DNA of 64,000 bases, taken from an uncultured Bacteroidota bacterium (lineage in GTDB: Bacteria > Bacteroidota > Bacteroidia > Chitinophagales > Chitinophagaceae). The translations under genes were made by a program, and so were the position numbers. Shown here piece after piece: positions 1 to 64,000 of this stretch; the first letter of the stretch is position 1, and every line of letters begins with the position of its first letter. Below the pieces are notes generated by a model that worked only from the letters and a program-made list of their open reading frames with translations, did no database searches and was not told the DNA's origin. The stretch is from NCBI GenBank assembly GCA_903906365.1, contig CAIVKC010000043.1, positions 1 through 64,000 on the forward strand, written 5' to 3'.

Positions 1-330
1 GGGATCATTGCTCCAGAAACTCCCCCAGGTATAACGCGCCCAGATGGATCCTGTAATCAGCCCCAGCATACCAAAAAGGATTCCGGCCTTGCCGTATTCC
101 AGGGCATAAATATCCCAGACATGGTTGTTGGTCCTGAGGTAACGGATGGAGTTGACTACTGATATAATAAAAAAAATCATCATGGACATCCACATTGCCA
201 CATGGAAATAGAGGTTGCGGATGGTTTCATGAAGAATGGGTTTGACGGGTACACCTCCCAAAAACCCGGCTATAAATGTATAGAGCAGGAGAACTACACT
301 TAATATTTTCCACCAGTTTTTACGAAGCAT
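1..330 (-). CDS. ccmC: Cytochrome c biogenesis protein CcmC/CcsA family (5' part)
   Basis: The first 110 codons of a gene that runs off the left edge of the window; the ATG is the reverse complement of 328-330. The product is an integral membrane protein of the haem-handling CcmC/CcsA family, which passes haem to periplasmic carriers during cytochrome c maturation. Visible parts are a hydrophobic segment just after the start, a second membrane segment around residues 40-57, and at the cut end the start of a tryptophan-rich haem-binding motif (residues TWGSFWSNDP). It lies downstream of ccmB on the same strand, which fits haem-export genes transcribed together with tdk. The C-terminal half cannot be judged. 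The call is fairly sure from the motif plus the ccmB neighbour. Confidence 0.8.
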   Translation of the reverse strand, partial: MLRKNWWKILSVVLLLYTFIAGFLGGVPVKPILHETIRNLYFHVAMWMSMMIFFIISVVNSIRYLRTNNHVWDIYALEYGKAGILFGMLGLITGSIWARYTWGSFWSNDP

Positions 331-590
331 ATAGTGTCCTTGAAGCGGTAGCCGGCTGATACTGGATTTTAGGCCAGGCAAATATTTGCGTTCGGCAGCC
401 ACCGGAATTTGGATTGCAAAAATAGGGTAAACAAACAGCAAATCCGAAAATCCATGTCCGGACCCTCGCAGAAATGAACAGGCCATAAAGATTGACCTGA
501 TCGCTTAACCGGTTTGAAGGAATTTAACCTGCAGGGTGAATGAATTTGAACGGAAAGCTGTAAAATTTGAAATATATTTTTATCCGAACA

Positions 591-1253
591 CTAATCCTTC
601 CACAGGAATGGGAACAGGATGACTGCCAGGGTCACCACCATGATGTCAAAGGCTGCCAGCAGGGCAATGATGGACAGCAGGCCGCTTTGGAATATGCTGG
701 CAAAGGCGATATTGGAAAGGCGCATCAGCAGTAACAATTGCGGGATGATCAGGGGAAACCCCATGATGGCCATCAAGGCCGCACTCTGCTGGGCCCTGGC
801 AGCAATGGCCGCAATAAAGGTGAACACGAGGCTCAGGCTGACGCCCCCGAAACAGCTGATGGCCATAAACAGCCAGGGATTATGCAATGGATTGCCGAGC
901 AGCAGTTCAAAAAGGACCACACTCACCAGGGTCATGACAAGCATCAGCACCAGATTGAAAAGCAGTTTGGCCAGAATAAAGTCACGGGCACCTGCAATGG
1001 AGTAAAAATACAGCAGGCGTCCCCGGCTTTCCTGCAGGAAGCTTTTGGCGACGGCATTGACACTGATGAAGAGCTGGATCATCCAAAACAGCCCGTTCCA
1101 CACGGTCCCCTCCGGCTGGCCCATAGCCAGGTACAGGACGAATATGGTGGCCGCCACATAGAGCAGCACCCCATAAAACGTATACTGCTGGCGTACCTCC
1201 AGCAGGATGTCTTTTTTCAGCAACGCAAATATGAATCCCAGGTTCTTGATCAT
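591..1253 (-). CDS. ccmB: Haem exporter / cytochrome c maturation membrane protein CcmB
   Basis: A 220-residue, very hydrophobic protein with about six predicted membrane segments, the usual size and layout for CcmB, the permease subunit of the CcmAB ABC complex that works with CcmC in cytochrome c maturation. The N-terminus has a short cytoplasmic stretch with LLKKDILLEVRQ before the first membrane span, typical of the family, and the C-terminus ends in FPFLWKD. It sits 20 bp downstream of tdk and about 260 bp upstream of ccmC on the same strand, so co-transcription is likely. The ATPase ccmA is not in the window. The 331-590 gap before ccmC shows no gene. Confidence 0.88.
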   Translation of the reverse strand: MIKNLGFIFALLKKDILLEVRQQYTFYGVLLYVAATIFVLYLAMGQPEGTVWNGLFWMIQLFISVNAVAKSFLQESRGRLLYFYSIAGARDFILAKLLFNLVLMLVMTLVSVVLFELLLGNPLHNPWLFMAISCFGGVSLSLVFTFIAAIAARAQQSAALMAIMGFPLIIPQLLLLMRLSNIAFASIFQSGLLSIIALLAAFDIMVVTLAVILFPFLWKD

Positions 1254-1273
1254 CTGATTTGTTAAAATTAAAA

Positions 1274-1849
1274 CTACAGGTTCTCCCCCTTATGATAGCA
1301 AACCCGGCACCTGGGTTCATAAATGTCTTTTTCACCCAGTAATAACAGGGAATCATGGGTGGTTTTACGATAGGAATAATTGGCAATATTTCCACATTTG
1401 ACACAAATGGCATGCAACTTGGTAATATATTCTGCCCTGGCAAGGAGATTGGGTATCTGTCCAAAAGGCTGGGCGGCATAGTCCATATCAAGTCCTGCGA
1501 CAATTACCCGCACGCCCCGTAAGGCCAGCTGGTCGCATACCCCAGGGAGCCGGTCATCAAAAAACTGGGCTTCATCAATGCCGATCACATCCACCTCCCC
1601 GGACAAACCGAGGATGGATTGGGCATCATCCACCGGGAAGGAAGGTATGGTGTTTTCATCATGGGAGACGATATGGCTTTCATGAAAACGTACATCCAGG
1701 GAAGGCTTGAATATTTCTACGCGGAGATTGGCGATTTTAGCCCTTTTAAGCCTCCGGATCAGTTCCTCTGTTTTACCTGAAAACATGGAGCCGCAGATTA
1801 CCTCAAGCCAGCCGCGTTGTCCCGGGTTAATATGGGGCTCGGTGAACAT
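1274..1849 (-). CDS. tdk: Thymidine kinase (type II)
   Basis: A 191-residue cytosolic enzyme that phosphorylates thymidine to dTMP with ATP in the pyrimidine salvage pathway. The Walker A loop GSMFSGKT is at residues 20-27. The DEAQFF motif at about 92-97 carries the catalytic Glu93. Near the C-terminus four cysteines (CVKC, then CRVC) form the structural zinc site of type II thymidine kinases. Length is normal for the family. The gene starts with ATG, is divergent from the unknown gene at 1933 with 83 bp between them, and is the first gene of a probable tdk-ccmB-ccmC transcript. Confidence 0.95.
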
Positions 1850-1932
1850 AAATGCTATAGATTAGGTTCGGAAATTGTATTAATTTTAAACTTATTAAGT
1901 CAGTCCTCTAAAAGCAACTGTTCAGATCCATT

Positions 1933-2610
1933 ATGGAAAGACTAGAACAACTCATTGGCAAATTAAAGGAACAATTTGAAAAAAGAGCTCCTGCCTCCCA
2001 ATTGCTGGTTATCACCAAGCAGATCGAGGCTGAACTCGGGCGTGCCGGGAATCAGCGCGAAGCCACCATCGGGACAGCAAAAGTAGCGGTTGTGATGCCA
2101 TCTGCCATAAAAACGACCGATTCTGAGCCATTTATTCCCAAAGAAACTGACCAAGCCCCCTTCCATCCCGGTCCGGATCCGGAACCCGAACCCGCCGCCC
2201 CTTCCCGGGAGAATCCGGCCAAATGGGCCTATGATCCCATCGCCGATATTCCCACCCTGGCCCACCAGACCAACGGTCGCGAACTCAACGATGTCATCGG
2301 GACCGGCGGCGAGTCCCTCAATGATGCCCTGAAAGTGAATGTGAAGGATTTTGCCGCTGCCCTTAAGGAATCACCCCTGAGGGATTTGAAGAAGGCCATC
2401 GGGATCAATGACCGGTTTGTATTCATCAATGAACTGTTCCGGGGAGATGAGCCCATGTATGAGCGGTCCATCAAGACCATCAACAATTTCCGCATCCTGC
2501 AGGAAGCAGAATACTGGATGGTTCGGGAGTTAAAGGTGAAACTGGCCTGGGATGATGAAAAGGAAACCACCAAGCATTTCTATCAGCTGGTCAAAAGGCG
2601 TTTTTCCTGA
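1933..2610 (+). CDS. Conserved hypothetical protein (Bacteroidota type)
   Basis: A 225-residue protein of unknown function. The N-terminal 35 residues are charged and look helical. A low-complexity stretch rich in Pro and Glu follows (about 60-100). The C-terminal 110 residues form a compact charged domain beginning at LNDVIGTGGESLNDAL, with KAIGINDRFVFINELFRGDE as its clearest block. There is no signal peptide or membrane span, so it is probably cytoplasmic. The layout of helical N-terminus, linker and conserved C-terminal domain resembles small Bacteroidota proteins annotated only as hypothetical. Its last 28 bp overlap the end of waaA on the other strand, so the two genes converge. I do not recognise a function. 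Confidence 0.72.
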   Translation: MERLEQLIGKLKEQFEKRAPASQLLVITKQIEAELGRAGNQREATIGTAKVAVVMPSAIKTTDSEPFIPKETDQAPFHPGPDPEPEPAAPSRENPAKWAYDPIADIPTLAHQTNGRELNDVIGTGGESLNDALKVNVKDFAAALKESPLRDLKKAIGINDRFVFINELFRGDEPMYERSIKTINNFRILQEAEYWMVRELKVKLAWDDEKETTKHFYQLVKRRFS

Positions 2611-3863
2611 ATATATCCGATTATTTTGGCAGTCGCGCCCTGGTTTGATAACACATATTCCCTGGCGGCCCGGCAACAGGCATAATATTCTTCCGGACTG
2701 GTCAGCAGGCGGTTGAAGGTGTCTTCCACTTCCAGCGCACTGTCCACCACCAGGCCCCCCCCGCAGTCCACCAAAGCCATCGCCTCATGATAATCCTCAA
2801 TGACGGGACCGAAAACCACGGGTTTACCATAGACGGCGGCCTCCAGTACATTATGCACCCCTTCATCCACAAAGCCGCCGCCCACATAGCATAGGGAGGC
2901 GTATCGGTATAACCTGGCCAGCAATCCAAAATGATCGATGATCAGCACATTGGAGGCATGTTGGTTTCCGGTTCCGTTGACGGGGGCGGCTCCGGCTTCC
3001 CATTCCGAAAAGCAGACGGCCCGCCTGAACATCTTTTTAAGGGTGCGGATTCTTTCTTGATCCCATTTGTAGGGGGCCAGGATGAATTTTATTTCCGGGT
3101 GGCTGTTGGCGTAATGGTCCAATTGCTCCTCATCTTCCTCCCAGGTGCTCCCCGCCACGATGACCGGGCAACCGGGTGGACAGAAAGCTTCCATAACCGG
3201 TATGGGTTCCAGACGGGCGGCTATGTCAACCACCCTGTCAAAGCGTGTGTCACCGCCAATGGTGATTAGCCCGGGGTCCAGGAAGGCAGCCAGTTTGTCC
3301 CTAGAGGCGGCTGTCTGGACAAAGAGGTGGCTGAAACAGGACAACATGCGACGGGCAGCCCAGCCGTACCATTTGGAAAAGGCAGGTCCTTCGGGGAAGT
3401 CTCCGCAGACCAGCAGGGCGGGAACTCCCCGTTTTTTAATTTCCTGCAGGTAGAAAAAGCCATGCCGGTATTTTAAAAAAAAGGCCAGGCAGGGACGCGA
3501 AATGTCCAGGAAGGCCCTAGCATTGGCAGAGGAATCGTCGGGAAGGTAAAATACATCGGACGCGGCCGCTTCCTTTCTTTTTGCCTCATAGCCCAGGGAA
3601 TTGCTGAAAGTAATCAGGAACCGGTGACCGGGATAAACCGATTTCAGCTTTTCGATCAGGGGCTGTCCCTGTTCGAATTCCCCGACGGAATCGCAATGCA
3701 TCCAGACCAGGGGCCGGGCGTTGCCCTCCAGGGCGGTGCGCAGCCTGACCAGCAGCTGCTTTCTGCCGGCTAACCATGATTTCGCGGCGGGGTTCCACGG
3801 ACTGACCAGCTTCATGCCGGTTTTATAAAGCCAGACGTAAAAAGTATACAGGAGGGTGCCCAC
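2583..3863 (-). CDS. waaA: 3-deoxy-D-manno-octulosonic acid (Kdo) transferase
   Basis: A 426-residue GT30 glycosyltransferase that adds Kdo from CMP-Kdo to lipid A precursors at the inner face of the cytoplasmic membrane. The N-terminal hydrophobic anchor (residues 4-22) is typical. The motif SVGEF places the probable catalytic Glu at residue 62. The C-terminal GT-B half has YVGGGF and a block HNVLEAAVYGKPVVFGP, which binds the nucleotide part of the donor. The start is GTG: no better start lies upstream, and the next Met (residue 17) would cut into the anchor. It converges with the gene at 1933 and is divergent from the sugar operon, which fits a role in envelope synthesis. Confidence 0.93.
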   Translation of the reverse strand: MGTLLYTFYVWLYKTGMKLVSPWNPAAKSWLAGRKQLLVRLRTALEGNARPLVWMHCDSVGEFEQGQPLIEKLKSVYPGHRFLITFSNSLGYEAKRKEAAASDVFYLPDDSSANARAFLDISRPCLAFFLKYRHGFFYLQEIKKRGVPALLVCGDFPEGPAFSKWYGWAARRMLSCFSHLFVQTAASRDKLAAFLDPGLITIGGDTRFDRVVDIAARLEPIPVMEAFCPPGCPVIVAGSTWEEDEEQLDHYANSHPEIKFILAPYKWDQERIRTLKKMFRRAVCFSEWEAGAAPVNGTGNQHASNVLIIDHFGLLARLYRYASLCYVGGGFVDEGVHNVLEAAVYGKPVVFGPVIEDYHEAMALVDCGGGLVVDSALEVEDTFNRLLTSPEEYYACCRAAREYVLSNQGATAKIIGYIQEKRLLTS

Positions 3864-3930
3864 AGCGCTGTTATGTATTTATGAACAAATGTAAAACCAT
3901 TCTTTAAGTTATCACGGGCTTTCCCAAAGC

Positions 3931-3962
3931 ATTGGTCAAACAACATTTTTGTGGTAGGTTTG
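3931..3962 (+). promoter_or_regulatory. Bacteroidota-type promoter of the nucleotide-sugar operon
   Basis: ATTG at 3931-3934, 20 bp, then TAGGTTTG at 3955-3962, matching the TTTG / TAnnTTTG consensus of the Bacteroidota primary sigma factor. It ends 18 bp before the ATG at 3981, which rules out the upstream in-frame GTG at 3951 as the main start. Confidence 0.6.
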
Positions 3963-3980
3963 CGCCTTAAAACCGGATAC

Positions 3981-5111
3981 ATGCGTACGATACAAATGGT
4001 TGATTTAAAGCAGCAATACGCTAAAATAAAAGGCCCGGTGGACGCGGCCATCCAGGAAGTCCTGGATACCACCTCATTCATCAATGGGAAGGCCGTGACC
4101 GATTTTGCAGCCGGTCTCTCCCGGTATTTGGGGGTCAAACATGTAATTCCCTGCGCCAACGGAACCGATGCCCTGCAGATTTCCATGATGGCCCTGGGAT
4201 TTCAGCCGGGCGATGAGGTCATTACCCCTTCGTTTACCTATGTGGCCACCACCGAGGTGGTGGCGCTGCTCCGGCTGAAGCCCGTATTTGTGGATGTCGA
4301 TCCGAAAACCTTCTGCATTGATCCTGCGGCCATCGAAAGGGCCATAACCCCCCGGACGAAGGCCATCGTTCCGGTGCACCTTTACGGTCAGGCGGCTCCC
4401 ATGGCCGAAATCATGGAGATTGCCAGAAAGCACCAGCTCTACGTGATTGAGGACAACGCGCAGGCTATCGGAAATGAATATACGTTTCCTGGCGGCCAAA
4501 CAGTCAAAACCGGAACCATTGGCACCATAGGTACCACTTCCTTCTTTCCGTCCAAAAATTTGGGCTGTTATGGGGATGGCGGCGCAATATTTACCGCCGA
4601 TGATGCGTTAGCGAACAAATTAAAAATGATTGCCAATCATGGGCAAAGCAGGCGCTATTACCATGATTTGGTTGGATGCAACAGCCGGCTGGATTCGATC
4701 CAGGCCGCCATATTGAACGTTAAATTGGAAAAACTCGACAGTTATAATGATGCCCGCCGCAAAGCCGCTGATAATTATGATCGGGCATTTGCAGGGCATG
4801 CCCATATAACTGTGCCTTACCGGGCACCTTACAGCAATCATGTATTCCACCAGTATACACTGATTTTGGAAGGGGTGGACCGTGACGGATTGAATGCGTT
4901 TCTGGCCAGCAGGAATATTCCTTCCATGATTTATTATCCCGTACCAGCCCACCGCCAGCAGATGTTTGCCGCTTTCGGGGGGGCAGACTATGATTTACCC
5001 GTTACAGACTGGCTGACCCAACGGGTCATTTCCCTGCCGATGCATACGGAACTGGATTCCGAACAGCAGGACCTTATTTGCAACTCGGTGCTGGACTTTA
5101 TGAAAAAATAA
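3981..5111 (+). CDS. DegT/DnrJ/EryC1 family sugar aminotransferase (WbpE-like)
   Basis: A 376-residue PLP-dependent aminotransferase of the DegT/DnrJ/EryC1 family, which transaminates keto-sugar nucleotides. Key blocks are CANGTDALQ (cofactor phosphate binding), EDNAQA, and FFPSKNLGCYGDGGA, where Lys192 should form the Schiff base with PLP. The start at 3981 is preferred because the promoter overlaps the earlier in-frame start. It is first in a run of nucleotide-sugar genes. Together with the UDP-HexNAc dehydrogenase at 7553 it could form part of a route to a 3-amino-3-deoxy uronic acid, as WbpA and WbpE do in Pseudomonas, but the WbpB and WbpD steps are not in the window. The substrate is therefore inference. 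Confidence 0.85.
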   Translation: MRTIQMVDLKQQYAKIKGPVDAAIQEVLDTTSFINGKAVTDFAAGLSRYLGVKHVIPCANGTDALQISMMALGFQPGDEVITPSFTYVATTEVVALLRLKPVFVDVDPKTFCIDPAAIERAITPRTKAIVPVHLYGQAAPMAEIMEIARKHQLYVIEDNAQAIGNEYTFPGGQTVKTGTIGTIGTTSFFPSKNLGCYGDGGAIFTADDALANKLKMIANHGQSRRYYHDLVGCNSRLDSIQAAILNVKLEKLDSYNDARRKAADNYDRAFAGHAHITVPYRAPYSNHVFHQYTLILEGVDRDGLNAFLASRNIPSMIYYPVPAHRQQMFAAFGGADYDLPVTDWLTQRVISLPMHTELDSEQQDLICNSVLDFMKK

Positions 5112-5145
5112 AAAGCAATTAAACCTTATTTAAACCCCAAAAAGT

Positions 5146-6471
5146 ATGAAAATCGCTGTTGTAGGTACCGGTTATGTAGGATTGGTTACCGGTACCTGTT
5201 TCGCTGAAACAGGAAATGATGTTACCTGTGTCGATATTGATAAACGGAAAATTGAAAAGCTGGCCGATGGTCAGATCACCATTTATGAGCCCGGCCTGGA
5301 AAAGCTTTTTCTCCGTAACCTCAAAGAACAGCGATTGAGATTTACGACCAACCTGGAAGAAGGGGTAAGGGATGCAGAGATCATATTCCTGGCGCTTCCC
5401 ACTCCCCCGGGGGAAGACGGCTCGGCAGATTTGAAGTATGTGCTGGGGGTCGCCGAGGATCTGGGTAAACTCATGAAAGAATACAAGGTGATCGTTGATA
5501 AAAGCACGGTCCCGGTGGGTACCGCTGAAAAAGTACATGCCTCTGTGCGGAAGAACTACCAGGGTGACTTCGATGTGGTGTCCAATCCTGAGTTCCTGCG
5601 GGAAGGTGTGGCCGTGGATGATTTTATGAAACCCGACCGCGTGGTAGTAGGTACGGTATCGGAAAGGGCCAGGAAAGTGATGGAAGAACTCTATAATCCC
5701 TTTGTCCGGCAGGGAAACCCCGTGATATTCATGGACGAGCGTTCTGCGGAACTGACCAAATATGCAGCCAACTCCTTTCTGGCAGCCAAAATCACGTTCA
5801 TGAACGAAATTGCCCAGCTCTGTGAGCGCCTGGGTGCTGATGTGGATATGGTGCGCCGCGGCGTCGGCAGTGATGAGCGGATCGGGAAACGGTTTCTGTT
5901 CCCGGGTATCGGTTACGGCGGCAGCTGTTTCCCCAAGGACGTGCAGGCCCTTGTCAAGTCCTCCCAGGACGTCCAGTATGAATTTAAGATCCTCAACGCA
6001 GTGATGGAGGTCAATGAAAGGCAGAAACTCCACCTGCTTCCCAAGATCCGCAAATATTTTAATAATGACCTGAAAGGAAAGCAGTTTGCCCTCTGGGGAC
6101 TGGCCTTCAAACCCAATACCGATGATATCCGGGAAGCGCCGGCACTCTACATTATTGAAGCCCTGCTTCAGGAAGGCGCCAGGCTGACTGTTTTTGATCC
6201 CGAGGCCATGAACAATGTCAGGGAACTGATGGGAGATAGGATCGAATATTCCGAGAACCAGTATGACGCGCTCAAAAATGCGGATGCTCTTATCATAGCC
6301 ACGGAGTGGAATGAATTCAGGACCCCTAATTTTCTGAAAATAGTGACCACCCTGAAAAACAAGGTGATCTTTGACGGAAGGAACCTCTTTGATGTCAAGG
6401 CGATCAGGGAGCTTGGATTTTATTATGAAAGCATTGGAAGGGCTCCGGCCATTCCGTCCAATGGTAAATAA
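5146..6471 (+). CDS. ugd: UDP-glucose 6-dehydrogenase
   Basis: A 441-residue cytosolic NAD-dependent enzyme that oxidises UDP-glucose to UDP-glucuronate. The N-terminal Rossmann motif is GTGYVG (about residues 7-12). The catalytic cysteine is Cys261 in YGGSCFPKD. The UDP-binding C-terminal domain has [16 protein letters not shown]. Length is normal for the family. It lies 34 bp after the aminotransferase and 17 bp before UDP-glucuronate decarboxylase, its natural next step, so the pair should supply UDP-GlcA and UDP-xylose for a surface polysaccharide. Confidence 0.93.
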
Positions 6472-6488
6472 CGCACAAAACAACTGTC

Positions 6489-7472
6489 ATGAGTAAAAAG
6501 AGGATATTAATTACAGGAGCTGCTGGTTTTCTGGGGTCGCATTTGTGCGACCGTTTTATTAAGGAAGGATACCATGTCATTGCCATGGATAACCTGATCA
6601 CCGGCGACCTGAAGAACATTGAACATTTATTCAAACTGGAACAGTTTGAATTTTACCACCACGATATTACCAAATTCATTCATGTTCCCGGGGAGCTTTC
6701 CTATATTCTTCATTTTGCTTCCCCGGCAAGCCCTATTGATTACCTGAAAATTCCCATCCAGACCCTGAAAGTGGGCTCCCTGGGTACACATAACTGCCTG
6801 GGACTGGCCAAGGCTAAAAAGGCCCGTATCCTGGTGGCCTCCACCTCTGAAATCTATGGCGACCCGCTGGTGCACCCCCAGAACGAGGAATACTGGGGAA
6901 ATGTCAACCCCGTCGGACCCCGAGGCGTCTATGACGAAGCCAAGCGTTTCCAGGAAGCCATTACCATGGCCTATCATAATTTTCATCAGGTGGAAAGCAG
7001 GATCATACGCATCTTCAATACCTATGGTCCCCGTATGCGGCTCAATGACGGGCGTGCACTGCCTGCCTTTATCGGCCAGGCCCTGCGCGGAGAAGACCTG
7101 ACCGTCTTCGGGGATGGCAGCCAGACCAGGTCCTTTTGTTACGTGGATGACCTGGTGGAGGGCATTTACCGGCTGCTGATGAGCGATTATCATCTTCCTG
7201 TCAACATCGGCAACCCCTCTGAAATTACCCTCAAACAATTCGCAGAAGAAGTGATCTCCCTGACGGGGACCAAACAGAAAATAATTTACAAGCCCCTCCC
7301 AGTGGATGATCCCAAACAGCGCCAGCCCGATATTACCCGTGCCAGGGAAGTGCTGGGATGGGAACCCAAGGTAGGCCGCTCAGAAGGATTGAGGATAACC
7401 TACGAGTATTTCAAATCCCTTCCGCCGGAAGAATGGTACAAACTGCCCAAGGAATTTGTGAGCAGCAAATAG
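6489..7472 (+). CDS. UDP-glucuronic acid decarboxylase (UDP-xylose synthase)
   Basis: A 327-residue extended short-chain dehydrogenase that converts UDP-glucuronate to UDP-xylose (or a 4-keto pentose intermediate) with bound NAD. The Rossmann motif [10 protein letters not shown] is at the N-terminus. The active-site TSE is at residues 119-121, and the YxxxK pair is Tyr148 and Lys152 in YDEAK. The block [11 protein letters not shown] is typical of UXS enzymes. It directly follows ugd with a 17-bp gap, so the two steps are coupled. It lacks the N-terminal membrane anchor of eukaryotic forms and should be cytosolic. A UDP-glucose 4-epimerase is less likely because of the TSE triad and the UXS-like C-terminus. 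Confidence 0.9.
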
Positions 7473-7552
7473 GGTGGCAGCCATCCCCGGAACCCAGGCG
7501 GAGAGGGGCGCTCTGACAATATACATACCGCGTTTTATTATTTTTTCAAAAT

Positions 7553-8836
7553 ATGATCTACCAGGAACTACTTGATAAAAAGGCGAAGCTGGCTGTAATT
7601 GGCCTGGGTTATGTGGGACTCCCGCTGGCGCTGGAATTTGCGAAAAAAATAAGGGTCATTGGCTTTGATATTAACCCCAGGCGCATCTCCATGATGCAGC
7701 AAAGCATCGATCCCAGCAAGGAGGTAGGACCTGAGGAATTCAGGGACCGGGACATCGTGTTTACAGACAGCCTGGAAGTCCTCCGGGAGGCCCGTTTTTT
7801 TATCGTCGCTGTCCCCACCCCGGTGGATAAATACAATGTACCTGATCTCAAGCCCCTGCTGGGTGCCTCAGAGACCGTGGGAAAAGTGCTCAAGAAAGGA
7901 GATTATGTCATTTACGAGTCAACCACCTATCCGGGTTGCACGGAGGAAGACTGCCTGACCGTACTGGAGAAGACCTCCGGCCTGACCCTGGGACCCGACT
8001 TTAAGCTTGGATATTCCCCCGAAAGAATCAATCCGGGAGATAAGAAAAATACGCTTCGCTCGGTAGTCAAAGTCGTTTCGGGCAGCGATGTGGTTTCCCT
8101 GCATGAAATTGCCAGTACCTACGAACTCATCGTGGAGGCCGGTGTACACCGGGCCACTTCGATCAAGGTGGCCGAAGCCAGCAAGATTGTGGAAAATACC
8201 CAGCGCGACCTCAACATTGCCCTCATGAATGAGCTGTCCCTGATCTTTGACAGGATGGGCATCAACACCTATGAGGTGATCGAGGCCGCCGGCACAAAAT
8301 GGAATTTCTTGAAATTCCAGCCGGGTCTGGTAGGCGGGCATTGCATCGGCGTGGACCCCTATTACCTCACCCATAAGGCCGCTGCACTGGGTTATGAATC
8401 CAAAGTCATCACGTCTTCCCGGTACATAAATGACGATATGGCCAAGTATGTGGCCCGCAAAATCATCACCCATGTGCTGCGCATATCCAACGAACCCAAG
8501 GTATTGGTGAAGGGGGTTACTTTTAAGGAGAATGTGAGTGATATCCGCAATTCCAAGATCGTGGATACGGTAAAGGAATTATTGGCGTTTAATATACGGG
8601 TGGATGTGGAAGATCCCTATGCGGCTGAAGAAGAAGTCCTGGAAGAATACGGGCTTCATTTGACAAGGGAAGTGGCCAACGATTATGATGCGGTCATCAT
8701 AACCGTGCCCCACCATCCTTATAAATCGCTGACAGACAGTGATTTTTCTGCCATCACCCAAAAAGACGCCCTGATAGCAGACCTTAAAGGAATATACCGA
8801 AATCAGATTATTAACAGAAAATACTGGAGTTTATAA
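7553..8836 (+). CDS. Nucleotide-sugar dehydrogenase, UDP-N-acetylhexosamine type (TviB/WbpA-like)
   Basis: A 427-residue NAD-dependent dehydrogenase related to but distinct from Ugd. It has GLGYVGLPLALEF at residues 17-29, the block FKLGYSPERINPGD, and the catalytic Cys264 in VGGHCIGVDPYYL. This GGHCIGVDPYY form is typical of enzymes that oxidise UDP-GlcNAc, UDP-GalNAc or UDP-ManNAc to the uronic acid (TviB, WbpA/WbpO, CapL). The exact epimer cannot be told from sequence. The stop codon overlaps the ATG of rfbB by one base (TAATG), so translation is coupled. Confidence 0.88.
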   Translation: MIYQELLDKKAKLAVIGLGYVGLPLALEFAKKIRVIGFDINPRRISMMQQSIDPSKEVGPEEFRDRDIVFTDSLEVLREARFFIVAVPTPVDKYNVPDLKPLLGASETVGKVLKKGDYVIYESTTYPGCTEEDCLTVLEKTSGLTLGPDFKLGYSPERINPGDKKNTLRSVVKVVSGSDVVSLHEIASTYELIVEAGVHRATSIKVAEASKIVENTQRDLNIALMNELSLIFDRMGINTYEVIEAAGTKWNFLKFQPGLVGGHCIGVDPYYLTHKAAALGYESKVITSSRYINDDMAKYVARKIITHVLRISNEPKVLVKGVTFKENVSDIRNSKIVDTVKELLAFNIRVDVEDPYAAEEEVLEEYGLHLTREVANDYDAVIITVPHHPYKSLTDSDFSAITQKDALIADLKGIYRNQIINRKYWSL

Positions 8837-9900
8837 TGAGCAGTACCACAAAAACCATCATGATCACCGGGGGGGCCGGTTTTATCGGATCCCATGTAGT
8901 GCGCCTCTTTGTGCGGACCTATCCGCATTACCACATCGTGAATCTCGATGCCCTTACCTATGCCGGCAACCTGGAAAACCTGCGCGATATTGAATCGGCG
9001 CCCAATTACACCTTTGAAAAAGGCGATATCATGGATGAGAAAGCCATCCACGCCCTGTTTGAAAAATATCAATTCGATGCGGTCATTCACCTGGCAGCAG
9101 AAAGTCATGTGGACCGTTCTATCCTGGACCCCCTGGCTTTTGTCCGCACCAACGTGCTGGGAACGGCTTCCCTGCTGAATGTCTGCCGTAATAACTGGAA
9201 GGATCATATGGAGGGAAAGCTGTTTTACCATGTATCCACCGATGAAGTGTATGGCTCACTGGGCGAGGTCGGGTTTTTTACCGAAGAGACCCCCTATGAT
9301 CCAAGATCCCCTTATTCAGCCTCCAAAGCCTCTTCGGATCATTTTGTGATGGCTTATTTTCATACCTATCACCTGCCGGTGGTTATGTCCAACTGCTCCA
9401 ACAACTACGGGTCCCACCATTTCCCCGAAAAACTGATTCCTCTCATGATCAATAATATTAAAAACAACCAGCCTTTACCTGTTTACGGAAAGGGCGCCAA
9501 TGTGCGTGACTGGCTGTGGGTGGAGGATCATGCCAGGGCCATTGACACCATTTTTCATAAAGGAAAGGTGGGGGACAAATACAATGTCGGTGGATTCAAT
9601 GAATGGAAGAATATGGACATCGTTCATTTGCTTTGCCGGATCATGGATAAGAAACTGGGAAGACCCGAAGGTGAATCAGCCAAACTGATTACTTTCGTGA
9701 AGGACCGGCCGGGCCATGACCTCCGCTATGCCATCGATGCCACCAAACTAAACCGCGAACTCGGTTGGAAACCATCGCTGCAGTTTGAGGAAGGGTTGGA
9801 AAAGACGGTGGACTGGTATCTGCAAAACGAAGACTGGGTCAGGGATGTGACTTCGGGCAATTACCAGAAGTATTATGATGAACAATACGTAAAAAGATAG
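8836..9900 (+). CDS. rfbB: dTDP-glucose 4,6-dehydratase
   Basis: A 354-residue extended short-chain dehydrogenase that converts dTDP-glucose to dTDP-4-keto-6-deoxyglucose, the second step of dTDP-L-rhamnose synthesis. It has GGAGFIGSHVV at the N-terminus, the catalytic TDE at residues 135-137 in STDEVYG, and YSASK with Tyr160 and Lys164. The block NCSNNYGSHHFPEKLIP is characteristic of RmlB. It overlaps the previous gene by one base and is followed 71 bp later by rfbC and then rfbD. The thymidylyltransferase rfbA, which makes the substrate, is not in this operon. Confidence 0.95.
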   Translation: MSSTTKTIMITGGAGFIGSHVVRLFVRTYPHYHIVNLDALTYAGNLENLRDIESAPNYTFEKGDIMDEKAIHALFEKYQFDAVIHLAAESHVDRSILDPLAFVRTNVLGTASLLNVCRNNWKDHMEGKLFYHVSTDEVYGSLGEVGFFTEETPYDPRSPYSASKASSDHFVMAYFHTYHLPVVMSNCSNNYGSHHFPEKLIPLMINNIKNNQPLPVYGKGANVRDWLWVEDHARAIDTIFHKGKVGDKYNVGGFNEWKNMDIVHLLCRIMDKKLGRPEGESAKLITFVKDRPGHDLRYAIDATKLNRELGWKPSLQFEEGLEKTVDWYLQNEDWVRDVTSGNYQKYYDEQYVKR

Positions 9901-9971
9901 CCTATTGATCGGGATCTGGCCGGCGCAGACAGTAATAAACCAGTTGATTATTAATATTATATATTAAAGGC

Positions 9972-10532
9972 ATGGCATTTACCGCAACCGATTTTCCAGG
10001 ATTGCTCATTTACGAACCCCGTGTATTCAACGATGACAGAGGTTATTTTTTTGAATCATATAATGAAAGGGTGTTCCGGGAGCAGGGAATCAATATCCAA
10101 TTTGTACAGGATAACCAGTCACGCTCCTGTTATGGGGTAATCCGCGGGCTGCATTACCAGCTCAATCCCTATGCGCAGACCAAACTGATCCGTGTACTGG
10201 AAGGGGCCATACTGGATACGGTGGTGGATATACGCAAGGGGTCTCCCATGTTTGGCAGGGTTTTCAGCATTGAACTGTCTGCAGCCAATAAAAAGCAGTT
10301 GCTCGTGCCCAAAGGATTTGCGCACGGATTTTCCGTACTGAGTGAAAATGCGGAAGTGCTCTATAAAATTGACAGCTTTTACAATAAGCAAAGCGAAGCC
10401 GGCATCATTTATAATGACCCTTCCCTGAACATCGATTGGAAGATTTCACAGGGCCAGGCCCTGGTATCGCCCAAAGACCTGGAAATACCGGTCTTTGAAC
10501 ACTGCATCAATAATTTTGAATTCCAAGGATAA
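9972..10532 (+). CDS. rfbC: dTDP-4-dehydrorhamnose 3,5-epimerase
   Basis: A 186-residue cupin-fold enzyme that epimerises dTDP-4-keto-6-deoxyglucose at C3 and C5. The active-site His61 is in VIRGLHYQL, followed by QTKLIRVLEGAILDTVVD and PKGFAHGFSVLSE, all typical of RmlC. Length is normal. It lies 8 bp before rfbD, which takes its product to dTDP-L-rhamnose. The 71-bp gap after rfbB has no clear terminator, so the gene should be read from the same transcript. Confidence 0.95.
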   Translation: MAFTATDFPGLLIYEPRVFNDDRGYFFESYNERVFREQGINIQFVQDNQSRSCYGVIRGLHYQLNPYAQTKLIRVLEGAILDTVVDIRKGSPMFGRVFSIELSAANKKQLLVPKGFAHGFSVLSENAEVLYKIDSFYNKQSEAGIIYNDPSLNIDWKISQGQALVSPKDLEIPVFEHCINNFEFQG

Positions 10533-10540
10533 AATCCCTT

Positions 10541-11413
10541 ATGTCCAAACCCACCATTGTTGTTACAGGTTCCAGCGGTCAGCTGGGCCGGGAGCTGCGG
10601 GATGCTTCGGTAAACCTGTCGGAATATCAGTTCATTTTTGCCACCCGGCAGGAACTGCCCATCGAGGAGCCTGAACAGGTCAGGCTGGTATTTCAACGGT
10701 ACCAGCCGGTTTACTGTATCAATTGCGCAGCCTATACAGCTGTGGATAAGGCCGAATCAGAACGCGACCGCGCTTTTTTGGTCAATGCTGAATCCGTCGG
10801 GATCCAGTCGGGCACCTGCCAACAATTCGGTACAAAACTGCTACATATTTCTACTGATTACGTCTTTGACGGCAACTCCGCGGTTCCTTTGAAAGAAACA
10901 GATCCGACGGGTCCCATCAATGTGTACGGTGCCTCCAAACTGGAAGGGGAGCGGCTCGCGCTGCTCAACAACGACGACACACTGATTCTGCGTACTTCAT
11001 GGGTCTATTCTGCCTACGGGAACAATTTTGTGAAGACCATGATCCGCCTGATGGGGGAGCGGCCCTCCCTGAACGTCATCAATGACCAGGTGGGATCGCC
11101 AACTTATGCGGCAGACCTTGCCCGCATGATCCTGCAGATCATAGCCGCCGGCAAATTCATCCCGGGTATTTACCATTACAGCAACGAAGGGGAGATCAGC
11201 TGGTTTGATTTTGCCTCTGCCATCCGGGATCTGACCGGAAGCAGCTGCGAGATCCGTCCCATACCCACTTCGCAATATCCCACCCCCGCCCGCAGACCCC
11301 GGTTCTCCCTGCTGGACAAGACCAAAATCAAATCCGTGTATGCCGCACAGATCCCCTTTTGGCGTGACAGCCTGGAAAAGTGCCTATCTCAAATGAAAAA
11401 ACAGGAAGCCTGA
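10541..11413 (+). CDS. rfbD: dTDP-4-dehydrorhamnose reductase
   Basis: A 290-residue NAD(P)H-dependent reductase that makes dTDP-L-rhamnose, the last step of the pathway. The nucleotide-binding motif GSSGQLGREL is near the N-terminus. The STDYVFDG motif and YGASKLEGE with Tyr129 and Lys133 form the active site. The C-terminal RPRFSLLDKTK is typical of RmlD. It closes the operon that begins at 3981; a hairpin overlaps its stop codon. Confidence 0.95.
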   Translation: MSKPTIVVTGSSGQLGRELRDASVNLSEYQFIFATRQELPIEEPEQVRLVFQRYQPVYCINCAAYTAVDKAESERDRAFLVNAESVGIQSGTCQQFGTKLLHISTDYVFDGNSAVPLKETDPTGPINVYGASKLEGERLALLNNDDTLILRTSWVYSAYGNNFVKTMIRLMGERPSLNVINDQVGSPTYAADLARMILQIIAAGKFIPGIYHYSNEGEISWFDFASAIRDLTGSSCEIRPIPTSQYPTPARRPRFSLLDKTKIKSVYAAQIPFWRDSLEKCLSQMKKQEA

Positions 11414-11422
11414 ACTTCCTGT
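11401..11422 (+). terminator. Possible terminator hairpin at the end of rfbD
   Basis: A perfect 8-bp inverted repeat (ACAGGAAG / CTTCCTGT) with a 6-base loop, spanning the rfbD stop codon. The U-tract is weak (one TTTT eight bases later), so it may be a 3' stabilising hairpin rather than an efficient terminator. Confidence 0.4.
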
Positions 11423-11462
11423 CGGATGTTTTGATCTGGACTGCAGTAAAAAAAAGAGGGTA

Positions 11463-11711
11463 CTAATTGGCCATACTCCTTTTTTTAGTGGACGTCCTTC
11501 TGAGACGAATAACGGGTGTTTTCTTTTTGCCATAGAGCAATTCTGCATTCAGGTCCATGACATGACGGTTGAGCCGGCCGATCATCGTAGAGAGTTTCTT
11601 CTCCTTTCGTTTACCGAGCCTATAGCCGATGACAAACAATGAAAAACAGGCGATGAGCAGTTGAATTACATTGAATTCAAAAGCCTGCATGGTGTACAAG
11701 AGGATCTCCAT
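11463..11711 (-). CDS. Small membrane-anchored protein, paralogue of 13371-13613
   Basis: An 82-residue protein of unknown function. One membrane span at about residues 13-32 (VIQLLIACFSLFVIGYRLG) is followed by a basic GKRKEKK stretch, a short helical segment and a basic tail with LLYGKKKTPVIRLRR. The same plan, with GYxxGKR after the span and LLYGKxxTPVI in the tail, occurs in the small protein at 13371-13613, so the two are paralogues. They flank the glycosyltransferase at 11893 on the same strand. A role beside that enzyme, for instance as membrane adaptors, is only inference from position. Confidence 0.7.
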   Translation of the reverse strand: MEILLYTMQAFEFNVIQLLIACFSLFVIGYRLGKRKEKKLSTMIGRLNRHVMDLNAELLYGKKKTPVIRLRRTSTKKRSMAN

Positions 11712-11892
11712 AGGGATGAATTTAAGATGAAAAAAAGGGGATTACTAACCTAACCGGGGTAAATATAAAAGCTGGCAGGGGGATGTGCAAGGTAATTATT
11801 CGGCGGGTAGTACAGGTATAAACCCCTAGTAAACAAACCGTGGATAAATGGAGTCCGGGCACGGCACGGGGGGAAAGACAAGGGATAAGCCC

Positions 11893-13095
11893 CTAAGCCT
11901 GTGCCTGATTGGCCTTAGTTTCCAGTTGGGTAATTATACCAGAAAATTCTTCCACCCGCTGCTGCCAGGAATTGCCCTTGGCTGTAAGGAGGCGTTGGTT
12001 TTTTTTCTCCAGGGAATCAGAAGCCAGTTCCTCACAGACATATTCAATGAAATCCTGCGGGGTGTCGGCAATGCGGGCTACTTTTTCAAAATCATTCAGG
12101 TAGGAAAAGTGGGTGGTCACTACAGGCAGTCCGGCCGCGAGGTATTCGTTGATTTTAAGTGGATAGATACCCTGGGTAAATTCATTTTTTACAAAGGGGA
12201 TGATCCCCAGGGAAAATCCGTGGAGCAGGCCTGGGAGCTGGTCGACACTTTTGGGTCCGGTGAATACCACCTGGGGATATTTGGAAAGGATCTCTTCTGC
12301 CTTTTTATAGACGACCCGGCCAACAAAAACAAATTGGGCCTCCGGCAGCCTTTTAATCAGTGCTTCGAGCATGTCATAATCCAACCTGTCATCAATACTG
12401 CCGATGTAGCCGATGGTCTTTTTAGCGCTAATTTCCGGATTGAAACCCTTCGAGAACAGTTCAATATTCACTGCGTTTTTTACCAGAAAACAGGCCTTGC
12501 ACAAATCCCTTTTCTTTTCAAGGAGGCCCTGTGAGGTGACCACTACCGCGTCGGCTATTGTCATGAATTCCTTTTCAATCCAATCCCCGTGTTTTTTAAG
12601 CCAGAGGGCTGCGTTGATCTCATCGTAACAATGGTAGATAAGCAGTTTTTCCTTTAGTTTTCTTTTGTTGACCAGGCCAAGGGCCGGGTTGAAAGCCACG
12701 ATATTGATGAGATCCTGGCGCATGTCCAGCGTTGCCAGGGAACGCCGGATGCTGTTGCGTACCAGCCATCCGTTCAGCCGGAGCAGGGTTTTATAAAGCA
12801 TTCCCCTGGGCAGGAAATTGATACTCAGTACGACGGGAGGAGTAAGCACATATACAAAGGTCGAATCACCTGCGGGCAGCTTCCTTAAACGCGGCTTCAG
12901 CCCAAAAGCCCTGGCGAAGGGAAAGGGGGTTTTCCCCTTCAGTGCAACCAGGACGTCCTTGATGGTATATGGATTGTCCACATAGAGTACTTTATTTTGC
13001 TGCGCAAATACACTCATCAGTTCTACAATTGTTTTTGCATAGTCACCCTCCCAGAGCGGGTTGGCAATACATAAGATATTCCTGTTACTGATCAT
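11893..13095 (-). CDS. Glycosyltransferase, GT-B fold (GT4-like)
   Basis: A 400-residue GT-B glycosyltransferase. The N-terminal half begins with NILCIANPLWEGDYAK and holds LLIYHCYDEI. The C-terminal half has KKTIGYIGSIDDRLDYDMLEAL, QFVFVGRV and the donor-binding block GIYPLKINEYLAAGLPVVTT, whose Glu in KINEYLAAGLPVV matches the E-x7-E type motif of GT4-like enzymes. No signal peptide or membrane span is visible, so it probably acts at the cytoplasmic face of the membrane. Donor and acceptor cannot be told. It is transcribed opposite to the sugar operon and sits between two paralogous small membrane proteins. Confidence 0.82.
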   Translation of the reverse strand: MISNRNILCIANPLWEGDYAKTIVELMSVFAQQNKVLYVDNPYTIKDVLVALKGKTPFPFARAFGLKPRLRKLPAGDSTFVYVLTPPVVLSINFLPRGMLYKTLLRLNGWLVRNSIRRSLATLDMRQDLINIVAFNPALGLVNKRKLKEKLLIYHCYDEINAALWLKKHGDWIEKEFMTIADAVVVTSQGLLEKKRDLCKACFLVKNAVNIELFSKGFNPEISAKKTIGYIGSIDDRLDYDMLEALIKRLPEAQFVFVGRVVYKKAEEILSKYPQVVFTGPKSVDQLPGLLHGFSLGIIPFVKNEFTQGIYPLKINEYLAAGLPVVTTHFSYLNDFEKVARIADTPQDFIEYVCEELASDSLEKKNQRLLTAKGNSWQQRVEEFSGIITQLETKANQAQA

Positions 13096-13370
13096 GTCTT
13101 TATCTGTGATTTAATCCGGCTACCTGTAATTTTGATGGCTTCCCTCCCTATTCGGCTGCAATATAGAACAGGCTGGTAGGATACTGAAATGCAAGGACTC
13201 GAGCAAAAATATAACGGCTAAAACCTTTGATAATTGTTGGTATAGGGCAGGATATTGATTGAATGAGTTTCCGGGCAGGTAAATGGGAAGGATGCCCTTA
13301 GCTGGTATGGGACTGGCCAGCGGATAGCATCCAATGGTAAAAAAAGAATGGACATTAGACAGCGGTCAGG

Positions 13371-13613
13371 CTATTTGCTCATCATTTTATGCTTGGCATG
13401 CTTGATTTCAATTACCGGGGTTTCCGGCTTGCCATAGAGGAGATCCTCGTTGAGCTGGTAAACGGTTTTCTCCAGTTCATAAATATTGCGGCAAAGCTCC
13501 TTGAGCCTTCGTTTTCCCACCAGATAGCCTACTACAAATAAAAATCCACCAATTAACAAGATATGAATGTAGCTGAACTGGTAGGATTCAATTATGCCGA
13601 TGATGGTATCCAT
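13371..13613 (-). CDS. Small membrane-anchored protein, paralogue of 11463-11711
   Basis: An 80-residue protein when started at the ATG at 13611-13613; an upstream in-frame start would add 16 residues without matching the paralogue. One membrane span (about 13-32, ending FLFVVGYLVGKRR) is followed by a helical segment and a tail with LLYGKPETPVIEIKH. Span, GKR boundary and LLYGKxxTPVI tail match the protein at 11463-11711 both in position and overall length. Function unknown. The two small genes bracket the GT4-like enzyme on the same strand. Confidence 0.68.
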   Translation of the reverse strand: MDTIIGIIESYQFSYIHILLIGGFLFVVGYLVGKRRLKELCRNIYELEKTVYQLNEDLLYGKPETPVIEIKHAKHKMMSK

Positions 13614-13661
13614 TAGGTGGTTTTTAAAAGGAATAGGATAATGAAAATTAAAATGAACCAT

Positions 13662-15167
13662 TTGGTAAATCCCTAAATCAACTTTAGAGGTTAACCCTTA
13701 TGTTATAAAACGGAATCGGTTGAAAAAAATTGCCTTAAAGGGAAAGGATGCCCAAATAAACCCTGGTTAGCGGGGAGTGGGGTGCTTTTTTACCTGGTCT
13801 TAATCATTTTGCACAGTTGACCCTCCATGGCATATGGTGGCCTGCAGCCATGCGGAAGGTCTACTCCTGCCCTTATCTTAAAAAAAAGGATTTTACTCCG
13901 GGTCCAGCACAGGTACTGACCTGGAAAATCACTGAAAATCAATAGGTAAGTCCTGGCCTGCTTTATGGCTATTTTCTCCGCAGGCTTCATTTACACATCC
14001 AATGGGGTGGTATAGTGATTGCTATAGGACTCAAACCAGGACAGAGGCCCTTCAACAGGGGATGACATCGGCAGGTACCCTTTTATCTTTTATAAGCAAA
14101 AACCGCCTGTCCTGGCTGACCAGCCCAAAGGGCAGTGAGATGGCTGATTTCCGGCCTCATCATTTGATCAATTGGATACTGACTTATCTGTTTTATAGCA
14201 ATGCCAGGGGGCATGGCTGAATCGCTGTTTTCCGGTACGGCTGCCAGGGTGCCGATATTCCAGGGATCCATACGGACCACCAAGGGACCTGCTTGGACCG
14301 GATGGCTCTGAAATGCTTTACCCAGGAGGACATTAAGGCCGGACAAGATGGAAGCCATGTAATGGTGGAATTTGCCAGCCTGTACTCTGAAAGCAGGGGA
14401 GTGGCGGGTTAACCGGTTGGAGTCCCCTGGGAAGGACCTGAGTGAAAAAATGGAAACGAATCCGGCCTTGGAAGAAAAGAATTTTAATCCATGAGGTGGA
14501 AGGCTTTGAAATAAACAAGCCGGGGAGGTGAGCAGAAATAATGCAGGGATATGGCGGGCCGGTTGGCCTAATGGTTCCGTATTAGGCAGGGCTGAGTTGG
14601 AGATTGTATTGGAGAATTTGGTTAAGCGAATGGCTGATTGAAAGACCGGGTCCCCCAAAAAACATTCATTGGGCATTCCTGTAATCCGGATATATACCGA
14701 CCACTTCCAAAGCTGGAATCCCCTGGGGTATGTAGTATCAGTCATCCTGAACGGGGTGGTTATTCCAGGAATGATTGTCGAATAAGTGGCGGTATGGGTG
14801 ATTGACATTGAAACTGTTCTCAAAAATGGTTGATAGGATAGTCCTTTTTTTTAAAAAAACCTACCGTCAGGGAACCAGATTAGAGTTTGGTTTGAGTAAT
14901 AATATTGCCAAAGCATTTGCCGGGAGGTATTAAGCGCAGAACAATGCAGGAAAATTTATGTAGTTTGTAGTCGGGTTGCCAGGGTGGTTAAAAGGATGGA
15001 ATGAATTGCGGGATTTCATGTTGTTTTTAGCACCTGCTTTTCAATCAACCTCCATCGGGGTTTAAGGTTTTTAAATGTCCCGGTAGGGCAGAAAGCCGTC
15101 ATCTATTTGCGTAACAACTGGTAGCCTCAGTAATAATTTGCATGAAATAATAATTTCAAAAAATAGT
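13662..15167. other. 1.5-kb stretch without a supportable gene
   Basis: No reading frame here has a recognisable family, a ribosome site or credible composition. The longest open frame (14083-14823, minus strand) gives a protein rich in Ser, Pro and Phe with no domain-like structure. No tRNA, long repeat or inverted repeat was seen. It marks the left edge of the AT-rich, decayed island. Confidence 0.5.
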
Positions 15168-16247
15168 ATGATGACATTGGACAGAATATTACTACTTATT
15201 TTTTTGAGTATATGTACCAGCTGTTTTGGACAAGAAAAGGCAAATAGGCCCAACTCGGCAAATATCTTCAAACCAACCCCAACAGTAATACGAAAGCCCA
15301 ATTCAACTGGTATTATTCCGGGTATGGACTCCCATTTAGTGAGCCAGTATGTTCGAAGTATCTTTCAGGATTCAAAAGGAAATTTATGGTTCGGCACCTT
15401 AGAGGAAGGAGTGGTAAGGTATGATATTAAAACCTTGTCCTATTTTGACTCCCTTGATGGCTTTAAAACCAATTCCGTTCATGCCATCGCTGAAGACAGA
15501 AGTGGTAACCTTTGGTTTGGAACAGAAGACCAGGGAGTGTATAAGTATGACGGAAAGTATTTTAAAAATTATAATAAGGCAGCCGGACTGAGCAATACAT
15601 CGGTGGGCAGAAAGAGTATTCTCGTTGACAAATCAGGGAATATTTGGGTAGGTACAATGGGCGGCGTATTTCAATATATTCCTTCAGCTGATAGCACGGG
15701 TGGTCAATGCTTTTCGTTATTTGATTTGCTCCCGCCAATACATGTTGAAGGCATAATGGAAGACAAAAATGGGAACATATGGTTTGCATCATCAAATAAA
15801 GGCGTCTTTCGCTATGATGGTAAATCAATCATTAATATCAATGAGAAGGAAGGCTTGGGTGATAATTACGCAGGAGGTATGGCCCAGGATAAATCAGGAA
15901 ATATCTGGTTTATTTCAAAAACAGGCATTTGCAAATTTGACGGAAAGACCTTTACCGAGTTCACGTCCAAAGATGGAATAGGCGGAACTGAAATTTGGGG
16001 TATTTTTATAGAAGAGTCTGGCATCATTTGGATTACAGCCAGAGGCAGCACTACAAGATTTGACCCTTCTGTTCCCATAACAAATAGGAAAGCATTTACG
16101 GTTTTTACAGTGAAAGATGGTTTGAATTGTTGTGTGCAAAGTATGTATCAGGACAGGTTAGGAAATATGTGGTTTGGAACAGGGCAGGGGCTTTATAGAT
16201 TTGACGGGATTCGCTTTTATCAAGTAAAGCAAAACGGCCCCTGGTAG
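15168..16247 (+). CDS. Secreted two-component-regulator-type beta-propeller protein
   Basis: A 359-residue protein with a Sec signal peptide (hydrophobic residues 7-16, probable cleavage before QEKAN) followed by seven Reg_prop-type repeats of the form D-x-x-G-N-[IL]-W-x-G-T-x-x-G-[LV]-x-[KR]-[FY]-D. They give one seven-bladed beta-propeller filling the rest of the protein. In Bacteroidota such blades usually form the periplasmic sensor of hybrid two-component systems, in two propellers followed by a Y_Y_Y domain, a membrane span and a kinase. Here only one propeller exists and nothing follows it, so it is a stand-alone exported protein or a fragment of a larger sensor. The ATG at 15168 (or 15171) is preferred to an upstream TTG. 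Confidence 0.75.
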   Translation: MMTLDRILLLIFLSICTSCFGQEKANRPNSANIFKPTPTVIRKPNSTGIIPGMDSHLVSQYVRSIFQDSKGNLWFGTLEEGVVRYDIKTLSYFDSLDGFKTNSVHAIAEDRSGNLWFGTEDQGVYKYDGKYFKNYNKAAGLSNTSVGRKSILVDKSGNIWVGTMGGVFQYIPSADSTGGQCFSLFDLLPPIHVEGIMEDKNGNIWFASSNKGVFRYDGKSIININEKEGLGDNYAGGMAQDKSGNIWFISKTGICKFDGKTFTEFTSKDGIGGTEIWGIFIEESGIIWITARGSTTRFDPSVPITNRKAFTVFTVKDGLNCCVQSMYQDRLGNMWFGTGQGLYRFDGIRFYQVKQNGPW

Positions 16248-16861
16248 GATATTTTGCCCACAAAAATTGTATTTCGGGGGCAGTACTACGTTTTTACAAA
16301 TTTATTCGCGAAATGGATTTGCAAATAGGAGAAGACGGAAATCTGTTGAAAAATAAGCAATATTTTTCCCGGTATTACGCACTGAAACTTGACTGTGAAT
16401 AGCATATTAAAATCATGAAAGAACCTAAAATATTATAGCTGGAGGTCGTATTTCGAATTGATGGATTATGAAAAAAAGTTGATTCCCTTTATTTAATACC
16501 ATTCTAATTGCAGGCTTGACATTTGCTATTTATTACCACGGCCTAAGCATTGCCCTTATTTTAGGGATGGCTAAACTACGAGTCAGAGCAAAAGATATTA
16601 TCCTTTTTTCGGGTCAAAGAATAGTTGCCAACGTTGGCGACTTCTTGCCGGGCTGTCATTTAATACTGTCCGACCACTAACAGAATCCACATTGAATTTG
16701 GTCGGATGAATTTAACTATGAGTGTACTGCAATAATCAAAACACATCAAGAATTCATATTAAAACTTAATTGTGATATTTGAACGGTAATATTCTATAGA
16801 TGACCCCGCCGTAGTCCTAGATTTCATTTATACCGGTCAAATTGCCGGACGAATCTGCATC
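16248..16861. other. Non-coding or decayed stretch
   Basis: About 600 AT-rich bases without an intact gene. Short open stretches remain on the plus strand, such as 16260-16399 and about 16480-16679 (the latter with a hydrophobic segment containing AGLTFAIYYHG), but they are cut by stops and I recognise no family. This looks like old coding sequence in decay. Confidence 0.4.
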
Positions 16862-17529
16862 TTAACTAAAAGGATTTCCAGGGCTCGAGGGAACAAATGG
16901 ATTCATATAATTGGTGGAGATAAAGTTTCCGGCATTGTTGTACAAAAGAAAAGCACCCAGACTATTGGTAAGGTTCTTTTGGAAAAGTGAATTTGCATAC
17001 TTGGTATAATTGTAAACCTTGCGACTATTCAAAGAAGGAGTTCCACCTGCTGCGTACCATTGGACATTGCCAGTCACATTCCCGGTAGCAATGGAAATAG
17101 TATCAATTGAACTTATAATTTGTCCGATTGGAACGCCCGTTCCTGGGTTGTTGTTATAACTTTGTATGACTATGAAATCAGGAAAATAAATATATCTGGA
17201 ATTAGTCAAATCCAGCAAAAGCCCCCTCCTAAGTTTGTGGAAGTACCCTATTCCATTGAATCCAAAATAACCCTGTTTTGGTTATCATATACCAGAACAT
17301 GATGTTCTTTGGCATCAGTTGGATTCCAAGCCCTGAACCAAGCAAAGTCATAAGGACCAGGAACATTTGAGGTACCAGACACATGGAATATCCTAGGAGA
17401 TGTATCTTCCACCGGCCCAACAGGTTAATAGTAGTTTTGAGTTTGAATATTGGAAAAATTACCAGCTGAGTTATATGAAAACATTGTAAAATATCCCAGA
17501 GGAAAGTCTTTGCAGTGATTTGATAGCAT
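16862..17529 (-). pseudogene. Degraded gene of unknown function (in-frame stop plus frameshift)
   Basis: Read on the minus strand from an ATG at 17529, one frame gives a protein-like sequence (GYFTMFSYNSAGNFSN, then, after an in-frame TAA, PVGPVEDTSPRIFHVSG and DFAWFRAWNPTDAKEHHVLV) that stops at about 17255. The other frame takes over with LDLTNSRYIYFPDFIVIQSY and runs to the TAA at 16862, ending in SSPGNPFS. The two parts read as one protein broken by a nonsense codon and a frameshift. The repeated YNxAGNF phrase in both halves supports a common, possibly repetitive, origin. There is no recognisable family. Confidence 0.6.
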
Positions 17530-17825
17530 AAAAAAGCTGCTGAAGTGATTGGGGTTGACAGTTCAACCGTTATGGTACTTTAAGAGGTAAGCAGAAGACG
17601 GCTGGGGGCTATTGATGGAAATATCATTGTTATTCTTTCTAAAGCCGAGGGTTTAGCAACGTAATGTCGAAAATCCGGCTATTTTTCACCATTTTATGTT
17701 GCTGTTGTGTATTTGATCGACACCAAGCAAAGTTTATGTCGAAAAAAATAAGTAAATTCATCATGAAATGAAATCAATGTTGAACAAATTGCACTGACTT
17801 TAGGGTAATGTAGAAAAAATACACA
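17530..17825. other. Intergenic stretch between two pseudogenes
   Basis: About 300 bases with no intact gene. A plus-strand stretch around 17535-17660 reads like part of a helix-turn-helix region (VIGVDSSTVMVL, then a stop) but is too short and interrupted to name. Confidence 0.3.
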
Positions 17826-18390
17826 AATTTCATCATCCTGGTTTATAATAAAGATACTCCCTTTACTGACTTGCCAGCCCTGCCACCTCAGAACTTCACA
17901 GAGTCGCCAGAAATTTTAAGGCATCTTGCCAAGGATGTACGGCATTTAGAGGAATTCAACGGTCTTTGCGCCTCTATGCCCGATCCTCAGCTAATGAGCA
18001 ATACCATTATCCGTCAGGAAAATAAGGATAGCTCTGCCATAGAAAATATTGTTACCACCCAGGTTGAACTTTATAAGGCTGCCAGTGAAGAGTGATCGGC
18101 AAGTCATGCCGCAAAAGAGCTACTTAGTTACCGGGAAGCCCTGTATGTAGGACTGGAAAAAATGACCCTCTAAAACAATTTGCTTCTTACTAAAACAATG
18201 GTTGAAATTGTACAAACCATCAAACAGAATAAATCGGGCATAAGAACAGATCCCGGAACTGCCTTGAAAAATGTCATAAACGGGGAGGTCATTTACACAC
18301 CACCCTGTTGTGAATATGTTTTAAAGGTGAAACTGGCTTTATTGGAACAATTTATAAATAACCCGGACGTTGTACTGATTCCATTGGAGA
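17826..18390 (+). pseudogene. Fic/DOC family protein remnant, truncated before the catalytic core
   Basis: One frame reads as the N-terminal part of a Fic-domain protein (AMP-transferase family): YNKDTPFTDLPALPPQNF, then the Fic N-terminal helix pattern with ENKDSSAIENIVTTQVEL, then LLSYREAL, then VEIVQTIKQNKSGIRTDPGT, ALKN and GEVIYTPP. It is broken by an in-frame TGA at 18093-18095 and an in-frame TAA at 18171-18173. Homology fades after LEQFINNP (about 18360), so the HPFxxGNGRxxR catalytic motif is missing altogether. Translation cannot give an active enzyme. The N-terminal regulatory helix and linker being retained while the core is gone points to deletion after inactivation. Confidence 0.7.
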
Positions 18391-18672
18391 GCAGGTACTT
18401 GACAAAATTTGTGAACTTTTTAGATTTAAATAAATTCTTTTGTATTCTTATTTTACGATTTACTTTTTTTGATTTGTTTTATTGGAATTTTATAAAAAAT
18501 TGAATAGCACTTTATTAGTAATTCTATATAATTTACTTGGGGTACGAGAACGGACACTGCAGTATCAAAAGCGGACAGTCGGATGCTGCATACGAGTGCA
18601 AATACTTGGAAATTAATTAATTGCAGAGCGGCATGGAATTGGCTTGTTGAAAGACACCTCAAAACAGCACCC

Positions 18673-21126
18673 ATGTTTAGGAATTCCTTTCAAATGGCCT
18701 GGCGGACAATCAGCAGGAACAGGCTATACACCCTGATCAGCATTTTTAGTCTTGCGCTTGGCATATGCGGCTGCATCGTCATTTGGCTCGTAACTCATTA
18801 CGACTTCAGCTTTGACCGCTTTCACCCTGATGGCGGCAGGATTTACCGGGTGGGTAACGGTGGATATGAGCACATGAATTCGAGCATTATCCCGCCTATG
18901 CCGGATGCCATACGACGGACCATTCCGAATGTCGAAGCGGTGACAACGTTTTTCTCATTTCGTGAAAGCTCACCCGTGACGGTTCCTGCCGATGGAAAAA
19001 GGCAGGTGATGCAGTTCTCCACCAACGTAGAAGCCGAAAATAAACTGGGAAATTATATCCTGACGGATGCAGGTTGGTTTACGATCTTCCAATACCAATG
19101 GCTTGTTGGAGACCCGGGCATGCTTGGTCAGCCTTTTAGGGTTGTGCTGTCCGAGGATTTGGCCATACAGTACTTTGGTTCACTAACGCCCCAATCCTAT
19201 ATAGGACGGGAGCTTATCTATGAGGACTCGCTACATGTAAGGGTCGCAGGCATCGTGAAGGGCTGTACGGACAATACCGATATGCCGTATTCGGCGTTCA
19301 TCTCCCTTGCTACCATCGATGCCAGCTTCCTTAAGAATAAACGGCACATGGATGATTGGGTCTGGCACGAAGGGATGGGCAAGTGGTACTGGCCAATGTG
19401 TTTTGTCAAGCTGGCAAAAGGCGCCAGAGCAAAAGGGGTTGAAGCTGGGCTGCTAAAGATCGGCAGGCAGGTGATCGGTAGTGATTCGGCGCATCCTTTC
19501 CTAGCGCGGTTGCAGCCACTGCAGGATATCCATTTCAATACTAACTATAAGGATGACGGCATCCGCAAAGCCCACCTCCCAACGCTGTATGTACTGATGG
19601 CGATAGCCCTCTTTATTCTGATTTTGGGCATGGTGAATTTTGTAAACCTGTCCACCGCACAATCGATCCAAAGAGCCAAAGAGATCGGGGTGCGCAAGGT
19701 GCTTGGCGGTAAGAGGTCAAGTATCATTGCGCAATTCCTCACCGAGACCCTTGTCATTACGATGCTGGCAGTGGGATTGGCAGCGCTGCTGGTAAGTCCT
19801 GTTATGGCGTATTTCCGGGAATATTTACCACTGGGTGTGCATTTCCGGTTGCTGGATCCGACCACCCTGCTTTTCCTCGTCGGGATAGCGGTAATTACAA
19901 CTTTGTTGGCTGGCTTCTATCCCGCAAAGGTGCTTGCCGGCTATCTGCCGGTCATGAGCCTCAAAGGTGTCGGAGCCCAAAAAGGTGGTGAGAAATGGTT
20001 GTTGCGGAAAAGTCTTATCGTTTTTCAGTTTACCATTTCACTGGTCTTTATCATTGTCTCCCTGCTCATGGGAAACCAAATCAGATATATGTTGGAAACC
20101 GATTATGGATTTATGACCAATTCCATCGTGACTGTCAATGCCCGTCCAAACTTCTGGGATACAACTGGCAGGTCAAAGCTGATAGCCCAGGAATTCAGAC
20201 AACTGCCCGGCATTGCAGAAGTTATTCCCGAGAACTCACCGCCAGTGGGTTGGGGAGGGTGGAGCAGTAGGCTGAAGTACAATGGACGGGAGATGGACGT
20301 AGAAATTAAGGCAGGCGATGCAAGCTTTATCCCATTTTACGGGATGCATCTTGTAGCAGGAAGGAATATCCGGCAAAGCGACAGACTTGCGGAATGGGTC
20401 ATTAACGAGTCCGGGGCAAAGAGTTTGGGGTTAAAACGGCCTGCCGATGCAATTGGTAAAATGCTTTATGATGGTAATAGCGCTTATCCGATCGTAGGGG
20501 TGGTAGCCGACTTTCATGAGGGGTCTTTCAAAGAAGTAATCAAACCAACCGTTATCGGTCACCTGCCCCGAATGGAAGGGGACCTGGGTATCAGGCTCGC
20601 CAATGGGGGCAAAAGCGAGGAAAATATAAAGGGCACTCTCACCGCCATGGAAAAAATATTCAAGAAGTATTATCCCAATGACCATTTTGACTGGATTTTC
20701 ATGGACGAGTCCATCACTCAGATATATGAGACTGAGCAAAAGACGGCCGCGCTTGTGCGGGCAGTCGTGGTCTTGGCGGTCTTCATTTCCTGTATGGGGT
20801 TGTTCGGACTTGCAATGTTCACGGCGCAAAGGAAGGCGGCGGAGATCAGCATCCGGAAGGTGCTGGGTGCGACTACAGTCGATATTGCGGCTTTGCTCAA
20901 TAAGAGATTTGTGGAACTGGTGCTGCTCTCGCTGGTCATCGCTTCACCCCTGGCTTGGTGGCTGACGGACCGATGGTTACGAAACTTTGCATATCGTACG
21001 CCTATTTCCTGGTGGGTGTTCCCTTTGGCGGGTCTGGGGGCCATCCTCATTGCGATGATAACGGTCAGCTTTCAATCGATCAGGGCGGCGATGGCCAATC
21101 CTATAAATAATTTGAGATCGGAATGA
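18673..21126 (+). CDS. ABC transporter permease (MacB/FtsX family, Bacteroidota 800-residue type)
   Basis: An 817-residue membrane protein with two copies of the MacB periplasmic-core plus FtsX layout. A first span at about 20-40 (LISIFSLALGICGCIVIWLV), a large periplasmic domain, three spans around 285-425 with RAKEIGVRKVLGG, a fourth-type span near 450, a second periplasmic domain, then three C-terminal spans with RKAAEISIRKVLGA. This is the common Bacteroidota permease form of about 800 residues, for efflux or lipoprotein-type substrates. The ATG at 18673 gives the usual MFRNSFQMAWR start; upstream in-frame codons have no membrane or family support. No ATPase gene is adjacent. The frame is intact although pseudogenes lie on both sides. 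Confidence 0.85.
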   Translation: MFRNSFQMAWRTISRNRLYTLISIFSLALGICGCIVIWLVTHYDFSFDRFHPDGGRIYRVGNGGYEHMNSSIIPPMPDAIRRTIPNVEAVTTFFSFRESSPVTVPADGKRQVMQFSTNVEAENKLGNYILTDAGWFTIFQYQWLVGDPGMLGQPFRVVLSEDLAIQYFGSLTPQSYIGRELIYEDSLHVRVAGIVKGCTDNTDMPYSAFISLATIDASFLKNKRHMDDWVWHEGMGKWYWPMCFVKLAKGARAKGVEAGLLKIGRQVIGSDSAHPFLARLQPLQDIHFNTNYKDDGIRKAHLPTLYVLMAIALFILILGMVNFVNLSTAQSIQRAKEIGVRKVLGGKRSSIIAQFLTETLVITMLAVGLAALLVSPVMAYFREYLPLGVHFRLLDPTTLLFLVGIAVITTLLAGFYPAKVLAGYLPVMSLKGVGAQKGGEKWLLRKSLIVFQFTISLVFIIVSLLMGNQIRYMLETDYGFMTNSIVTVNARPNFWDTTGRSKLIAQEFRQLPGIAEVIPENSPPVGWGGWSSRLKYNGREMDVEIKAGDASFIPFYGMHLVAGRNIRQSDRLAEWVINESGAKSLGLKRPADAIGKMLYDGNSAYPIVGVVADFHEGSFKEVIKPTVIGHLPRMEGDLGIRLANGGKSEENIKGTLTAMEKIFKKYYPNDHFDWIFMDESITQIYETEQKTAALVRAVVVLAVFISCMGLFGLAMFTAQRKAAEISIRKVLGATTVDIAALLNKRFVELVLLSLVIASPLAWWLTDRWLRNFAYRTPISWWVFPLAGLGAILIAMITVSFQSIRAAMANPINNLRSE

Positions 21127-21155
21127 AACTGACCTATGGTTTGTAAGAATAGATT

Positions 21156-21179
21156 GTAAAATAAACTGTGGCAAGAGTT
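21156..21179 (+). repeat. Left terminal inverted repeat of the IS256-like element
   Basis: Pairs with the reverse complement of 22501-22524: the first seven outer bases (GTAAAAT) are identical and 15 of the first 18 match. Beyond the repeat the GATT outside the left end also has a near match on the right, allowing one inserted base. Confidence 0.65.
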
Positions 21180-21198
21180 AAAACTTTAAGCACAGTAT

Positions 21199-22423
21199 GT
21201 GGAAAACGAAAAATTCGAACCATTTGATTTTGAGACTGCCAGCAAAAATTAAAGGAGCAGTTCCGGACCGGGAAATCCTTATTTGGCAAAGGTGGGGCAT
21301 TTCCTCCCCTACTGCAGGAGATGTTAAACTCAATCCAGGAGGGTGAGATCGAAGGCCATTTAAACGAGGTGGAACGGGATGGCGGCAACCGGAAAAATGG
21401 AAAGTCCAAGAAGCTCCTCAAGACCTCCTCAGGCACAATAGAAGTGTCTACCCCATGAAACAGGCTTGGGAGCTTTGAGCCAGAGATGGGGAAGAAGCGC
21501 GAGATGATCATGGCCCAGGGCTTGGAGGACAAGATTATCGGTCTATACAGCCTGGACATTAGCCTTCGGGACATCAGCGCCCATATCAAAGAGACCTATG
21601 ATACGGATATCTTTGCGGCCAGATTGAGCGCCATTACGGATAAAATAATTCCAGTAGTAAAAGGATGGCAGCAGAGGCCTTTAGAGCACCTGTACTGCAT
21701 TGTATGGATGGACGCCATGTTTTACAAGGTCAAGGAAGAAGGCCGCACGTATGTGCGCTGTGTGTACAATATACTTAGGATCAATAAGGAGGGCAGGAAG
21801 GAAGTATTTGACATGTGCGTATCTCATAGCGAAGGGGCAAACCTCTGGCTTGGGGTGACCAATGACCTCAGGCAACGAGGGGTGGAAGATATATTGATCG
21901 CCTGCATAGATGGGCTAAAGGACCACGAGAAAGCAAGCCGGACTATATTCCCAAACACCGAGGTGCAGGCATGTGTGGTTCACCAGGTACTCAACAGCTG
22001 GAAATATGCAGCCAGCAAAGACCAGAAGGAGTTCATGAAAGAGCTGAAACCTGTTTACCGTGCTGGCAATGAGGCCCAAGCCCTAGACGAGCTAACCAAA
22101 CTCAAGGAGAAGTGCGGCAAGAAATACCCCGTGGTCATCAGCTAATGGGAAACGAACTGGCCCAAGCTGTCAACCTATTTTAAATATCCTGAAGGGATCC
22201 GCAGGATTATCTATACGAGCAATACCTTCGAAGGGTACCATCGCCAGATTAGGAAAGTGACAAAGAACAAGGGCGCCTTTACCAGCGACATGGCATTGCT
22301 GAAGCTGATATACCTGGCAACCGAAAGGATAAGCCGTAAGTGGACGATGCCCTGCAAGGATGGGCAATATCTGCTTCGCAATTAAAGAGTATCTTCGGAG
22401 AGCGAATGAAGACAGACATATGA
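21199..22423 (+). pseudogene. IS256-family (mutator-type) transposase, inactivated
   Basis: Reads as an IS256-type DDE transposase from a GTG at 21199 but is broken at least four times: a frameshift near 21245 (after FDFETAS), an in-frame TGA at 21456-21458 where an Arg is expected (STP*NRLGSFEP), an in-frame TAA at 22143-22145 (KYPVVIS*WETNWP), and a one-base deletion near 22362 that cuts off the family C-terminus (DWAISASQLKSIFGER in the other frame, ending 22423). Family landmarks are clear: HLNEVERDGGNRKNGKSKK, IVWMDAMFYKV with the first Asp, EDILIACIDGLK with the second Asp, FPNTEVQACVVHQ, and the closing TSNTFEGYHRQIRKVTK. It cannot move on its own. Confidence 0.85.
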
Positions 22424-22500
22424 TAGCTCACCGTAACAGGGAAGCGTCGCCTTGCTCTTTGGATGGAGCCGTCGCCGCTTCCCTTAAACTAATTCATAAT

Positions 22501-22524
22501 AAAATCTGACACAATTCATTTTAC
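22501..22524 (-). repeat. Right terminal inverted repeat of the IS256-like element
   Basis: Matches the left repeat at 21156-21179 when reverse-complemented (15 of the 18 outermost bases). The stop codon of the small minus-strand gene (22521-22523) lies inside this repeat. Confidence 0.65.
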
Positions 22525-22748
22525 AAATCCCGATAAATATAATTTTTATTTATGGGATAATCCTGGTTATACAATGCGCCTAATATGTAACCTGTAGAAT
22601 CAATAACTAAAATCATTTTGGTCAACTTTTCATCCATACCCTTAATTCCAACAACTTTTTTTATTATCCAATGATCGGTAGTACAACTATTATTGTAGAA
22701 AATAAAAAATGAAAATGATAATATCCTAAACAAAAAACTTTTGTTCAT
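22521..22748 (-). CDS. Small exported protein, probably truncated by the IS end
   Basis: A 75-residue product with a hydrophobic N-terminus (residues 4-17) ending near NNSCTTD, so it could be a lipoprotein or a secreted peptide, though the lipobox is not classical. The rest (VVGIKGMDEKLTKMILVIDSTGYI) is not recognised. Its TAA lies inside the right inverted repeat of the IS256-like element, so the original C-terminus was probably longer and was lost when the element inserted. It starts 12 bp after the end of the interrupted gene at 22760-23344 on the same strand, so both once formed an operon. Confidence 0.45.
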   Translation of the reverse strand: MNKSFLFRILSFSFFIFYNNSCTTDHWIIKKVVGIKGMDEKLTKMILVIDSTGYILGALYNQDYPINKNYIYRDL

Positions 22749-22759
22749 AACCCAATAGT

Positions 22760-23344
22760 TTAGGACATATATTTTTCTAAAATTTCAAATTGAGCTTTCA
22801 CCGCAGAAGGACCATTAGTTATATAAGCAGGAAACTATTTTGAAAATGTCCTGGGGTCTCTGGAAATCTTATAATACTTTACATTATCAATAGATATAAT
22901 CAAATCGCTGATTTTTTATTGTTCCTTAAGAAAATGAACCTGATGCTCACTAAAGGAAGAATCGGGTTGAATTATTGATATAATCTTTCCTCCCTCCAAA
23001 ACAAAAGAACCAAACTGAAATCCAGGGCTAGATTCTATAATCTTAAAACCATCCAATTTTTTGTATGAGGTGACGTTTAGAAAAAGAGCTCCGTTTTGTT
23101 ATTTATAATTACCTGTAATTGAAAATATTGGATTAAGTTCAGCATAGCCATTAAAATTATAGATATACCTTCCTGTTTTATAAAATTGAAAATTTGCCTG
23201 AAGTGTTGAAGAAACAACATCTGAACCAACCTGCCAAACCCCGATCAATTGGTTTTGGCTGACTACTGAATCATTTTTTGAATGTGATAAACCAGCATTC
23301 CCAAACGAAATTAATATTCCTAAAAATACACAATACTTGTACAT
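22760..23344 (-). pseudogene. Exported hypothetical protein interrupted by three in-frame stops
   Basis: A single frame runs 195 codons from an ATG at 23344 to a TAA at 22760-22762 and is broken by TAA at 23099-23101, TAA at 22916-22918 and TAG at 22835-22837. Between the stops the sequence stays protein-like: a signal peptide, LIGVWQVGSDVVSSTLQANF, YKTGRYIYNFNGYAELNP, then after the first stop GALFLNVTSYKKLDGFKI and GSFVLEGGKIISII, and after the second KISDLIISIDNVKYYKI. The GVWQ block and later beta-strand pattern resemble small lipocalin-like exported proteins of Bacteroidota. Three stops without any frameshift is unusual for decay and suggests recent or slow inactivation. Confidence 0.6.
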
Positions 23345-23625
23345 TATAATTTGATTTTAAATATCGATTTTCTGGTAAATTACGTATTAAATGGTTTTTA
23401 AAAGCATTGGTGGGGTTGGTAAGGTTATACCCATCATAAATCCCAGGCCGAAGGAACCTTAGACCAACCAGGAGTGAAAGGACTCCAAGGGTTGATATTG
23501 CTTGAGTAAAACAAAATAGTATTATGAGTATTGACCAATCACAATTTTGGACTGATTTAAATAGAATGTTATGTACATGATCTGGGTGTAGGATTTAAAT
23601 AAGCAAAATAGAGAAATTACCTATT

Positions 23626-24009
23626 ATGAGCTATAAAAATGTTGTAATAAAGGCAGTAAATCTTGCCATTCAAAAGAATCTATCGCCAGTAGATGCCTGG
23701 GAAAGGGTAGTTGTTGAGGAGTTTCCTGGTTCAAAAGAAAGCCAGAAAAAAAGTTGCCCCAAAAATACATTTCTTGGTTTATGTGAAGAAGGTAAAATTA
23801 ATGGTATCCCTAGCGGGACCTATACACGATCAATAAAAAATAAAAGATATGCTTTGAACGCGATTAAAATTTTATCTACAAATTCCGCTTTAACGGCTTC
23901 CGAACTTTGGAAGGAAGTTTTAAAAAAGGAAACCGATAAGAATAAGGTCCCTAATTCACAAATGGAAGTAGTTCTAGCCTTATGGAAAATAGGATTAATA
24001 AGGAAGTAA
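23626..24009 (+). CDS. Hypothetical protein (resembles the DUF6979 family)
   Basis: A 127-residue cytoplasmic protein without signal peptide or membrane span. The central block KKSCPKNTFLGLCEEGKINGIPSG and the following RYALNAIKILS recall a family of unknown function annotated as DUF6979; this is from memory and not checked. The C-terminal half (LTASELWKEVLKKE, then VVLALWKIGLI) is helical. It lies in the AT-rich island, reads through without interruption, and stands alone, 70 bp before the receiver-like gene. Confidence 0.6.
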   Translation: MSYKNVVIKAVNLAIQKNLSPVDAWERVVVEEFPGSKESQKKSCPKNTFLGLCEEGKINGIPSGTYTRSIKNKRYALNAIKILSTNSALTASELWKEVLKKETDKNKVPNSQMEVVLALWKIGLIRK

Positions 24010-24078
24010 AACATAATGAGAAATTGCCCCTACACAGGTACTATTTTTGACCGAAACTAATTTTTTTACATCCTATAA

Positions 24079-24477
24079 GTGATTACAATCTACCATACCG
24101 ACGCTTACAAAATGTATAAGCAGGGCGTTGAATTAGTCTTAAGGGAATATCCTGGTATAATCCTATTGGGAGGCCAGCTAGGGTATGAAGGATTGTTGGA
24201 GCATTTATCCGAATTAAAGCCAGATGTTTTGCTTACCAACAATTACCTTTTTGATGATACCCGAAAAACCGAGATGGCTGAAAAATTACCAGAAATTAGA
24301 AAGGCATTTCCTGACCTGAAAATTGTTATGCTTACCATGGCAGCTGATCCAGATCTGCAACATTCCCTGAAAGATGCCAGGCTTATTGATGGGTTTTTAT
24401 TAAAAGCTTCTGGAGGTGGTGAAATTTATGAGGCCCTCAAAATGGTTTGTTCTGGAAATGATTACTGGTATTACTAG
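24079..24477 (+). CDS. Degenerate response-regulator receiver domain without output domain
   Basis: A 132-residue protein with the order of a CheY-like receiver domain of the NarL/LuxR type: IYHTDAYKMYKQGVELVL at the N-terminus, LKPDVLLTNNYLF, KIVMLTMAAD with the switch Thr, and GFLLKASGGGEIYEALKMV with the conserved Lys. The phospho-acceptor position (residue 54) is Asn instead of Asp, and the acidic pair near the N-terminus is reduced to a single Asp8. The protein ends after the receiver fold with no helix-turn-helix. The start is GTG, directly after a stop codon and without a clear ribosome site. It may be an unphosphorylated receiver or a remnant of a longer regulator. Confidence 0.6.
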   Translation: MITIYHTDAYKMYKQGVELVLREYPGIILLGGQLGYEGLLEHLSELKPDVLLTNNYLFDDTRKTEMAEKLPEIRKAFPDLKIVMLTMAADPDLQHSLKDARLIDGFLLKASGGGEIYEALKMVCSGNDYWYY

Positions 24478-24672
24478 TGGACATCGCTGATTGCTATAGC
24501 AACAACTTGTTTCTTTCATTTAATCTCTCATCGGTACAATTATCCAGGTAGGATTTGGTTGAGGTTAATCTGAAAGAGCATCAATTAAGAACTTCCTTTT
24601 GAAGGAATGTAAGTATGAAACATAATTAGTTAGAAAATGATTTGAATTGTGGTAACCAGGTGTTAACAAAAA

Positions 24673-24705
24673 AAAAGACCATAATCGATTAGATTATAGT
24701 CTTTT
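24673..24705 (-). terminator. Intrinsic terminator of tRNA-Gln(CTG)
   Basis: On the minus strand a 7-bp plus 6-bp stem with one mismatch and a 5-base loop, directly followed by a run of nine T. It lies 14 bp downstream of the tRNA. Confidence 0.85.
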
Positions 24706-24718
24706 ACAATTTTATAAG

Positions 24719-24789
24719 TTGCCCGACAAGGGCTCGAACCTCGACATTCAGATCCAGAATCTGACGTACTACCATTATACTATCGGGCA
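24719..24789 (-). tRNA. tRNA-Gln (anticodon CTG)
   Basis: 71 nt. The acceptor stem pairs TGCCCGA with TCGGGCA, the anticodon stem TCAGA/TCTGA closes a loop TTCTGGA, giving anticodon CTG, and the T arm carries GGTTCGAGC. No encoded CCA. A second tRNA-Gln with anticodon TTG lies 870 bp upstream on the same strand. Promoter and terminator are its own. Confidence 0.95.
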
Positions 24790-24797
24790 ATGGGCTG

Positions 24798-24828
24798 CAA
24801 ATATAGTTTTTTATTTTTTTTTACCAAG
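24798..24828 (-). promoter_or_regulatory. Bacteroidota promoter of tRNA-Gln(CTG)
   Basis: On the minus strand CTTG, exactly 19 bp, then TATATTTG (complement of 24798-24805), nine bases before the tRNA. The spacer is an A/T run. Confidence 0.7.
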
Positions 24829-24844
24829 ACAAAAATAGGATTCA

Positions 24845-25576
24845 CTAATTTATTTTAAAACAGGTCTGGTAGAAGTTATTTACGGCTCCCGCAACCTCAT
24901 ACTTGATATAATAGCTTCTCACAAAATCATGCCAGGCGGCAAATTCATGGTTGGGTATGTTGAATTCATCAAAAAAGATAATATCGCCCTTCCTTAAATA
25001 GGGCGCAAGCATGGTCAGGGCAAATAGGGTGGAGGAATAAAGGTCGGCATCCATGTGAATTACCCGGGTTACTGCTTGTTTTTTTGGATATTCATCCAGG
25101 AAACGGTACAATGTTTCCTGAAAAAGGCCCTTAATAAAGGTTCCTCTGTTGTCAATGATTCCCGGAACGGAATAGCTGAAATCCCCCTTTTTGTGGAAAT
25201 GCCAGTCTTCGGGAAGGCCCTCGAAGGTATCAAAACCATAGAATCGGGAATCAGGATGGTTATTGTGGCTGAGCCACCAGGTAAAGGATGTTCCACTGGC
25301 TACGCCAAACTCAAAATAATGGATCGGATTGGCAGATAGGTTTTCGGATTTAGAAACTTTAGTAAAAAGATTTATACGATTATGATAGTTGCGCAGGGGT
25401 TTGTAAAAATCGGAAAAGGCCGCGGTTCGGCTGTATTTATGTACCCAGGAGGATAGGAGGGAGAAATTAAGCAGGAATTTCAGGATAAACCGAAAAGGGG
25501 CAAAAAGCAACCCGATCCTCGATACCAGCAACAAGTCTTTGATAAATGAATTTGCCTTTTTGATGAATAGCTTCAT
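24845..25576 (-). CDS. TylF/macrocin O-methyltransferase-like protein
   Basis: A 243-residue SAM-dependent methyltransferase-like protein. After a hydrophobic, possibly membrane-associated N-terminus (about 15-40), the block YFEFGVASGTSFTWWL is the SAM-binding motif I. It is followed by GFDTFEGLPEDW, VIHMDADLYSST and IIFFDEF, which together mark the TylF/MycF family that methylates sugars of macrolides; in other bacteria these proteins modify surface glycans. The gene sits between the two tRNA-Gln genes and reads away from the tRNA-Gln(TTG) terminator. The substrate is unknown. Given the many glycan genes in the window a surface-sugar role is likely but not shown. Confidence 0.78.
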   Translation of the reverse strand: MKLFIKKANSFIKDLLLVSRIGLLFAPFRFILKFLLNFSLLSSWVHKYSRTAAFSDFYKPLRNYHNRINLFTKVSKSENLSANPIHYFEFGVASGTSFTWWLSHNNHPDSRFYGFDTFEGLPEDWHFHKKGDFSYSVPGIIDNRGTFIKGLFQETLYRFLDEYPKKQAVTRVIHMDADLYSSTLFALTMLAPYLRKGDIIFFDEFNIPNHEFAAWHDFVRSYYIKYEVAGAVNNFYQTCFKIN

Positions 25577-25609
25577 AAAAACCCGCTTTGTTAACCCCTT
25601 ATAAATTAA

Positions 25610-25642
25610 AAAAGGTTGTAAGAAATATTGTTACAACCTTTT
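25610..25642 (-). terminator. Intrinsic terminator of tRNA-Gln(TTG)
   Basis: A perfect 12-bp inverted repeat (AAAAGGTTGTAA / TTACAACCTTTT) with a 9-base loop, 14 bp downstream of the tRNA. On the minus strand it ends in a T-run. Confidence 0.85.
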
Positions 25643-25656
25643 TTAACTATTTTTTG

Positions 25657-25727
25657 TTGCCCGACCTGGATTCGAACCAAGACAAACAGTACCAAAAACT
25701 GTCGTACTACCATTATACTATCAGGCA
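25657..25727 (-). tRNA. tRNA-Gln (anticodon TTG)
   Basis: 71 nt. The acceptor stem pairs TGCCTGA with TCGGGCA (one T-G pair), the anticodon stem ACAGT/ACTGT closes TTTTGGT, giving anticodon TTG, and the T arm has GGTTCGAATCC. No encoded CCA. Confidence 0.95.
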
Positions 25728-25747
25728 ATCCTCCCATTTCGGGTCTG

Positions 25748-25779
25748 CAAAAATACATTCCGTTACAGGATGTTCCAAA
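25748..25779 (-). promoter_or_regulatory. Bacteroidota promoter of tRNA-Gln(TTG)
   Basis: On the minus strand TTTG (complement of 25776-25779), 20 bp, then TATTTTTG (complement of 25748-25755): a full match to the consensus, 21 bp before the tRNA. Confidence 0.75.
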
Positions 25780-25861
25780 TCAATTTTGTTATCCCTACCG
25801 GAAAGGGGAATTCGGCAATTGAGGAAAAAGAATTTATAAACTCCTGTTTACCAGACGTCTG

Positions 25862-28489
25862 TTACCTTCCCAACTGGTCTTCCTGTTCCTTGAGTCCCTT
25901 GATAAATTCCAGGGCATCGGGCACCACATCACACATGATTGTTATCAGCGCCCCGGGTTTGGCGTTCTTGTAGGCAGACATGATGGACTCTTTTTCACTC
26001 GGGATGATCTGCAGGGGAATTTCCTTGGTACGGGTCTGGTTGATTCCTTCCACCAGCAGATCGATGATGGCCTGGGCCGTTCGGCCCCTTAAATTCTTAT
26101 CCTGCCGTATAATGATCTCATCGAAATGCCTGGCTGAAATCCGTCCCAGTTCCCGGATATCATCATCGCGGCGGTCTCCCGTTCCGCTGATGATCCCCAC
26201 TTTGGGGGAACCATCGAGTTTGCTGACAAAATCACAAAGCAGTTCCAGGCCAGCCGGATTATGGGCGAAATCCACCAGAAACTGGAAATGTTTGAACTGA
26301 AACAGGTTCAGCCGACCCGGTGTCTGAACCGGGGAAGGGATAAAGGTTTGCAGGGCCAGTTTGATGTCTTCCACTTTGATATTTCTGAAAATATAGGTGG
26401 CCAGCACGGCGGGCAGGGTGTTCATGATATTGTGGATGGCCCTTCCTCCGAAAGTCAGCGGAATCTCTGATACCTTCTCGATCCGAATCTTCCAGGTTCC
26501 TTTGAGCAGCGAAATATAGCCGTTTTCATATACCGCGGCCAGTCCGCCGGCCTGACAGTGTTCCTTAATGCGGGGGTTGTTCTCATCCATACTGAAATAG
26601 GCAATATTGCATTCAAGGCCTTCACGCATCCCGTAAACCAGGTCATCGTCGGCATTCAGAATGGCATATCCGTGCTTAAAGACGGTCTCCGGCACCACAC
26701 TTTTGACTTTGGCCATCTGTTCCAGCGAATCGATTCCGCCCAGGCCCAGGTGGTCGGCAGTCACATTGGTTACCACCGCAATATCGCAGTTGGAAAAGGC
26801 CAAACCTGATTTGAGGATTCCCCCGCGCGCGCATTCCAGTACGGCAAAATCCACCGTTGGGTCCTTGAGTACAAACAGGGAACTCAAAGGTCCCGTGCAG
26901 TCTCCTTTCATCATCATCTGGTTTTGTATATAGACCCCGTCTGAGGTGGTAAACCCCGCCTTATAACCGGCGGTCTTTACGATATGGGCAGTGAGACGGG
27001 TAGTCGTTGTCTTTCCGTTGGTACCCGTGATGGCAATGATGGGAATCCTGCCATTGGTGCCCTTAGGATAGAGCATGTCAATGACTGGTTCTGCCACATT
27101 CCTGGGTAGGCCCACCGAAGGCTCGATATGCATACGGAAACCAGGGGCTGCATTGACCTCCAGCACCGCTCCGCCGTTTTCAAACAAGGGGGTACGCAGG
27201 TCCGTTGCCATGATATCGATGCCACAAATATCCAGGCCGATGATCCTTGCGATCCTTTCTGCCAGGAAGATATTGACCGGGTGCACCTCATCGGTCACAT
27301 CCGTGGAGGTTCCACCTGTACTCAGGTTGGCTGTGGGTTTGAGCAGAACCAGTTCTCCGGCTGCCGGTATGGTCTGCAGGGTGTACCCTTTATCATCGAG
27401 CATTTTCTGGGTAAAGTCGTCTATTTTGATCTGGGTGAGTACCTTTTCATGTCCAAAGCCCCGCCGGGGATCCCTATTGGTCTGGTCCACGAGCCATTGG
27501 ATCGTGTGCTCCCCGTCACCGGTTACAGAAGCGGGTGTGCGCAGGGCAGCACACACGAATTTGTAATTGATGACCAGGACGCGAAAATCAAAGCCAACGA
27601 TGAAGCGCTCACAAATAACGCTCCTGGAATATTTCTGGGCAGCTGCCAGGGCCGTAATGGCCTGTTCCCAGTTATTGATGTCCGTGGTGGCACCCTTTCC
27701 GTGGTTGCCGTCCACCGGTTTTAGGACCAGGGGATACTTCACCCTGTCAATGGCATCCCTCAGCCCTTCCTCAGAGCGAACGATGACCCCTTTGGGAACG
27801 GGAATTTCCGCGGCTTCCAGCAGGTTTTTGGTTTCTTCTTTATCACAGGCTATATCCACAGCAATGGAGGAAGTGGTGCTCGCAATGGTTGCCCGGATCC
27901 TTTTTTGGTTCACCCCATAGCCCAGCTGGACCAGGGAATGTTTGTTCAGCCGAATATAGGGAATGCCCCTTTTAACGGCCTCATCCACCAGGCATCCGGT
28001 GGAAGGTCCGAGTCTTGTATCTTCCCTGATTTCACGAAGCTGCTGAATATCCTCCTGCAGATCGTAGGGGGTATCGTCAGCCAGTGACTGCACGATGCGC
28101 ACGGCCGCCCTGGCTGCGTAGACGCCTGCATCTTCTTCCATATAACTGAACACCACATAATATTGCCCTTCCTGTCCGGTACCCCTGGTGCGGCCGAAGC
28201 CCGTATCCATGCCGGCAAGGGTTTGAAGTTCCAGGGCCACATGTTCGATCACATGCCCCATCCAGGTACCCTCCTCCACCCGCTGAAAGAACCCGCCGGG
28301 AACCCCGACGCTGCATCGGTGTTCGTACATAGAGGGAAACAGTTGCTCCAGGCGCTGCCTGAAACCGGGGATGGAATTGGTGGGCTTCTGTTCCATTTCC
28401 TCCAGGTCGAGCTTCATCTGGATCAGCTTGGGGCGGCGTATACTCCAGTAATTGGGGCCTTTCAGCACTTTGATTTCTATAATCTTCAT
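25862..28489 (-). CDS. cphA: Cyanophycin synthetase
   Basis: An 875-residue enzyme that builds cyanophycin, the Asp backbone with Arg side chains, using ATP. Domain order is the standard one: an N-terminal domain with MYEHRCSVGVPGGF and the MGHVIEH block, an ATP-grasp domain at roughly 210-480 (YPLVLKPVDGNHGKG, EVNAAPGFRMH), and a Mur-ligase-like domain from about 489 with the P-loop GTNGKTTTT and Lys493, then VTADHLG and HNPAGLELL. Length matches CphA1-type enzymes. The ATG at 28489 is preferred to a TTG six bases upstream. It diverges from the aminotransferase gene with about 300 bp between them; cphB lies 3.1 kb further right. Confidence 0.94.
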   Translation of the reverse strand: MKIIEIKVLKGPNYWSIRRPKLIQMKLDLEEMEQKPTNSIPGFRQRLEQLFPSMYEHRCSVGVPGGFFQRVEEGTWMGHVIEHVALELQTLAGMDTGFGRTRGTGQEGQYYVVFSYMEEDAGVYAARAAVRIVQSLADDTPYDLQEDIQQLREIREDTRLGPSTGCLVDEAVKRGIPYIRLNKHSLVQLGYGVNQKRIRATIASTTSSIAVDIACDKEETKNLLEAAEIPVPKGVIVRSEEGLRDAIDRVKYPLVLKPVDGNHGKGATTDINNWEQAITALAAAQKYSRSVICERFIVGFDFRVLVINYKFVCAALRTPASVTGDGEHTIQWLVDQTNRDPRRGFGHEKVLTQIKIDDFTQKMLDDKGYTLQTIPAAGELVLLKPTANLSTGGTSTDVTDEVHPVNIFLAERIARIIGLDICGIDIMATDLRTPLFENGGAVLEVNAAPGFRMHIEPSVGLPRNVAEPVIDMLYPKGTNGRIPIIAITGTNGKTTTTRLTAHIVKTAGYKAGFTTSDGVYIQNQMMMKGDCTGPLSSLFVLKDPTVDFAVLECARGGILKSGLAFSNCDIAVVTNVTADHLGLGGIDSLEQMAKVKSVVPETVFKHGYAILNADDDLVYGMREGLECNIAYFSMDENNPRIKEHCQAGGLAAVYENGYISLLKGTWKIRIEKVSEIPLTFGGRAIHNIMNTLPAVLATYIFRNIKVEDIKLALQTFIPSPVQTPGRLNLFQFKHFQFLVDFAHNPAGLELLCDFVSKLDGSPKVGIISGTGDRRDDDIRELGRISARHFDEIIIRQDKNLRGRTAQAIIDLLVEGINQTRTKEIPLQIIPSEKESIMSAYKNAKPGALITIMCDVVPDALEFIKGLKEQEDQLGR

Positions 28490-28796
28490 ACTCAAAATTG
28501 TTGGATGGGTAATTTACTTTTTTTCCATTTTGTTTCCAATATTAGTTTTGAGCCGGCCCCTGCCTTTCCTGTCTTGCGGGGACCTGTTATTACCCTAATT
28601 TCCATCTGTGGAAGGCTGATAAACCGGGGTGCCGGGTTTTGGCAAATCCTGTCTCCATACCCTTCCCGGAAAGGGAAAAATGGACCAGCCCGTTTAGAAA
28701 ATAGTACCAAATGCCATAAAGCACATTATTGAGGGTCTGGCTCCGGCACTGCGATAACACAATTTTCCCTACATTTAATCAACCAAAACCCAACCG
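28490..28796. other. Divergent intergenic region between cphA and the aminotransferase gene
   Basis: About 300 bases that must hold the promoters for both transcripts of the cyanophycin locus. I see only weak matches to the TAnnTTTG element and no clear operator. Confidence 0.35.
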
Positions 28797-30092
28797 ATGT
28801 CTGCTTTCAACCGTCGTTCCTTTCTAAATACGTTCGGGACCCTGTCCGCTTCGGCCTTATTAACATCCATTGCCCAGCCCGCCTGGAGCAGGAATCTGCA
28901 CCGGGCGCTGACCCAGGCCGACCACCGGACACCCGAACAGCTGGCAGGAGACGAAGACTTCTGGTACTATATCCAGGAATCTTTTACCGTTTCACCCTCC
29001 CTGATCAACCTAAATAACGGAGGCGTTTCACCTTCCCCCAAAATTGTACAGGATGCTATGAAGCGGTTTCATGATATGTCCAATGAAGCGCCGAGTTATT
29101 ATATGTGGCGGATACTTGATCAGGGCAGGGAGCCCCTGCGTAAGAACCTAGCCAGGATCGCCGGTTGTTCAGCCGAAGAAATAGCCATTCACCGCAATGC
29201 CTCCGAAGCCCTGGAAACCGTCATCTTTGGTCTGGAGCTGAAGGCCGGGGATGAAATCGTGCTGTCCAAACAGGACTACCCCAATATGATCAATGCCTGG
29301 AAGCAGCGGGAAATGCGTGACGGCATCAAGCTGGTCTGGATCAACCTGGAACTCCCCAGTGAAGACGAGGATTACCTGGTCAGCCAGTATGTAAAAGCCT
29401 TTACTTCCAAAACCAAAATAGTCCATCTGACCCATATCATCAATTGGAACGGGCAGATCCTTCCGGTGCGGAAAATAGCGGACATTGCCCACCAGAAGGG
29501 CATAGAAGTCCTGGTCGATGGCGCGCATAGTTTCGCCCATTTTCAGTTCACCCTGCCCGAACTGGGATGCGATTATTTCGGGACAAGCCTGCATAAATGG
29601 CTGGCTGCCTGCATAGGTACCGGCATGCTCTATATCCGCAAGGAAAAGATTAAAAATATATATCCCCTTTTTGCGGGCGGTGAACCAAAAAGCGAGGACA
29701 TCCGCAAATTTGAAAGCCTGGGTACCCGGCCTTTTTTCATTGAACAGGCTACAGGAAAGGCCATCGAATTTTACGAAATGATCGGAGCCCAGAGAAAGGA
29801 ACAGCGCCTGCTGTACCTGAAAAATTACTGGATGAGCCGGGTAAAGGACATTCCTAAGGTAAAACTGGGTACTTCCCTCAAGCCAGGGTTTGGCTGTGCC
29901 ATCGGGCTGGTGGCCGTGGAAGGGAAAAAGCCGTCGGAACTGGAAAATTTCATGTTCAACAACTATAAGATCCACACTGTTGGTATCGAATGGGAAAATA
30001 TCAAGGGGGTGCGCGTTACCCCCAATGTGTATACCACCGTTAAGAACCTGGATTTGCTGGTGGAAGCCATCGATAAATTTGCCAGGAGCTGA
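28797..30092 (+). CDS. Tat-exported class V aminotransferase (isopenicillin-N-epimerase-like)
   Basis: A 431-residue PLP-dependent enzyme of aminotransferase class V. The N-terminus is a twin-arginine signal (NRRSFLNTFG, then a hydrophobic stretch to QPAWS), so the folded holo-enzyme should act in the periplasm. LNNGGVSPSP and HRNASEALETVIFGL belong to the cofactor-binding N-terminal part. DGAHSF and SLHKWL follow, with Lys267 the probable PLP lysine. The C-terminus (VGIEWENIKGVRVTPNVYT) fits the isopenicillin N epimerase/cysteine desulfurase-like subgroup. It is first of a four-gene run with an APC permease, cphB and a GH125 enzyme, opposite cphA. Its substrate is unknown; a link to cyanophycin amino acids is inference from position. 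Confidence 0.82.
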   Translation: MSAFNRRSFLNTFGTLSASALLTSIAQPAWSRNLHRALTQADHRTPEQLAGDEDFWYYIQESFTVSPSLINLNNGGVSPSPKIVQDAMKRFHDMSNEAPSYYMWRILDQGREPLRKNLARIAGCSAEEIAIHRNASEALETVIFGLELKAGDEIVLSKQDYPNMINAWKQREMRDGIKLVWINLELPSEDEDYLVSQYVKAFTSKTKIVHLTHIINWNGQILPVRKIADIAHQKGIEVLVDGAHSFAHFQFTLPELGCDYFGTSLHKWLAACIGTGMLYIRKEKIKNIYPLFAGGEPKSEDIRKFESLGTRPFFIEQATGKAIEFYEMIGAQRKEQRLLYLKNYWMSRVKDIPKVKLGTSLKPGFGCAIGLVAVEGKKPSELENFMFNNYKIHTVGIEWENIKGVRVTPNVYTTVKNLDLLVEAIDKFARS

Positions 30093-30169
30093 CCGGCAGG
30101 CAGTTTTTCTCAAGGGGCATTTTCGCTGACATTGTTACTATAACCATTCAACCAACCGGCTGACTACTG

Positions 30170-31516
30170 ATGCCTCAAGCAAATTTAAAAAGGGAAATTG
30201 GTTTACTGCAGGCCACTTCCATCAATATGATCGATATGATTGGTATTGGCCCTTTCGTGGTCATGCCGCTGGTCATTGAGATGATGGGAAGCCATCTTTT
30301 TCTCTGGGCCTGGATATTTGGCGCGGTCACGGCCCTCATCGACGGGATGATCTGGAGTGAACTGGGGGCGGCCTACCCCATGGCAGGGGGCAGTTACAAT
30401 TTCCTCAGGCAGGCCTATGGCCCCCGGTGGGGCAGGCTGATGTCCTTCCTGTTTGTGTGGCAGACCTGCCTGCAGGCACCGCTGGTGGTGGCTTCCGGTG
30501 CCATTGGTTTTGCCCAGTATTTCAGTTACCTGGTCCCCATGGGCAGGCTGGGCACAAAGGCCCTGTCGGGCGGGGTCATCCTGCTGATCGTTCTCTTACT
30601 TTACCGCAATACCAAAACCATCGGGAAAATTTCAGTGCTGCTCTGGAGCGGTGTGATCATCACCATCCTGTGGATCATCATCAGCGGGTTCACCCACCGG
30701 CAGCTATCCTACAGTTTCCTGCCCGCCCCGGGTGAAACCTGTTTCAGTCTTTCTTTTATGCTGCTCATTGGACAGGCCTCCGTAAAAACCATTTACAGCT
30801 ACCTGGGTTATTACAATGTCTGTCATCTCGGCGGGGAGATCAGGAACCCCGGGCGCAATATTCCGCGGAGCATCTTTATCTCCATCGCAGGCATCACCCT
30901 CCTGTATCTATGCATGAACGTAAGCATCGTGGGCGTCATCCCCTGGCAGGAGGCCATGAAATCCAAGTTTATCGTGAGCACTTTCATGGAAAGGATTTAC
31001 GGTACCCGTGCAGCCATGATAGCCACGGTACTGGTCATGTGGATCGCCTTTGCCTCCCTTTTTGCGGTGGTACTGGGCTATTCCCGGATCCCTTATGCAG
31101 CGGCAGCAGACGGAAGTTTTTTCCCCGTCTTCGCCTGGCTGCACCCCACCAAGAATTTTCCGTATGTTTCGCTGCTTTTCATTGGTGGCCTCGGATTTGT
31201 GTTTAGTATGTTGTTTAAATTGACAGAAGTCATCAGCGCCATTCTGGCCATGCGTATCCTGGTACAGTTTGTTTCCCAGGCCATCGGGGTGATTGCCCTG
31301 CGCAAAAGGAAGGGGATTTCCATGCTGCCTTTTAAAATGTGGCTTTACCCACTGCCGGTCATCTGTTCGGTTATGATCTGGCTTTTTGTTTTCTATTCCA
31401 CCGGCAGGTTCGCCTGGTTTGGCCTCCTGCTGGCCTTGATCGGCATACTGGTTTTTTATCTGACCCGCAAGCTCTGGAAACAGCCGGCTGCCCCAGCCAC
31501 TGCAGGCAGTGACTGA
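30170..31516 (+). CDS. APC-family amino acid permease
   Basis: A 448-residue polytopic membrane protein of the amino acid-polyamine-organocation superfamily with about 12 membrane spans. The unwound first helix shows MIDMIGIGPFVVMP, the classic GIGxF-type substrate/Na site. GAAYPMAGGSYNFLRQAYG is the second hallmark. It follows the aminotransferase by 77 bp and precedes cphB by 123 bp. Import of Arg, Asp or the beta-Asp-Arg dipeptide would suit its place beside cyanophycin genes but is not proved by sequence. Confidence 0.87.
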   Translation: MPQANLKREIGLLQATSINMIDMIGIGPFVVMPLVIEMMGSHLFLWAWIFGAVTALIDGMIWSELGAAYPMAGGSYNFLRQAYGPRWGRLMSFLFVWQTCLQAPLVVASGAIGFAQYFSYLVPMGRLGTKALSGGVILLIVLLLYRNTKTIGKISVLLWSGVIITILWIIISGFTHRQLSYSFLPAPGETCFSLSFMLLIGQASVKTIYSYLGYYNVCHLGGEIRNPGRNIPRSIFISIAGITLLYLCMNVSIVGVIPWQEAMKSKFIVSTFMERIYGTRAAMIATVLVMWIAFASLFAVVLGYSRIPYAAAADGSFFPVFAWLHPTKNFPYVSLLFIGGLGFVFSMLFKLTEVISAILAMRILVQFVSQAIGVIALRKRKGISMLPFKMWLYPLPVICSVMIWLFVFYSTGRFAWFGLLLALIGILVFYLTRKLWKQPAAPATAGSD

Positions 31517-31609
31517 ACTCAGCGGGCCATCCCCGGAAAGGGGACTGGCCATAGGGTAGCGGTAGATTTAAATAATGCTTTTAAAGCAATTCGGTGATTA
31601 CATTTCCGT

Positions 31610-31617
31610 TATTTTTG
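31610..31617 (+). promoter_or_regulatory. -7 element before cphB
   Basis: TATTTTTG, a full match to TAnnTTTG, 22 bp before the cphB ATG. No convincing TTTG lies 17-23 bp upstream, so an internal promoter is possible but unproved. Confidence 0.4.
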
Positions 31618-31639
31618 CGGAATTCCTAATTCAAACTAC

Positions 31640-32533
31640 ATGTCTTTACCTGTCGGAAAACTGATTGCTATAGGTGGTGCAGAGGATAAGGGCTCAGGAT
31701 CTGAGCAGGGGGATGCTAACCGCAATAATCTCAATTTTTTTGAGCTGGGCATCCTGCGCCGCATAATGGAAGAGGCCGGTGGGCCCGCTGCCCGCATTGA
31801 AGCCATAACCACGGCTTCCACCATTCCCTACGAAGTGGGCAACAACTACCTGGATGCATTTGGAAAGATCGGCTGCACCAATATCGGGGTCATGCACATC
31901 CGCAACCGGGAGGATGCCATGCGGGAGGATTACCTGGACAGGATCCGCCAAAGCGACTGCGTGATGTTTTCCGGTGGTAACCAGCTCAGGCTCAGCGCCA
32001 CTTTCGGTGGAACAGACTTTTTGAAGACCCTGCATCAAAGATATCAGCAGGAGCCTTTTGTAATTGCGGGCACCTCAGCCGGAGCCATGGCCATGAGCGC
32101 CACCATGATCTACGAGGGCAACGCAACCCGGGCCCACCTCAAAGGGGAGGTCAAGATGACCAGCGGTCTGGGTTTTATTGATACCGTTATCATAGACTCC
32201 CATTTTGAAAAAAGGGGCCGCTTCAACCGGCTTGCCCAGGCCGTGGCAACCAACCCCGCCTGCCTTGGTATTGGACTGGGAGAGGATACCGGCATGCTGC
32301 TCACCGAAGGAAACAAGTTGGAAGCCATCGGAAGCGGACTGGTGATCATCATCGACGGCCATAATATCCGTCATTCCAATATTGCCGATATCCCGGAAGG
32401 AAATCCCATCAGTATCGAGAATTTGAGGGTGCATTTCTGTGAAAAAGGCAACGGCTACCTGCTTAAGGAGAGAAAATTCCTCATGGAAGCCAGGAGCGGT
32501 TCTCTGATTGAAAAAAAAGTGGATGTGGAATAA
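31640..32533 (+). CDS. cphB: Cyanophycinase (intracellular)
   Basis: A 297-residue serine exopeptidase of the S51 family that splits cyanophycin to beta-Asp-Arg dipeptides. The nucleophile elbow GTSAGAMAMS places Ser146. FSGGNQLRLS and VIIDSHFEKRGRFNRL are the other family blocks. The protein starts with SLPVGKLIAIGGAEDKG and has no signal peptide, unlike exported cyanophycinases, so it should degrade the cell's own polymer. A strong terminator follows. An isoaspartyl dipeptidase, which would finish the breakdown, is not in the window. Confidence 0.94.
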   Translation: MSLPVGKLIAIGGAEDKGSGSEQGDANRNNLNFFELGILRRIMEEAGGPAARIEAITTASTIPYEVGNNYLDAFGKIGCTNIGVMHIRNREDAMREDYLDRIRQSDCVMFSGGNQLRLSATFGGTDFLKTLHQRYQQEPFVIAGTSAGAMAMSATMIYEGNATRAHLKGEVKMTSGLGFIDTVIIDSHFEKRGRFNRLAQAVATNPACLGIGLGEDTGMLLTEGNKLEAIGSGLVIIIDGHNIRHSNIADIPEGNPISIENLRVHFCEKGNGYLLKERKFLMEARSGSLIEKKVDVE

Positions 32534-32558
32534 GAAATAATACGGTGGTAAAATATTC

Positions 32559-32588
32559 AAATGCATCCTGAGCAAGCAGGATGCATTT
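32559..32588 (+). terminator. Intrinsic terminator after cphB
   Basis: A perfect 12-bp stem (AAATGCATCCTG / CAGGATGCATTT) with a 6-base loop and a following T-rich tract. It ends the aminotransferase-permease-cphB transcript 18 bp before the ATG of the next gene. Confidence 0.85.
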
Positions 32589-32606
32589 TTGTTTTATCTT
32601 TCAATC

Positions 32607-34025
32607 ATGAAACGCAGACAATTCATTGCACAGACGACCATGGCCTCTGCCAGCCTGCTTGCGGCAGGAGGCCTCCGGGCAGGCAGGGCGGCTTTCCCTG
32701 TAGTGCGCGTGGCGGAAGGCCAGCGCAAATTCAAAAGCATCGCGGTCGAACAGACCATTGCCACCATCAAAAAAAGGATCGGCAACCAGGAGATAGCCTG
32801 GTTGTTTGAGAACTGTTTTCCCAATACACTGGATACTACGGTGGACTTCAGCCTTACCGGGGGGAAGCCAGATACCTATGTCATCACTGGCGATATCGAC
32901 GCCATGTGGCTGCGCGACAGTACAGCCCAGGTATGGCCCTACCTTTCCCTGCTCAAGGAAGACAGGGACCTCAGGGCCCTGGTAGCCGGGGTCATCAGGA
33001 GGCAGACAAAATGCATACTGAAAGATCCCTATGCCAATGCTTTTTACAAGGACGAAAACAAGGTCAGCGAATGGAAGCAGACCGACCTGACTGATATGAA
33101 GGCGGGTATCCATGAGCGCAAATGGGAGATAGACAGTCTGTGCTATCCCATCCGCCTGGCCCACGGCTATTGGAAACAGTCCGGGGATACCTCCCCATTT
33201 GACAGTGAATGGGCGGCAGCCATGAAAACGATTGTGAGGACTTTCCGGGAACAACAACGACTGCATAGTGAAGGGCCCTATAGTTTCCAGCGCAAGACCG
33301 ACTGGGCTACCGATGGTGTTCCTCTAGGCGGATATGGCTATCCCACCAAAAAGGTTGGACTCATTCACTCCATGTTCAGGCCCAGCGATGATGCAACGAT
33401 CTATCCCTTCCTGATACCTTCCAACTGTTTTGCGGCAGTAAGCCTGAAAAGTCTCTCGGAAATGTCCCAGGCCCTCCTGCAGGACCTGCCGTTTTCCCGG
33501 GAGACCATGCAGTTTTCCACGGAACTGCAAGCAGCCATCGCCCGTTACGGAACGCTAAAGCATCCGGTGTTCGGGACTATATATGCCTATGAAACCAACG
33601 GATTTGGCAGCTATAATCTCATGGATGACGCCAACGTCCCCAGCCTGCTTGCACTGCCTTACCTGAACTATACCACCGGGGACGACCCTACGTACCGCAA
33701 TACGCGCCGTTATGTGCTCTCCCTGGAGAATCCCTTTTTCTTCCGTGGCACAGCCGGGGAAGGCATCGGAGGACCCCATGCCGGAATGGACATGATCTGG
33801 CCTTTGAGCATCATCATGCGCGGGCTGACCTCCTCGGATCAACAAGAAATTGCCTTTTGCCTGAAAACCCTGCAGCACAGCCACGGCGGGACAGGCTTTA
33901 TGCACGAAAGCTTCCACAAAAACGATGAGACTAAGTATACACGCAAATGGTTTGCCTGGGCCAATACCCTATTGGGGGAGTTCATCCTCAAGGTATACAG
34001 GGAAAACCCGAGACTGCTGGACTAA
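32607..34025 (+). CDS. Tat-exported glycoside hydrolase family 125 (exo-alpha-1,6-mannosidase)
   Basis: A 472-residue enzyme of the GH125 family, metal-independent exo-acting alpha-1,6-mannosidases with an (alpha/alpha)6 barrel. Family blocks are TYVITGDIDAMWLRDSTAQ, the RKWEIDSLCYP segment, KTDWATDGVPLGG, LIHSMFRPSDDA and GGPHAGMDMIWPL near the C-terminus. The N-terminus MKRRQFIAQTT plus a hydrophobic stretch is a Tat signal, so the enzyme is exported. The ATG at 32607 is chosen because it begins exactly at the Tat motif. It follows the cphB terminator and converges with tyrS. Mannan or N-glycan trimming is the known activity of the family. Confidence 0.88.
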   Translation: MKRRQFIAQTTMASASLLAAGGLRAGRAAFPVVRVAEGQRKFKSIAVEQTIATIKKRIGNQEIAWLFENCFPNTLDTTVDFSLTGGKPDTYVITGDIDAMWLRDSTAQVWPYLSLLKEDRDLRALVAGVIRRQTKCILKDPYANAFYKDENKVSEWKQTDLTDMKAGIHERKWEIDSLCYPIRLAHGYWKQSGDTSPFDSEWAAAMKTIVRTFREQQRLHSEGPYSFQRKTDWATDGVPLGGYGYPTKKVGLIHSMFRPSDDATIYPFLIPSNCFAAVSLKSLSEMSQALLQDLPFSRETMQFSTELQAAIARYGTLKHPVFGTIYAYETNGFGSYNLMDDANVPSLLALPYLNYTTGDDPTYRNTRRYVLSLENPFFFRGTAGEGIGGPHAGMDMIWPLSIIMRGLTSSDQQEIAFCLKTLQHSHGGTGFMHESFHKNDETKYTRKWFAWANTLLGEFILKVYRENPRLLD

Positions 34026-34040
34026 ACAGGGTGGCAGACC

Positions 34041-35318
34041 TTAGCTAACCAGCACCAGGTAATAATTTTTCTTTCCTTTTTGGACCAGCAGGTACCTACC
34101 ATGCAGGAGCATGGATTCTGCGAGCACATCCTGGGGTTGCTCTATTTTTTGGCGGTTGACGCTGATCCCTCCGTTAAGGATCATCTTGCGGGCTTCCCCC
34201 TTGCTGGGAAAGATGGCCGTTTCTGCCAGAAAACTGACCATATCCACCCCAGCGCGGAGTTTTTGTATGGAAAAATCCATTTTAACCACGCCGTTCATGT
34301 TTTCCAGGTCTTCCAGGCTCAGGGATTCGGCAGGGGCCGACTGGTTGGCAAAGAGTTTTTCGGTGGTTTCTACCGCTTCCATGTATGCTTGGCGGCCATG
34401 GACAAACAGGGTTATTTCCCGGGCCAGGGCCTTTTGCAGGAGACGGGCGCCCGGGTCTGCCCGGTGTTTTTCCAACAGGTCCTCTATGTCGGGTCTTGGC
34501 AGGAAGGTGAATATCCTGATCCATTTTTCGGCATCCGGATCGGAGGCCTTGAGCCAGAACTGATAGAACTGAAAAGGGGAGGTTTTTTCCGGATCCAGCC
34601 ACACATTGCCTTTTTCGGTCTTTCCGAATTTACCCCCGTCCGCCTTGGTAATCAGGGGGCAGGTGAAGGCGAAGGCCTCGCCGCCCGCCTTGCGCCGGAT
34701 CAGCTCGGTTCCGGTGGTGATATTGCCCCACTGGTCGGAGCCTCCCATCTGCAGGACACAGTGGCGGTGTTGATAAAGCCAGTAGAAATCGTAACCCTGC
34801 ACCAGCTGGTAGGTAAATTCCGTAAAACTCATGCCGGTTTCCCCTTCCAGCCTCTTTTTGACGCTGTCTTTGGCTGTCATGTAATTGACGGTAATGTGTT
34901 TGCCCACGTCCCGGATAAACTGCAAAAAAGACATATCCCTGAACCAGTCGTAGTTATTGGCGATTTCTGCGGCATTTTTCCTCTCCGGGTTGAAATCCAG
35001 GTACTTTTCCAGCTGGGCGCGAATACAGGCCAGGTTATGCTGGAGAACCTCCTCACTCAAGAGGTTTCTTTCCTCGCTTTTACCGCTGGGGTCCCCAACC
35101 ATGCCGGTAGCCCCGCCCACCAGCGCAATGGGCTTATGACCAGCCCGTTGCAGGTGAACCAGCAGCAGGATGGGTACCAGACTTCCGATGTGCAGGCTGT
35201 CTGCGGTGGGGTCAAATCCGATATAGCCCGTCGTCATTTCCCGGGACAGTTGTTCGGAGGTACCCGGAATGATATCCTGGACCATGCCTCTCCAGCTTAA
35301 TTCTTCTATCAGGTTCAT
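34041..35318 (-). CDS. tyrS: Tyrosyl-tRNA synthetase
   Basis: A 425-residue class I aminoacyl-tRNA synthetase that charges tRNA-Tyr. The HIGH-type motif is HIGSL after GFDPTADSL, the tyrosine pocket shows QGYDFYWLYQH and MGGSDQWGNI, the KMSKS-type loop is KFGKT, and an S4 RNA-binding domain closes the protein (GEARKMILNGGISVNRQ). Length is normal for the TyrRS-1 type. It converges with GH125 (15 bp) and diverges from the porV-like gene with 321 bp between. Confidence 0.96.
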   Translation of the reverse strand: MNLIEELSWRGMVQDIIPGTSEQLSREMTTGYIGFDPTADSLHIGSLVPILLLVHLQRAGHKPIALVGGATGMVGDPSGKSEERNLLSEEVLQHNLACIRAQLEKYLDFNPERKNAAEIANNYDWFRDMSFLQFIRDVGKHITVNYMTAKDSVKKRLEGETGMSFTEFTYQLVQGYDFYWLYQHRHCVLQMGGSDQWGNITTGTELIRRKAGGEAFAFTCPLITKADGGKFGKTEKGNVWLDPEKTSPFQFYQFWLKASDPDAEKWIRIFTFLPRPDIEDLLEKHRADPGARLLQKALAREITLFVHGRQAYMEAVETTEKLFANQSAPAESLSLEDLENMNGVVKMDFSIQKLRAGVDMVSFLAETAIFPSKGEARKMILNGGISVNRQKIEQPQDVLAESMLLHGRYLLVQKGKKNYYLVLVS

Positions 35319-35639
35319 AATGAGTTATATCAGTTTTGGCAAAAATAAATGATTCCGGGTACTTTGATTGAATATGCAATAATCTGAATAAAAGACCGTT
35401 AGACAAAGTTGAGCGCCTGAAAACCGCTATACCCCCTGAAAAACGGGGAAGGCGGGCAAAAGGGACGCAGCCAATACCTTTTTAAAACAGTCTTTTAAAT
35501 TGCTTATACTGGAAATTGAATCCGAAAAATGAAGGCCTGATCCAAAATAATGTTGCCCGGGACTGCCGGAGGGAACTGCCCTCTCCCCCGAGCCACATAC
35601 TTCATTTTCGGGATACTCCAGGTGTACAAACTAAGTCGG
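35319..35639. other. Divergent intergenic region between tyrS and the porV-like gene
   Basis: A 321-bp spacer with no reading frame of interest. It must carry the promoters of both genes; I see no full TTTG/TAnnTTTG match and no tyrosine riboregulator of the T-box type, as expected outside Firmicutes. Confidence 0.35.
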
Positions 35640-36749
35640 ATGAAAAAACGCTATTCCCTATTAACCGCTGTCAGTTTCCTGCTATGCATGACTGCATCCG
35701 CACAATTTACCAAGTATTCCAATGAGTTTCTCAATATCGGCGCCGGTGCCCGGGGCATGTCCATGGGCAATGCCCAGGTGGCATCCGTTACCGACGGTAC
35801 CGCCGGTTACTGGAATCCCGCAGCGCTGGTTTATGTCAAAGACAATCCGCAGCTTAACCTGATGCATGCAGAATATTTTGCCGGGATCGGCAAATACGAT
35901 TATGCCAGTTTGGTCCTGCCTTTAAAGGACAACCGCCGCGTGCTGGGTCTTTCCCTGCTCCGTTTTGCAGTGGATGATATCCCCAACACCGTCTTCCTGG
36001 TCCAGCCCGACGGGACCATCAATTTTTCAAACATCACCACCTTTTCCTCAGCCGATTATGCCTTCCTGGTATCGCTGGCCCAGCAGGTCAAAGCCGGTCC
36101 GGACAAAAATATCAGCCTGGGAGTGAATGCTAAGATCATCCACCGGACCGCCGGTAATTTTGCTTCTTCCTGGGGATTTGGCTTCGATGCGGCAGCCCTT
36201 TTTGCCGGCAGGAACTGGAAATTCGGCATCACTGCCAAAGACGTGACCACGACCTTCAACGCCTGGTCCTTTAGTATCGACCAGCCGATGCGGGAGGTGT
36301 TCTATGTGACCAACAACGATATTCCGGTGAAATCCACCGAGATCACGGCCCCCCAGCTGATTCTGGGCGGCGCCTATAATTTCAAGCTCTCCCGAAAAAT
36401 CAGCCTGATGGCGGAGGCAGACCTGGATATCACTTTTGACGGCAAAAGGGACGTAGTCTTCAGTTCCAATCCGGTATCGATCGATCCCAAGGTTGGCCTG
36501 GAACTCTCCTACAACAACGTATTTTTTGTCAGAGCGGGGGTCAATAATTTCCAGCAGGCATTGGACGACCGCGATACCACCAATCAGCGTAAAGTGTGGA
36601 TCTACCAGCCCAGTGTGGGGGCCGGTTTCCGGATAGGCGACGTGCAGATTGACTATGCCTTCACCAACCTGGCCAACCAGTCCAATCCCCTGTACACGCA
36701 TGTGTTTTCCCTGAAAGTTGACCTCAAGAAAAAAGAAAAAAAGAAATAG
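35640..36749 (+). CDS. PorV/PorQ-family outer membrane protein of type IX secretion
   Basis: A 369-residue protein with a Sec signal peptide (cleavage near TASAQ) and then the PorV/PorQ family start GAGARGMSMGNAQVA, SVTDGTAGYWNPA, followed by alternating beta-strand pattern to the end, as for a FadL-like 14-strand outer-membrane barrel. PorV shuttles T9SS cargo to the PorU sortase. The start at ATG 35640 places the signal peptide at the N-terminus; a longer form would precede it with a non-family tail. It lies 34 bp upstream of the PorU-like gene, which supports the call. PorV versus PorQ cannot be settled from sequence alone. Confidence 0.82.
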   Translation: MKKRYSLLTAVSFLLCMTASAQFTKYSNEFLNIGAGARGMSMGNAQVASVTDGTAGYWNPAALVYVKDNPQLNLMHAEYFAGIGKYDYASLVLPLKDNRRVLGLSLLRFAVDDIPNTVFLVQPDGTINFSNITTFSSADYAFLVSLAQQVKAGPDKNISLGVNAKIIHRTAGNFASSWGFGFDAAALFAGRNWKFGITAKDVTTTFNAWSFSIDQPMREVFYVTNNDIPVKSTEITAPQLILGGAYNFKLSRKISLMAEADLDITFDGKRDVVFSSNPVSIDPKVGLELSYNNVFFVRAGVNNFQQALDDRDTTNQRKVWIYQPSVGAGFRIGDVQIDYAFTNLANQSNPLYTHVFSLKVDLKKKEKKK

Positions 36750-36783
36750 TCCGCATACCCAATTGTTACAGAAACCCGACAAC

Positions 36784-39700
36784 ATGAAGAAGATATTTAC
36801 CTTATTGCTGGTGATGGCTACACTGGGTCTGCATGCGCAGACCTACAACAATGAATGGATTGATTTCAGCAAGACCTATTACAAATTCAAGATAGGGGCC
36901 ACCGGCTTATACCGCATCCCCCAAAGCGTGCTGGCCAATGCCGGCCTGGGAGCGGCGGCAGCCCAGAACTTTCAGCTTTTCCGCAACGGAAAGGAAATTC
37001 CCATTTATACATCTGCCCCGTCCGGTCCGCTGGGCGCCTCCGATTATATTGAATTCTACGGGGAACAAAATGACGGAAAGCCGGACGTCCCCCTGTATTT
37101 CAACCCGGCCTACCAGCATACCGACAAATACAGCCTGATCGGGGATACGGCCATGTATTTTTTAACGGTAAACCCCAGTGGCAATACTTTCCATTATGCA
37201 AACGCCACCAATGATACCACCGGAAATGTCCTGCCCAGTGAGCCTTATTTCATGTATAAACTTCACAATGCATTCCGCGCGGGGTTAAGTCCCAATCCGG
37301 GTTTTGCCAGCTATATCGGCGAATATGTTTATTCTTCCTCCTATGACATCGGAGAATTCTGGTCTACCGGTTATATTTATCCGGGAACGCCTTATTCTGA
37401 TGTACAGTATAACTTAAATCCCTATACGGGAACAGGCGCCCCTGATCCTGTTTTTCGTTTCGGAGCCACGGGATGTGCGCCCAATACAAGGACCAGCCAG
37501 TTCATCGTGAACGGCGTCATTGTCAAAGACACTACCATGGATGGTTTCAATGACCTGCTGAGCTCGGGAACAGCTCCCCTGGCGACCATTGCCTCGGGCG
37601 TGCTGACCACCCAGTTTGTAAACAATTCCAGCGTGACCACCGACAGGATGGTCGCATCCTTTTACGAAATGACCTACCCGCGTCTGTTCAATTTCGGCGG
37701 CAAGTCCAATTTCTATTTTGAACTGCCCGCCCGGGCCGGGGGGTATCTGCTCAATATCACCAACTTCAATGCAGGCGCAGCCGTGCCGGTGTTATACGAT
37801 ATCACAGGAGGACAGCGATACCAGGCCATTGTTGGCTCCGGGGTACTTACCTTTCTGCTTCCTTCCTCCACCTCCACCCACAAATTTATACTGGTCAGCG
37901 AGGATCCATCCAACATTACCCAGGTTGGCGGACTGACCACCAAAAACTTTGTCAATTTCACCAACGCAGCCAATCAGGGCAACTATATCATTATCAGTAA
38001 CCCCATCCTCTATACCGGGAGTTCTGGCAATAACCCGGTGGTTGACTACAAGAACTACCGGAGTTCAGCCGCCGGGGGCGGGTTCAATGCCACCGTGGTT
38101 GACATCAACGAGCTGGTCGACCAGTTCGCCTTTGGTATTAAGATGCATCCCTTGAGCATCAAAAACTTCCTTCGCTATGCCCGGAAGGTCTTCGCTTCAA
38201 AACCGCAGTATTGCTTTTTGATCGGTCACGGTCTTTCCTATGACCAGGCTGATATCTACCATAATTTCTACCTGTTGGACAACCTGCACCTGGTTCCTAC
38301 CTTCGGATACCCGGCCTCCGATAACAAACTCAGTTCTGAAGACGGGGTTCAGACCACCCCGCTGACTCCCATCGGCAGATTGTCGGTAGTCAATGGTACG
38401 GAGATCGAAGGATACCTGGCCAAGGTCATTGAATATGAGTCGCTGCAGAAAACCGCGGCCAATACCATCGACGGCAGGCTGTGGATGAAAAATGTCGTGC
38501 ATGTTACCGGAGCCTCCGACCCCTACCTGGGTTCTGTACTTTGCAACTATATGAACAGCTACCAGCAGATCATACAGGATACCCTCTTCGGGGCATCCGT
38601 GACCACCTTTTGCAACAGCAATGCGCAGGTCGGTGATATCACCAATGCCCAGCAGCTGGTCAACCTGTTTTCTTCCGGTCTGAGCATCCTGAACTATTTT
38701 GGACATTCCTCTGCTGCGACCCTGCAGGACAACCTGGATGACCCCTCCAATTACAACAACCCCGGCAAATACCCGGTTTTTTATGTCAACGGCTGTAATG
38801 CCGGGAACTTCTTTTTATATGACCCGGGACGTTTTGCCAACAGCAAGACCCTCTCGGAACTCTGGGTCCTTGCCAAAGAAAGGGGGTCGGTGGCCTTTAT
38901 CGCCAGCACCCATTTCGGGATTGTGAACTATCTGAATATCCTGCTCAACGGCCTCTACACTGATATCGGCATCAACGATTATGGTAAGTCCATCGGGATT
39001 ATCCAACAGGACGCCGTGCAGAACCTGGTCAATGTAGCCCCCGGAGATTACTATGCCCGCCTGCATGCCGAAGAAATGACGCTGCACGGGGACCCGGCCC
39101 TTAAACTCAACCAGGAAGCCCTGCCTGATTATGATGTGGAGGCTTCCCAGGTTTCGGTATCACCCACACCGGTTTCCATCACGGACGCCAGTTTTACCAT
39201 CAACGCCCGTTTCTCCAACCTGGGTAAGGTGGTTTCCGATTCCATCACCATCCTCGTGAAAAGGCAGTATCCGGATGGCACCAGCGTGGTCGTCCTGAAA
39301 AAACGCATTCCCGGTATTCGTTACCAGGACTCCGTGCAGGTAACCATTCCCATTGTTTCCACCCGTGACAAGGGGCAAAATACCATCACGGTCATCGTTA
39401 ATTCCGATAACAATGTGCCGGAGGTAACCACCGTAAACAATACCGTCAACCTGAGCGTATTTATTTATGATATAGGGGCCACACCCGTATATCCGTATGA
39501 TTATGCCATAGTTACCCGGCCAAACCAGAAATTATATGCTTCCACTGCCAATCCGCTGAGTCCGATGACCCAGTATGTGATGCAGATAGATACGACCACC
39601 CAGTTCAATTCACCCCTGATGGTTTCCAAATTTGTTACCTCTGTGGGTGGTGTGCTGGAATTTGATCCCGGCATTTCCTTCCAGGACAGTGTTGTATATT

Positions 39701-41874
39701 ACTGGAGAACCTCAGCCGTCCCGGCCCAGGGTGCCAGTTACCTCTGGGGCAGCGCTTCCTTTATATATATAGATTCACTCAGGAGCACCCAGGGATTCAA
39801 CCAGTCCCATTATTTCCAGCACCTGGAATCCACCTACGACTCGATGAGTCTGGGAGCCGACCGGAAATGGAAATTTGGCAGCCATTACAATAACCTCTAT
39901 CTGCGTAACGCAGTCTATCCCAATGGCGGTACCCAGGATGCGAACTTCTCCGTATCGGTGAATACCAACCTTATTATTTATGGCGCCTGTGTGGGACAGT
40001 CCCTTATATTCAACGTATTTGACCCGGTTACCTTCAAGCCATGGAAGAACGTGGATGCCAATGGTAATCCGCTCAGGCTCTACGGATCTGCCGCCGTGTG
40101 CGGGCTGGGTCCCAACGGCGTGGGTGGCAGACAGAATAATTTCGAATATTCCTATATGAGCGCCGCCAGCAGGAAGCTGATGATGGATTTCATGGACAGC
40201 ATTCCCGTGGGCTATTATGTTACCGTATGGAATGTGCCCTTCAATGTGCAATGGGGTAATACCTATGCCAAGGATTGGGAGGCTGATACCGCCCTGTACG
40301 GTTCCAATAATTCACTCTACCACCGGCTGCTTTCGGCAGGCTTCCTGCAGATAGATTCCTTCTATCAGCCAAGGGCCTTTTCTTTTGTCTATAAAAAGGA
40401 AGACCTGAGTTTCAAACCGGTTTACCAGGTCACCAATGGCATCTATGACAGGGTCGCCTTATCTGCGAACTGCCAGTCCGCCAATGACTATGGATTTTAC
40501 ACATCGCCCAAATTCGGACCCGCCAAAGCCTGGAAACAACTGCACTGGAGGGGGAGCAGCCTGGAAAACCCGTCCACTGACTCGGTAGGCGTTCAGATCA
40601 TCGGCCTGGATACGCTGGGTAATAGTACGGTATTGTATAACCTGGGAATCACCAGCCAGGATTTCGACATATCATCGATCAGCGCACAACAGTATCCTTA
40701 TTTGCAACTCAGACTGGTAGCCAGTGATTCGGTGCATCTCAACCCCTACCAGCTGCAATACTGGAGGCTCAATTACGATCCGGTTCCGGAGGGGGCGCTG
40801 GCACCCAATCTGTTCCTGAAAAGCCAGGATACCCTGGCCCCCGGTCAGACGCTGCAGTTTGGCATAGCCTTTAAGAATGTAAGCATTACTGCCTTTGACA
40901 GCATGCGCATCAATGTGTCCATCACAGACCATAACAATGTCACCCACCTGGTGCAATTGCCCAGGAAAAGACCCATTGTCAGTGGGGACACCCTTATGAT
41001 CACCTATCAGATCGATACCAAGAGTTATCCGGGCATGAACACCCTATTCCTGGATGTAAATCCCAACAACGCGCAGCCCGAGCAGTATCATTTCAATAAT
41101 TTTATCTACAAGAATTTCTATGTAAAAGTGGATAATACCAAGCCGCTGCTGGATGTGACCTTTGACGGGGTGCATATCCTGAACCAGGATATTGTATCGG
41201 CCAGGCCGCATATCACCATCAAACTCAAGGATGAATCCAAGTACGCACTGCTGACCGACACCTCACTGGTCAAAGTGCAGCTGCGCTACCCGGATGGATC
41301 GCTGCATCCATACAGTTTCAGCAGCGATACCTTGCGGTTTACACCGGCAACCAATACGGCAGACAATACGGCCACCGTGGATTTCTATCCTTCCTTTCTC
41401 CGGCAGTATAACCCGGAAGGGGATGTATATACCCTGGTGGTTTCCGGCAAGGATGCCAGCGGTAATCCGGCGGGAACAACCTCCTATCAGGTGAGTTTCA
41501 CCGTCATCACCAAGGCCATGATATCCAATATGCTGAATTATCCCAATCCGTTTACCACTTCCACGGCCTTTGTATTCACCATAACGGGAAGCCAGGTGCC
41601 GCAGAATATAAAAATCCAGATACTGACCATCACCGGAAAGATCATCAAAGAGATTACCGAGGATGAACTGGGTCCGCTGCATGTGGGCAGGAATATCACG
41701 GAATACAAATGGAATGGAACCGACCAGTATGGACAGCGGGTTGCCAACGGTGTGTACCTCTACCATGTCGTAACCAACCTCAACGGCAAATCCCTGGATA
41801 AATACACGGGTGCCGGGGATAATACCAACCAGTATTTTGTCAAAGGATATGGTAAAATGTACCTGATGCGCTAA
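36784..41874 (+). CDS. PorU-type sortase (C25 peptidase) of type IX secretion, long form
   Basis: A 1696-residue exported protein with a Sec signal peptide (cleaved near LHAQ) and a C25 (gingipain-type) peptidase domain in the middle. The catalytic pair is His641 in LNYFGHSSA and Cys671 in VNGCNAGNF, about 30 residues apart as in gingipains and PorU. The rest is beta-rich, with CARDB-like repeats (near 800-890) and a C-terminal FlgD-like Ig domain (NYPNPF, then YKWNGTDQYGQRVANGVYLY). It is much longer than Porphyromonas PorU (about 1160 residues), so a PorU2-type sortase is likely. It directly follows a PorV/PorQ-like gene; PorU and PorV work together in cleaving T9SS signals and attaching cargo. 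Confidence 0.82.
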   Translation: MKKIFTLLLVMATLGLHAQTYNNEWIDFSKTYYKFKIGATGLYRIPQSVLANAGLGAAAAQNFQLFRNGKEIPIYTSAPSGPLGASDYIEFYGEQNDGKPDVPLYFNPAYQHTDKYSLIGDTAMYFLTVNPSGNTFHYANATNDTTGNVLPSEPYFMYKLHNAFRAGLSPNPGFASYIGEYVYSSSYDIGEFWSTGYIYPGTPYSDVQYNLNPYTGTGAPDPVFRFGATGCAPNTRTSQFIVNGVIVKDTTMDGFNDLLSSGTAPLATIASGVLTTQFVNNSSVTTDRMVASFYEMTYPRLFNFGGKSNFYFELPARAGGYLLNITNFNAGAAVPVLYDITGGQRYQAIVGSGVLTFLLPSSTSTHKFILVSEDPSNITQVGGLTTKNFVNFTNAANQGNYIIISNPILYTGSSGNNPVVDYKNYRSSAAGGGFNATVVDINELVDQFAFGIKMHPLSIKNFLRYARKVFASKPQYCFLIGHGLSYDQADIYHNFYLLDNLHLVPTFGYPASDNKLSSEDGVQTTPLTPIGRLSVVNGTEIEGYLAKVIEYESLQKTAANTIDGRLWMKNVVHVTGASDPYLGSVLCNYMNSYQQIIQDTLFGASVTTFCNSNAQVGDITNAQQLVNLFSSGLSILNYFGHSSAATLQDNLDDPSNYNNPGKYPVFYVNGCNAGNFFLYDPGRFANSKTLSELWVLAKERGSVAFIASTHFGIVNYLNILLNGLYTDIGINDYGKSIGIIQQDAVQNLVNVAPGDYYARLHAEEMTLHGDPALKLNQEALPDYDVEASQVSVSPTPVSITDASFTINARFSNLGKVVSDSITILVKRQYPDGTSVVVLKKRIPGIRYQDSVQVTIPIVSTRDKGQNTITVIVNSDNNVPEVTTVNNTVNLSVFIYDIGATPVYPYDYAIVTRPNQKLYASTANPLSPMTQYVMQIDTTTQFNSPLMVSKFVTSVGGVLEFDPGISFQDSVVYYWRTSAVPAQGASYLWGSASFIYIDSLRSTQGFNQSHYFQHLESTYDSMSLGADRKWKFGSHYNNLYLRNAVYPNGGTQDANFSVSVNTNLIIYGACVGQSLIFNVFDPVTFKPWKNVDANGNPLRLYGSAAVCGLGPNGVGGRQNNFEYSYMSAASRKLMMDFMDSIPVGYYVTVWNVPFNVQWGNTYAKDWEADTALYGSNNSLYHRLLSAGFLQIDSFYQPRAFSFVYKKEDLSFKPVYQVTNGIYDRVALSANCQSANDYGFYTSPKFGPAKAWKQLHWRGSSLENPSTDSVGVQIIGLDTLGNSTVLYNLGITSQDFDISSISAQQYPYLQLRLVASDSVHLNPYQLQYWRLNYDPVPEGALAPNLFLKSQDTLAPGQTLQFGIAFKNVSITAFDSMRINVSITDHNNVTHLVQLPRKRPIVSGDTLMITYQIDTKSYPGMNTLFLDVNPNNAQPEQYHFNNFIYKNFYVKVDNTKPLLDVTFDGVHILNQDIVSARPHITIKLKDESKYALLTDTSLVKVQLRYPDGSLHPYSFSSDTLRFTPATNTADNTATVDFYPSFLRQYNPEGDVYTLVVSGKDASGNPAGTTSYQVSFTVITKAMISNMLNYPNPFTTSTAFVFTITGSQVPQNIKIQILTITGKIIKEITEDELGPLHVGRNITEYKWNGTDQYGQRVANGVYLYHVVTNLNGKSLDKYTGAGDNTNQYFVKGYGKMYLMR

Positions 41875-41923
41875 GGGAGGTGGAGGCTAGGCTTTTTGTT
41901 GTTAATTTTGCCAAAACCTGCAT

Positions 41924-43084
41924 GTGGGCAAAGACAACAAAAGCCGTCAAGTATCCGGAAACATTGGAAAGAAACTCCTGTACCTGGGATACCTGATTAT
42001 AATTACTTTTCTGGGGTTGGAAATCGCACTGCGGATTTTCAACCCCTTTCATTTGCGCCTCCGGGGAGACCATATCCTGCTGCCGGTCGGCCAGACCACT
42101 ACCATCGTCAACCGCATCAACCCCAAACTGGATAGCCTGATCACCAACACCCGCAATGCGCTGGGTTTGCGCGGACCCGAATTACCGACCGGTGCGGACC
42201 GCTACCTGACCATCATAACCGTGGGGGGATCTACCACCGAATGCAGATTCCTCAGCGATGACAGGACCTGGCCCTTCCTTACCGGGAAAATGCTGGAAAA
42301 GAACTTTCATCCACTCTGGCTCAACAATGCCGGGCTGGACGGACATTCTACCTTTGGCCACCAGGTGCTCCTCAATGACTACCTGCTGAAACTCCGGCCC
42401 CGTGTGATCACCTTCCTGGTGGGTATCAACGATGTGGAAAATGACCAGCCTACCTTTCACGACAAGCTCTCTACCCGGGGTGCCTACTCGGATTTCAGGC
42501 ATTTCATATTCGAAAATTCCGAAGTACTGAATCTGTTGTTGAACCTTTCCCGGGGCTGGAAGGCGCAGCGGCTCAATAATACCACCCAGAAAATGATGGT
42601 GATGGACAGCCTGCAGCAGCTGCGGTTATCCCCCGGCGATGTTGATAAGAGGATCCGGTCCCAGCAGGCCTTCCTGCCCAACTACCGCCGGCGGATAGAT
42701 CAGCTTATCGACTCTTGCACCAGACATGGCATTCTGCCTGTTTTAATCACCCAGCCCAACCTGTTCGGGGTGGGCAGGGACAGCGCGACGGGTACCAATC
42801 TGGAGCTGTTTCCCCTGGAAAAGGACCTGAACGGAGGGCTGCTCTGGCAGATGCTTGAGATCTACAATGGGGTCACCCGCCAGGAGGCACGGAGCAGGTC
42901 GGTTCCCCTGATAGACCTGGCCCGACTGATGCCCAAGAACAGCCTTTATTTTTATGATGGATCACATTTTACCAATGCGGGGGCAGAAAAAGTAGCCTCC
43001 ATCGTCAGCCGGGAGCTGGAGCCGGTACTCGCCGCGCGGTTTCCTGGTTTTCTGATTGCCACGGGCCCGGCTGTGCAGCCCTGA
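41924..43084 (+). CDS. Membrane-anchored SGNH/GDSL hydrolase, paralogue of 47061-48209
   Basis: A 386-residue esterase-type protein with one N-terminal membrane anchor (about 18-36) and the SGNH fold facing the periplasm. The catalytic blocks are VGGSTTEC with Ser103, VGINDVEND, and YDGSHFT with Asp345 and His348. The start is GTG; an overlapping ATG is out of frame. It is a close relative of the SGNH gene at 47061 (shared LRxxNPF after the anchor, RGPE, GGSTTEC, NNAGxxGHSTxGH). The two flank hscA. Such anchored SGNH proteins often add or remove acyl groups on glycans. Confidence 0.82.
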   Translation: MGKDNKSRQVSGNIGKKLLYLGYLIIITFLGLEIALRIFNPFHLRLRGDHILLPVGQTTTIVNRINPKLDSLITNTRNALGLRGPELPTGADRYLTIITVGGSTTECRFLSDDRTWPFLTGKMLEKNFHPLWLNNAGLDGHSTFGHQVLLNDYLLKLRPRVITFLVGINDVENDQPTFHDKLSTRGAYSDFRHFIFENSEVLNLLLNLSRGWKAQRLNNTTQKMMVMDSLQQLRLSPGDVDKRIRSQQAFLPNYRRRIDQLIDSCTRHGILPVLITQPNLFGVGRDSATGTNLELFPLEKDLNGGLLWQMLEIYNGVTRQEARSRSVPLIDLARLMPKNSLYFYDGSHFTNAGAEKVASIVSRELEPVLAARFPGFLIATGPAVQP

Positions 43085-43231
43085 ACTCCCCTGACCGGTT
43101 CCTCCCGGGGAGTGGCCCCCGGCCGGAGCCATCACTGCCCGTTGACAGGAATGAATTAACTTGCGGCCCTAAAGCCCCTCCCCGGGTGGGAAGACCAACG
43201 GGATCCTGAAGATTTAATTGATACAGTAAAC

Positions 43232-45088
43232 ATGGCAAAAATCGGCATCAACATAGCAACCGGAAGCCTGCAGCAGCAGGAAATGATCGTAGGCATTGAC
43301 CTGGGCACCACCAACAGCCTGGTAGCCATCATCCACCCCGAAAGCCGCCAGGCGGTGGCCCTGCGTGAACACCAGTCAAGTTCCCTGGTACCTTCCATTG
43401 TCCATTTTGGACCCGGAAATGAAGCAACGGTGGGGGAAGAAGCCAAGAAATTCCTGGTTACGGAGCCCCAGCAGACCATTTTCTCGGTAAAAAGGCTGAT
43501 GGGAAAATCCTATAACGACCTTCGCAACAGCCAATCCTTTTTCACTTATAAGATTATTGATGATGAGTCCGACAGACTGGTTAAAGTCCAGGTGGGGGAT
43601 CGTTTCTATTCTCCCATTGAACTGTCCTCGCTGATTCTGTCTGAACTCAAACACCGCGCAGAACATATCCTTAAAACACCCGTCACCAAGGCTGTAATTA
43701 CGGTCCCGGCCTACTTCAATGACGCCCAGCGGCAGGCAACCCGCGATGCGGGTAAACTGGCCGGTCTGGATGTGCTGCGTATTATCAATGAACCTACGGC
43801 GGCCAGCCTGGCCTATGGCCTGGGTTTGAAAAAGGACGAACAAAAGACCATTGCCGTATATGACCTGGGCGGCGGCACTTTTGATATTTCCATTTTGCGG
43901 ATCGTAAACGGGATTTTTGAGGTCCTCTCCACCAACGGGGATACCTACCTGGGCGGGGATGATATCGACCAGGCCATCGTTTCCACATGGCTGCAGGAGC
44001 TGCAGCTGCCGGCTGCCTTTGTGCAGCAAAACAAAGCCCTGGCCCAGGAGTTTCGAATCCGGGCCGAAGAGGCAAAAGTATGGCTGAGCAGTTCCCTGCA
44101 ATATGCAGGCAGGGTGGGTGACTATGCGGTCAGTCTGGGCAGGGACGATTTTGACCGGCTTATTGCGCCCCTGGTGGAAAGAACCCTCACCTGTTGCCGC
44201 AATGCCCTTAAAGACGCATCCATGGCAGCCTCCCAGGTGGAAGAAGTGGTCATGGTCGGGGGATCCACCCGGATCCCGCTTATCAAAGAAAGGGTAGGGG
44301 CCTTTTTTGGCAAAAAAGTACATGATGAACTCAACCCGGATGAAGTGGTAGCCCTGGGGGCCGCTATCCAGGCCGATATACTGGCAGGCAACAACAAGGA
44401 TTTTTTGCTGCTCGACATTACGCCCCTTTCCCTGGGCATTGAAACGATGGGCGGACTCATGGACGTGCTTATCGCCCGCAATTCCAAGATCCCGGCAAAA
44501 GTCAGCCGTCAGTATACGACCCAAAAAGACGGCCAGTCAGGCATGCGCATCTCGGTGTATCAGGGTGAACGTGATCTGGTTCGTGACAACCGCAAACTCG
44601 CCGAGTTCAACCTGACGGGCATACCCGGAATGCCGGCCGGTATACCCAAGGTGGAACTTTCTTTCCTGATCAACGCAGACGGCATCCTGGTGGTCAAAGC
44701 CGTTGAACTGAGAAGCGGCGTAGCGCAGAGCATCGAAGTAAAGCCCCAATACGGACTGACCGATGAAGAGGTTGAGAAAATGCTGCTGGATTCCATCACC
44801 CATGCCAGCGAAGACATCCGGCTAAGGGCCCTGGTGGAAGCCAAAACGGAAGCCGGGCAGATCCTGGACACCACCGACCGGTTCATCACCCGCAACGCGG
44901 CCCATTTAAGCCAGGAAGAAACCGATGCTACACACCGGGCCATGCAGGAGCTGCGGGCAGTGCTGGACTCCAATGACAAAGACCTGATACATCAAAGAAT
45001 CGAACAACTCAACGAAATTTCAAAACCATATGCCGAGCGTCTCATGGATGAAGCGGTGGCAAAAAAATTAAAAGGGGGAAAGGTCTGA
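43232..45088 (+). CDS. hscA: Hsp70-type chaperone HscA (Fe-S cluster assembly)
   Basis: A 618-residue Hsp70 of the HscA type, the chaperone that helps transfer Fe-S clusters from IscU. The start [24 protein letters not shown] is diagnostic of HscA versus DnaK. The ATPase domain has [14 protein letters not shown] and [11 protein letters not shown], and the substrate-binding domain begins around 390 with [16 protein letters not shown]. It ends KKLKGGKV without the DnaK-type lid tail. iscS, iscU, hscB and fdx are not adjacent here; instead SGNH genes lie on both sides. Confidence 0.9.
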
Positions 45089-45198
45089 GCCCCGGGGGGC
45101 TCATCAGGATTCCAACCCCGGTCATCCTGCCACCCTCCACGGCCGGAAAGAAAACCCGCATCTTTGCGCTGCCGTACAAATGAATTAATTTCGACGCT

Positions 45199-47061
45199 AT
45201 GATAATTCTCGGGATATCTGCTTTCTACCATGATTCGGCAGCTGCTATTATCCGGGACGGCGAAATCATCGCCGCAGCGCAGGAAGAAAGATTTACCCGC
45301 ATCAAACACGATGCCTCTTTTCCCGATCAGGCGATCCGGTTTTGCCTGGATTTCGCCGGCTGCTCCCTGGCCGAACTGGACGGAATCGTGTTTTACGACA
45401 AGCCTTTTTTGAAATTCGAAAGATTGCTTGAGACTTATTACGCCTTTGCCCCCCGCGGGCTGATTTCCTTTATAACGGCGATGCCCGTGTGGATCAAGGA
45501 AAAACTCTTTTTGAAAAAGATCATTTACGACGCTTTAGGTAAAATCCAGAAAATAGATAAAAGGAACATACGCCTTCTTTTTACGGAGCATCATCTTTCC
45601 CATTCCGCCAGCGCCTTTTTCCCATCCCCTTTTCAAAAGGCGGCCATACTCACCATTGACGGGGTGGGGGAATGGGCAACGGCCTCCATCAGCCTGGGTG
45701 AGGCAAACCGGATTACGGTGCTCAAGGAGCTTCATTTCCCCCATTCCGTCGGACTGCTGTATTCGGCCTTTACCTATTACTGTGGATTTCGGGTCAATTC
45801 CGGAGAATACAAGCTCATGGGCCTGGCCCCTTACGGGGACCCCCGGGCCAAACAGACCCTGGATTTCATAGAGGCAATCAGGACCCGCCTTGTTGACATC
45901 AGCCAGGACGGGTCTGTCTTTCTGAACCAGGATTATTTCAACTATGCCACTTCCCTGAAAATGACCAATGATGACAGGTGGAAAGCGCTGTTCTCCCTGG
46001 GGCGCCGCGAGCCCGAGGAAGAAATCAGCCAGCCCTACTGCAATCTGGCCCTGGCCATACAGACGGTCACCGAAGAGATCGTGATCGGTATGGCCAGGGA
46101 GGCAAAAAGACTCACAAACGCTTCCTCCCTTTGCCTGGCTGGTGGCGTGGCGCTGAACTGTGTGGCCAATGGCCGGTTGCATGCCCTGAATCTGTTTGAT
46201 CATATATTTATTCAGCCGGCTGCCGGCGACGCCGGGGGAGCCCTGGGGGCAGCCCTGGCTGCTTATTATATTCGCTTTGGACAACCCAGGGAAAACCTAT
46301 CGGGTAAGGATTCCATGAAAGGCAGTTTTCTGGGCCCGGCTTTTAACGATGCGGAAGTGCGGTCCATGGCCGGGGATCATCAGGCCGTCTTTGACTATTA
46401 TGAATCGGAAACTGAGCTCAACGATGCGGTGGCCTCCCTGCTTGCCAAAGGAAAGATCGCCGGCTGGCACCAGGGCAGGATGGAGTTTGGGCCGCGGGCG
46501 TTGGGTGCCAGAAGCATACTGGCAGATGCAAGGGATCCCGGGATGCAGCAAAAGCTGAATCTGTCCATCAAATACCGCGAGAGTTTCAGGCCCTTTGCCC
46601 CGGCCGTACTGTCCGAAGACGTTTCGGCTTATTTTGATCTTTGCGAACCCTCACCCTATATGCTGCTGGTTAAAAAACTCCTCCCTGCCCGCCTGCACCA
46701 AAGGCCGGAGGACTTTAAGGGCCGGAGCCTGCCCGAAAAACTGCATATCTCCCGCAGTGACCTGCCGGCCATTACCCATGTGGACGATTCTGCACGCATC
46801 CAGACGGTGAGCCGGGATACCAACCCCCGGTTCTGGGGCCTGTTGCAGGCATTCAAGCGAATCACCGGCTATGGCCTGCTGGTCAATACCAGTTTCAATG
46901 TGCGGGGAGAACCGCTGGTCAACACCCCCGAGGATGCCTACCGCTGCTTCATGAACACGGAAATGGATTTTCTGGTAATCGGTAATTTTGTATTCGATAA
47001 AACCCGGCAGCCCGCCTGGCCGGAAAAGCGCCGGCTGACCGACACCTTCAAATTGGATTGA
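45199..47061 (+). CDS. Carbamoyltransferase (NodU/CmcH/SxtI family)
   Basis: A 620-residue O-carbamoyltransferase of the NodU/CmcH type, which carbamoylates hydroxyl groups using carbamoyl phosphate and ATP. The N-terminal kinase-like domain begins ILGISAFYHDSAAAII. The metal/nucleotide site is HHLSHSASAFF (His131, His132, His135). SGEYKLMGLAPYG, CLAGGVALNC and MEFGPRALGARSIL are further hallmarks, with the C-terminal carbamoyl-binding domain closing at VNTSFNVRGEPLV. Length is normal. Its stop overlaps the ATG of the SGNH gene, followed by DUF5989-type and SxtJ-type genes: the same set that surrounds sxtI in saxitoxin clusters. The acceptor here is unknown. Confidence 0.92.
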   Translation: MIILGISAFYHDSAAAIIRDGEIIAAAQEERFTRIKHDASFPDQAIRFCLDFAGCSLAELDGIVFYDKPFLKFERLLETYYAFAPRGLISFITAMPVWIKEKLFLKKIIYDALGKIQKIDKRNIRLLFTEHHLSHSASAFFPSPFQKAAILTIDGVGEWATASISLGEANRITVLKELHFPHSVGLLYSAFTYYCGFRVNSGEYKLMGLAPYGDPRAKQTLDFIEAIRTRLVDISQDGSVFLNQDYFNYATSLKMTNDDRWKALFSLGRREPEEEISQPYCNLALAIQTVTEEIVIGMAREAKRLTNASSLCLAGGVALNCVANGRLHALNLFDHIFIQPAAGDAGGALGAALAAYYIRFGQPRENLSGKDSMKGSFLGPAFNDAEVRSMAGDHQAVFDYYESETELNDAVASLLAKGKIAGWHQGRMEFGPRALGARSILADARDPGMQQKLNLSIKYRESFRPFAPAVLSEDVSAYFDLCEPSPYMLLVKKLLPARLHQRPEDFKGRSLPEKLHISRSDLPAITHVDDSARIQTVSRDTNPRFWGLLQAFKRITGYGLLVNTSFNVRGEPLVNTPEDAYRCFMNTEMDFLVIGNFVFDKTRQPAWPEKRRLTDTFKLD

Positions 47062-48209
47062 TGAAAAAAAGAGAACCGGGAATAAAAAGGAACAGGCTTT
47101 CCGGGAGGGCGGCCATTGCCTATTTTTTTTACCTGCTGGCAGTTGTTGTCATTGCGCTGGAAATCTTTTTGCGCATGTATAACCCGTTTTCCTTCCGCCA
47201 GAAGGGCGACCGTGTCCTGTTGCCGCGCAACAGGATCATGAAGTTTTCCAATGAGGCCATTCCCGTGCTGCCCCGCCAGATCATCCATACCAAAAATTCC
47301 ATGGGTTTCCGAGGTCCGGAAATGCCCCTTAAGTTTCCGCCGCTCCATTCGGTGATTGCCGTGGGAGGCAGCACGACGGAATGTTTTTACCTGGATGATT
47401 CCAGTTGCTGGACCGCCAAGCTGGCCCTCAGACTAAAAAAGAAATTCCCCGACAGCTGGGTCAATAACGCCGGATTTCAGGGGCATTCCACCTACGGACA
47501 TTTTATACTCATCAATGAATTCATCAAATACCTGCATCCCGGCTACATCCTGATGATGGTGGGCTGCAATGAGGTCAACCGTCATGATATTGGCAGGGAT
47601 GAATCACTCTCCAAAAAAAGCAGCCATAATTCCCCCTGGGGGTGGCTGAAACGAAACAGTGAAGTAGTTGAACTCCTGATCAACCTGCACCGGCTGCTGC
47701 TGGCCGAAAGGCTTCATGTCGTTGATCGTTATGTCGACCTGAAGACCCACCCCAATGGATTTTTGGTGCTTTCCCAGGCAACCCTGGACTCTCTGATCAG
47801 AACTGAACAACCGCTGGTGGACGCCTACCGCCAAAGGCTGGAAAGGATTGCCGACACCTGCCAGGCCAATCATATCCGGCTGGTGCTTATTACCCAGCCC
47901 AGTCTCTTTGGAAAAGGCAGGGACCCGGTCACCGGCTGCGATCTGGAGACCTATATCCTTTACCCAAATTACAATGGGCTGGCCTGGTGGAAGGTCCTGG
48001 AGATGTATAATACCGTCACCCGACAGCTGGCCGCATCCCGTCACCTGCCACTCATTGACCTGGCAGCAGCCATGCCCAAGAGCAGCCGTTATTTTTATGA
48101 TTTCTGCCATTTTACCCCGGAGGGCGCGGGCCTGGTCGGAGATATCATCGCAGCCGGACTCCAGGAAGACATGGATAAACAGCCCCCGGAATCAGGAAAA
48201 GGCTTCTGA
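47061..48209 (+). CDS. Membrane-anchored SGNH hydrolase, paralogue of 41924-43084
   Basis: A 382-residue protein with one N-terminal membrane span (about 17-36) and a periplasmic SGNH domain. VGGSTTEC gives Ser104, and YDFCHFT gives Asp347 and His350. In the third block the usual GxND reads GCNEVN, keeping the oxyanion Asn. It starts at the ATG that overlaps the carbamoyltransferase stop (TGATG), so both are translationally coupled; a TTG one codon upstream is less likely. It corresponds in position to the GDSL protein (sxtL) near sxtI in saxitoxin clusters, though the similarity is functional class rather than proved orthology. Confidence 0.82.
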   Translation: MKKREPGIKRNRLSGRAAIAYFFYLLAVVVIALEIFLRMYNPFSFRQKGDRVLLPRNRIMKFSNEAIPVLPRQIIHTKNSMGFRGPEMPLKFPPLHSVIAVGGSTTECFYLDDSSCWTAKLALRLKKKFPDSWVNNAGFQGHSTYGHFILINEFIKYLHPGYILMMVGCNEVNRHDIGRDESLSKKSSHNSPWGWLKRNSEVVELLINLHRLLLAERLHVVDRYVDLKTHPNGFLVLSQATLDSLIRTEQPLVDAYRQRLERIADTCQANHIRLVLITQPSLFGKGRDPVTGCDLETYILYPNYNGLAWWKVLEMYNTVTRQLAASRHLPLIDLAAAMPKSSRYFYDFCHFTPEGAGLVGDIIAAGLQEDMDKQPPESGKGF

Positions 48210-48344
48210 TGTTAACGGACCAGCTCCCTTCAGCTAAACGGGAAGGAGCGGGCAGGGATGCCTCAAAAATCCGCCCTGAATTCAGGAATGAGGGATTGAA
48301 GATTTATATTGCAGGTCAAATAGGTGTTTTTTAAACAGGTGTTT

Positions 48345-48494
48345 ATGGATTTTCTGAAGGATCTCTGGAATTTTCTGAAAGAAAGAAAGAAATGGTGGCT
48401 GGCGCCCCTGATCATCATTTTGCTGATTATCGGACTGTTGATTGTGCTGGGTGGATCTTCGGCCCTGGCTCCATTCATTTATACCCTTTTTTAA
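48345..48494 (+). CDS. Small membrane peptide of the DUF5989 type (SxtK-like)
   Basis: A 49-residue peptide: a basic amphipathic start (MDFLKDLWNFLKERKKWW), one membrane span (LAPLIIILLIIGLLIVLGG), and a short tail ending FIYTLF. This is the pattern of DUF5989 peptides, which accompany carbamoyltransferase and SxtJ-type genes in many bacteria; sxtK of the saxitoxin cluster is of this kind. It is easily missed because of its length. It lies 135 bp after the SGNH gene and only 5 bp before the SxtJ-like gene. Function unknown, but obligate co-occurrence suggests a part in the carbamoylation step. Confidence 0.75.
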   Translation: MDFLKDLWNFLKERKKWWLAPLIIILLIIGLLIVLGGSSALAPFIYTLF

Positions 48495-48499
48495 TTAAT

Positions 48500-48856
48500 A
48501 TGAGAAAAAAACACTGGGAGACCCTGCTGGTCATCACCGTATTTTTGCTCCTGCTGGGTAGGATGAAGCATTCCTGGAACTATGTATATGTTGCCCTGGC
48601 CCTGGCCGCGGCAGGTATCTGCTCCCGCTGGTTTCTGGAAAAACTGCACTATTGCTGGATGAAGCTCGCAGAAGCCCTGGGCTTCGTTTCCTCGAAAATC
48701 CTGCTGACCCTTGTCTTCGCGGGGGTGGTCATTCCGCTTTCCACCCTGGCCAAGTGGCGGGGCCGCCTGCATATCCGGCTTAAGGCCTCACCTGGCAGCT
48801 ATTATACCGAAAGGAACCATACCTATTCAAGCAAAGACTTTGAACACCCATGGTAA
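48500..48856 (+). CDS. SxtJ-family membrane protein
   Basis: A 118-residue protein with membrane spans at about residues 8-18, 24-42 and 62-84, and a short cytoplasmic tail ending FEHPW. The pattern KHWETLLVITVFLLLLG, WFLEKLHYCWMKLAEALG and ILLTLVFAGVVIPL fits the SxtJ family, named after the saxitoxin cluster and found next to carbamoyltransferases. A longer in-frame form from 48392 would overlap the DUF5989 gene and has no family support, so the ATG at 48500 is chosen. Its stop overlaps the next gene by 7 bp. Exact function unknown. Confidence 0.75.
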   Translation: MRKKHWETLLVITVFLLLLGRMKHSWNYVYVALALAAAGICSRWFLEKLHYCWMKLAEALGFVSSKILLTLVFAGVVIPLSTLAKWRGRLHIRLKASPGSYYTERNHTYSSKDFEHPW

Positions 48857-50385
48857 AACCCCTACCGGACAGCGGCACCCTGCCGGCAGCTTTGAGACTG
48901 GAGATGCGCTGTATTACCCTGGCCGCTCTGCTGGTTTTGTTCATCATAGCCGACCCTTCGAAGTATTACTTTCTCAATGACGATTTTGAACATATTCCCC
49001 TGGCCGCCGGAGGCCACTTTGTATTTGGAACCTTTATACGTCCGGTAACCGATGTGCTGCTTTGGATTGACCATGCCTTCTGGGACAAAAATCCGGTTGG
49101 ATACCACCTGACCTCCCTGCTGATTCACCTGGCCAACGCCTGGCTGGTCTACCGGCTGGCCCTGTCCTGGTTTGCCAGGTATGCTCCCGAGCAGGGACAG
49201 GTGCGGCTGAAGGCCTGGGCGGCAGGTCTGCTGTTTATGCTCTATGGGTTCCACGCCGAACCCCTGCTCTGGGTCATTTGCCGTTCAGGCTCCATCGGGA
49301 CCCTGTTTTTTCTGCTTTCCTGCCTTTGTTACATGGAGCGCAAAAGGGGCTGGATTTTTTTTGGCTGCTCCCTGCTTTTTTTCGGCCTGGGCCTGCTCAC
49401 CTATGAATCCACCTGGATATATCCGCTGACAGCCCTGTTTATTTCGGTAACGGATATCCGCAAAAAGGACAGCAGCCGAAACAGGGAGGCTCCCTATTTG
49501 ATCGCTACTTTCTTTTTTTTCGGCGCCTACCTGCTCTACCTGGTTTGGAGGATGGGCAATGTGGGCAATGATTATTCCATGCACAATATCATCCGCTTCA
49601 ACCCCGGGAGGTTGATTTATAATTACAACACGCTGCTGGGTCGCACGATGCTGCCTTATAGCGGCCGCTCCTGGATCTTTGTTTCCGCTTACGGGATCCT
49701 GCTGGCGGCCGGATCCTACTGGGCAGGCCGGCGCATCCTGCAGGGGAAGGCAGCCCCCTTTCTGCTGCTGCTGCTTGCCTGCCTGTTGGTGTCACCGCTT
49801 CCCGCCATTTCCCTGGGCATCAGCACCCATAACTCCGAATCAGAACGATATATTTACCTGCCATCGGTATTTTTTGTCCTCCTGGTCACCCAGGCCTGCG
49901 GCAGCCTGCTTCCCCGGATGCGGGGCTGGCTGGCTGTTACGATGGTACTGCTCATAGGGCATGGCTGCCTGCTCTGGCATAGCGCACAGGCCTACCGGAC
50001 CGCAGGAGGAATCATCCGGCAGTCCCTGTCCGCACTGCCGGCTTCCGGTGAAATCAGCACGCTGCATGTCATCGGCCTTCCCCTGCAATACCAGGGGGCC
50101 ATCATGTTTCGAACAGGCTTTAACGATGCCCTCCGCTGGATCGGCAGCGGGTGCCGCTATGAGCGCTTGGATACACTGGGTTCCTATACTTACCTTCGGG
50201 CCCCTGCGGCTTTTTCCATACAGCAGTATGGACCGCAGAAGGGTATGGAAGTACTCGGCGCTTCCTTTCATACCCGCCCGGAAGGCAGCTGGGATATTCT
50301 TTACCGGAATCTCCATTTTTCTTTTCAGCCGGGCAGGGACATGATCTTATTTTGGACAGACAGTTCGCTCATTAAAATCAAATAG
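48850..50385 (+). CDS. Polytopic membrane protein (PMT/GT39-like)
   Basis: A 511-residue protein with about 11 membrane spans. The first periplasmic loop has FLNDDFEHIPLAAGG, FIRPVTDVLL and NPVGYHLTSLLIHLANAWLVY, matching the DxE-type loop and the HLxNxxLV block of GT-C glycosyltransferases of the PMT/GT39 kind and their relatives. The C-terminal 90 residues are soluble. It starts inside the end of the sxtJ-like gene (7-bp overlap) and precedes the next SGNH gene by 8 bp. It could transfer a polyprenyl-linked sugar in the periplasm; donor and acceptor are unknown. Confidence 0.72.
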   Translation: MVKPLPDSGTLPAALRLEMRCITLAALLVLFIIADPSKYYFLNDDFEHIPLAAGGHFVFGTFIRPVTDVLLWIDHAFWDKNPVGYHLTSLLIHLANAWLVYRLALSWFARYAPEQGQVRLKAWAAGLLFMLYGFHAEPLLWVICRSGSIGTLFFLLSCLCYMERKRGWIFFGCSLLFFGLGLLTYESTWIYPLTALFISVTDIRKKDSSRNREAPYLIATFFFFGAYLLYLVWRMGNVGNDYSMHNIIRFNPGRLIYNYNTLLGRTMLPYSGRSWIFVSAYGILLAAGSYWAGRRILQGKAAPFLLLLLACLLVSPLPAISLGISTHNSESERYIYLPSVFFVLLVTQACGSLLPRMRGWLAVTMVLLIGHGCLLWHSAQAYRTAGGIIRQSLSALPASGEISTLHVIGLPLQYQGAIMFRTGFNDALRWIGSGCRYERLDTLGSYTYLRAPAAFSIQQYGPQKGMEVLGASFHTRPEGSWDILYRNLHFSFQPGRDMILFWTDSSLIKIK

Positions 50386-50393
50386 CACCTGCC

Positions 50394-51659
50394 ATGAGGT
50401 TCCTGAAAAAAATATTGATTGCCCTGGCCCTGGTTATTATACTGGCACTGCTGAAATGGTGGCCGGCCGGGCGCTATCCGGAGGCATTGGTTTTTACCGC
50501 CAACCTGGCGGGCTGCCTGCAGCTGCTGGTCCTTGCCTGGGCTGTGTGGACCGGCATCCTGGAAGGGATTATTCCCCTGCAGCCAACATCCGCCCGCCGG
50601 CTCTCCTGGGTCCTTTTTGTGGCCCTGACCCTGATGGGGGAAGCGGCCTGCGGCTGGTGGGTCCATCACCCCCGGTCGATTCCGTCCCCCCTGCGGGCCT
50701 CCTTCCGGTATTTCTATGATAATTACCAGCGGGATATATTGCAGTATAATCGGGGTATCTCCGCCTATGACAGCGGACTGTTCTACAGGATGAAACCCTG
50801 CAGCCAGGCCCTGTTTTCAAACATTGAGTTCTCCGACAGCATCCTCACGGATGCCCGGGGATTCCGGCAGCAGGATACTGCCGGGACTCCTGCCTACCGG
50901 ATCCTCTGTCTGGGGGATTCCTATACGCTGGGTTGGGGTGTGCCATACCGCCAAAGCTATCCGTTTCTTCTCTCTGCTTCAATTGGCCTGCCTGTGCTCA
51001 ACACCGGGATGTCTTCTTACGGCACCGCGCGCGAAGTGGCTTCTGTGCGAGGACTGCCCATGGACAGCGTTTCGGCGGTGGTGATTCAGTACTCCTACAA
51101 CGACCAGCCGGAAAACGACCGTTTCCGTGAAAACGGGTTTTCCCTGGTGGTCTCACCGCCCTCGGTATATGATTCTGCCTGCCGGAGCCTGCAGTGGAGC
51201 CGGTTCTATTTCCCGGGCAAATACCTGCTGACCATTTCTAAAATATTCCTGGGCCTGCAGCTGCATCATTGGCTGGAAAGCCGCCGGGGCAGCGCAGCGG
51301 GGATTCAGGACAGCAGCCTGGAAAAAAAATACAATGACATGGCGGAAGGATTTCTTGCCGTGGTTAAAAGAAGCGGATGGAATTTCAATAAATTACACCT
51401 GTATGTATTCGATGTCTGTGAGTATGAGTCTATGAACGACCTGTTTGCCCAGGCCCTGGAAAAAAAGTTGGCCCTGGAGGAAAACAGGGATTTTTTCAAA
51501 GAACACCTGCATGTGCTGCATCTGGCCGGCCGGCTGCAGCCGGCCGATTATTACATCCTGGACGGCCATGTCAGGGCTTCGGGACAACAAAAAATCGCTG
51601 CGATGCTCGACAGCTGCATGCAGATGGATGCATCTATGGCGGGCCACTCAAAACCCTAA
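50394..51659 (+). CDS. SGNH hydrolase with N-terminal membrane domain
   Basis: A 421-residue protein. Three membrane spans occupy about residues 5-95; then a periplasmic SGNH domain with LCLGDSYTLGWG (Ser176), NTGMSSYG, VVIQYSYNDQ and the Asp-His pair in ILDGHVRASG (Asp390, His392). The DSYTxG form is closer to AlgX/DHHW-type acyltransferase-esterases than to secreted lipases. It sits between two polytopic membrane proteins with gaps of 8 and 1 bp, so the three are co-translated. A role in acylating or deacylating the glycan handled by its neighbours is inference. Confidence 0.75.
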   Translation: MRFLKKILIALALVIILALLKWWPAGRYPEALVFTANLAGCLQLLVLAWAVWTGILEGIIPLQPTSARRLSWVLFVALTLMGEAACGWWVHHPRSIPSPLRASFRYFYDNYQRDILQYNRGISAYDSGLFYRMKPCSQALFSNIEFSDSILTDARGFRQQDTAGTPAYRILCLGDSYTLGWGVPYRQSYPFLLSASIGLPVLNTGMSSYGTAREVASVRGLPMDSVSAVVIQYSYNDQPENDRFRENGFSLVVSPPSVYDSACRSLQWSRFYFPGKYLLTISKIFLGLQLHHWLESRRGSAAGIQDSSLEKKYNDMAEGFLAVVKRSGWNFNKLHLYVFDVCEYESMNDLFAQALEKKLALEENRDFFKEHLHVLHLAGRLQPADYYILDGHVRASGQQKIAAMLDSCMQMDASMAGHSKP

Positions 51660-51660
51660 T

Positions 51661-53196
51661 ATGAAAAAACCCCTGGTTCATATTCTACTATTTGTATTTC
51701 CTTTCCTGCTGCTGGCCGGCCTGGGCATACTGAGTTTTTTCCAGCATCCCTACGGGGATGATTTTGCGGGACATTATTTCGTCGAGCGTTTTGGCATTTC
51801 CGGTTCCATCCGCCAATACCTGCAACATGGAACGGGCCGGTATTTCGGCATTCCCGTTTTTATCCTGATCTGTTCCAGCCGTTTCCTGCTGGACCATTAT
51901 TACCTGGTATTGCTGGGCTTCATGGGACTGACCTATGTCAATCTCTATGGCCTGCTCTGCTTTCTCTCCGGTCATTATTTAACCAACAGGCCCGCAGGGG
52001 CCCGGCTGCACTGGGCAACGGCCTTCCTGCTGTCAGGCCTGCTCTGCATCATCCCGGAAGTATCCTCTTTTTTTTTCTGGGTGACCTCGGACTGCATATT
52101 CCTGTTGTCCTTCAACCTGTTCCTTTGGTACCTGCGCAGCCTGCTTGATTTTATAGAACCCGCAAGGGGGGGGCGCTGGCAGGCTGTCCGCATGATTCAC
52201 CTGGCCTTTTGCGTATGCTGTCTTTGCGGCTGCGACGAAGTCACCCTGTATTATTCTTTTATCTGTGGCGTTGGTTTTGCCGGTTACCAATACCTTACAG
52301 CCAGGCCCAGGCGCCTTCCGGTTGCCCTGCTGGGGTTGGTCCTGCTTCAACTGGTCTGTATAGCGGGGGTGTTTTTATTGCCGGGAAACCAGGCCCGTGC
52401 CCAGCATTTTGCGGCCAAGCAGGCCCTTGTTTTTTCTTTGTACTCCGGAGGACACCAGATGGCACAGGTTTGTTATAGTGTATTTTCCAGCCCAATGACA
52501 TGGGTCCTGCTGACTCTGGCAGCCTGCGCCCCCGCCTTCATGAGGCCGGAGCTGCTGGAAAAACTCAAAACCCGCCGGGGGGCGCCGGCATGGGAACTGG
52601 CAGCCCTGCTGGGTTCGGTTTTTTTCTTTTATTTTTTCATACGGCATTTCGGGGGACGGTTCCTGCCTTTGTACGTCAGTAATATGATGGCAGCCTACCT
52701 GCTGTGCGGACTGGTGGTTATTGTCTTGTTGAACAGCCCCTCCATGGAATATGCCCTGCCCCTCAGGCAGCTTCTCCTTAGGGAATGGAGGGGGAGCCTG
52801 CTGGCCGGGGCAATCCTGGTGGTACTGGTCTTTTCCCCGCTGAGTGCCGGACTGCTGCAGAGCCTGGTGACCGCGCCGGTGCACAATGAGGTACTCAACC
52901 GGCATATTGAGGAAATCCGGGCAGCCCGGCAGGCGGGTCGGGGCATGGTGACTTTTTCAGGATACCAGCAGGACTGCCTGCAACTGATGGAAAAAAAATA
53001 CGGCATGAAAACGGCTGCCTTTGTCCGCAATGCCTTTCACTTTCCGCCCCGTTTCATTTATTTTATAGATGACAGCGTTTCGGTGCACATCGATTACAAG
53101 TACGCCGAGTACTATGGGATTGATTCGATCCGCACCGGTCAGGATATTCATACCCGGTGGCGCAATTCAGGCACGCCGTTTTGGAACCAGCCCTGA
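51661..53196 (+). CDS. Polytopic membrane protein (resembles DUF6056 family)
   Basis: A 511-residue protein with about 11 membrane spans. The first loop, HPYGDDFAGHYFVERFG, and then QHGTGRYFGIPVF, match a group of uncharacterised membrane proteins (DUF6056) that look like GT-C glycosyltransferases: an acidic DD pair in the first periplasmic loop. The C-terminal 100 residues are soluble and have ARQAGRGMVTFSGYQ. The ATG at 51661 is one base after the previous stop and begins the first membrane span; an upstream in-frame extension is out of character. It is probably part of the same assembly system as its two upstream neighbours. Confidence 0.7.
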   Translation: MKKPLVHILLFVFPFLLLAGLGILSFFQHPYGDDFAGHYFVERFGISGSIRQYLQHGTGRYFGIPVFILICSSRFLLDHYYLVLLGFMGLTYVNLYGLLCFLSGHYLTNRPAGARLHWATAFLLSGLLCIIPEVSSFFFWVTSDCIFLLSFNLFLWYLRSLLDFIEPARGGRWQAVRMIHLAFCVCCLCGCDEVTLYYSFICGVGFAGYQYLTARPRRLPVALLGLVLLQLVCIAGVFLLPGNQARAQHFAAKQALVFSLYSGGHQMAQVCYSVFSSPMTWVLLTLAACAPAFMRPELLEKLKTRRGAPAWELAALLGSVFFFYFFIRHFGGRFLPLYVSNMMAAYLLCGLVVIVLLNSPSMEYALPLRQLLLREWRGSLLAGAILVVLVFSPLSAGLLQSLVTAPVHNEVLNRHIEEIRAARQAGRGMVTFSGYQQDCLQLMEKKYGMKTAAFVRNAFHFPPRFIYFIDDSVSVHIDYKYAEYYGIDSIRTGQDIHTRWRNSGTPFWNQP

Positions 53197-53258
53197 CAAT
53201 CAGTCGAATAAATCCCCAATCCCGGCAGGCGATTGCCTATTTTTAGTTTTTTTGGACC

Positions 53259-53957
53259 ATGGAAAAAAAGGACAGAGACAATTTTGATGATTTTGCACGG
53301 GACTACCGCCAGCAGCACGCCGAAAATATCCGGATCACGGGGGCTGACAGCTATCATTTTGCCCGGGCCAAGGTCCTCCAGGTACGCCGGTTGGAAAGCG
53401 GGACACCCCTGTCCATCCTGGACCTGGGCTGCGGGGACGGGGTCGTCGACCTTTACCTGCGCGAGGCTTTCCCCTCCTCGGCCATCACCGGCATTGATGT
53501 CTCGGACAAAAGCATCCAGGTGGCCAGGGGGCTCGGACTGGAGCGGGTGGATTTTAGGGTCTACAACGGCAACGATATACCCTTTGGGCCGCAATCCTTT
53601 GACCTGGTTTTTTTGGGAGGCGTACTTCACCATGTGGAAGGCAGCCAGCAGCTAAGAATCCTCCAGGAAATATACCGCGTCCTGAAAAGCCAGGGAAGGC
53701 TTTATGTTTTTGAACACAATCCCTATAATCCGGCCACCCGTTACCTGGTAAAAACCTGTGTCTTTGACCGGCATGCCAGGCTGCTGAGGGCTTCCCGGGT
53801 GAGGCGGATGCTATCGGACTGCGGGTTTGGGGTCCGCATCACCCGCTATACCAGTTTTATACCCCTGCAGCCTTTTTTCAACTTCCTGCGAAAACTGGAA
53901 GACCACCTGGGATGGCTGCCAATGGGTGCCCAGTATTTTATCCAGGCCGTTAAATAA
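53259..53957 (+). CDS. SAM-dependent methyltransferase (class I)
   Basis: A 232-residue class I methyltransferase. Motif I is SILDLGCGDGVVDLYL (about residues 49-64), then GIDVSDKSI, the motif II region FDLVFLGGVLHHVEG, and YVFEHNPYNP. This is the UbiE/Methyltransf_11 group acting on small molecules or sugars. No membrane span, so it is cytosolic. It lies 62 bp after the last membrane gene of the cluster and its stop is 3 bp from the convergent GT2 gene. The substrate is not evident; the context suggests methylation of a glycan or lipid-linked intermediate. Confidence 0.82.
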   Translation: MEKKDRDNFDDFARDYRQQHAENIRITGADSYHFARAKVLQVRRLESGTPLSILDLGCGDGVVDLYLREAFPSSAITGIDVSDKSIQVARGLGLERVDFRVYNGNDIPFGPQSFDLVFLGGVLHHVEGSQQLRILQEIYRVLKSQGRLYVFEHNPYNPATRYLVKTCVFDRHARLLRASRVRRMLSDCGFGVRITRYTSFIPLQPFFNFLRKLEDHLGWLPMGAQYFIQAVK

Positions 53958-53960
53958 GTA

Positions 53961-54875
53961 TCAGCAATTTATGGTGCGGGCGATGATGAAATTGGGCCTT
54001 TTTTTGGTTTCCACCAGGAGCTGACCCACATAGATTCCGATCAGGCCAATGAAGGTAAGCTGCAGGCCACCCAGGAACATGACGGAGACAATCAGGGAGG
54101 TCCAGCCGGAAATGGTGGCCCCCTTCAGGTGGGCATATAGGGCATAGAGCAGGAACAGGAAGGAGAGGCCCGACACGATCAGCCCCCCGAAAAAGGAGAT
54201 CCTGAGGGGTTTGACACTAAAGGAGGTAATGCCGTTGAGTCCCAGGCTGAACATCCTGCCCAATGAATATTTGGACTTACCATGGGTACGGGCCGTGGCC
54301 GTGTATTCCAGCAGGGTGCTGCGAAAACCGATCCAGCTGAAAATACCCCTCAGGAAGGGGTCCCTTTCCTGGAACCCCAGGATAACCTGCAGTACCTTTT
54401 TGTCAAAGGCCCTGAAGTCCGATCCGCTTTCCTGGATGTTAATGTCTGCGATGGAATTGAGGAACCAGTAATAAAAGGAGGAACTCAGCCGCTTAAACAA
54501 GTGGATTTTATCGGTTGAGATCCGTTTGGTATGTACAATATCGTTTCCCTCCCCGATGAGCCGGATCATTTCCGGAATCAGGGCAGGCGGGTGCTGCAGA
54601 TCACCATCCATAATCACCATGACCTCCCCTTTGACCTGTTGCAGGCCGGCCAGGATGGCATTCTGGTGTCCGAAATTCTTGGACAGGGAAATGCATTTGA
54701 CCCCCTGATCGAGCTGACAGATTCGGTCGATTTCCAGCAGGGTATGGTCGGTACTTCCATCCTCCACCCAGATCAGCTCGTAAGGCAGGGGGACGGATTT
54801 TACCAATTGCTCATAGAAAAGCCGGATGTTTTCCTGCTCATTGCAAACCGGAACGATGATGCTAACTAAGGCCAT
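53961..54875 (-). CDS. Polyprenyl-phosphate glycosyltransferase (GtrB/DPM1-like, GT2)
   Basis: A 304-residue enzyme that loads a sugar onto undecaprenyl phosphate. The GT2 domain has SIIVPVCNEQENI, VEDGSTDHTL, MDGDLQHPP (the DXD-type metal site), and FRAFDKKV. Two C-terminal membrane spans (about 225-247 and 260-285) anchor it. This is the GtrB/ArnC/DPM1 architecture. The stop converges with the methyltransferase gene (3-bp gap), and its start overlaps the end of ribE by 14 bp on the same strand. A polyprenyl-linked sugar is the usual donor of the GT-C type membrane proteins nearby. Confidence 0.9.
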   Translation of the reverse strand: MALVSIIVPVCNEQENIRLFYEQLVKSVPLPYELIWVEDGSTDHTLLEIDRICQLDQGVKCISLSKNFGHQNAILAGLQQVKGEVMVIMDGDLQHPPALIPEMIRLIGEGNDIVHTKRISTDKIHLFKRLSSSFYYWFLNSIADINIQESGSDFRAFDKKVLQVILGFQERDPFLRGIFSWIGFRSTLLEYTATARTHGKSKYSLGRMFSLGLNGITSFSVKPLRISFFGGLIVSGLSFLFLLYALYAHLKGATISGWTSLIVSVMFLGGLQLTFIGLIGIYVGQLLVETKKRPNFIIARTINC

Positions 54876-55482
54876 CCGTGATCTTTTTAAAATGTTCGAG
54901 ATTCTTCAGGCCTGATACAATGTATTTTCCCAGCAGGTCAAATTCCAGGTTGAGCGTATCTCCGGTGCGAAGGGTGTTGATATTGGTATGATGGTAAGTG
55001 TATGGAATGATGGCCACCCGGAAGCTACCCGGATGGGTGTCGAATACCGTCAGGCTGATGCCATTGAGGGAAATCGAGCCTTTTTCGATCACCAGGTCGC
55101 AAAAGGCGGGGGGGTAGGCTATCTGGTATTCCCAGCTGCCGTCGAGGTCCCTGATCTGGGTGACCCGGCCGGTGGTGTCCACATGACCCTGGACAAAATG
55201 GCCATCCAGTCTCCCGTTGGCAGCCAGGCAGCGCTCCAGGTTGACTACCGTCCCGGCAACCCAGTCTGCCAGGGCCGTTTTTTTCAGGGTTTCTTCGATG
55301 GCCGTGACCTGATGGCAGCCTTCCTGCAAAGCCTCCACCGTCAGGCAGACCCCGTTATGGGAAAGGCTCTGGTCGATGGCCAGTTGCCCGGAAATAGGGG
55401 AGGATACTTTGAAAGTCCTGTTGGAGCCCTGCCCCATGACATCTGTGATAATCCCCGTGGTTTCAATGATTCCGGTAAACAT
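54862..55482 (-). CDS. ribE: Riboflavin synthase alpha chain
   Basis: A 206-residue enzyme that dismutates two 6,7-dimethyl-8-ribityllumazines to riboflavin. It consists of two similar beta-barrel halves: MFTGIIETTGII at the start, SHNGVCLTVEAL and VVNLERCL in the first half, GHFVQGHVDTTG and ISLNGISLTVFDT in the second. The ATG at 55482 is preferred to one three codons upstream since MFTGIIE is the universal family start. It overlaps the GT2 gene by 14 bp and is divergent from rpsU. Confidence 0.95.
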   Translation of the reverse strand: MFTGIIETTGIITDVMGQGSNRTFKVSSPISGQLAIDQSLSHNGVCLTVEALQEGCHQVTAIEETLKKTALADWVAGTVVNLERCLAANGRLDGHFVQGHVDTTGRVTQIRDLDGSWEYQIAYPPAFCDLVIEKGSISLNGISLTVFDTHPGSFRVAIIPYTYHHTNINTLRTGDTLNLEFDLLGKYIVSGLKNLEHFKKITDGLS

Positions 55483-55513
55483 AGAATTCAAATTTCGGAT
55501 TTTTGACAGAGAA

Positions 55514-55544
55514 TTTCAATTTTTGAATATTTCCCCTATCTTTG
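55514..55544 (+). promoter_or_regulatory. Promoter of rpsU
   Basis: TTTC, exactly 19 bp, then TATCTTTG (55537-55544). The -7 element is a full match to TAnnTTTG and the -33 element has one mismatch. It ends 33 bp before the rpsU ATG. Confidence 0.55.
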
Positions 55545-55560
55545 CTGCCCGTAAATCATT

Positions 55561-55569
55561 AAAGGAGGT
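55561..55569 (+). promoter_or_regulatory. Unusually strong Shine-Dalgarno of rpsU
   Basis: AAAGGAGGT, fully complementary to the anti-Shine-Dalgarno of 16S rRNA, 8 bases before the rpsU ATG. Most genes in this window have no such site, as is normal in Bacteroidota, where bS21 helps hide the anti-Shine-Dalgarno. A strong site before rpsU fits its known self-regulation. Confidence 0.8.
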
Positions 55570-55577
55570 ATCCAATT

Positions 55578-55775
55578 ATGCTGATCATTGACTCAAAAGA
55601 TTGCGAAAATATAGACAAGGCGCTCAAAAAGTACAAAAAGAAATTTGAGAAAGCCAAGGTGCTCGTACAATTAAGGGGGCGCCAGTCTTATACCAAACCT
55701 TCCGTTAAGCGGAGAGGGGAAGTATTGAAAGCAATCTACAAGCAACAGCTTGCCAGTGGTAAATTCGAGCTGTAG
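55578..55775 (+). CDS. rpsU: Small ribosomal subunit protein bS21
   Basis: A 65-residue basic protein of the small subunit platform. In Bacteroidota bS21 with bS18 and bS6 sequesters the 3' end of 16S rRNA, so ribosomes largely ignore Shine-Dalgarno signals. Here the sequence shows the family pattern (NIDKALKKYKKKFEK, RGRQSYTKPSVKRRGE). The gene has its own promoter, the strongest ribosome site in the window, and an intrinsic terminator, so it is expressed as a single-gene unit. The normal neighbours xer and hpf start 2.7 kb away, after two acyltransferase-type genes on the other strand. Confidence 0.94.
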   Translation: MLIIDSKDCENIDKALKKYKKKFEKAKVLVQLRGRQSYTKPSVKRRGEVLKAIYKQQLASGKFEL

Positions 55776-55804
55776 ATCTCCTTTATTAAGGTAAAAAAAT
55801 TATG

Positions 55805-55830
55805 AGGCTGTCTTAGGACAGCCTTTTTTA
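55805..55830 (+). terminator. Intrinsic terminator of rpsU
   Basis: An 8-bp perfect stem (AGGCTGTC / GACAGCCT) with a 4-base loop and a following T-run, 29 bp after the rpsU stop. It also lies at the 3' end of the convergent SGNH gene. Confidence 0.85.
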
Positions 55831-56901
55831 TTTCCATCCGGGACTATTGCTCAGCTGACCCAGTATCGCGTCGGCGACCAGTCCCACGGCCCGCCCGTTC
55901 CAGTGGGTGTCGTCCGGCTGGTAGAGCAACCTTTGGTCCTTCCTGCGCGCCTGGTTGTAAATTCCCAGGGTATTGACTGACCGTATGCCCGCTGCCTGCA
56001 ACAGGCTGTCCAGGGTGAGCAGATAGGTTGGCTGGCTGCCCAGGGGTACCAGGTCAAAATACACGGTTTCCTTGTTGGGCATGGGCAGGAACATGAATTC
56101 CACGTGCAGGGAATCACAAAATCTCTTATAGGACTCTATGGCCTGCAGGGCAAGGGCAGATTCCCGGGCGGTAAATACCGGGGTGGAAGATCCCTGCAGA
56201 AACAATAGGGAAGGGTCCAGGGGGGAAGGAACGCCTGTTCCTGTCTGCCCGGACAGCCGGGAAGACAGCCATGCCAGGGAATAAAAACGGGTGCAGCGGT
56301 CCAGTTGCGCATGGAGGTCCCTGGTGTAAAAGAGGTTCTTCAATCCCGTCTTCAGTTTTCGAAAGACGGGATGGGGGTCCCCGGCCGGGCGGAAGACGCC
56401 GGGGATATCCCTTTCCACAATGGAGAAGATGATCAGCCTGGGCTTTTGCAGGAGGCCTTCCTGCAAAAGGATTTCAAAATTTTCAAAATTGGCCGGCGCC
56501 AGGTTATAGACGCTCTGCCGGCCTCCGAGCCGGGCAGCGAGCTGGTTGGTCAGTGTCTCCTGCTGTCGGAGTCCGCCTCCTGAGATATAGGAGTCCCCGA
56601 TGATGAGAATATCGGGCCGGGGCAGGTATTGGTCGTTGCGCAGCCCCAGTGCATCGGTATGCCAGTCGGTGTATTTGTTGACAGCGGCCCTGGTGCGGTA
56701 TCCCAGGTCCCCCTGCTCGGTCATACTGATGGTGCGGTTGGGATAAAAAGCCTCCCGGTGCGGGACGGGCGTAGTGAAAAGCAGGGCTTCAAAGGGACGA
56801 TAGGTGAAAAAATTCAGGGGCAGCAAAAATCCCTCAGCCACCATGATGGGCAGCGAGGGCAACAGGGTAAAAAGCAGCAGTCTGGTAAGGAATTTTTTCA
56901 T
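55828..56901 (-). CDS. AlgX/DHHW-like SGNH protein (partner of the MBOAT)
   Basis: A 357-residue exported or anchored protein with an N-terminal hydrophobic segment (about 6-24) and an AlgX/DltD-like SGNH domain. ILIIGDSYISGGG holds the catalytic Ser, and QPDDTHWNGRAVG holds the Asp-His pair in the typical D-x-HWN form. The ATG at 56901 begins the signal segment; the longer in-frame form to 57078 would precede it with a non-family tail inside the MBOAT gene. It follows the MBOAT gene by 2 bp. MBOAT plus AlgX-like pairs transfer acetyl groups onto periplasmic polysaccharides. Confidence 0.8.
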   Translation of the reverse strand: MKKFLTRLLLFTLLPSLPIMVAEGFLLPLNFFTYRPFEALLFTTPVPHREAFYPNRTISMTEQGDLGYRTRAAVNKYTDWHTDALGLRNDQYLPRPDILIIGDSYISGGGLRQQETLTNQLAARLGGRQSVYNLAPANFENFEILLQEGLLQKPRLIIFSIVERDIPGVFRPAGDPHPVFRKLKTGLKNLFYTRDLHAQLDRCTRFYSLAWLSSRLSGQTGTGVPSPLDPSLLFLQGSSTPVFTARESALALQAIESYKRFCDSLHVEFMFLPMPNKETVYFDLVPLGSQPTYLLTLDSLLQAAGIRSVNTLGIYNQARRKDQRLLYQPDDTHWNGRAVGLVADAILGQLSNSPGWK

Positions 56902-56903
56902 GC

Positions 56904-58340
56904 CTAAAATTGAAAATAGATGAATGGCCTTGGCTGGCCCCGGCTGATGAACAGGGCTATTACCAGCAGGTAGTAAAAAGTCCACCTCAGCGGCCTTGCC
57001 CACCCAAGGGCGGTCCGGTGCAGGGCATGGGGCTGTTCCCTGCCCACCCATTCGACAGCCAAAAAAATAACCAACCACAGAGCAAAAGGACCCGGCTGCC
57101 AGTCAGGGAGGCTCCACAGGGAAGGAGAAAAGATTCCTTTGATCATCTGCCATCCGCTGGCCAGCGTGAGGGATCGGAAAAAAATCCATCCCAGCACCGT
57201 CAGGCCAAAAGTAGACAGCATGGCAGCCAGTTCCCCCGGCGACGGCAGGGACCTGCCCCGGGCCACCGGCCCCAGATGGCGGCGGTTGGTTTTCATCAAA
57301 ACCAGGGGCAGCACGCAGCAACCGTTGAATAACCCCCATACCAGGAAGGTCCAGTTGGCCCCGTGCCAAAGCCCGCTTACCGCAAAAATGACCAGCAGAT
57401 TGCGCGTAACCATCCAGCGGCTGCCGCGGCTACCCCCCATGGGTATATACAGGTAATCCCGGAACCAGGAGGAAAGGGAGATATGCCAGCGTCTCCAAAA
57501 TTCGGCCATATCGCGGGAAAAATAGGGGAAAGCGAAGTTCCTGAGCAGATCAAATCCAAAAAGCCTTCCGGTACCGATGGCGATATCCGAATAACCGGAA
57601 AAATCCCCGTATATCTGGAAGGCAAACAGGACCGCCGCCAGCAGCAGGGTGCTCCCACCTGCGGCCGCCGGGTTGTCGAAGACCCGGTTCACAAAGGGGG
57701 CGCAGGAATCGGCGATTACCATTTTTTTAAACAGGCCCCAGAGCATCTGCCGAAGGCCGTCCGTTGCCCGGGAATAATCAAAGGTCCGCTGCCGGCGGAC
57801 CTGGGGCAGCAAATGGGTGGCCCTTTCGATGGGGCCGGCCACCAACAGCGGGAAAAAACTGACAAACAGGCCGTAGGTAACCAGGTTGGGTTCAGGAGCC
57901 GTTTTATGGTGGTAGACATCCAATACATAGGAGAGGCCGTGGAAGGTATAAAAAGAGATACCCAGCGGCAGGATGAAAGACAGGACGGGGAGGGGGCTTT
58001 CCATACCCAGGGCCGACAGCAAAGAAGCCATGGATTCTGCAAAGAAGTGGTAGTATTTGAAAACGCCGAGCAAACCAAGGTTGATGAATAGACTCACCAG
58101 CAGCCATGCTTTCCTTAACGAGGGGCTCCCGGCAAGGTAAATGCGCCGGGCGGTAAAATAATCCAACAGGGTGGAAAACAGCAGCAGTCCCAGGAAGCGA
58201 ACATCCCAGCAACCGTAAAAATAATAACTGGCCACCAGCAGCAGGGCATTTTGCCATTGCCTTTTTTGGGGGGCGACAAACCAGTATAGCAGGAAGACCA
58301 CCGGCAGGAAAACGGCAAAACCCAGGGAATTGAAAAGCAT
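56904..58340 (-). CDS. MBOAT-family O-acyltransferase (AlgI-like)
   Basis: A 478-residue polytopic membrane protein with about 11 spans, of the MBOAT family. Marks are SFYTFHGLSYVLDVYH, AGPIERATHLLPQ, the FGDFSGYSD-like segment YGDFSGYSDIAIGTGRLFG, FWRRWHISLSSWFRDYLYIP, and the active-site His in LWHGANWTFLVWG. AlgI-type proteins move acyl groups across the membrane to a periplasmic SGNH partner. The ATG at 58340 gives the usual hydrophobic start (MLFNSLGFAVFLP). The partner AlgX-like gene follows 2 bp later. Both are opposite to rpsU and the recombinase and split their usual neighbourhood. Confidence 0.92.
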   Translation of the reverse strand: MLFNSLGFAVFLPVVFLLYWFVAPQKRQWQNALLLVASYYFYGCWDVRFLGLLLFSTLLDYFTARRIYLAGSPSLRKAWLLVSLFINLGLLGVFKYYHFFAESMASLLSALGMESPLPVLSFILPLGISFYTFHGLSYVLDVYHHKTAPEPNLVTYGLFVSFFPLLVAGPIERATHLLPQVRRQRTFDYSRATDGLRQMLWGLFKKMVIADSCAPFVNRVFDNPAAAGGSTLLLAAVLFAFQIYGDFSGYSDIAIGTGRLFGFDLLRNFAFPYFSRDMAEFWRRWHISLSSWFRDYLYIPMGGSRGSRWMVTRNLLVIFAVSGLWHGANWTFLVWGLFNGCCVLPLVLMKTNRRHLGPVARGRSLPSPGELAAMLSTFGLTVLGWIFFRSLTLASGWQMIKGIFSPSLWSLPDWQPGPFALWLVIFLAVEWVGREQPHALHRTALGWARPLRWTFYYLLVIALFISRGQPRPFIYFQF

Positions 58341-58462
58341 ATGAACTATCTTTGATATACCGGTGTTCAGCCATGCGGTAGGCCACCGGAAGCGGGCGGC
58401 TAAAAGTATTGAAATTTGGCCGCTAAATCCATTAATTTTATCCAAACCCAATCCCAGCTGAC

Positions 58463-59353
58463 TTGGAAACCCTGATAAAGCCATTTTTGGAATATCTCCA
58501 TTTTGAAAAAAGATATTCCCAGCACACGATCCGTTCCTACGGTGATGATCTGAGGGATTTTTTCGCCTTCATAAAGGACCGTTTCGGTCTATTGACCCTG
58601 GCTGATATATCCTCCCCGCTGGTCAGGAGCTGGCTTGCTTCCCTGAAGGAAGACAAACTGGCCTCCAAATCCATCAACCGCAAAATCTCCTCGCTGAAGT
58701 CCTTTTTCAAATACCAGCTGCGCAGTGCTGCCCTGACGCAGTCGCCGATGGGTAACATCATTTCACCCAAATCCAGCAAAAGGCTGCCGGTTTATGTGGA
58801 ACAAAAGGATATACATACCCTGTTTACCAACGTAACTTTTGAACCCACCTGGAAAGGCCGGACAGACAGGCTGCTGCTGGCTGTATTTTATCAGACAGGC
58901 ATGCGTCTCAGTGAACTGATCAACCTCAAAGAAAGCCAGGTGGACCAGGGGAACCGGGCCCTCAAAGTGCTGGGCAAGGGCAATAAGGAAAGGATCATTC
59001 CGATCGGAGCGCCCCTGGCTGCAGAGCTGGCCGACTATGCTCTGGACAAAAGAACCTGCTTTGAAAAGGCGGACCCGGTGTATTTGCTGGTCAGTGACAA
59101 GGGCCGCAAACTGTATCCCAAATCAGTTTATCTGACAGTTCACCGCTATCTGGGGGACATCACCACCCTGGATAAGAAAAGCCCCCATGTACTGCGTCAT
59201 ACCTTTGCCACCCACCTCACCAACGGAGGGGCCGACCTCAACTCGGTAAAAGAGCTGCTGGGCCATTCCAGTCTGGCGGCCACCCAGGTTTACACCCACA
59301 ACAGTATTGAAAAACTCAAGGAAATCCACAAAAGGGCCCATCCCAAAGCTTAG
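58463..59353 (+). CDS. xerD: Tyrosine recombinase (XerC/XerD type)
   Basis: A 296-residue site-specific recombinase of the Xer type, which resolves chromosome dimers. The N-terminal SAM-like DNA-binding domain (FLEYLHFEKRYSQHTIRSYGDDL) leads to the catalytic domain with Arg in TGMRLSELINL, Lys in GKGNKERIIPI, HVLRHTFATHL (His and Arg), LGHSSLAATQVYTH with the nucleophilic Tyr at its end. The start is TTG; it gives the family start METLIKPFLEYL. XerC and XerD cannot be told apart by eye; a position before hpf suggests the housekeeping copy. It is divergent from MBOAT. Confidence 0.88.
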   Translation: METLIKPFLEYLHFEKRYSQHTIRSYGDDLRDFFAFIKDRFGLLTLADISSPLVRSWLASLKEDKLASKSINRKISSLKSFFKYQLRSAALTQSPMGNIISPKSSKRLPVYVEQKDIHTLFTNVTFEPTWKGRTDRLLLAVFYQTGMRLSELINLKESQVDQGNRALKVLGKGNKERIIPIGAPLAAELADYALDKRTCFEKADPVYLLVSDKGRKLYPKSVYLTVHRYLGDITTLDKKSPHVLRHTFATHLTNGGADLNSVKELLGHSSLAATQVYTHNSIEKLKEIHKRAHPKA

Positions 59354-59527
59354 TTAATTGTTGACGGATATCATGTAAAAGCACCCGATTTTACGCTAAA
59401 TTTAATTTGGAAAAACAAGGCTGAAATATTAATTTCAGTATATCGGTTTACCGGAATTTTCCGTTATAGTTTTCCAGTTCCGGAGAAGTTCTTTATTTAT
59501 TGTTTCACTAACTAAAATACGATTGTT

Positions 59528-59827
59528 ATGAACGTTAACATTCAGACCGTGCACTTTGATGCAGACACAAAACTAGTAGAGTACGTAACAAAAAAGATGG
59601 AGAAATTAAACACTTTTCATGACCGTATTATTAAGATTGATGTCTTCCTTAAGCTTGACAACGTGGTTCATACCATTAAGGATAAAGTCGCCGAAATCAG
59701 TGTACATGTTCCCAGGCACCAGTTTTTCGTAAAATGTTCCTCCAAGTCCTTTGAAGAATCCTTTGACAATGCATTTGAATCTTTAGTCACCCAGATAAAA
59801 AGAAAAAAAGACAAACAGGCAGCATGA
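59528..59827 (+). CDS. hpf: Ribosome hibernation promoting factor, short form (RaiA/HPF)
   Basis: A 99-residue protein that binds the decoding centre and helps to form inactive ribosomes in slow growth. MNVNIQTVHFDADTKLVEYVTKKMEKL begins the family fold. There is no C-terminal dimerisation domain, so it is the short type. It lies 174 bp after the recombinase with a leader that contains weak promoter-like elements. A good terminator follows. Confidence 0.9.
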   Translation: MNVNIQTVHFDADTKLVEYVTKKMEKLNTFHDRIIKIDVFLKLDNVVHTIKDKVAEISVHVPRHQFFVKCSSKSFEESFDNAFESLVTQIKRKKDKQAA

Positions 59828-59836
59828 CCTGCCTCC

Positions 59837-59860
59837 AAGGCCCTTAACCGGGCCTTTTTT
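59837..59860 (+). terminator. Intrinsic terminator of hpf
   Basis: A 7-bp stem (AAGGCCC pairing with GGGCCTT) with a 6-base loop and T6, 10 bp after the hpf stop. Confidence 0.85.
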
Positions 59861-59934
59861 CATTAAATAACTCCCCGGACCACCGTAATTTCCCGAATCC
59901 GTTGATTTTGTGCTAAAAAAAACGAACCAAAATT

Positions 59935-59963
59935 TTTGAATTTAACAAATTCACTTACCTTTG
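59935..59963 (+). promoter_or_regulatory. Promoter of the tRNA-tuf operon
   Basis: TTTTTG (59933-59938), 17 bp, then TACCTTTG (59956-59963): a full match to the Bacteroidota consensus, 73 bp before the first tRNA. It should drive the four tRNAs and tuf. Confidence 0.75.
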
Positions 59964-60036
59964 CCTTCCCAAAAAATACAGGAGATCGCTGTTTTTTTTG
60001 AGTAAAGTTCTTTATAGGATTGAATTATACTGAATT

Positions 60037-60109
60037 GCCACTTTAGCTCAGCTGGTAGAGCAACTGATTTGTAATCAGTAGGTCGTTGGTTCGATCCCGA
60101 CAAGTGGCT
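60037..60109 (+). tRNA. tRNA-Thr (anticodon TGT)
   Basis: 73 nt. GCCACTT pairs with AAGTGGC, the anticodon stem ACTGA/TCAGT closes TTTGTAA, giving TGT. First of four tRNAs before tuf. Confidence 0.96.
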
Positions 60110-60182
60110 CAAAGATCAGATACCAATTGAGTGAGTACGAATGAAACATGGGATTTCCTAAGGCATTCAGTACATGATTTTT

Positions 60183-60265
60183 GGGCAAGTAGCCAAGTGG
60201 CCAACGGCAACAGACTGTAAATCTGTCCTCTTACGAGTTCGGTGGTTCGAATCCATCCTTGCCCA
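60183..60265 (+). tRNA. tRNA-Tyr (anticodon GTA)
   Basis: 83 nt with a long variable arm (class II). GGGCAAG pairs with CTTGCCC; the anticodon loop CTGTAAA gives GTA. Confidence 0.96.
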
Positions 60266-60398
60266 CAGTAGTTAATCCATCGGCCGGAGGGCTTTTGGGT
60301 TGACTGTTGCAGTTTTTTTTAGAGATCTTTGAAGATTCAAGGCTTTTGGACCATCATACAGTGGCCAAAGCGCTTTAACTGATAGGTGAATTTAATAT

Positions 60399-60471
60399 GC
60401 GGAAGTAGCTCAGTTGGTAGAGCGACAGCCTTCCAAGCTGTAGGTCGCGGGTTCGAACCTCGTCTTCCGCT
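60399..60471 (+). tRNA. tRNA-Gly (anticodon TCC)
   Basis: 73 nt. GCGGAAG pairs with CTTCCGC, the anticodon stem ACAGC/GCTGT closes CTTCCAA, giving TCC. Confidence 0.96.
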
Positions 60472-60526
60472 CTTCAGATGAGATCACGTTTGGCAGCCTG
60501 GCTGCCGGGTGTCAGTATAAAGACCA

Positions 60527-60598
<72 letters not shown>

Positions 60599-60742
60599 CA
60601 GCGTATGAAATGATGGGGCAGCAGCTGCCGGCGGTCCAGGCAGGACGGGCAGGCTGCGGGCAAAGGTTCCGGACTTTTATTTTAAAAGGAAAAGGATACA
60701 GGAAACATTAAAATTTTAAACACAACTTAAAAACAGATAACG

Positions 60743-61930
<1,188 letters not shown>

Positions 61931-61991
61931 TACAGGCCGGCAGCATTGAGCTTTGGCTTTATGCGAAGGGGCTTTTTGCAAAATTTATTTA

Positions 61992-61999
61992 TATATTTG
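61992..61999 (+). promoter_or_regulatory. Possible -7 element before tRNA-Trp
   Basis: TATATTTG, a full -7 match, but the only upstream TTTG (61975-61978) is just 13 bp away, shorter than usual. It would start a transcript that runs through the hairpin at 62013-62044 into tRNA-Trp, secE and nusG. Confidence 0.35.
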
Positions 62000-62012
62000 C
62001 AATATATTGCTG

Positions 62013-62044
62013 AAAGCTGTTTCGTCCTTGCACGAAATAGCTTT
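62013..62044 (+). terminator. Terminator hairpin after tuf
   Basis: A 13-bp stem with one G-U pair (AAAGCTGTTTCGT / ACGAAATAGCTTT) and a 6-base loop, 83 bp after the tuf stop. The T-tract is short (TAGCTTTCT), so read-through into tRNA-Trp is possible. Confidence 0.65.
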
Positions 62045-62053
62045 TAGCTTTCT

Positions 62054-62125
62054 ACGGGCATCGTACAACGGTTAGTATAGAGGTCTCCAAAACCTTCGAT
62101 CTGGGTTCGAATCCTAGTGCCCGTG
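62054..62125 (+). tRNA. tRNA-Trp (anticodon CCA)
   Basis: 72 nt. ACGGGCA pairs with TGCCCGT; the anticodon loop CTCCAAA gives CCA; the discriminator is G. It sits between tuf and secE, its usual place in Bacteroidota. Confidence 0.96.
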
Positions 62126-62220
62126 CGAACAAAAAAGGGAGGGATATGCGGTAAGGCTGCCTAAAAAACAGCCCGTTGCGTTCCCCCGGATAATTCACAA
62201 GCATTAATAATTGGAGGCAC

Positions 62221-62412
62221 ATGAACAAGATAGCAACCTACTTCAGAGAGTCCTATAAAGAATTACTCGAAAAAGTGACCTGGCCCTCCTGGTCACAGCT
62301 TCAGCAGTCAACGGTTATTGTGCTGGTAGCCACCTTGTTAATTACGCTGGTTGTGGGAATCATGGACTTTATTTCCAGTTCCCTATTAAAATTGATCTAC
62401 TCATTCTTCTAA
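62221..62412 (+). CDS. secE: Preprotein translocase subunit SecE
   Basis: A 63-residue single-span membrane protein that clamps SecY. The amphipathic start has YFRESYKELLEKVTWPSWSQL, the family hallmark with the invariant TWP, then one membrane span (VIVLVATLLITLVVGIMDF). A GGAGG lies 5 bases before the ATG. nusG starts 2 bp after the stop. Confidence 0.95.
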   Translation: MNKIATYFRESYKELLEKVTWPSWSQLQQSTVIVLVATLLITLVVGIMDFISSSLLKLIYSFF

Positions 62413-62414
62413 TA

Positions 62415-62978
62415 ATGGAAACGGCAAATCTTCAGGAAACCAAATGGTACGTGCTCCGGGTTGTCAGTGGCAAGGAGCGTAAGGTGAAAGAATACCTTGA
62501 CAAGGAAATATCTCGCAGCGGCTGGAGTGAAATCGTCAAGCAGGTGTTTTTGCCGGTGGAAAAGGTCTATAAAGTGCAAAACGGCAAGAAGGTCATGCGC
62601 GAGCGCAACTATTATCCCGGTTATGTAATGATCGAGGTAAAGGACGGCAAGCTCAATGACGACATCCGGGAAGCCATCAAAAATACCAACAGTGTGATTC
62701 ATTTCCTGGGCAAGGAAAATCCCATTGCCCTGCGTAAGGCCGAGGTTAACAAGATGCTCGGTAAAATGGACGAAATGGCCGAAGCCGGCGGAATGAGTAT
62801 GAGCGAACCCTTCATTATCGGGGAGACCATCAAAATCATCGAAGGTCCTTTCAATGATTTCAATGGTATTATTGAGGAAGTAAACGACGAAAAAAAGAAA
62901 CTGAAGGTGACCGTGAAAATATTCGGTCGGTCTACTCCTGTCGAACTCAACTACATGCAGGTCGAAAAGATAGCATAA
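62415..62978 (+). CDS. nusG: Transcription termination/antitermination factor NusG
   Basis: A 187-residue protein that binds RNA polymerase and links it to Rho or the ribosome. The NGN domain begins KWYVLRVVSGKERKVKEYL and has YYPGYVMIEV. The C-terminal KOW domain is SEPFIIGETIKIIEGPFNDFNGII. Length is normal. Directly after secE (2-bp gap). A strong terminator follows, whereas the ribosomal protein genes rplK/rplA that usually follow nusG are not here. Confidence 0.97.
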   Translation: METANLQETKWYVLRVVSGKERKVKEYLDKEISRSGWSEIVKQVFLPVEKVYKVQNGKKVMRERNYYPGYVMIEVKDGKLNDDIREAIKNTNSVIHFLGKENPIALRKAEVNKMLGKMDEMAEAGGMSMSEPFIIGETIKIIEGPFNDFNGIIEEVNDEKKKLKVTVKIFGRSTPVELNYMQVEKIA

Positions 62979-62998
62979 ATTTCATGATTCATTTCATC

Positions 62999-63042
62999 AG
63001 CCCATGGCACAAAATATATATTTTGTGCCATGGGCTTTTTTG
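62999..63042 (+). terminator. Long palindromic terminator after nusG
   Basis: A perfect 38-base palindrome (62999-63036; arms begin AGCCCATGGCACAAAAT) followed by T6. Very strong intrinsic terminator, 21 bp after the nusG stop. Confidence 0.9.
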
Positions 63043-63197
63043 CCATAGACCAGGGGGAGCCGGGACCGCCCCCGGCAGGGTGCCGGCCGGGAATGACCGG
63101 ATGCGCCCCGGAAGGGAACAAATAACGCAAGAAATACAATATTTGTCAGGTTTTTAAGTTTTAAAAAAAACAGTTATCCTGAAAAAATATACTCTCC

Positions 63198-64000
63198 ATG
63201 CGGCAAGCATATGTAATCACTGCTTATAAGGACCCGGCACAGATCGAAAGGTTAATCAGGCGGTTTTCCCATCCTTGCTTTGATTTTTATATCCACCTTG
63301 ACAAGAAAAGTGATATCCGGAAATTTATATATCTGGCTGATATTGAGCGTGTATCCTTTGTTAAGAAACGGGCAAAGGTCCGTTGGGGCGCCCATAATCT
63401 TACCGTGGGTATCCTGAATTCCTTTGCAGAAATCCTTCAGACCGGGCGGCAATATGATTTCATCAGCGTCGTCAGCGGGCAGGATTACATGCTTAAACCC
63501 ACCGAACAGCTTGTTTCCTTTCTGGAAAACAACATGGGAAAGAATTTCATCTATTTTGAGGATCCGGGAGAAGCCTGGTGGAGTCATAACATAAAGAGGG
63601 TCAATCAGTACCATATGACCAACTTTGGTTTCCGGGGCAGATACCGACTGCAGTTTTTCATCAACAGCATTCTGCCAAAGCGGAAATTCCCGCTGCCCTA
63701 TAAACTTTACGGAGGGCCCTGTGCCACCCATATGACCCTGAGTACCGACTGTGCCAGGTACGTGGTGGATTTCATGGCCAAAAACAGAAAATTGCAGCGC
63801 TTTTCCTTTTTTACCTGGGGTACCGATGAATTCCTGATCGATACCATCATCATGAATTCTCCCTTTCGGGATACGGTGGTCAATGACAACCTCTATTACA
63901 TAGACTGGTCACAGGGTGGATTCAATCCGAAAATATTCACGATGGCGGATTTAGAGGCGTTGAAAAATACCGATAAACTCTATGCCCGGAAATTTGATAT
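63198..64000 (+). CDS. Core-2/I-branching-type glycosyltransferase (GT14), 5' part
   Basis: The first 267 codons of a gene that runs off the right edge. It belongs to GT14, beta-1,6-N-acetylglucosaminyltransferase-like enzymes. QAYVITAYKDPAQIERLIRRF starts the fold, then FDFYIHLDKKSD, VRWGAHNLTVGIL, FISVVSGQDYMLKP and the later GTDEFLIDTIIMNSPF, which carries conserved acidic residues of the family. Bacterial members act on capsules or other surface glycans. There is no N-terminal membrane span. It follows the nusG terminator by 155 bp and occupies the place where rplK would be expected. Confidence 0.83.
   Translation, partial: MRQAYVITAYKDPAQIERLIRRFSHPCFDFYIHLDKKSDIRKFIYLADIERVSFVKKRAKVRWGAHNLTVGILNSFAEILQTGRQYDFISVVSGQDYMLKPTEQLVSFLENNMGKNFIYFEDPGEAWWSHNIKRVNQYHMTNFGFRGRYRLQFFINSILPKRKFPLPYKLYGGPCATHMTLSTDCARYVVDFMAKNRKLQRFSFFTWGTDEFLIDTIIMNSPFRDTVVNDNLYYIDWSQGGFNPKIFTMADLEALKNTDKLYARKFD

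What the first reader, a model, noticed from the sequence alone, without database searches (positions are those of the whole stretch)
45199..48856. A saxitoxin-type carbamoylation module (SxtI/L/K/J-like) in an envelope context
Four genes in a row match the set sxtI (NodU/CmcH carbamoyltransferase), sxtL-like (SGNH/GDSL), sxtK-like (DUF5989-type 49-residue peptide) and sxtJ (small membrane protein), with one-base and five-base junctions. In saxitoxin clusters, sxtJ and sxtK homologues are known to travel with carbamoyltransferases, but their job is unknown. Here no toxin genes exist, and the module is followed by GT-C-like membrane proteins, another SGNH protein and a methyltransferase. This points to a general membrane-linked carbamoylation system for glycans or glycolipids, with the two tiny proteins tying a cytosolic carbamoyltransferase to the membrane. 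That role is inference; the gene set is seen.
Basis: partly seen in the sequence, partly recalled or inferred. Interest (0 to 1): 0.8.

Follow-up and report, generated by a model that had tools for sequence, protein, structure and literature searches.

The report
Carbamoyl-transfer module with shuttle-like microprotein
Three genes, an enzyme that attaches carbamoyl groups and two tiny membrane proteins, turn up together in distant bacteria and an archaeon, and the tiniest protein ends in the same six-residue pattern that other bacteria use to carry chemical groups out to their surface, which suggests an overlooked route for decorating the cell surface.

Summary
Carbamoyltransferase (CT), SGNH and DUF5989 match their families clearly; SxtJ is marginal by Pfam, solid with a wider profile.

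The link to CTs is close to absolute. In 198 genomes of the window's phylum, 74 have a high-scoring CT; all 74 have DUF5989 and SxtJ, although in 22 DUF5989 is not beside the CT. Of 80 named DUF5989 loci, 77 hold all three genes. Two genomes encode CT and SxtJ as one protein. These CTs share an amphipathic segment that other CTs examined lack.

It ends 125 of 127 DUF5989 frames; of 22,274 frames in the fetched loci only five others end so, four being MBOATs (two fetched as MBOATs). SGNH genes crowd near the module, though often absent. No MBOAT hit in 19 of 38 module-bearing genomes and nine SAR11.

Best reading: an MBOAT-independent carbamoyl shuttle to the envelope. Obligate membrane trio: near certain. 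Shuttle: likely. Carbamoyl cargo and glycan target: inferred.

The parts
45199..47061 (+). Carbamoyltransferase P0001, 620 aa, NodU/CmcH/TobZ family, SxtI-type clade
   Evidence: Pfam PF02543 5.8e-93 and PF16861 6.7e-69; model pLDDT 85.6 best matched by TobZ, GdmN, NovN, VtdB; groups with signature-bearing CTs in the tree
45391..45510 (+). CT residues 65-104: near-invariant amphipathic segment FYDKP..KFERLLETY..AP.G..SF..AMP.W..EKL, proposed docking site for the membrane partners
   Evidence: found by expression in 116 of 135 other CTs in hand, not in 19; K68, P69, R75, P85, W98 invariant in 60 rows; model blocks for residues 71-100 at 53, 62, 65
47061..48209 (+). SGNH/GDSL protein P0002 (SxtL-like), hydrophobic N-terminal segment, GGSTT Ser block and DFCHF His block; proposed final transferase
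   Evidence: PF13472 1.3e-12; sequence
48345..48494 (+). DUF5989 microprotein P0003 (SxtK-like), 49 aa, single membrane span by inspection
   Evidence: PF19451 5.4e-27; only copy found in this genome
48474..48491 (+). C-terminal hexapeptide FIYTLF = FXYXXF acyl-shuttle motif; proposed carbamoyl acceptor Tyr46 at 48480-48482
   Evidence: sequence; motif definition PMC12148441; 125 of 127 other DUF5989 frames
48500..48856 (+). SxtJ-like membrane protein P0004, 118 aa
   Evidence: PF19588 25.5 bits vs cut-off 24.4; model helices 5-23, 26-41, 43-86, pLDDT 89.9
41924..43084 (+). Second SGNH gene P0010, paralogue of P0002
   Evidence: 40% identity over 369 columns; PF13472 2.4e-13
48850..50385 (+). 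Polytopic membrane protein P0005 (GT-C-like by eye only); lineage-specific neighbour
   Evidence: no Pfam match; homologue only in L001, which is the window itself
50394..51659 (+). SGNH-like membrane protein P0006; neighbour
   Evidence: PF13472 0.0016, below cut-off
51445..53196 (+). DUF6056 membrane protein (the true start is probably later than this frame's TTG); neighbour
   Evidence: PF19528 4.8e-07 over residues 80-565
53259..53957 (+). Class I methyltransferase; neighbour
   Evidence: PF08241 4.4e-21
56904..58484 (-). Comparator: MBOAT acyltransferase ending PFIYFQF, the fused form of the same shuttle motif
   Evidence: PF03062 8.5e-26; C-terminus
55828..57078 (-). Comparator: AlgX-like SGNH protein beside the MBOAT
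   Evidence: PF16822 9.2e-06, 25.9 bits, just under the cut-off 26.5

Best explanation
A membrane carbamoylation machine that works like the DltX/PatA acyl-shuttle pathways but without an MBOAT. The cytosolic CT makes carbamoyl-AMP (family knowledge; fold and conserved residues shown here). It docks on the membrane through SxtJ and its own amphipathic segment (supported by natural fusions and clade-specific conservation). Its carbamoyl group is loaded on Tyr46 of the FXYXXF tail of DUF5989, a single-span microprotein with the tail outside (inferred from the motif and the charge pattern). The tail hands the group to the Ser of a membrane-anchored SGNH protein such as P0002, which transfers it to an envelope polymer or lipid (inferred). 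How the group crosses the bilayer without an MBOAT funnel is the open step; SxtJ with DUF5989 and the CT segment is the candidate path. My sub-estimates: obligate CT-SxtJ-DUF5989 unit 0.93; DUF5989 tail a covalent shuttle 0.6; cargo carbamoyl and receiver SGNH 0.5.
For: Obligate unit: window's phylum, n = 198: CT of at least 270 bits in 74; DUF5989 in 74 of those 74 and in 2 doubtful cases among the other 124 (Fisher 7e-53); SxtJ in 65 of 74 by Pfam and in the other 9 of 9 by a wider profile. In 22 of the 74 DUF5989 is on another contig or over 6 kb from the CT, three of them single-contig genomes. Pseudomonadota, n = 219: DUF5989 47, such a CT 50, shared 46 (Fisher 2e-41). Named DUF5989 loci: all three genes in 77 of 80; in the 76 with a signature CT all share one strand, in four gene orders. 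CT-SxtJ single polypeptides in L155 and L156, DUF5989 gene next. Shuttle: FXYXXF is the motif whose Tyr is acylated and handed to SGNH Ser (PMC12148441; DltX ends FLYFGF, PMC11035591). 125 of 127 DUF5989 frames end so; Tyr and final Phe 127 of 127. Of 22,274 frames only five others do: four MBOATs, two of them in loci fetched as MBOATs, and one 142-residue frame beside a CT. 27 of 31 MBOATs examined end so. Last 32 residues uncharged in 114 of 127; 3-6 K/R in the first 17. SGNH frames near named loci: 13.8 per 100 kb within 2 kb, 2.1 at 4-9 kb; of 63 frames within 2 kb, 61 have an N-terminal hydrophobic stretch, 60 a Ser block. No MBOAT hit in 19 of 38 module-bearing genomes nor in 9 SAR11 genomes.
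Against: No biochemistry. No SGNH within 2 kb in 42 of 80 named and 13 of 20 clustered loci of the window's phylum; where the genes are scattered, SGNH is within 2 kb in only 1 of 16 CT, 3 of 15 DUF5989 and 0 of 9 SxtJ loci, and the density contrast is weaker in the 20 (3.8 against 1.2 per 100 kb). In known systems an MBOAT loads the Tyr from the cytosolic side; no such funnel is visible here. The motif is short; hhalign of DUF5989 with MBOAT C-termini aligned 12 columns, probability 61.5%. P0003 matches no DltX family in Pfam up to E = 1. The apparently soluble protein ending SPFIYVMF beside a CT in L157 could mean that the tail is read on the cytosolic side. Saxitoxin-type CTs are held to act on a small molecule. 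L099 pairs DUF5989 with a CT that lacks the segment. Four of 50 Pseudomonadota genomes with a high-scoring CT lack a DUF5989 hit.
Confidence: 0.5

Rival explanations
1. Membrane-tethered carbamoyltransferase only: SxtJ and DUF5989 anchor and orient the CT at the inner face, where it carbamoylates a lipid-linked sugar or small molecule that is exported afterwards. The DUF5989 tail is a structural contact.
For: CT-SxtJ fusions; amphipathic CT segment; sxtJ and sxtK lie in saxitoxin clusters where the acceptor is small; many loci without a nearby SGNH, scattered ones above all.
Against: Does not explain why the most constrained part of DUF5989 is an FXYXXF tail otherwise seen almost only at MBOAT C-termini, nor the crowding of SGNH genes at named loci.
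Confidence: 0.3
2. DUF5989 is a stand-alone shuttle loaded by an ordinary MBOAT with an acetyl-type group; the CT is a separate step on the same polymer.
For: In L114 DUF5989 directly follows SGNH-SGNH-MBOAT genes; in L151 an MBOAT and SGNH genes are close by.
Against: No MBOAT hit in 19 of 38 module-bearing genomes of the window's phylum and in 9 of 9 SAR11 genomes; 27 of 31 MBOATs carry their own motif; DUF5989 follows the CT, while module and MBOAT are not significantly associated (p = 0.14).
Confidence: 0.07
3. A small-molecule pathway like saxitoxin tailoring.
For: Same four gene types as sxtI, J, K, L.
Against: No such biosynthetic genes among the 10 window proteins scanned; DUF5989 in 76 of 198 sampled genomes of the phylum and in small SAR11 genomes fits a general role better.
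Confidence: 0.04

Closest known systems
Dlt pathway microprotein DltX (with DltB and DltD)
   Same: Small single-span protein (size of DltX recalled) with FXYXXF at the very C-terminus; an SGNH protein is the proposed receiver
   Different: No MBOAT and no carrier protein; the partner is a carbamoyltransferase plus SxtJ; no DltX family match by sequence; the tail reads APFIYTLF
MBOAT-SGNH pairs (PatA/PatB, AlgI/AlgX)
   Same: Same C-terminal hexapeptide and SGNH partner; an example pair lies about 7 kb away in this window
   Different: There the motif is fused to the MBOAT, which uses acyl-CoA; here it is free-standing and an MBOAT is often not found in the genome
SxtI/SxtJ/SxtK/SxtL of saxitoxin clusters
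   Same: Same four families, per published annotation
   Different: No toxin pathway seen among the window proteins scanned; passages read assign SxtJ/K 'unknown' or 'in conjunction with' SxtI and SxtL to decarbamoylation; no shuttle role in those passages
Soluble O-carbamoyltransferases TobZ, GdmN, NovN, VtdB
   Same: Same fold and domains
   Different: Window CT has the extra conserved amphipathic segment and membrane partners; NovN and GdmN differ there in the alignments

Membership tests
NodU/CmcH carbamoyltransferase | Carbam_trans_N and Carbam_trans_C domains | tested here: met
   fold
NodU/CmcH carbamoyltransferase | Metal ligands of TobZ (numbers recalled: H114, H118, D137, D338) | tested here: inconclusive
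   H131, H135, D154, D344 invariant in 60 rows with matching spacing for the first three; correspondence by spacing to recalled numbers, not by superposition
DUF5989 (PF19451) | Profile match over the cut-off | tested here: met
   94.0 bits vs 27
SxtJ (PF19588) | Profile match over the cut-off | tested here: met
   25.5 vs 24.4, marginal; supported by position and a wider profile
Saxitoxin cluster | Core toxin biosynthesis genes | not tested
   none among the 10 window proteins; no search for them in the genome or in the cyanobacterial loci
DltX family | Sequence match to DltX | tested here: not met
   Pfam scan of P0003 up to E = 1 lists only DUF5989 and a weak SurA_N_3; so it may work like DltX but is not filed as DltX
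Acyl-shuttle pathway (works like) | FXYXXF at the extreme C-terminus after a membrane-spanning stretch | tested here: met
   the span itself is by inspection
Acyl-shuttle pathway (works like) | MBOAT loading enzyme | tested here: not met
   not linked to the module; no hit in 19 of 38 genomes and 15 of 20 named genomes
Acyl-shuttle pathway (works like) | SGNH receiver with membrane anchor | tested here: inconclusive
   present in the window and within 2 kb in 38 of 80 named loci; enriched; far from universal
Acyl-shuttle pathway (works like) | Covalent acyl-Tyr intermediate | not testable with these tools
   needs mass spectrometry

The most novel reading that the evidence does not exclude
A previously unrecognised class of trans-membrane group transfer: cytosolic carbamoyl-adenylate chemistry coupled, without any MBOAT, to an extracytoplasmic Tyr shuttle on a 49-residue microprotein and then to SGNH transferases, spread over bacteria and at least one archaeon including SAR11, so that carbamoylated envelope polymers would be common and overlooked.
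Probability: 0.42. Interest if true: 0.93.

Novelty: new variant of a known kind. Interest (0 to 1): 0.82.

Why it matters
It gives two unexplained protein families (DUF5989/SxtK and SxtJ) a testable job, ties carbamoyltransferases to the acyl-shuttle principle, and predicts a surface modification in abundant organisms such as SAR11 and many Bacteroidota. One residue, Tyr46, makes the idea directly testable. It also bears on why sxtJ and sxtK sit beside sxtI.

Tried and rejected
Viral contigs and phages: no DUF5989 relative. Plasmids: 10 records, Ensifer/Sinorhizobium and Rhodobacterales. PDB by sequence for DUF5989: one chance-level hit, E 0.37. PDB by fold for SxtJ: no match; BFVD: nothing at E <= 0.001. 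Downstream GT-C-like genes as part of the module: rejected for the three genes tested. MBOAT as the loading enzyme: tested, not linked. PDB sequence search with P0002: six polynucleotide phosphorylase-type hits and two weak esterase hits, of doubtful meaning. Recurring neighbours that read, by eye, as MacB permease, ValS, M23 peptidase or Xsc are taken as local synteny. Soluble carrier in L157: noted, no homologue among the loci in hand.

The 270-bit CT threshold was set after seeing a score gap (273.9 against 260.7); in Pseudomonadota it does not mark the clade (G244 and G409 score higher). The CT signature expression was written after viewing the alignment. The SGNH profile was grown from the same loci. 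The CT tree used 42 of the 116 signature CTs plus the window and all 19 others. CT hits under 150 bits or with under about 480 aligned residues, and loci L001-L010, were left out of the 135 CTs (so the L160 frames, among others, were dropped). Loci L001, L002, L003, L005, L007, L008 were dropped as duplicates from the DUF5989 and frame counts; the window's own copy is not among the 127. L175 and L176 were fetched as MBOATs and are inside the 22,274-frame count; L177-L205 were fetched later and are not. Most of those six-frame ORFs are not genes.


Full report
OBSERVATION. The four frames exist at the stated places on the + strand. Pfam gives a two-domain carbamoyltransferase (312.5 and 231.2 bits), a GDSL/SGNH protein (49.0 bits), DUF5989 (94.0 bits, cut-off 27) and SxtJ (25.5 bits, cut-off 24.4, marginal). 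Junctions are a 1-base overlap, 135 bases, and 5 bases; SxtJ overlaps the next gene by 7 bases. One DUF5989 match was found in this genome.

LINK BETWEEN THE FAMILIES. In 198 genomes of the window's phylum (taken as Bacteroidota from its relatives) DUF5989 was found in 76, Carbam_trans_N of at least 270 bits in 74 and Pfam SxtJ in 65. All 74 CT genomes have DUF5989. The two extra DUF5989 genomes are a frame with a stop at the edge of a contig (G047) and a 21-residue sub-threshold hit (G140). All 65 SxtJ genomes lie within the 74 (Fisher 7e-53 for DUF5989 with CT). A wider SxtJ profile finds SxtJ in the remaining 9 of 9. With any CT of at least 50 bits the overlap is 74 of 90 CT genomes. In 52 of 74 genomes DUF5989 lies within 6 kb of the CT. 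In 22 it does not (another contig, or farther), three of these being single-contig genomes (G030, G112, G179), yet co-occurrence holds. In 219 Pseudomonadota genomes DUF5989 is in 47, a CT of at least 270 bits in 50, both in 46 (Fisher 2e-41); 48 of 53 DUF5989 genes lie within 6 kb of such a CT. Exceptions are G370 (DUF5989 on a 7.4-kb contig; only a 104-bit CT found) and CT-only G244, G409, G339 and G311 (G311 has SxtJ). SxtJ is in 41 of 47 by Pfam, and in four of the other six by the wider profile; G342 and G374 have none, nor have the CT-only genomes G244, G409 and G339.

SPREAD. Their titles include Bacteroidota, Balneola, Terriglobia, Elusimicrobia, Omnitrophica, Sumerlaeota, Nitrospira, Krumholzibacteriia, Desulfobulbus, Cyanobacteria, Gamma- and Alphaproteobacteria including Pelagibacteraceae (SAR11), an Acidimicrobiia MAG and a woesearchaeote. 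CT is in 78, SxtJ in 78, and all three in 77 of 80. Of the exceptions, L114's genome has a CT on another contig, and L077's genome has a full CT hit off this locus plus a fragment. L099 has a CT of another type beside DUF5989, and SxtJ outside the fetched stretch. In the 76 loci with all three and a signature-bearing CT, all three share a strand; orders are CT-SxtJ-DUF5989 in 28, SxtJ-DUF5989-CT in 25, CT-DUF5989-SxtJ in 22, and one other; 67 of 76 span under 3.5 kb.

PHYSICAL UNIT. In two unnamed Pseudomonadota genomes CT and SxtJ are one frame: L155 has 753 residues with SxtJ at 639-747 (E 3.5e-22), L156 has 742 with SxtJ at 628-738 (E 1.5e-17). DUF5989 follows immediately. CTs of this system share a segment (window residues 65-104) that the other CTs lack. 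Of 135 CTs in hand, the expression was found in 105 of 109 with DUF5989 or SxtJ within 4 kb. The four without it are two second CTs (L075, L146) whose loci also hold a signature CT, a frame beside a signature CT (L159), and L099. It was also found in 11 of 26 CTs without such a neighbour in the fetched stretch and not in the other 15. K68, P69, R75, P85 and W98 are invariant in 60 rows. The segment is amphipathic: mean largest moment 0.567, against 0.392 with s.d. 0.097 for shuffles. The CT model (mean pLDDT 85.6) is weak there, residues 71-100 at 53, 62 and 65 per block, and otherwise matches TobZ, GdmN, NovN and VtdB. In a 62-row tree 16 of the 19 CTs without the signature fall in one supported group, with the woesearchaeal signature CT at its base; L157, L162 and a long-branched L159 frame lie outside; the label needs two changes. 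The SxtJ model has helices 5-23, 26-41 and a 44-residue helix 43-86, with no PDB match.

THE SHUTTLE MOTIF. DUF5989 ends SALAPFIYTLF. Passages of PMC12148441 define the acyl-shuttle hexapeptide FXYXXF at the C-terminus of DltX and of MBOATs such as PatA. An MBOAT acylates its Tyr and the group goes to the catalytic Ser of an SGNH protein. N. gonorrhoeae PatA ends FIYANF. PMC11035591 (passages) gives FLYFGF for DltX. The original 2023 paper is not held and is recalled only. Of 127 DUF5989 frames in hand (window not counted, six duplicate loci dropped) 125 end F.Y..F; the two others end YIYAMF and belong to the CT-SxtJ fusion loci. Tyr46 and the last Phe are present in 127 of 127. Among 22,274 six-frame ORFs of 45 or more residues in the fetched loci only five others end so. 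Four are MBOATs: L114, L151 and the window's own at 56904-58484 (Pfam) and L176; the window's and L176 were in the set because they had been fetched as MBOATs. The fifth is a 142-residue frame (106 residues in the stretch scanned, no Pfam match) directly behind a CT with a degenerate segment and no SxtJ in the 7.5-kb stretch (L157); the same genome has a complete set elsewhere (G231 contig 147). Of 31 MBOATs of the window's phylum 27 end F.Y..F; the other four end MPIYLQF. The last 32 residues of DUF5989 carry no charge in 114 of 127 and one in 13, while the first 17 hold 3-6 K/R; by the positive-inside rule the tail is outside, as in DltX. In L114, DUF5989 directly follows SGNH-SGNH-MBOAT genes.

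MBOAT AND SGNH. MBOAT hits were found in 5 of 20 named genomes holding the module (4 over the cut-off) and in none of 9 SAR11 genomes, which are single-cell or MAG assemblies and may be incomplete. In 99 genomes of the window's phylum, 19 of 38 with the module have no MBOAT hit; 21 of 61 without the module have one (p = 0.14). SGNH genes lie within 2 kb in 38 of 80 named loci and 7 of 20 clustered loci of the window's phylum, but in only 1 of 16 lone-CT, 3 of 15 lone-DUF5989 and 0 of 9 lone-SxtJ loci. Density at named loci is 13.8 per 100 kb at 0-2 kb, 5.8 at 2-4 kb and 2.1 at 4-9 kb; in the 20 it is 3.8, 2.6 and 1.2. SGNH genes are interleaved in 8 of 80 named and 3 of 20 loci and in the window. 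Around CTs without the signature, 1 of 15 has one within 2 kb (p = 0.003 against 38 of 80). Of 63 SGNH frames within 2 kb, 61 have an N-terminal hydrophobic stretch and 60 a Ser block; the His block was recognised in only 45 by a crude expression.

MECHANISM. The most economical reading is a shuttle pathway in which a membrane-docked CT replaces the MBOAT as the source of the group. Shown: gene set, co-occurrence, fusion, CT clade with its own segment, motif identity, SGNH enrichment at named loci, presence in genomes without an MBOAT hit. Inferred: tail outside, carbamoyl on Tyr46, hand-over to SGNH, envelope acceptor. Unsolved: how carbamoyl crosses the membrane. The apparently soluble motif-bearing protein in L157 is the strongest hint that the tail might instead be read by the CT on the cytosolic side.

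NOVELTY. [quoted passage not shown] passages of PMC2885083 say neither had been functionally characterised; passages of PMC2684587 and PMC7073992 were also seen. The word DUF5989 is in no held paper. No held paper has MBOAT, SGNH and carbamoyltransferase together, and 'acyl shuttle' with 'microprotein' is in one paper, about PatA. This library lacks most subscription journals, so absence there is weak evidence.

Noticed in passing
window 55828-58484 (-): An AlgX-like SGNH gene beside an MBOAT gene that ends PFIYFQF: a self-contained acylation pair about 7 kb from the module, a handy internal comparator.
   Followed up: partly
window 41924-48209: An HscA-like Hsp70 gene (43232-45088) sits between two paralogous SGNH genes and just before the carbamoyltransferase; possibly an insertion into the operon.
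   Followed up: no
L157 2372-2797 (-): A protein of about 106 residues without an obvious membrane span ends SPFIYVMF directly behind a carbamoyltransferase with a degenerate membrane segment and no SxtJ in the stretch: perhaps a soluble carrier version.
   Followed up: partly
L114 5525-9147: In a Nitrospirae MAG, DUF5989 directly follows two SGNH genes and an MBOAT; the carbamoyltransferase is on another contig.
   Followed up: partly
L128, L131, L132, L142, L149: In five SAR11 genomes a frame that reads (by eye) as sulfoacetaldehyde acetyltransferase lies in the module's flank, typically directly beside it.
   Followed up: no
L075 12147-13919, L146 9684-11576: A second carbamoyltransferase of a different clade lies close to the module, perhaps modifying the same product.
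   Followed up: no
L012, L015, L020, L023, L026, L052, L055, L058: Where DUF5989 stands alone in some genomes of the window's phylum it repeatedly lies beside genes that read (by eye) as MacB-like permeases.
   Followed up: no
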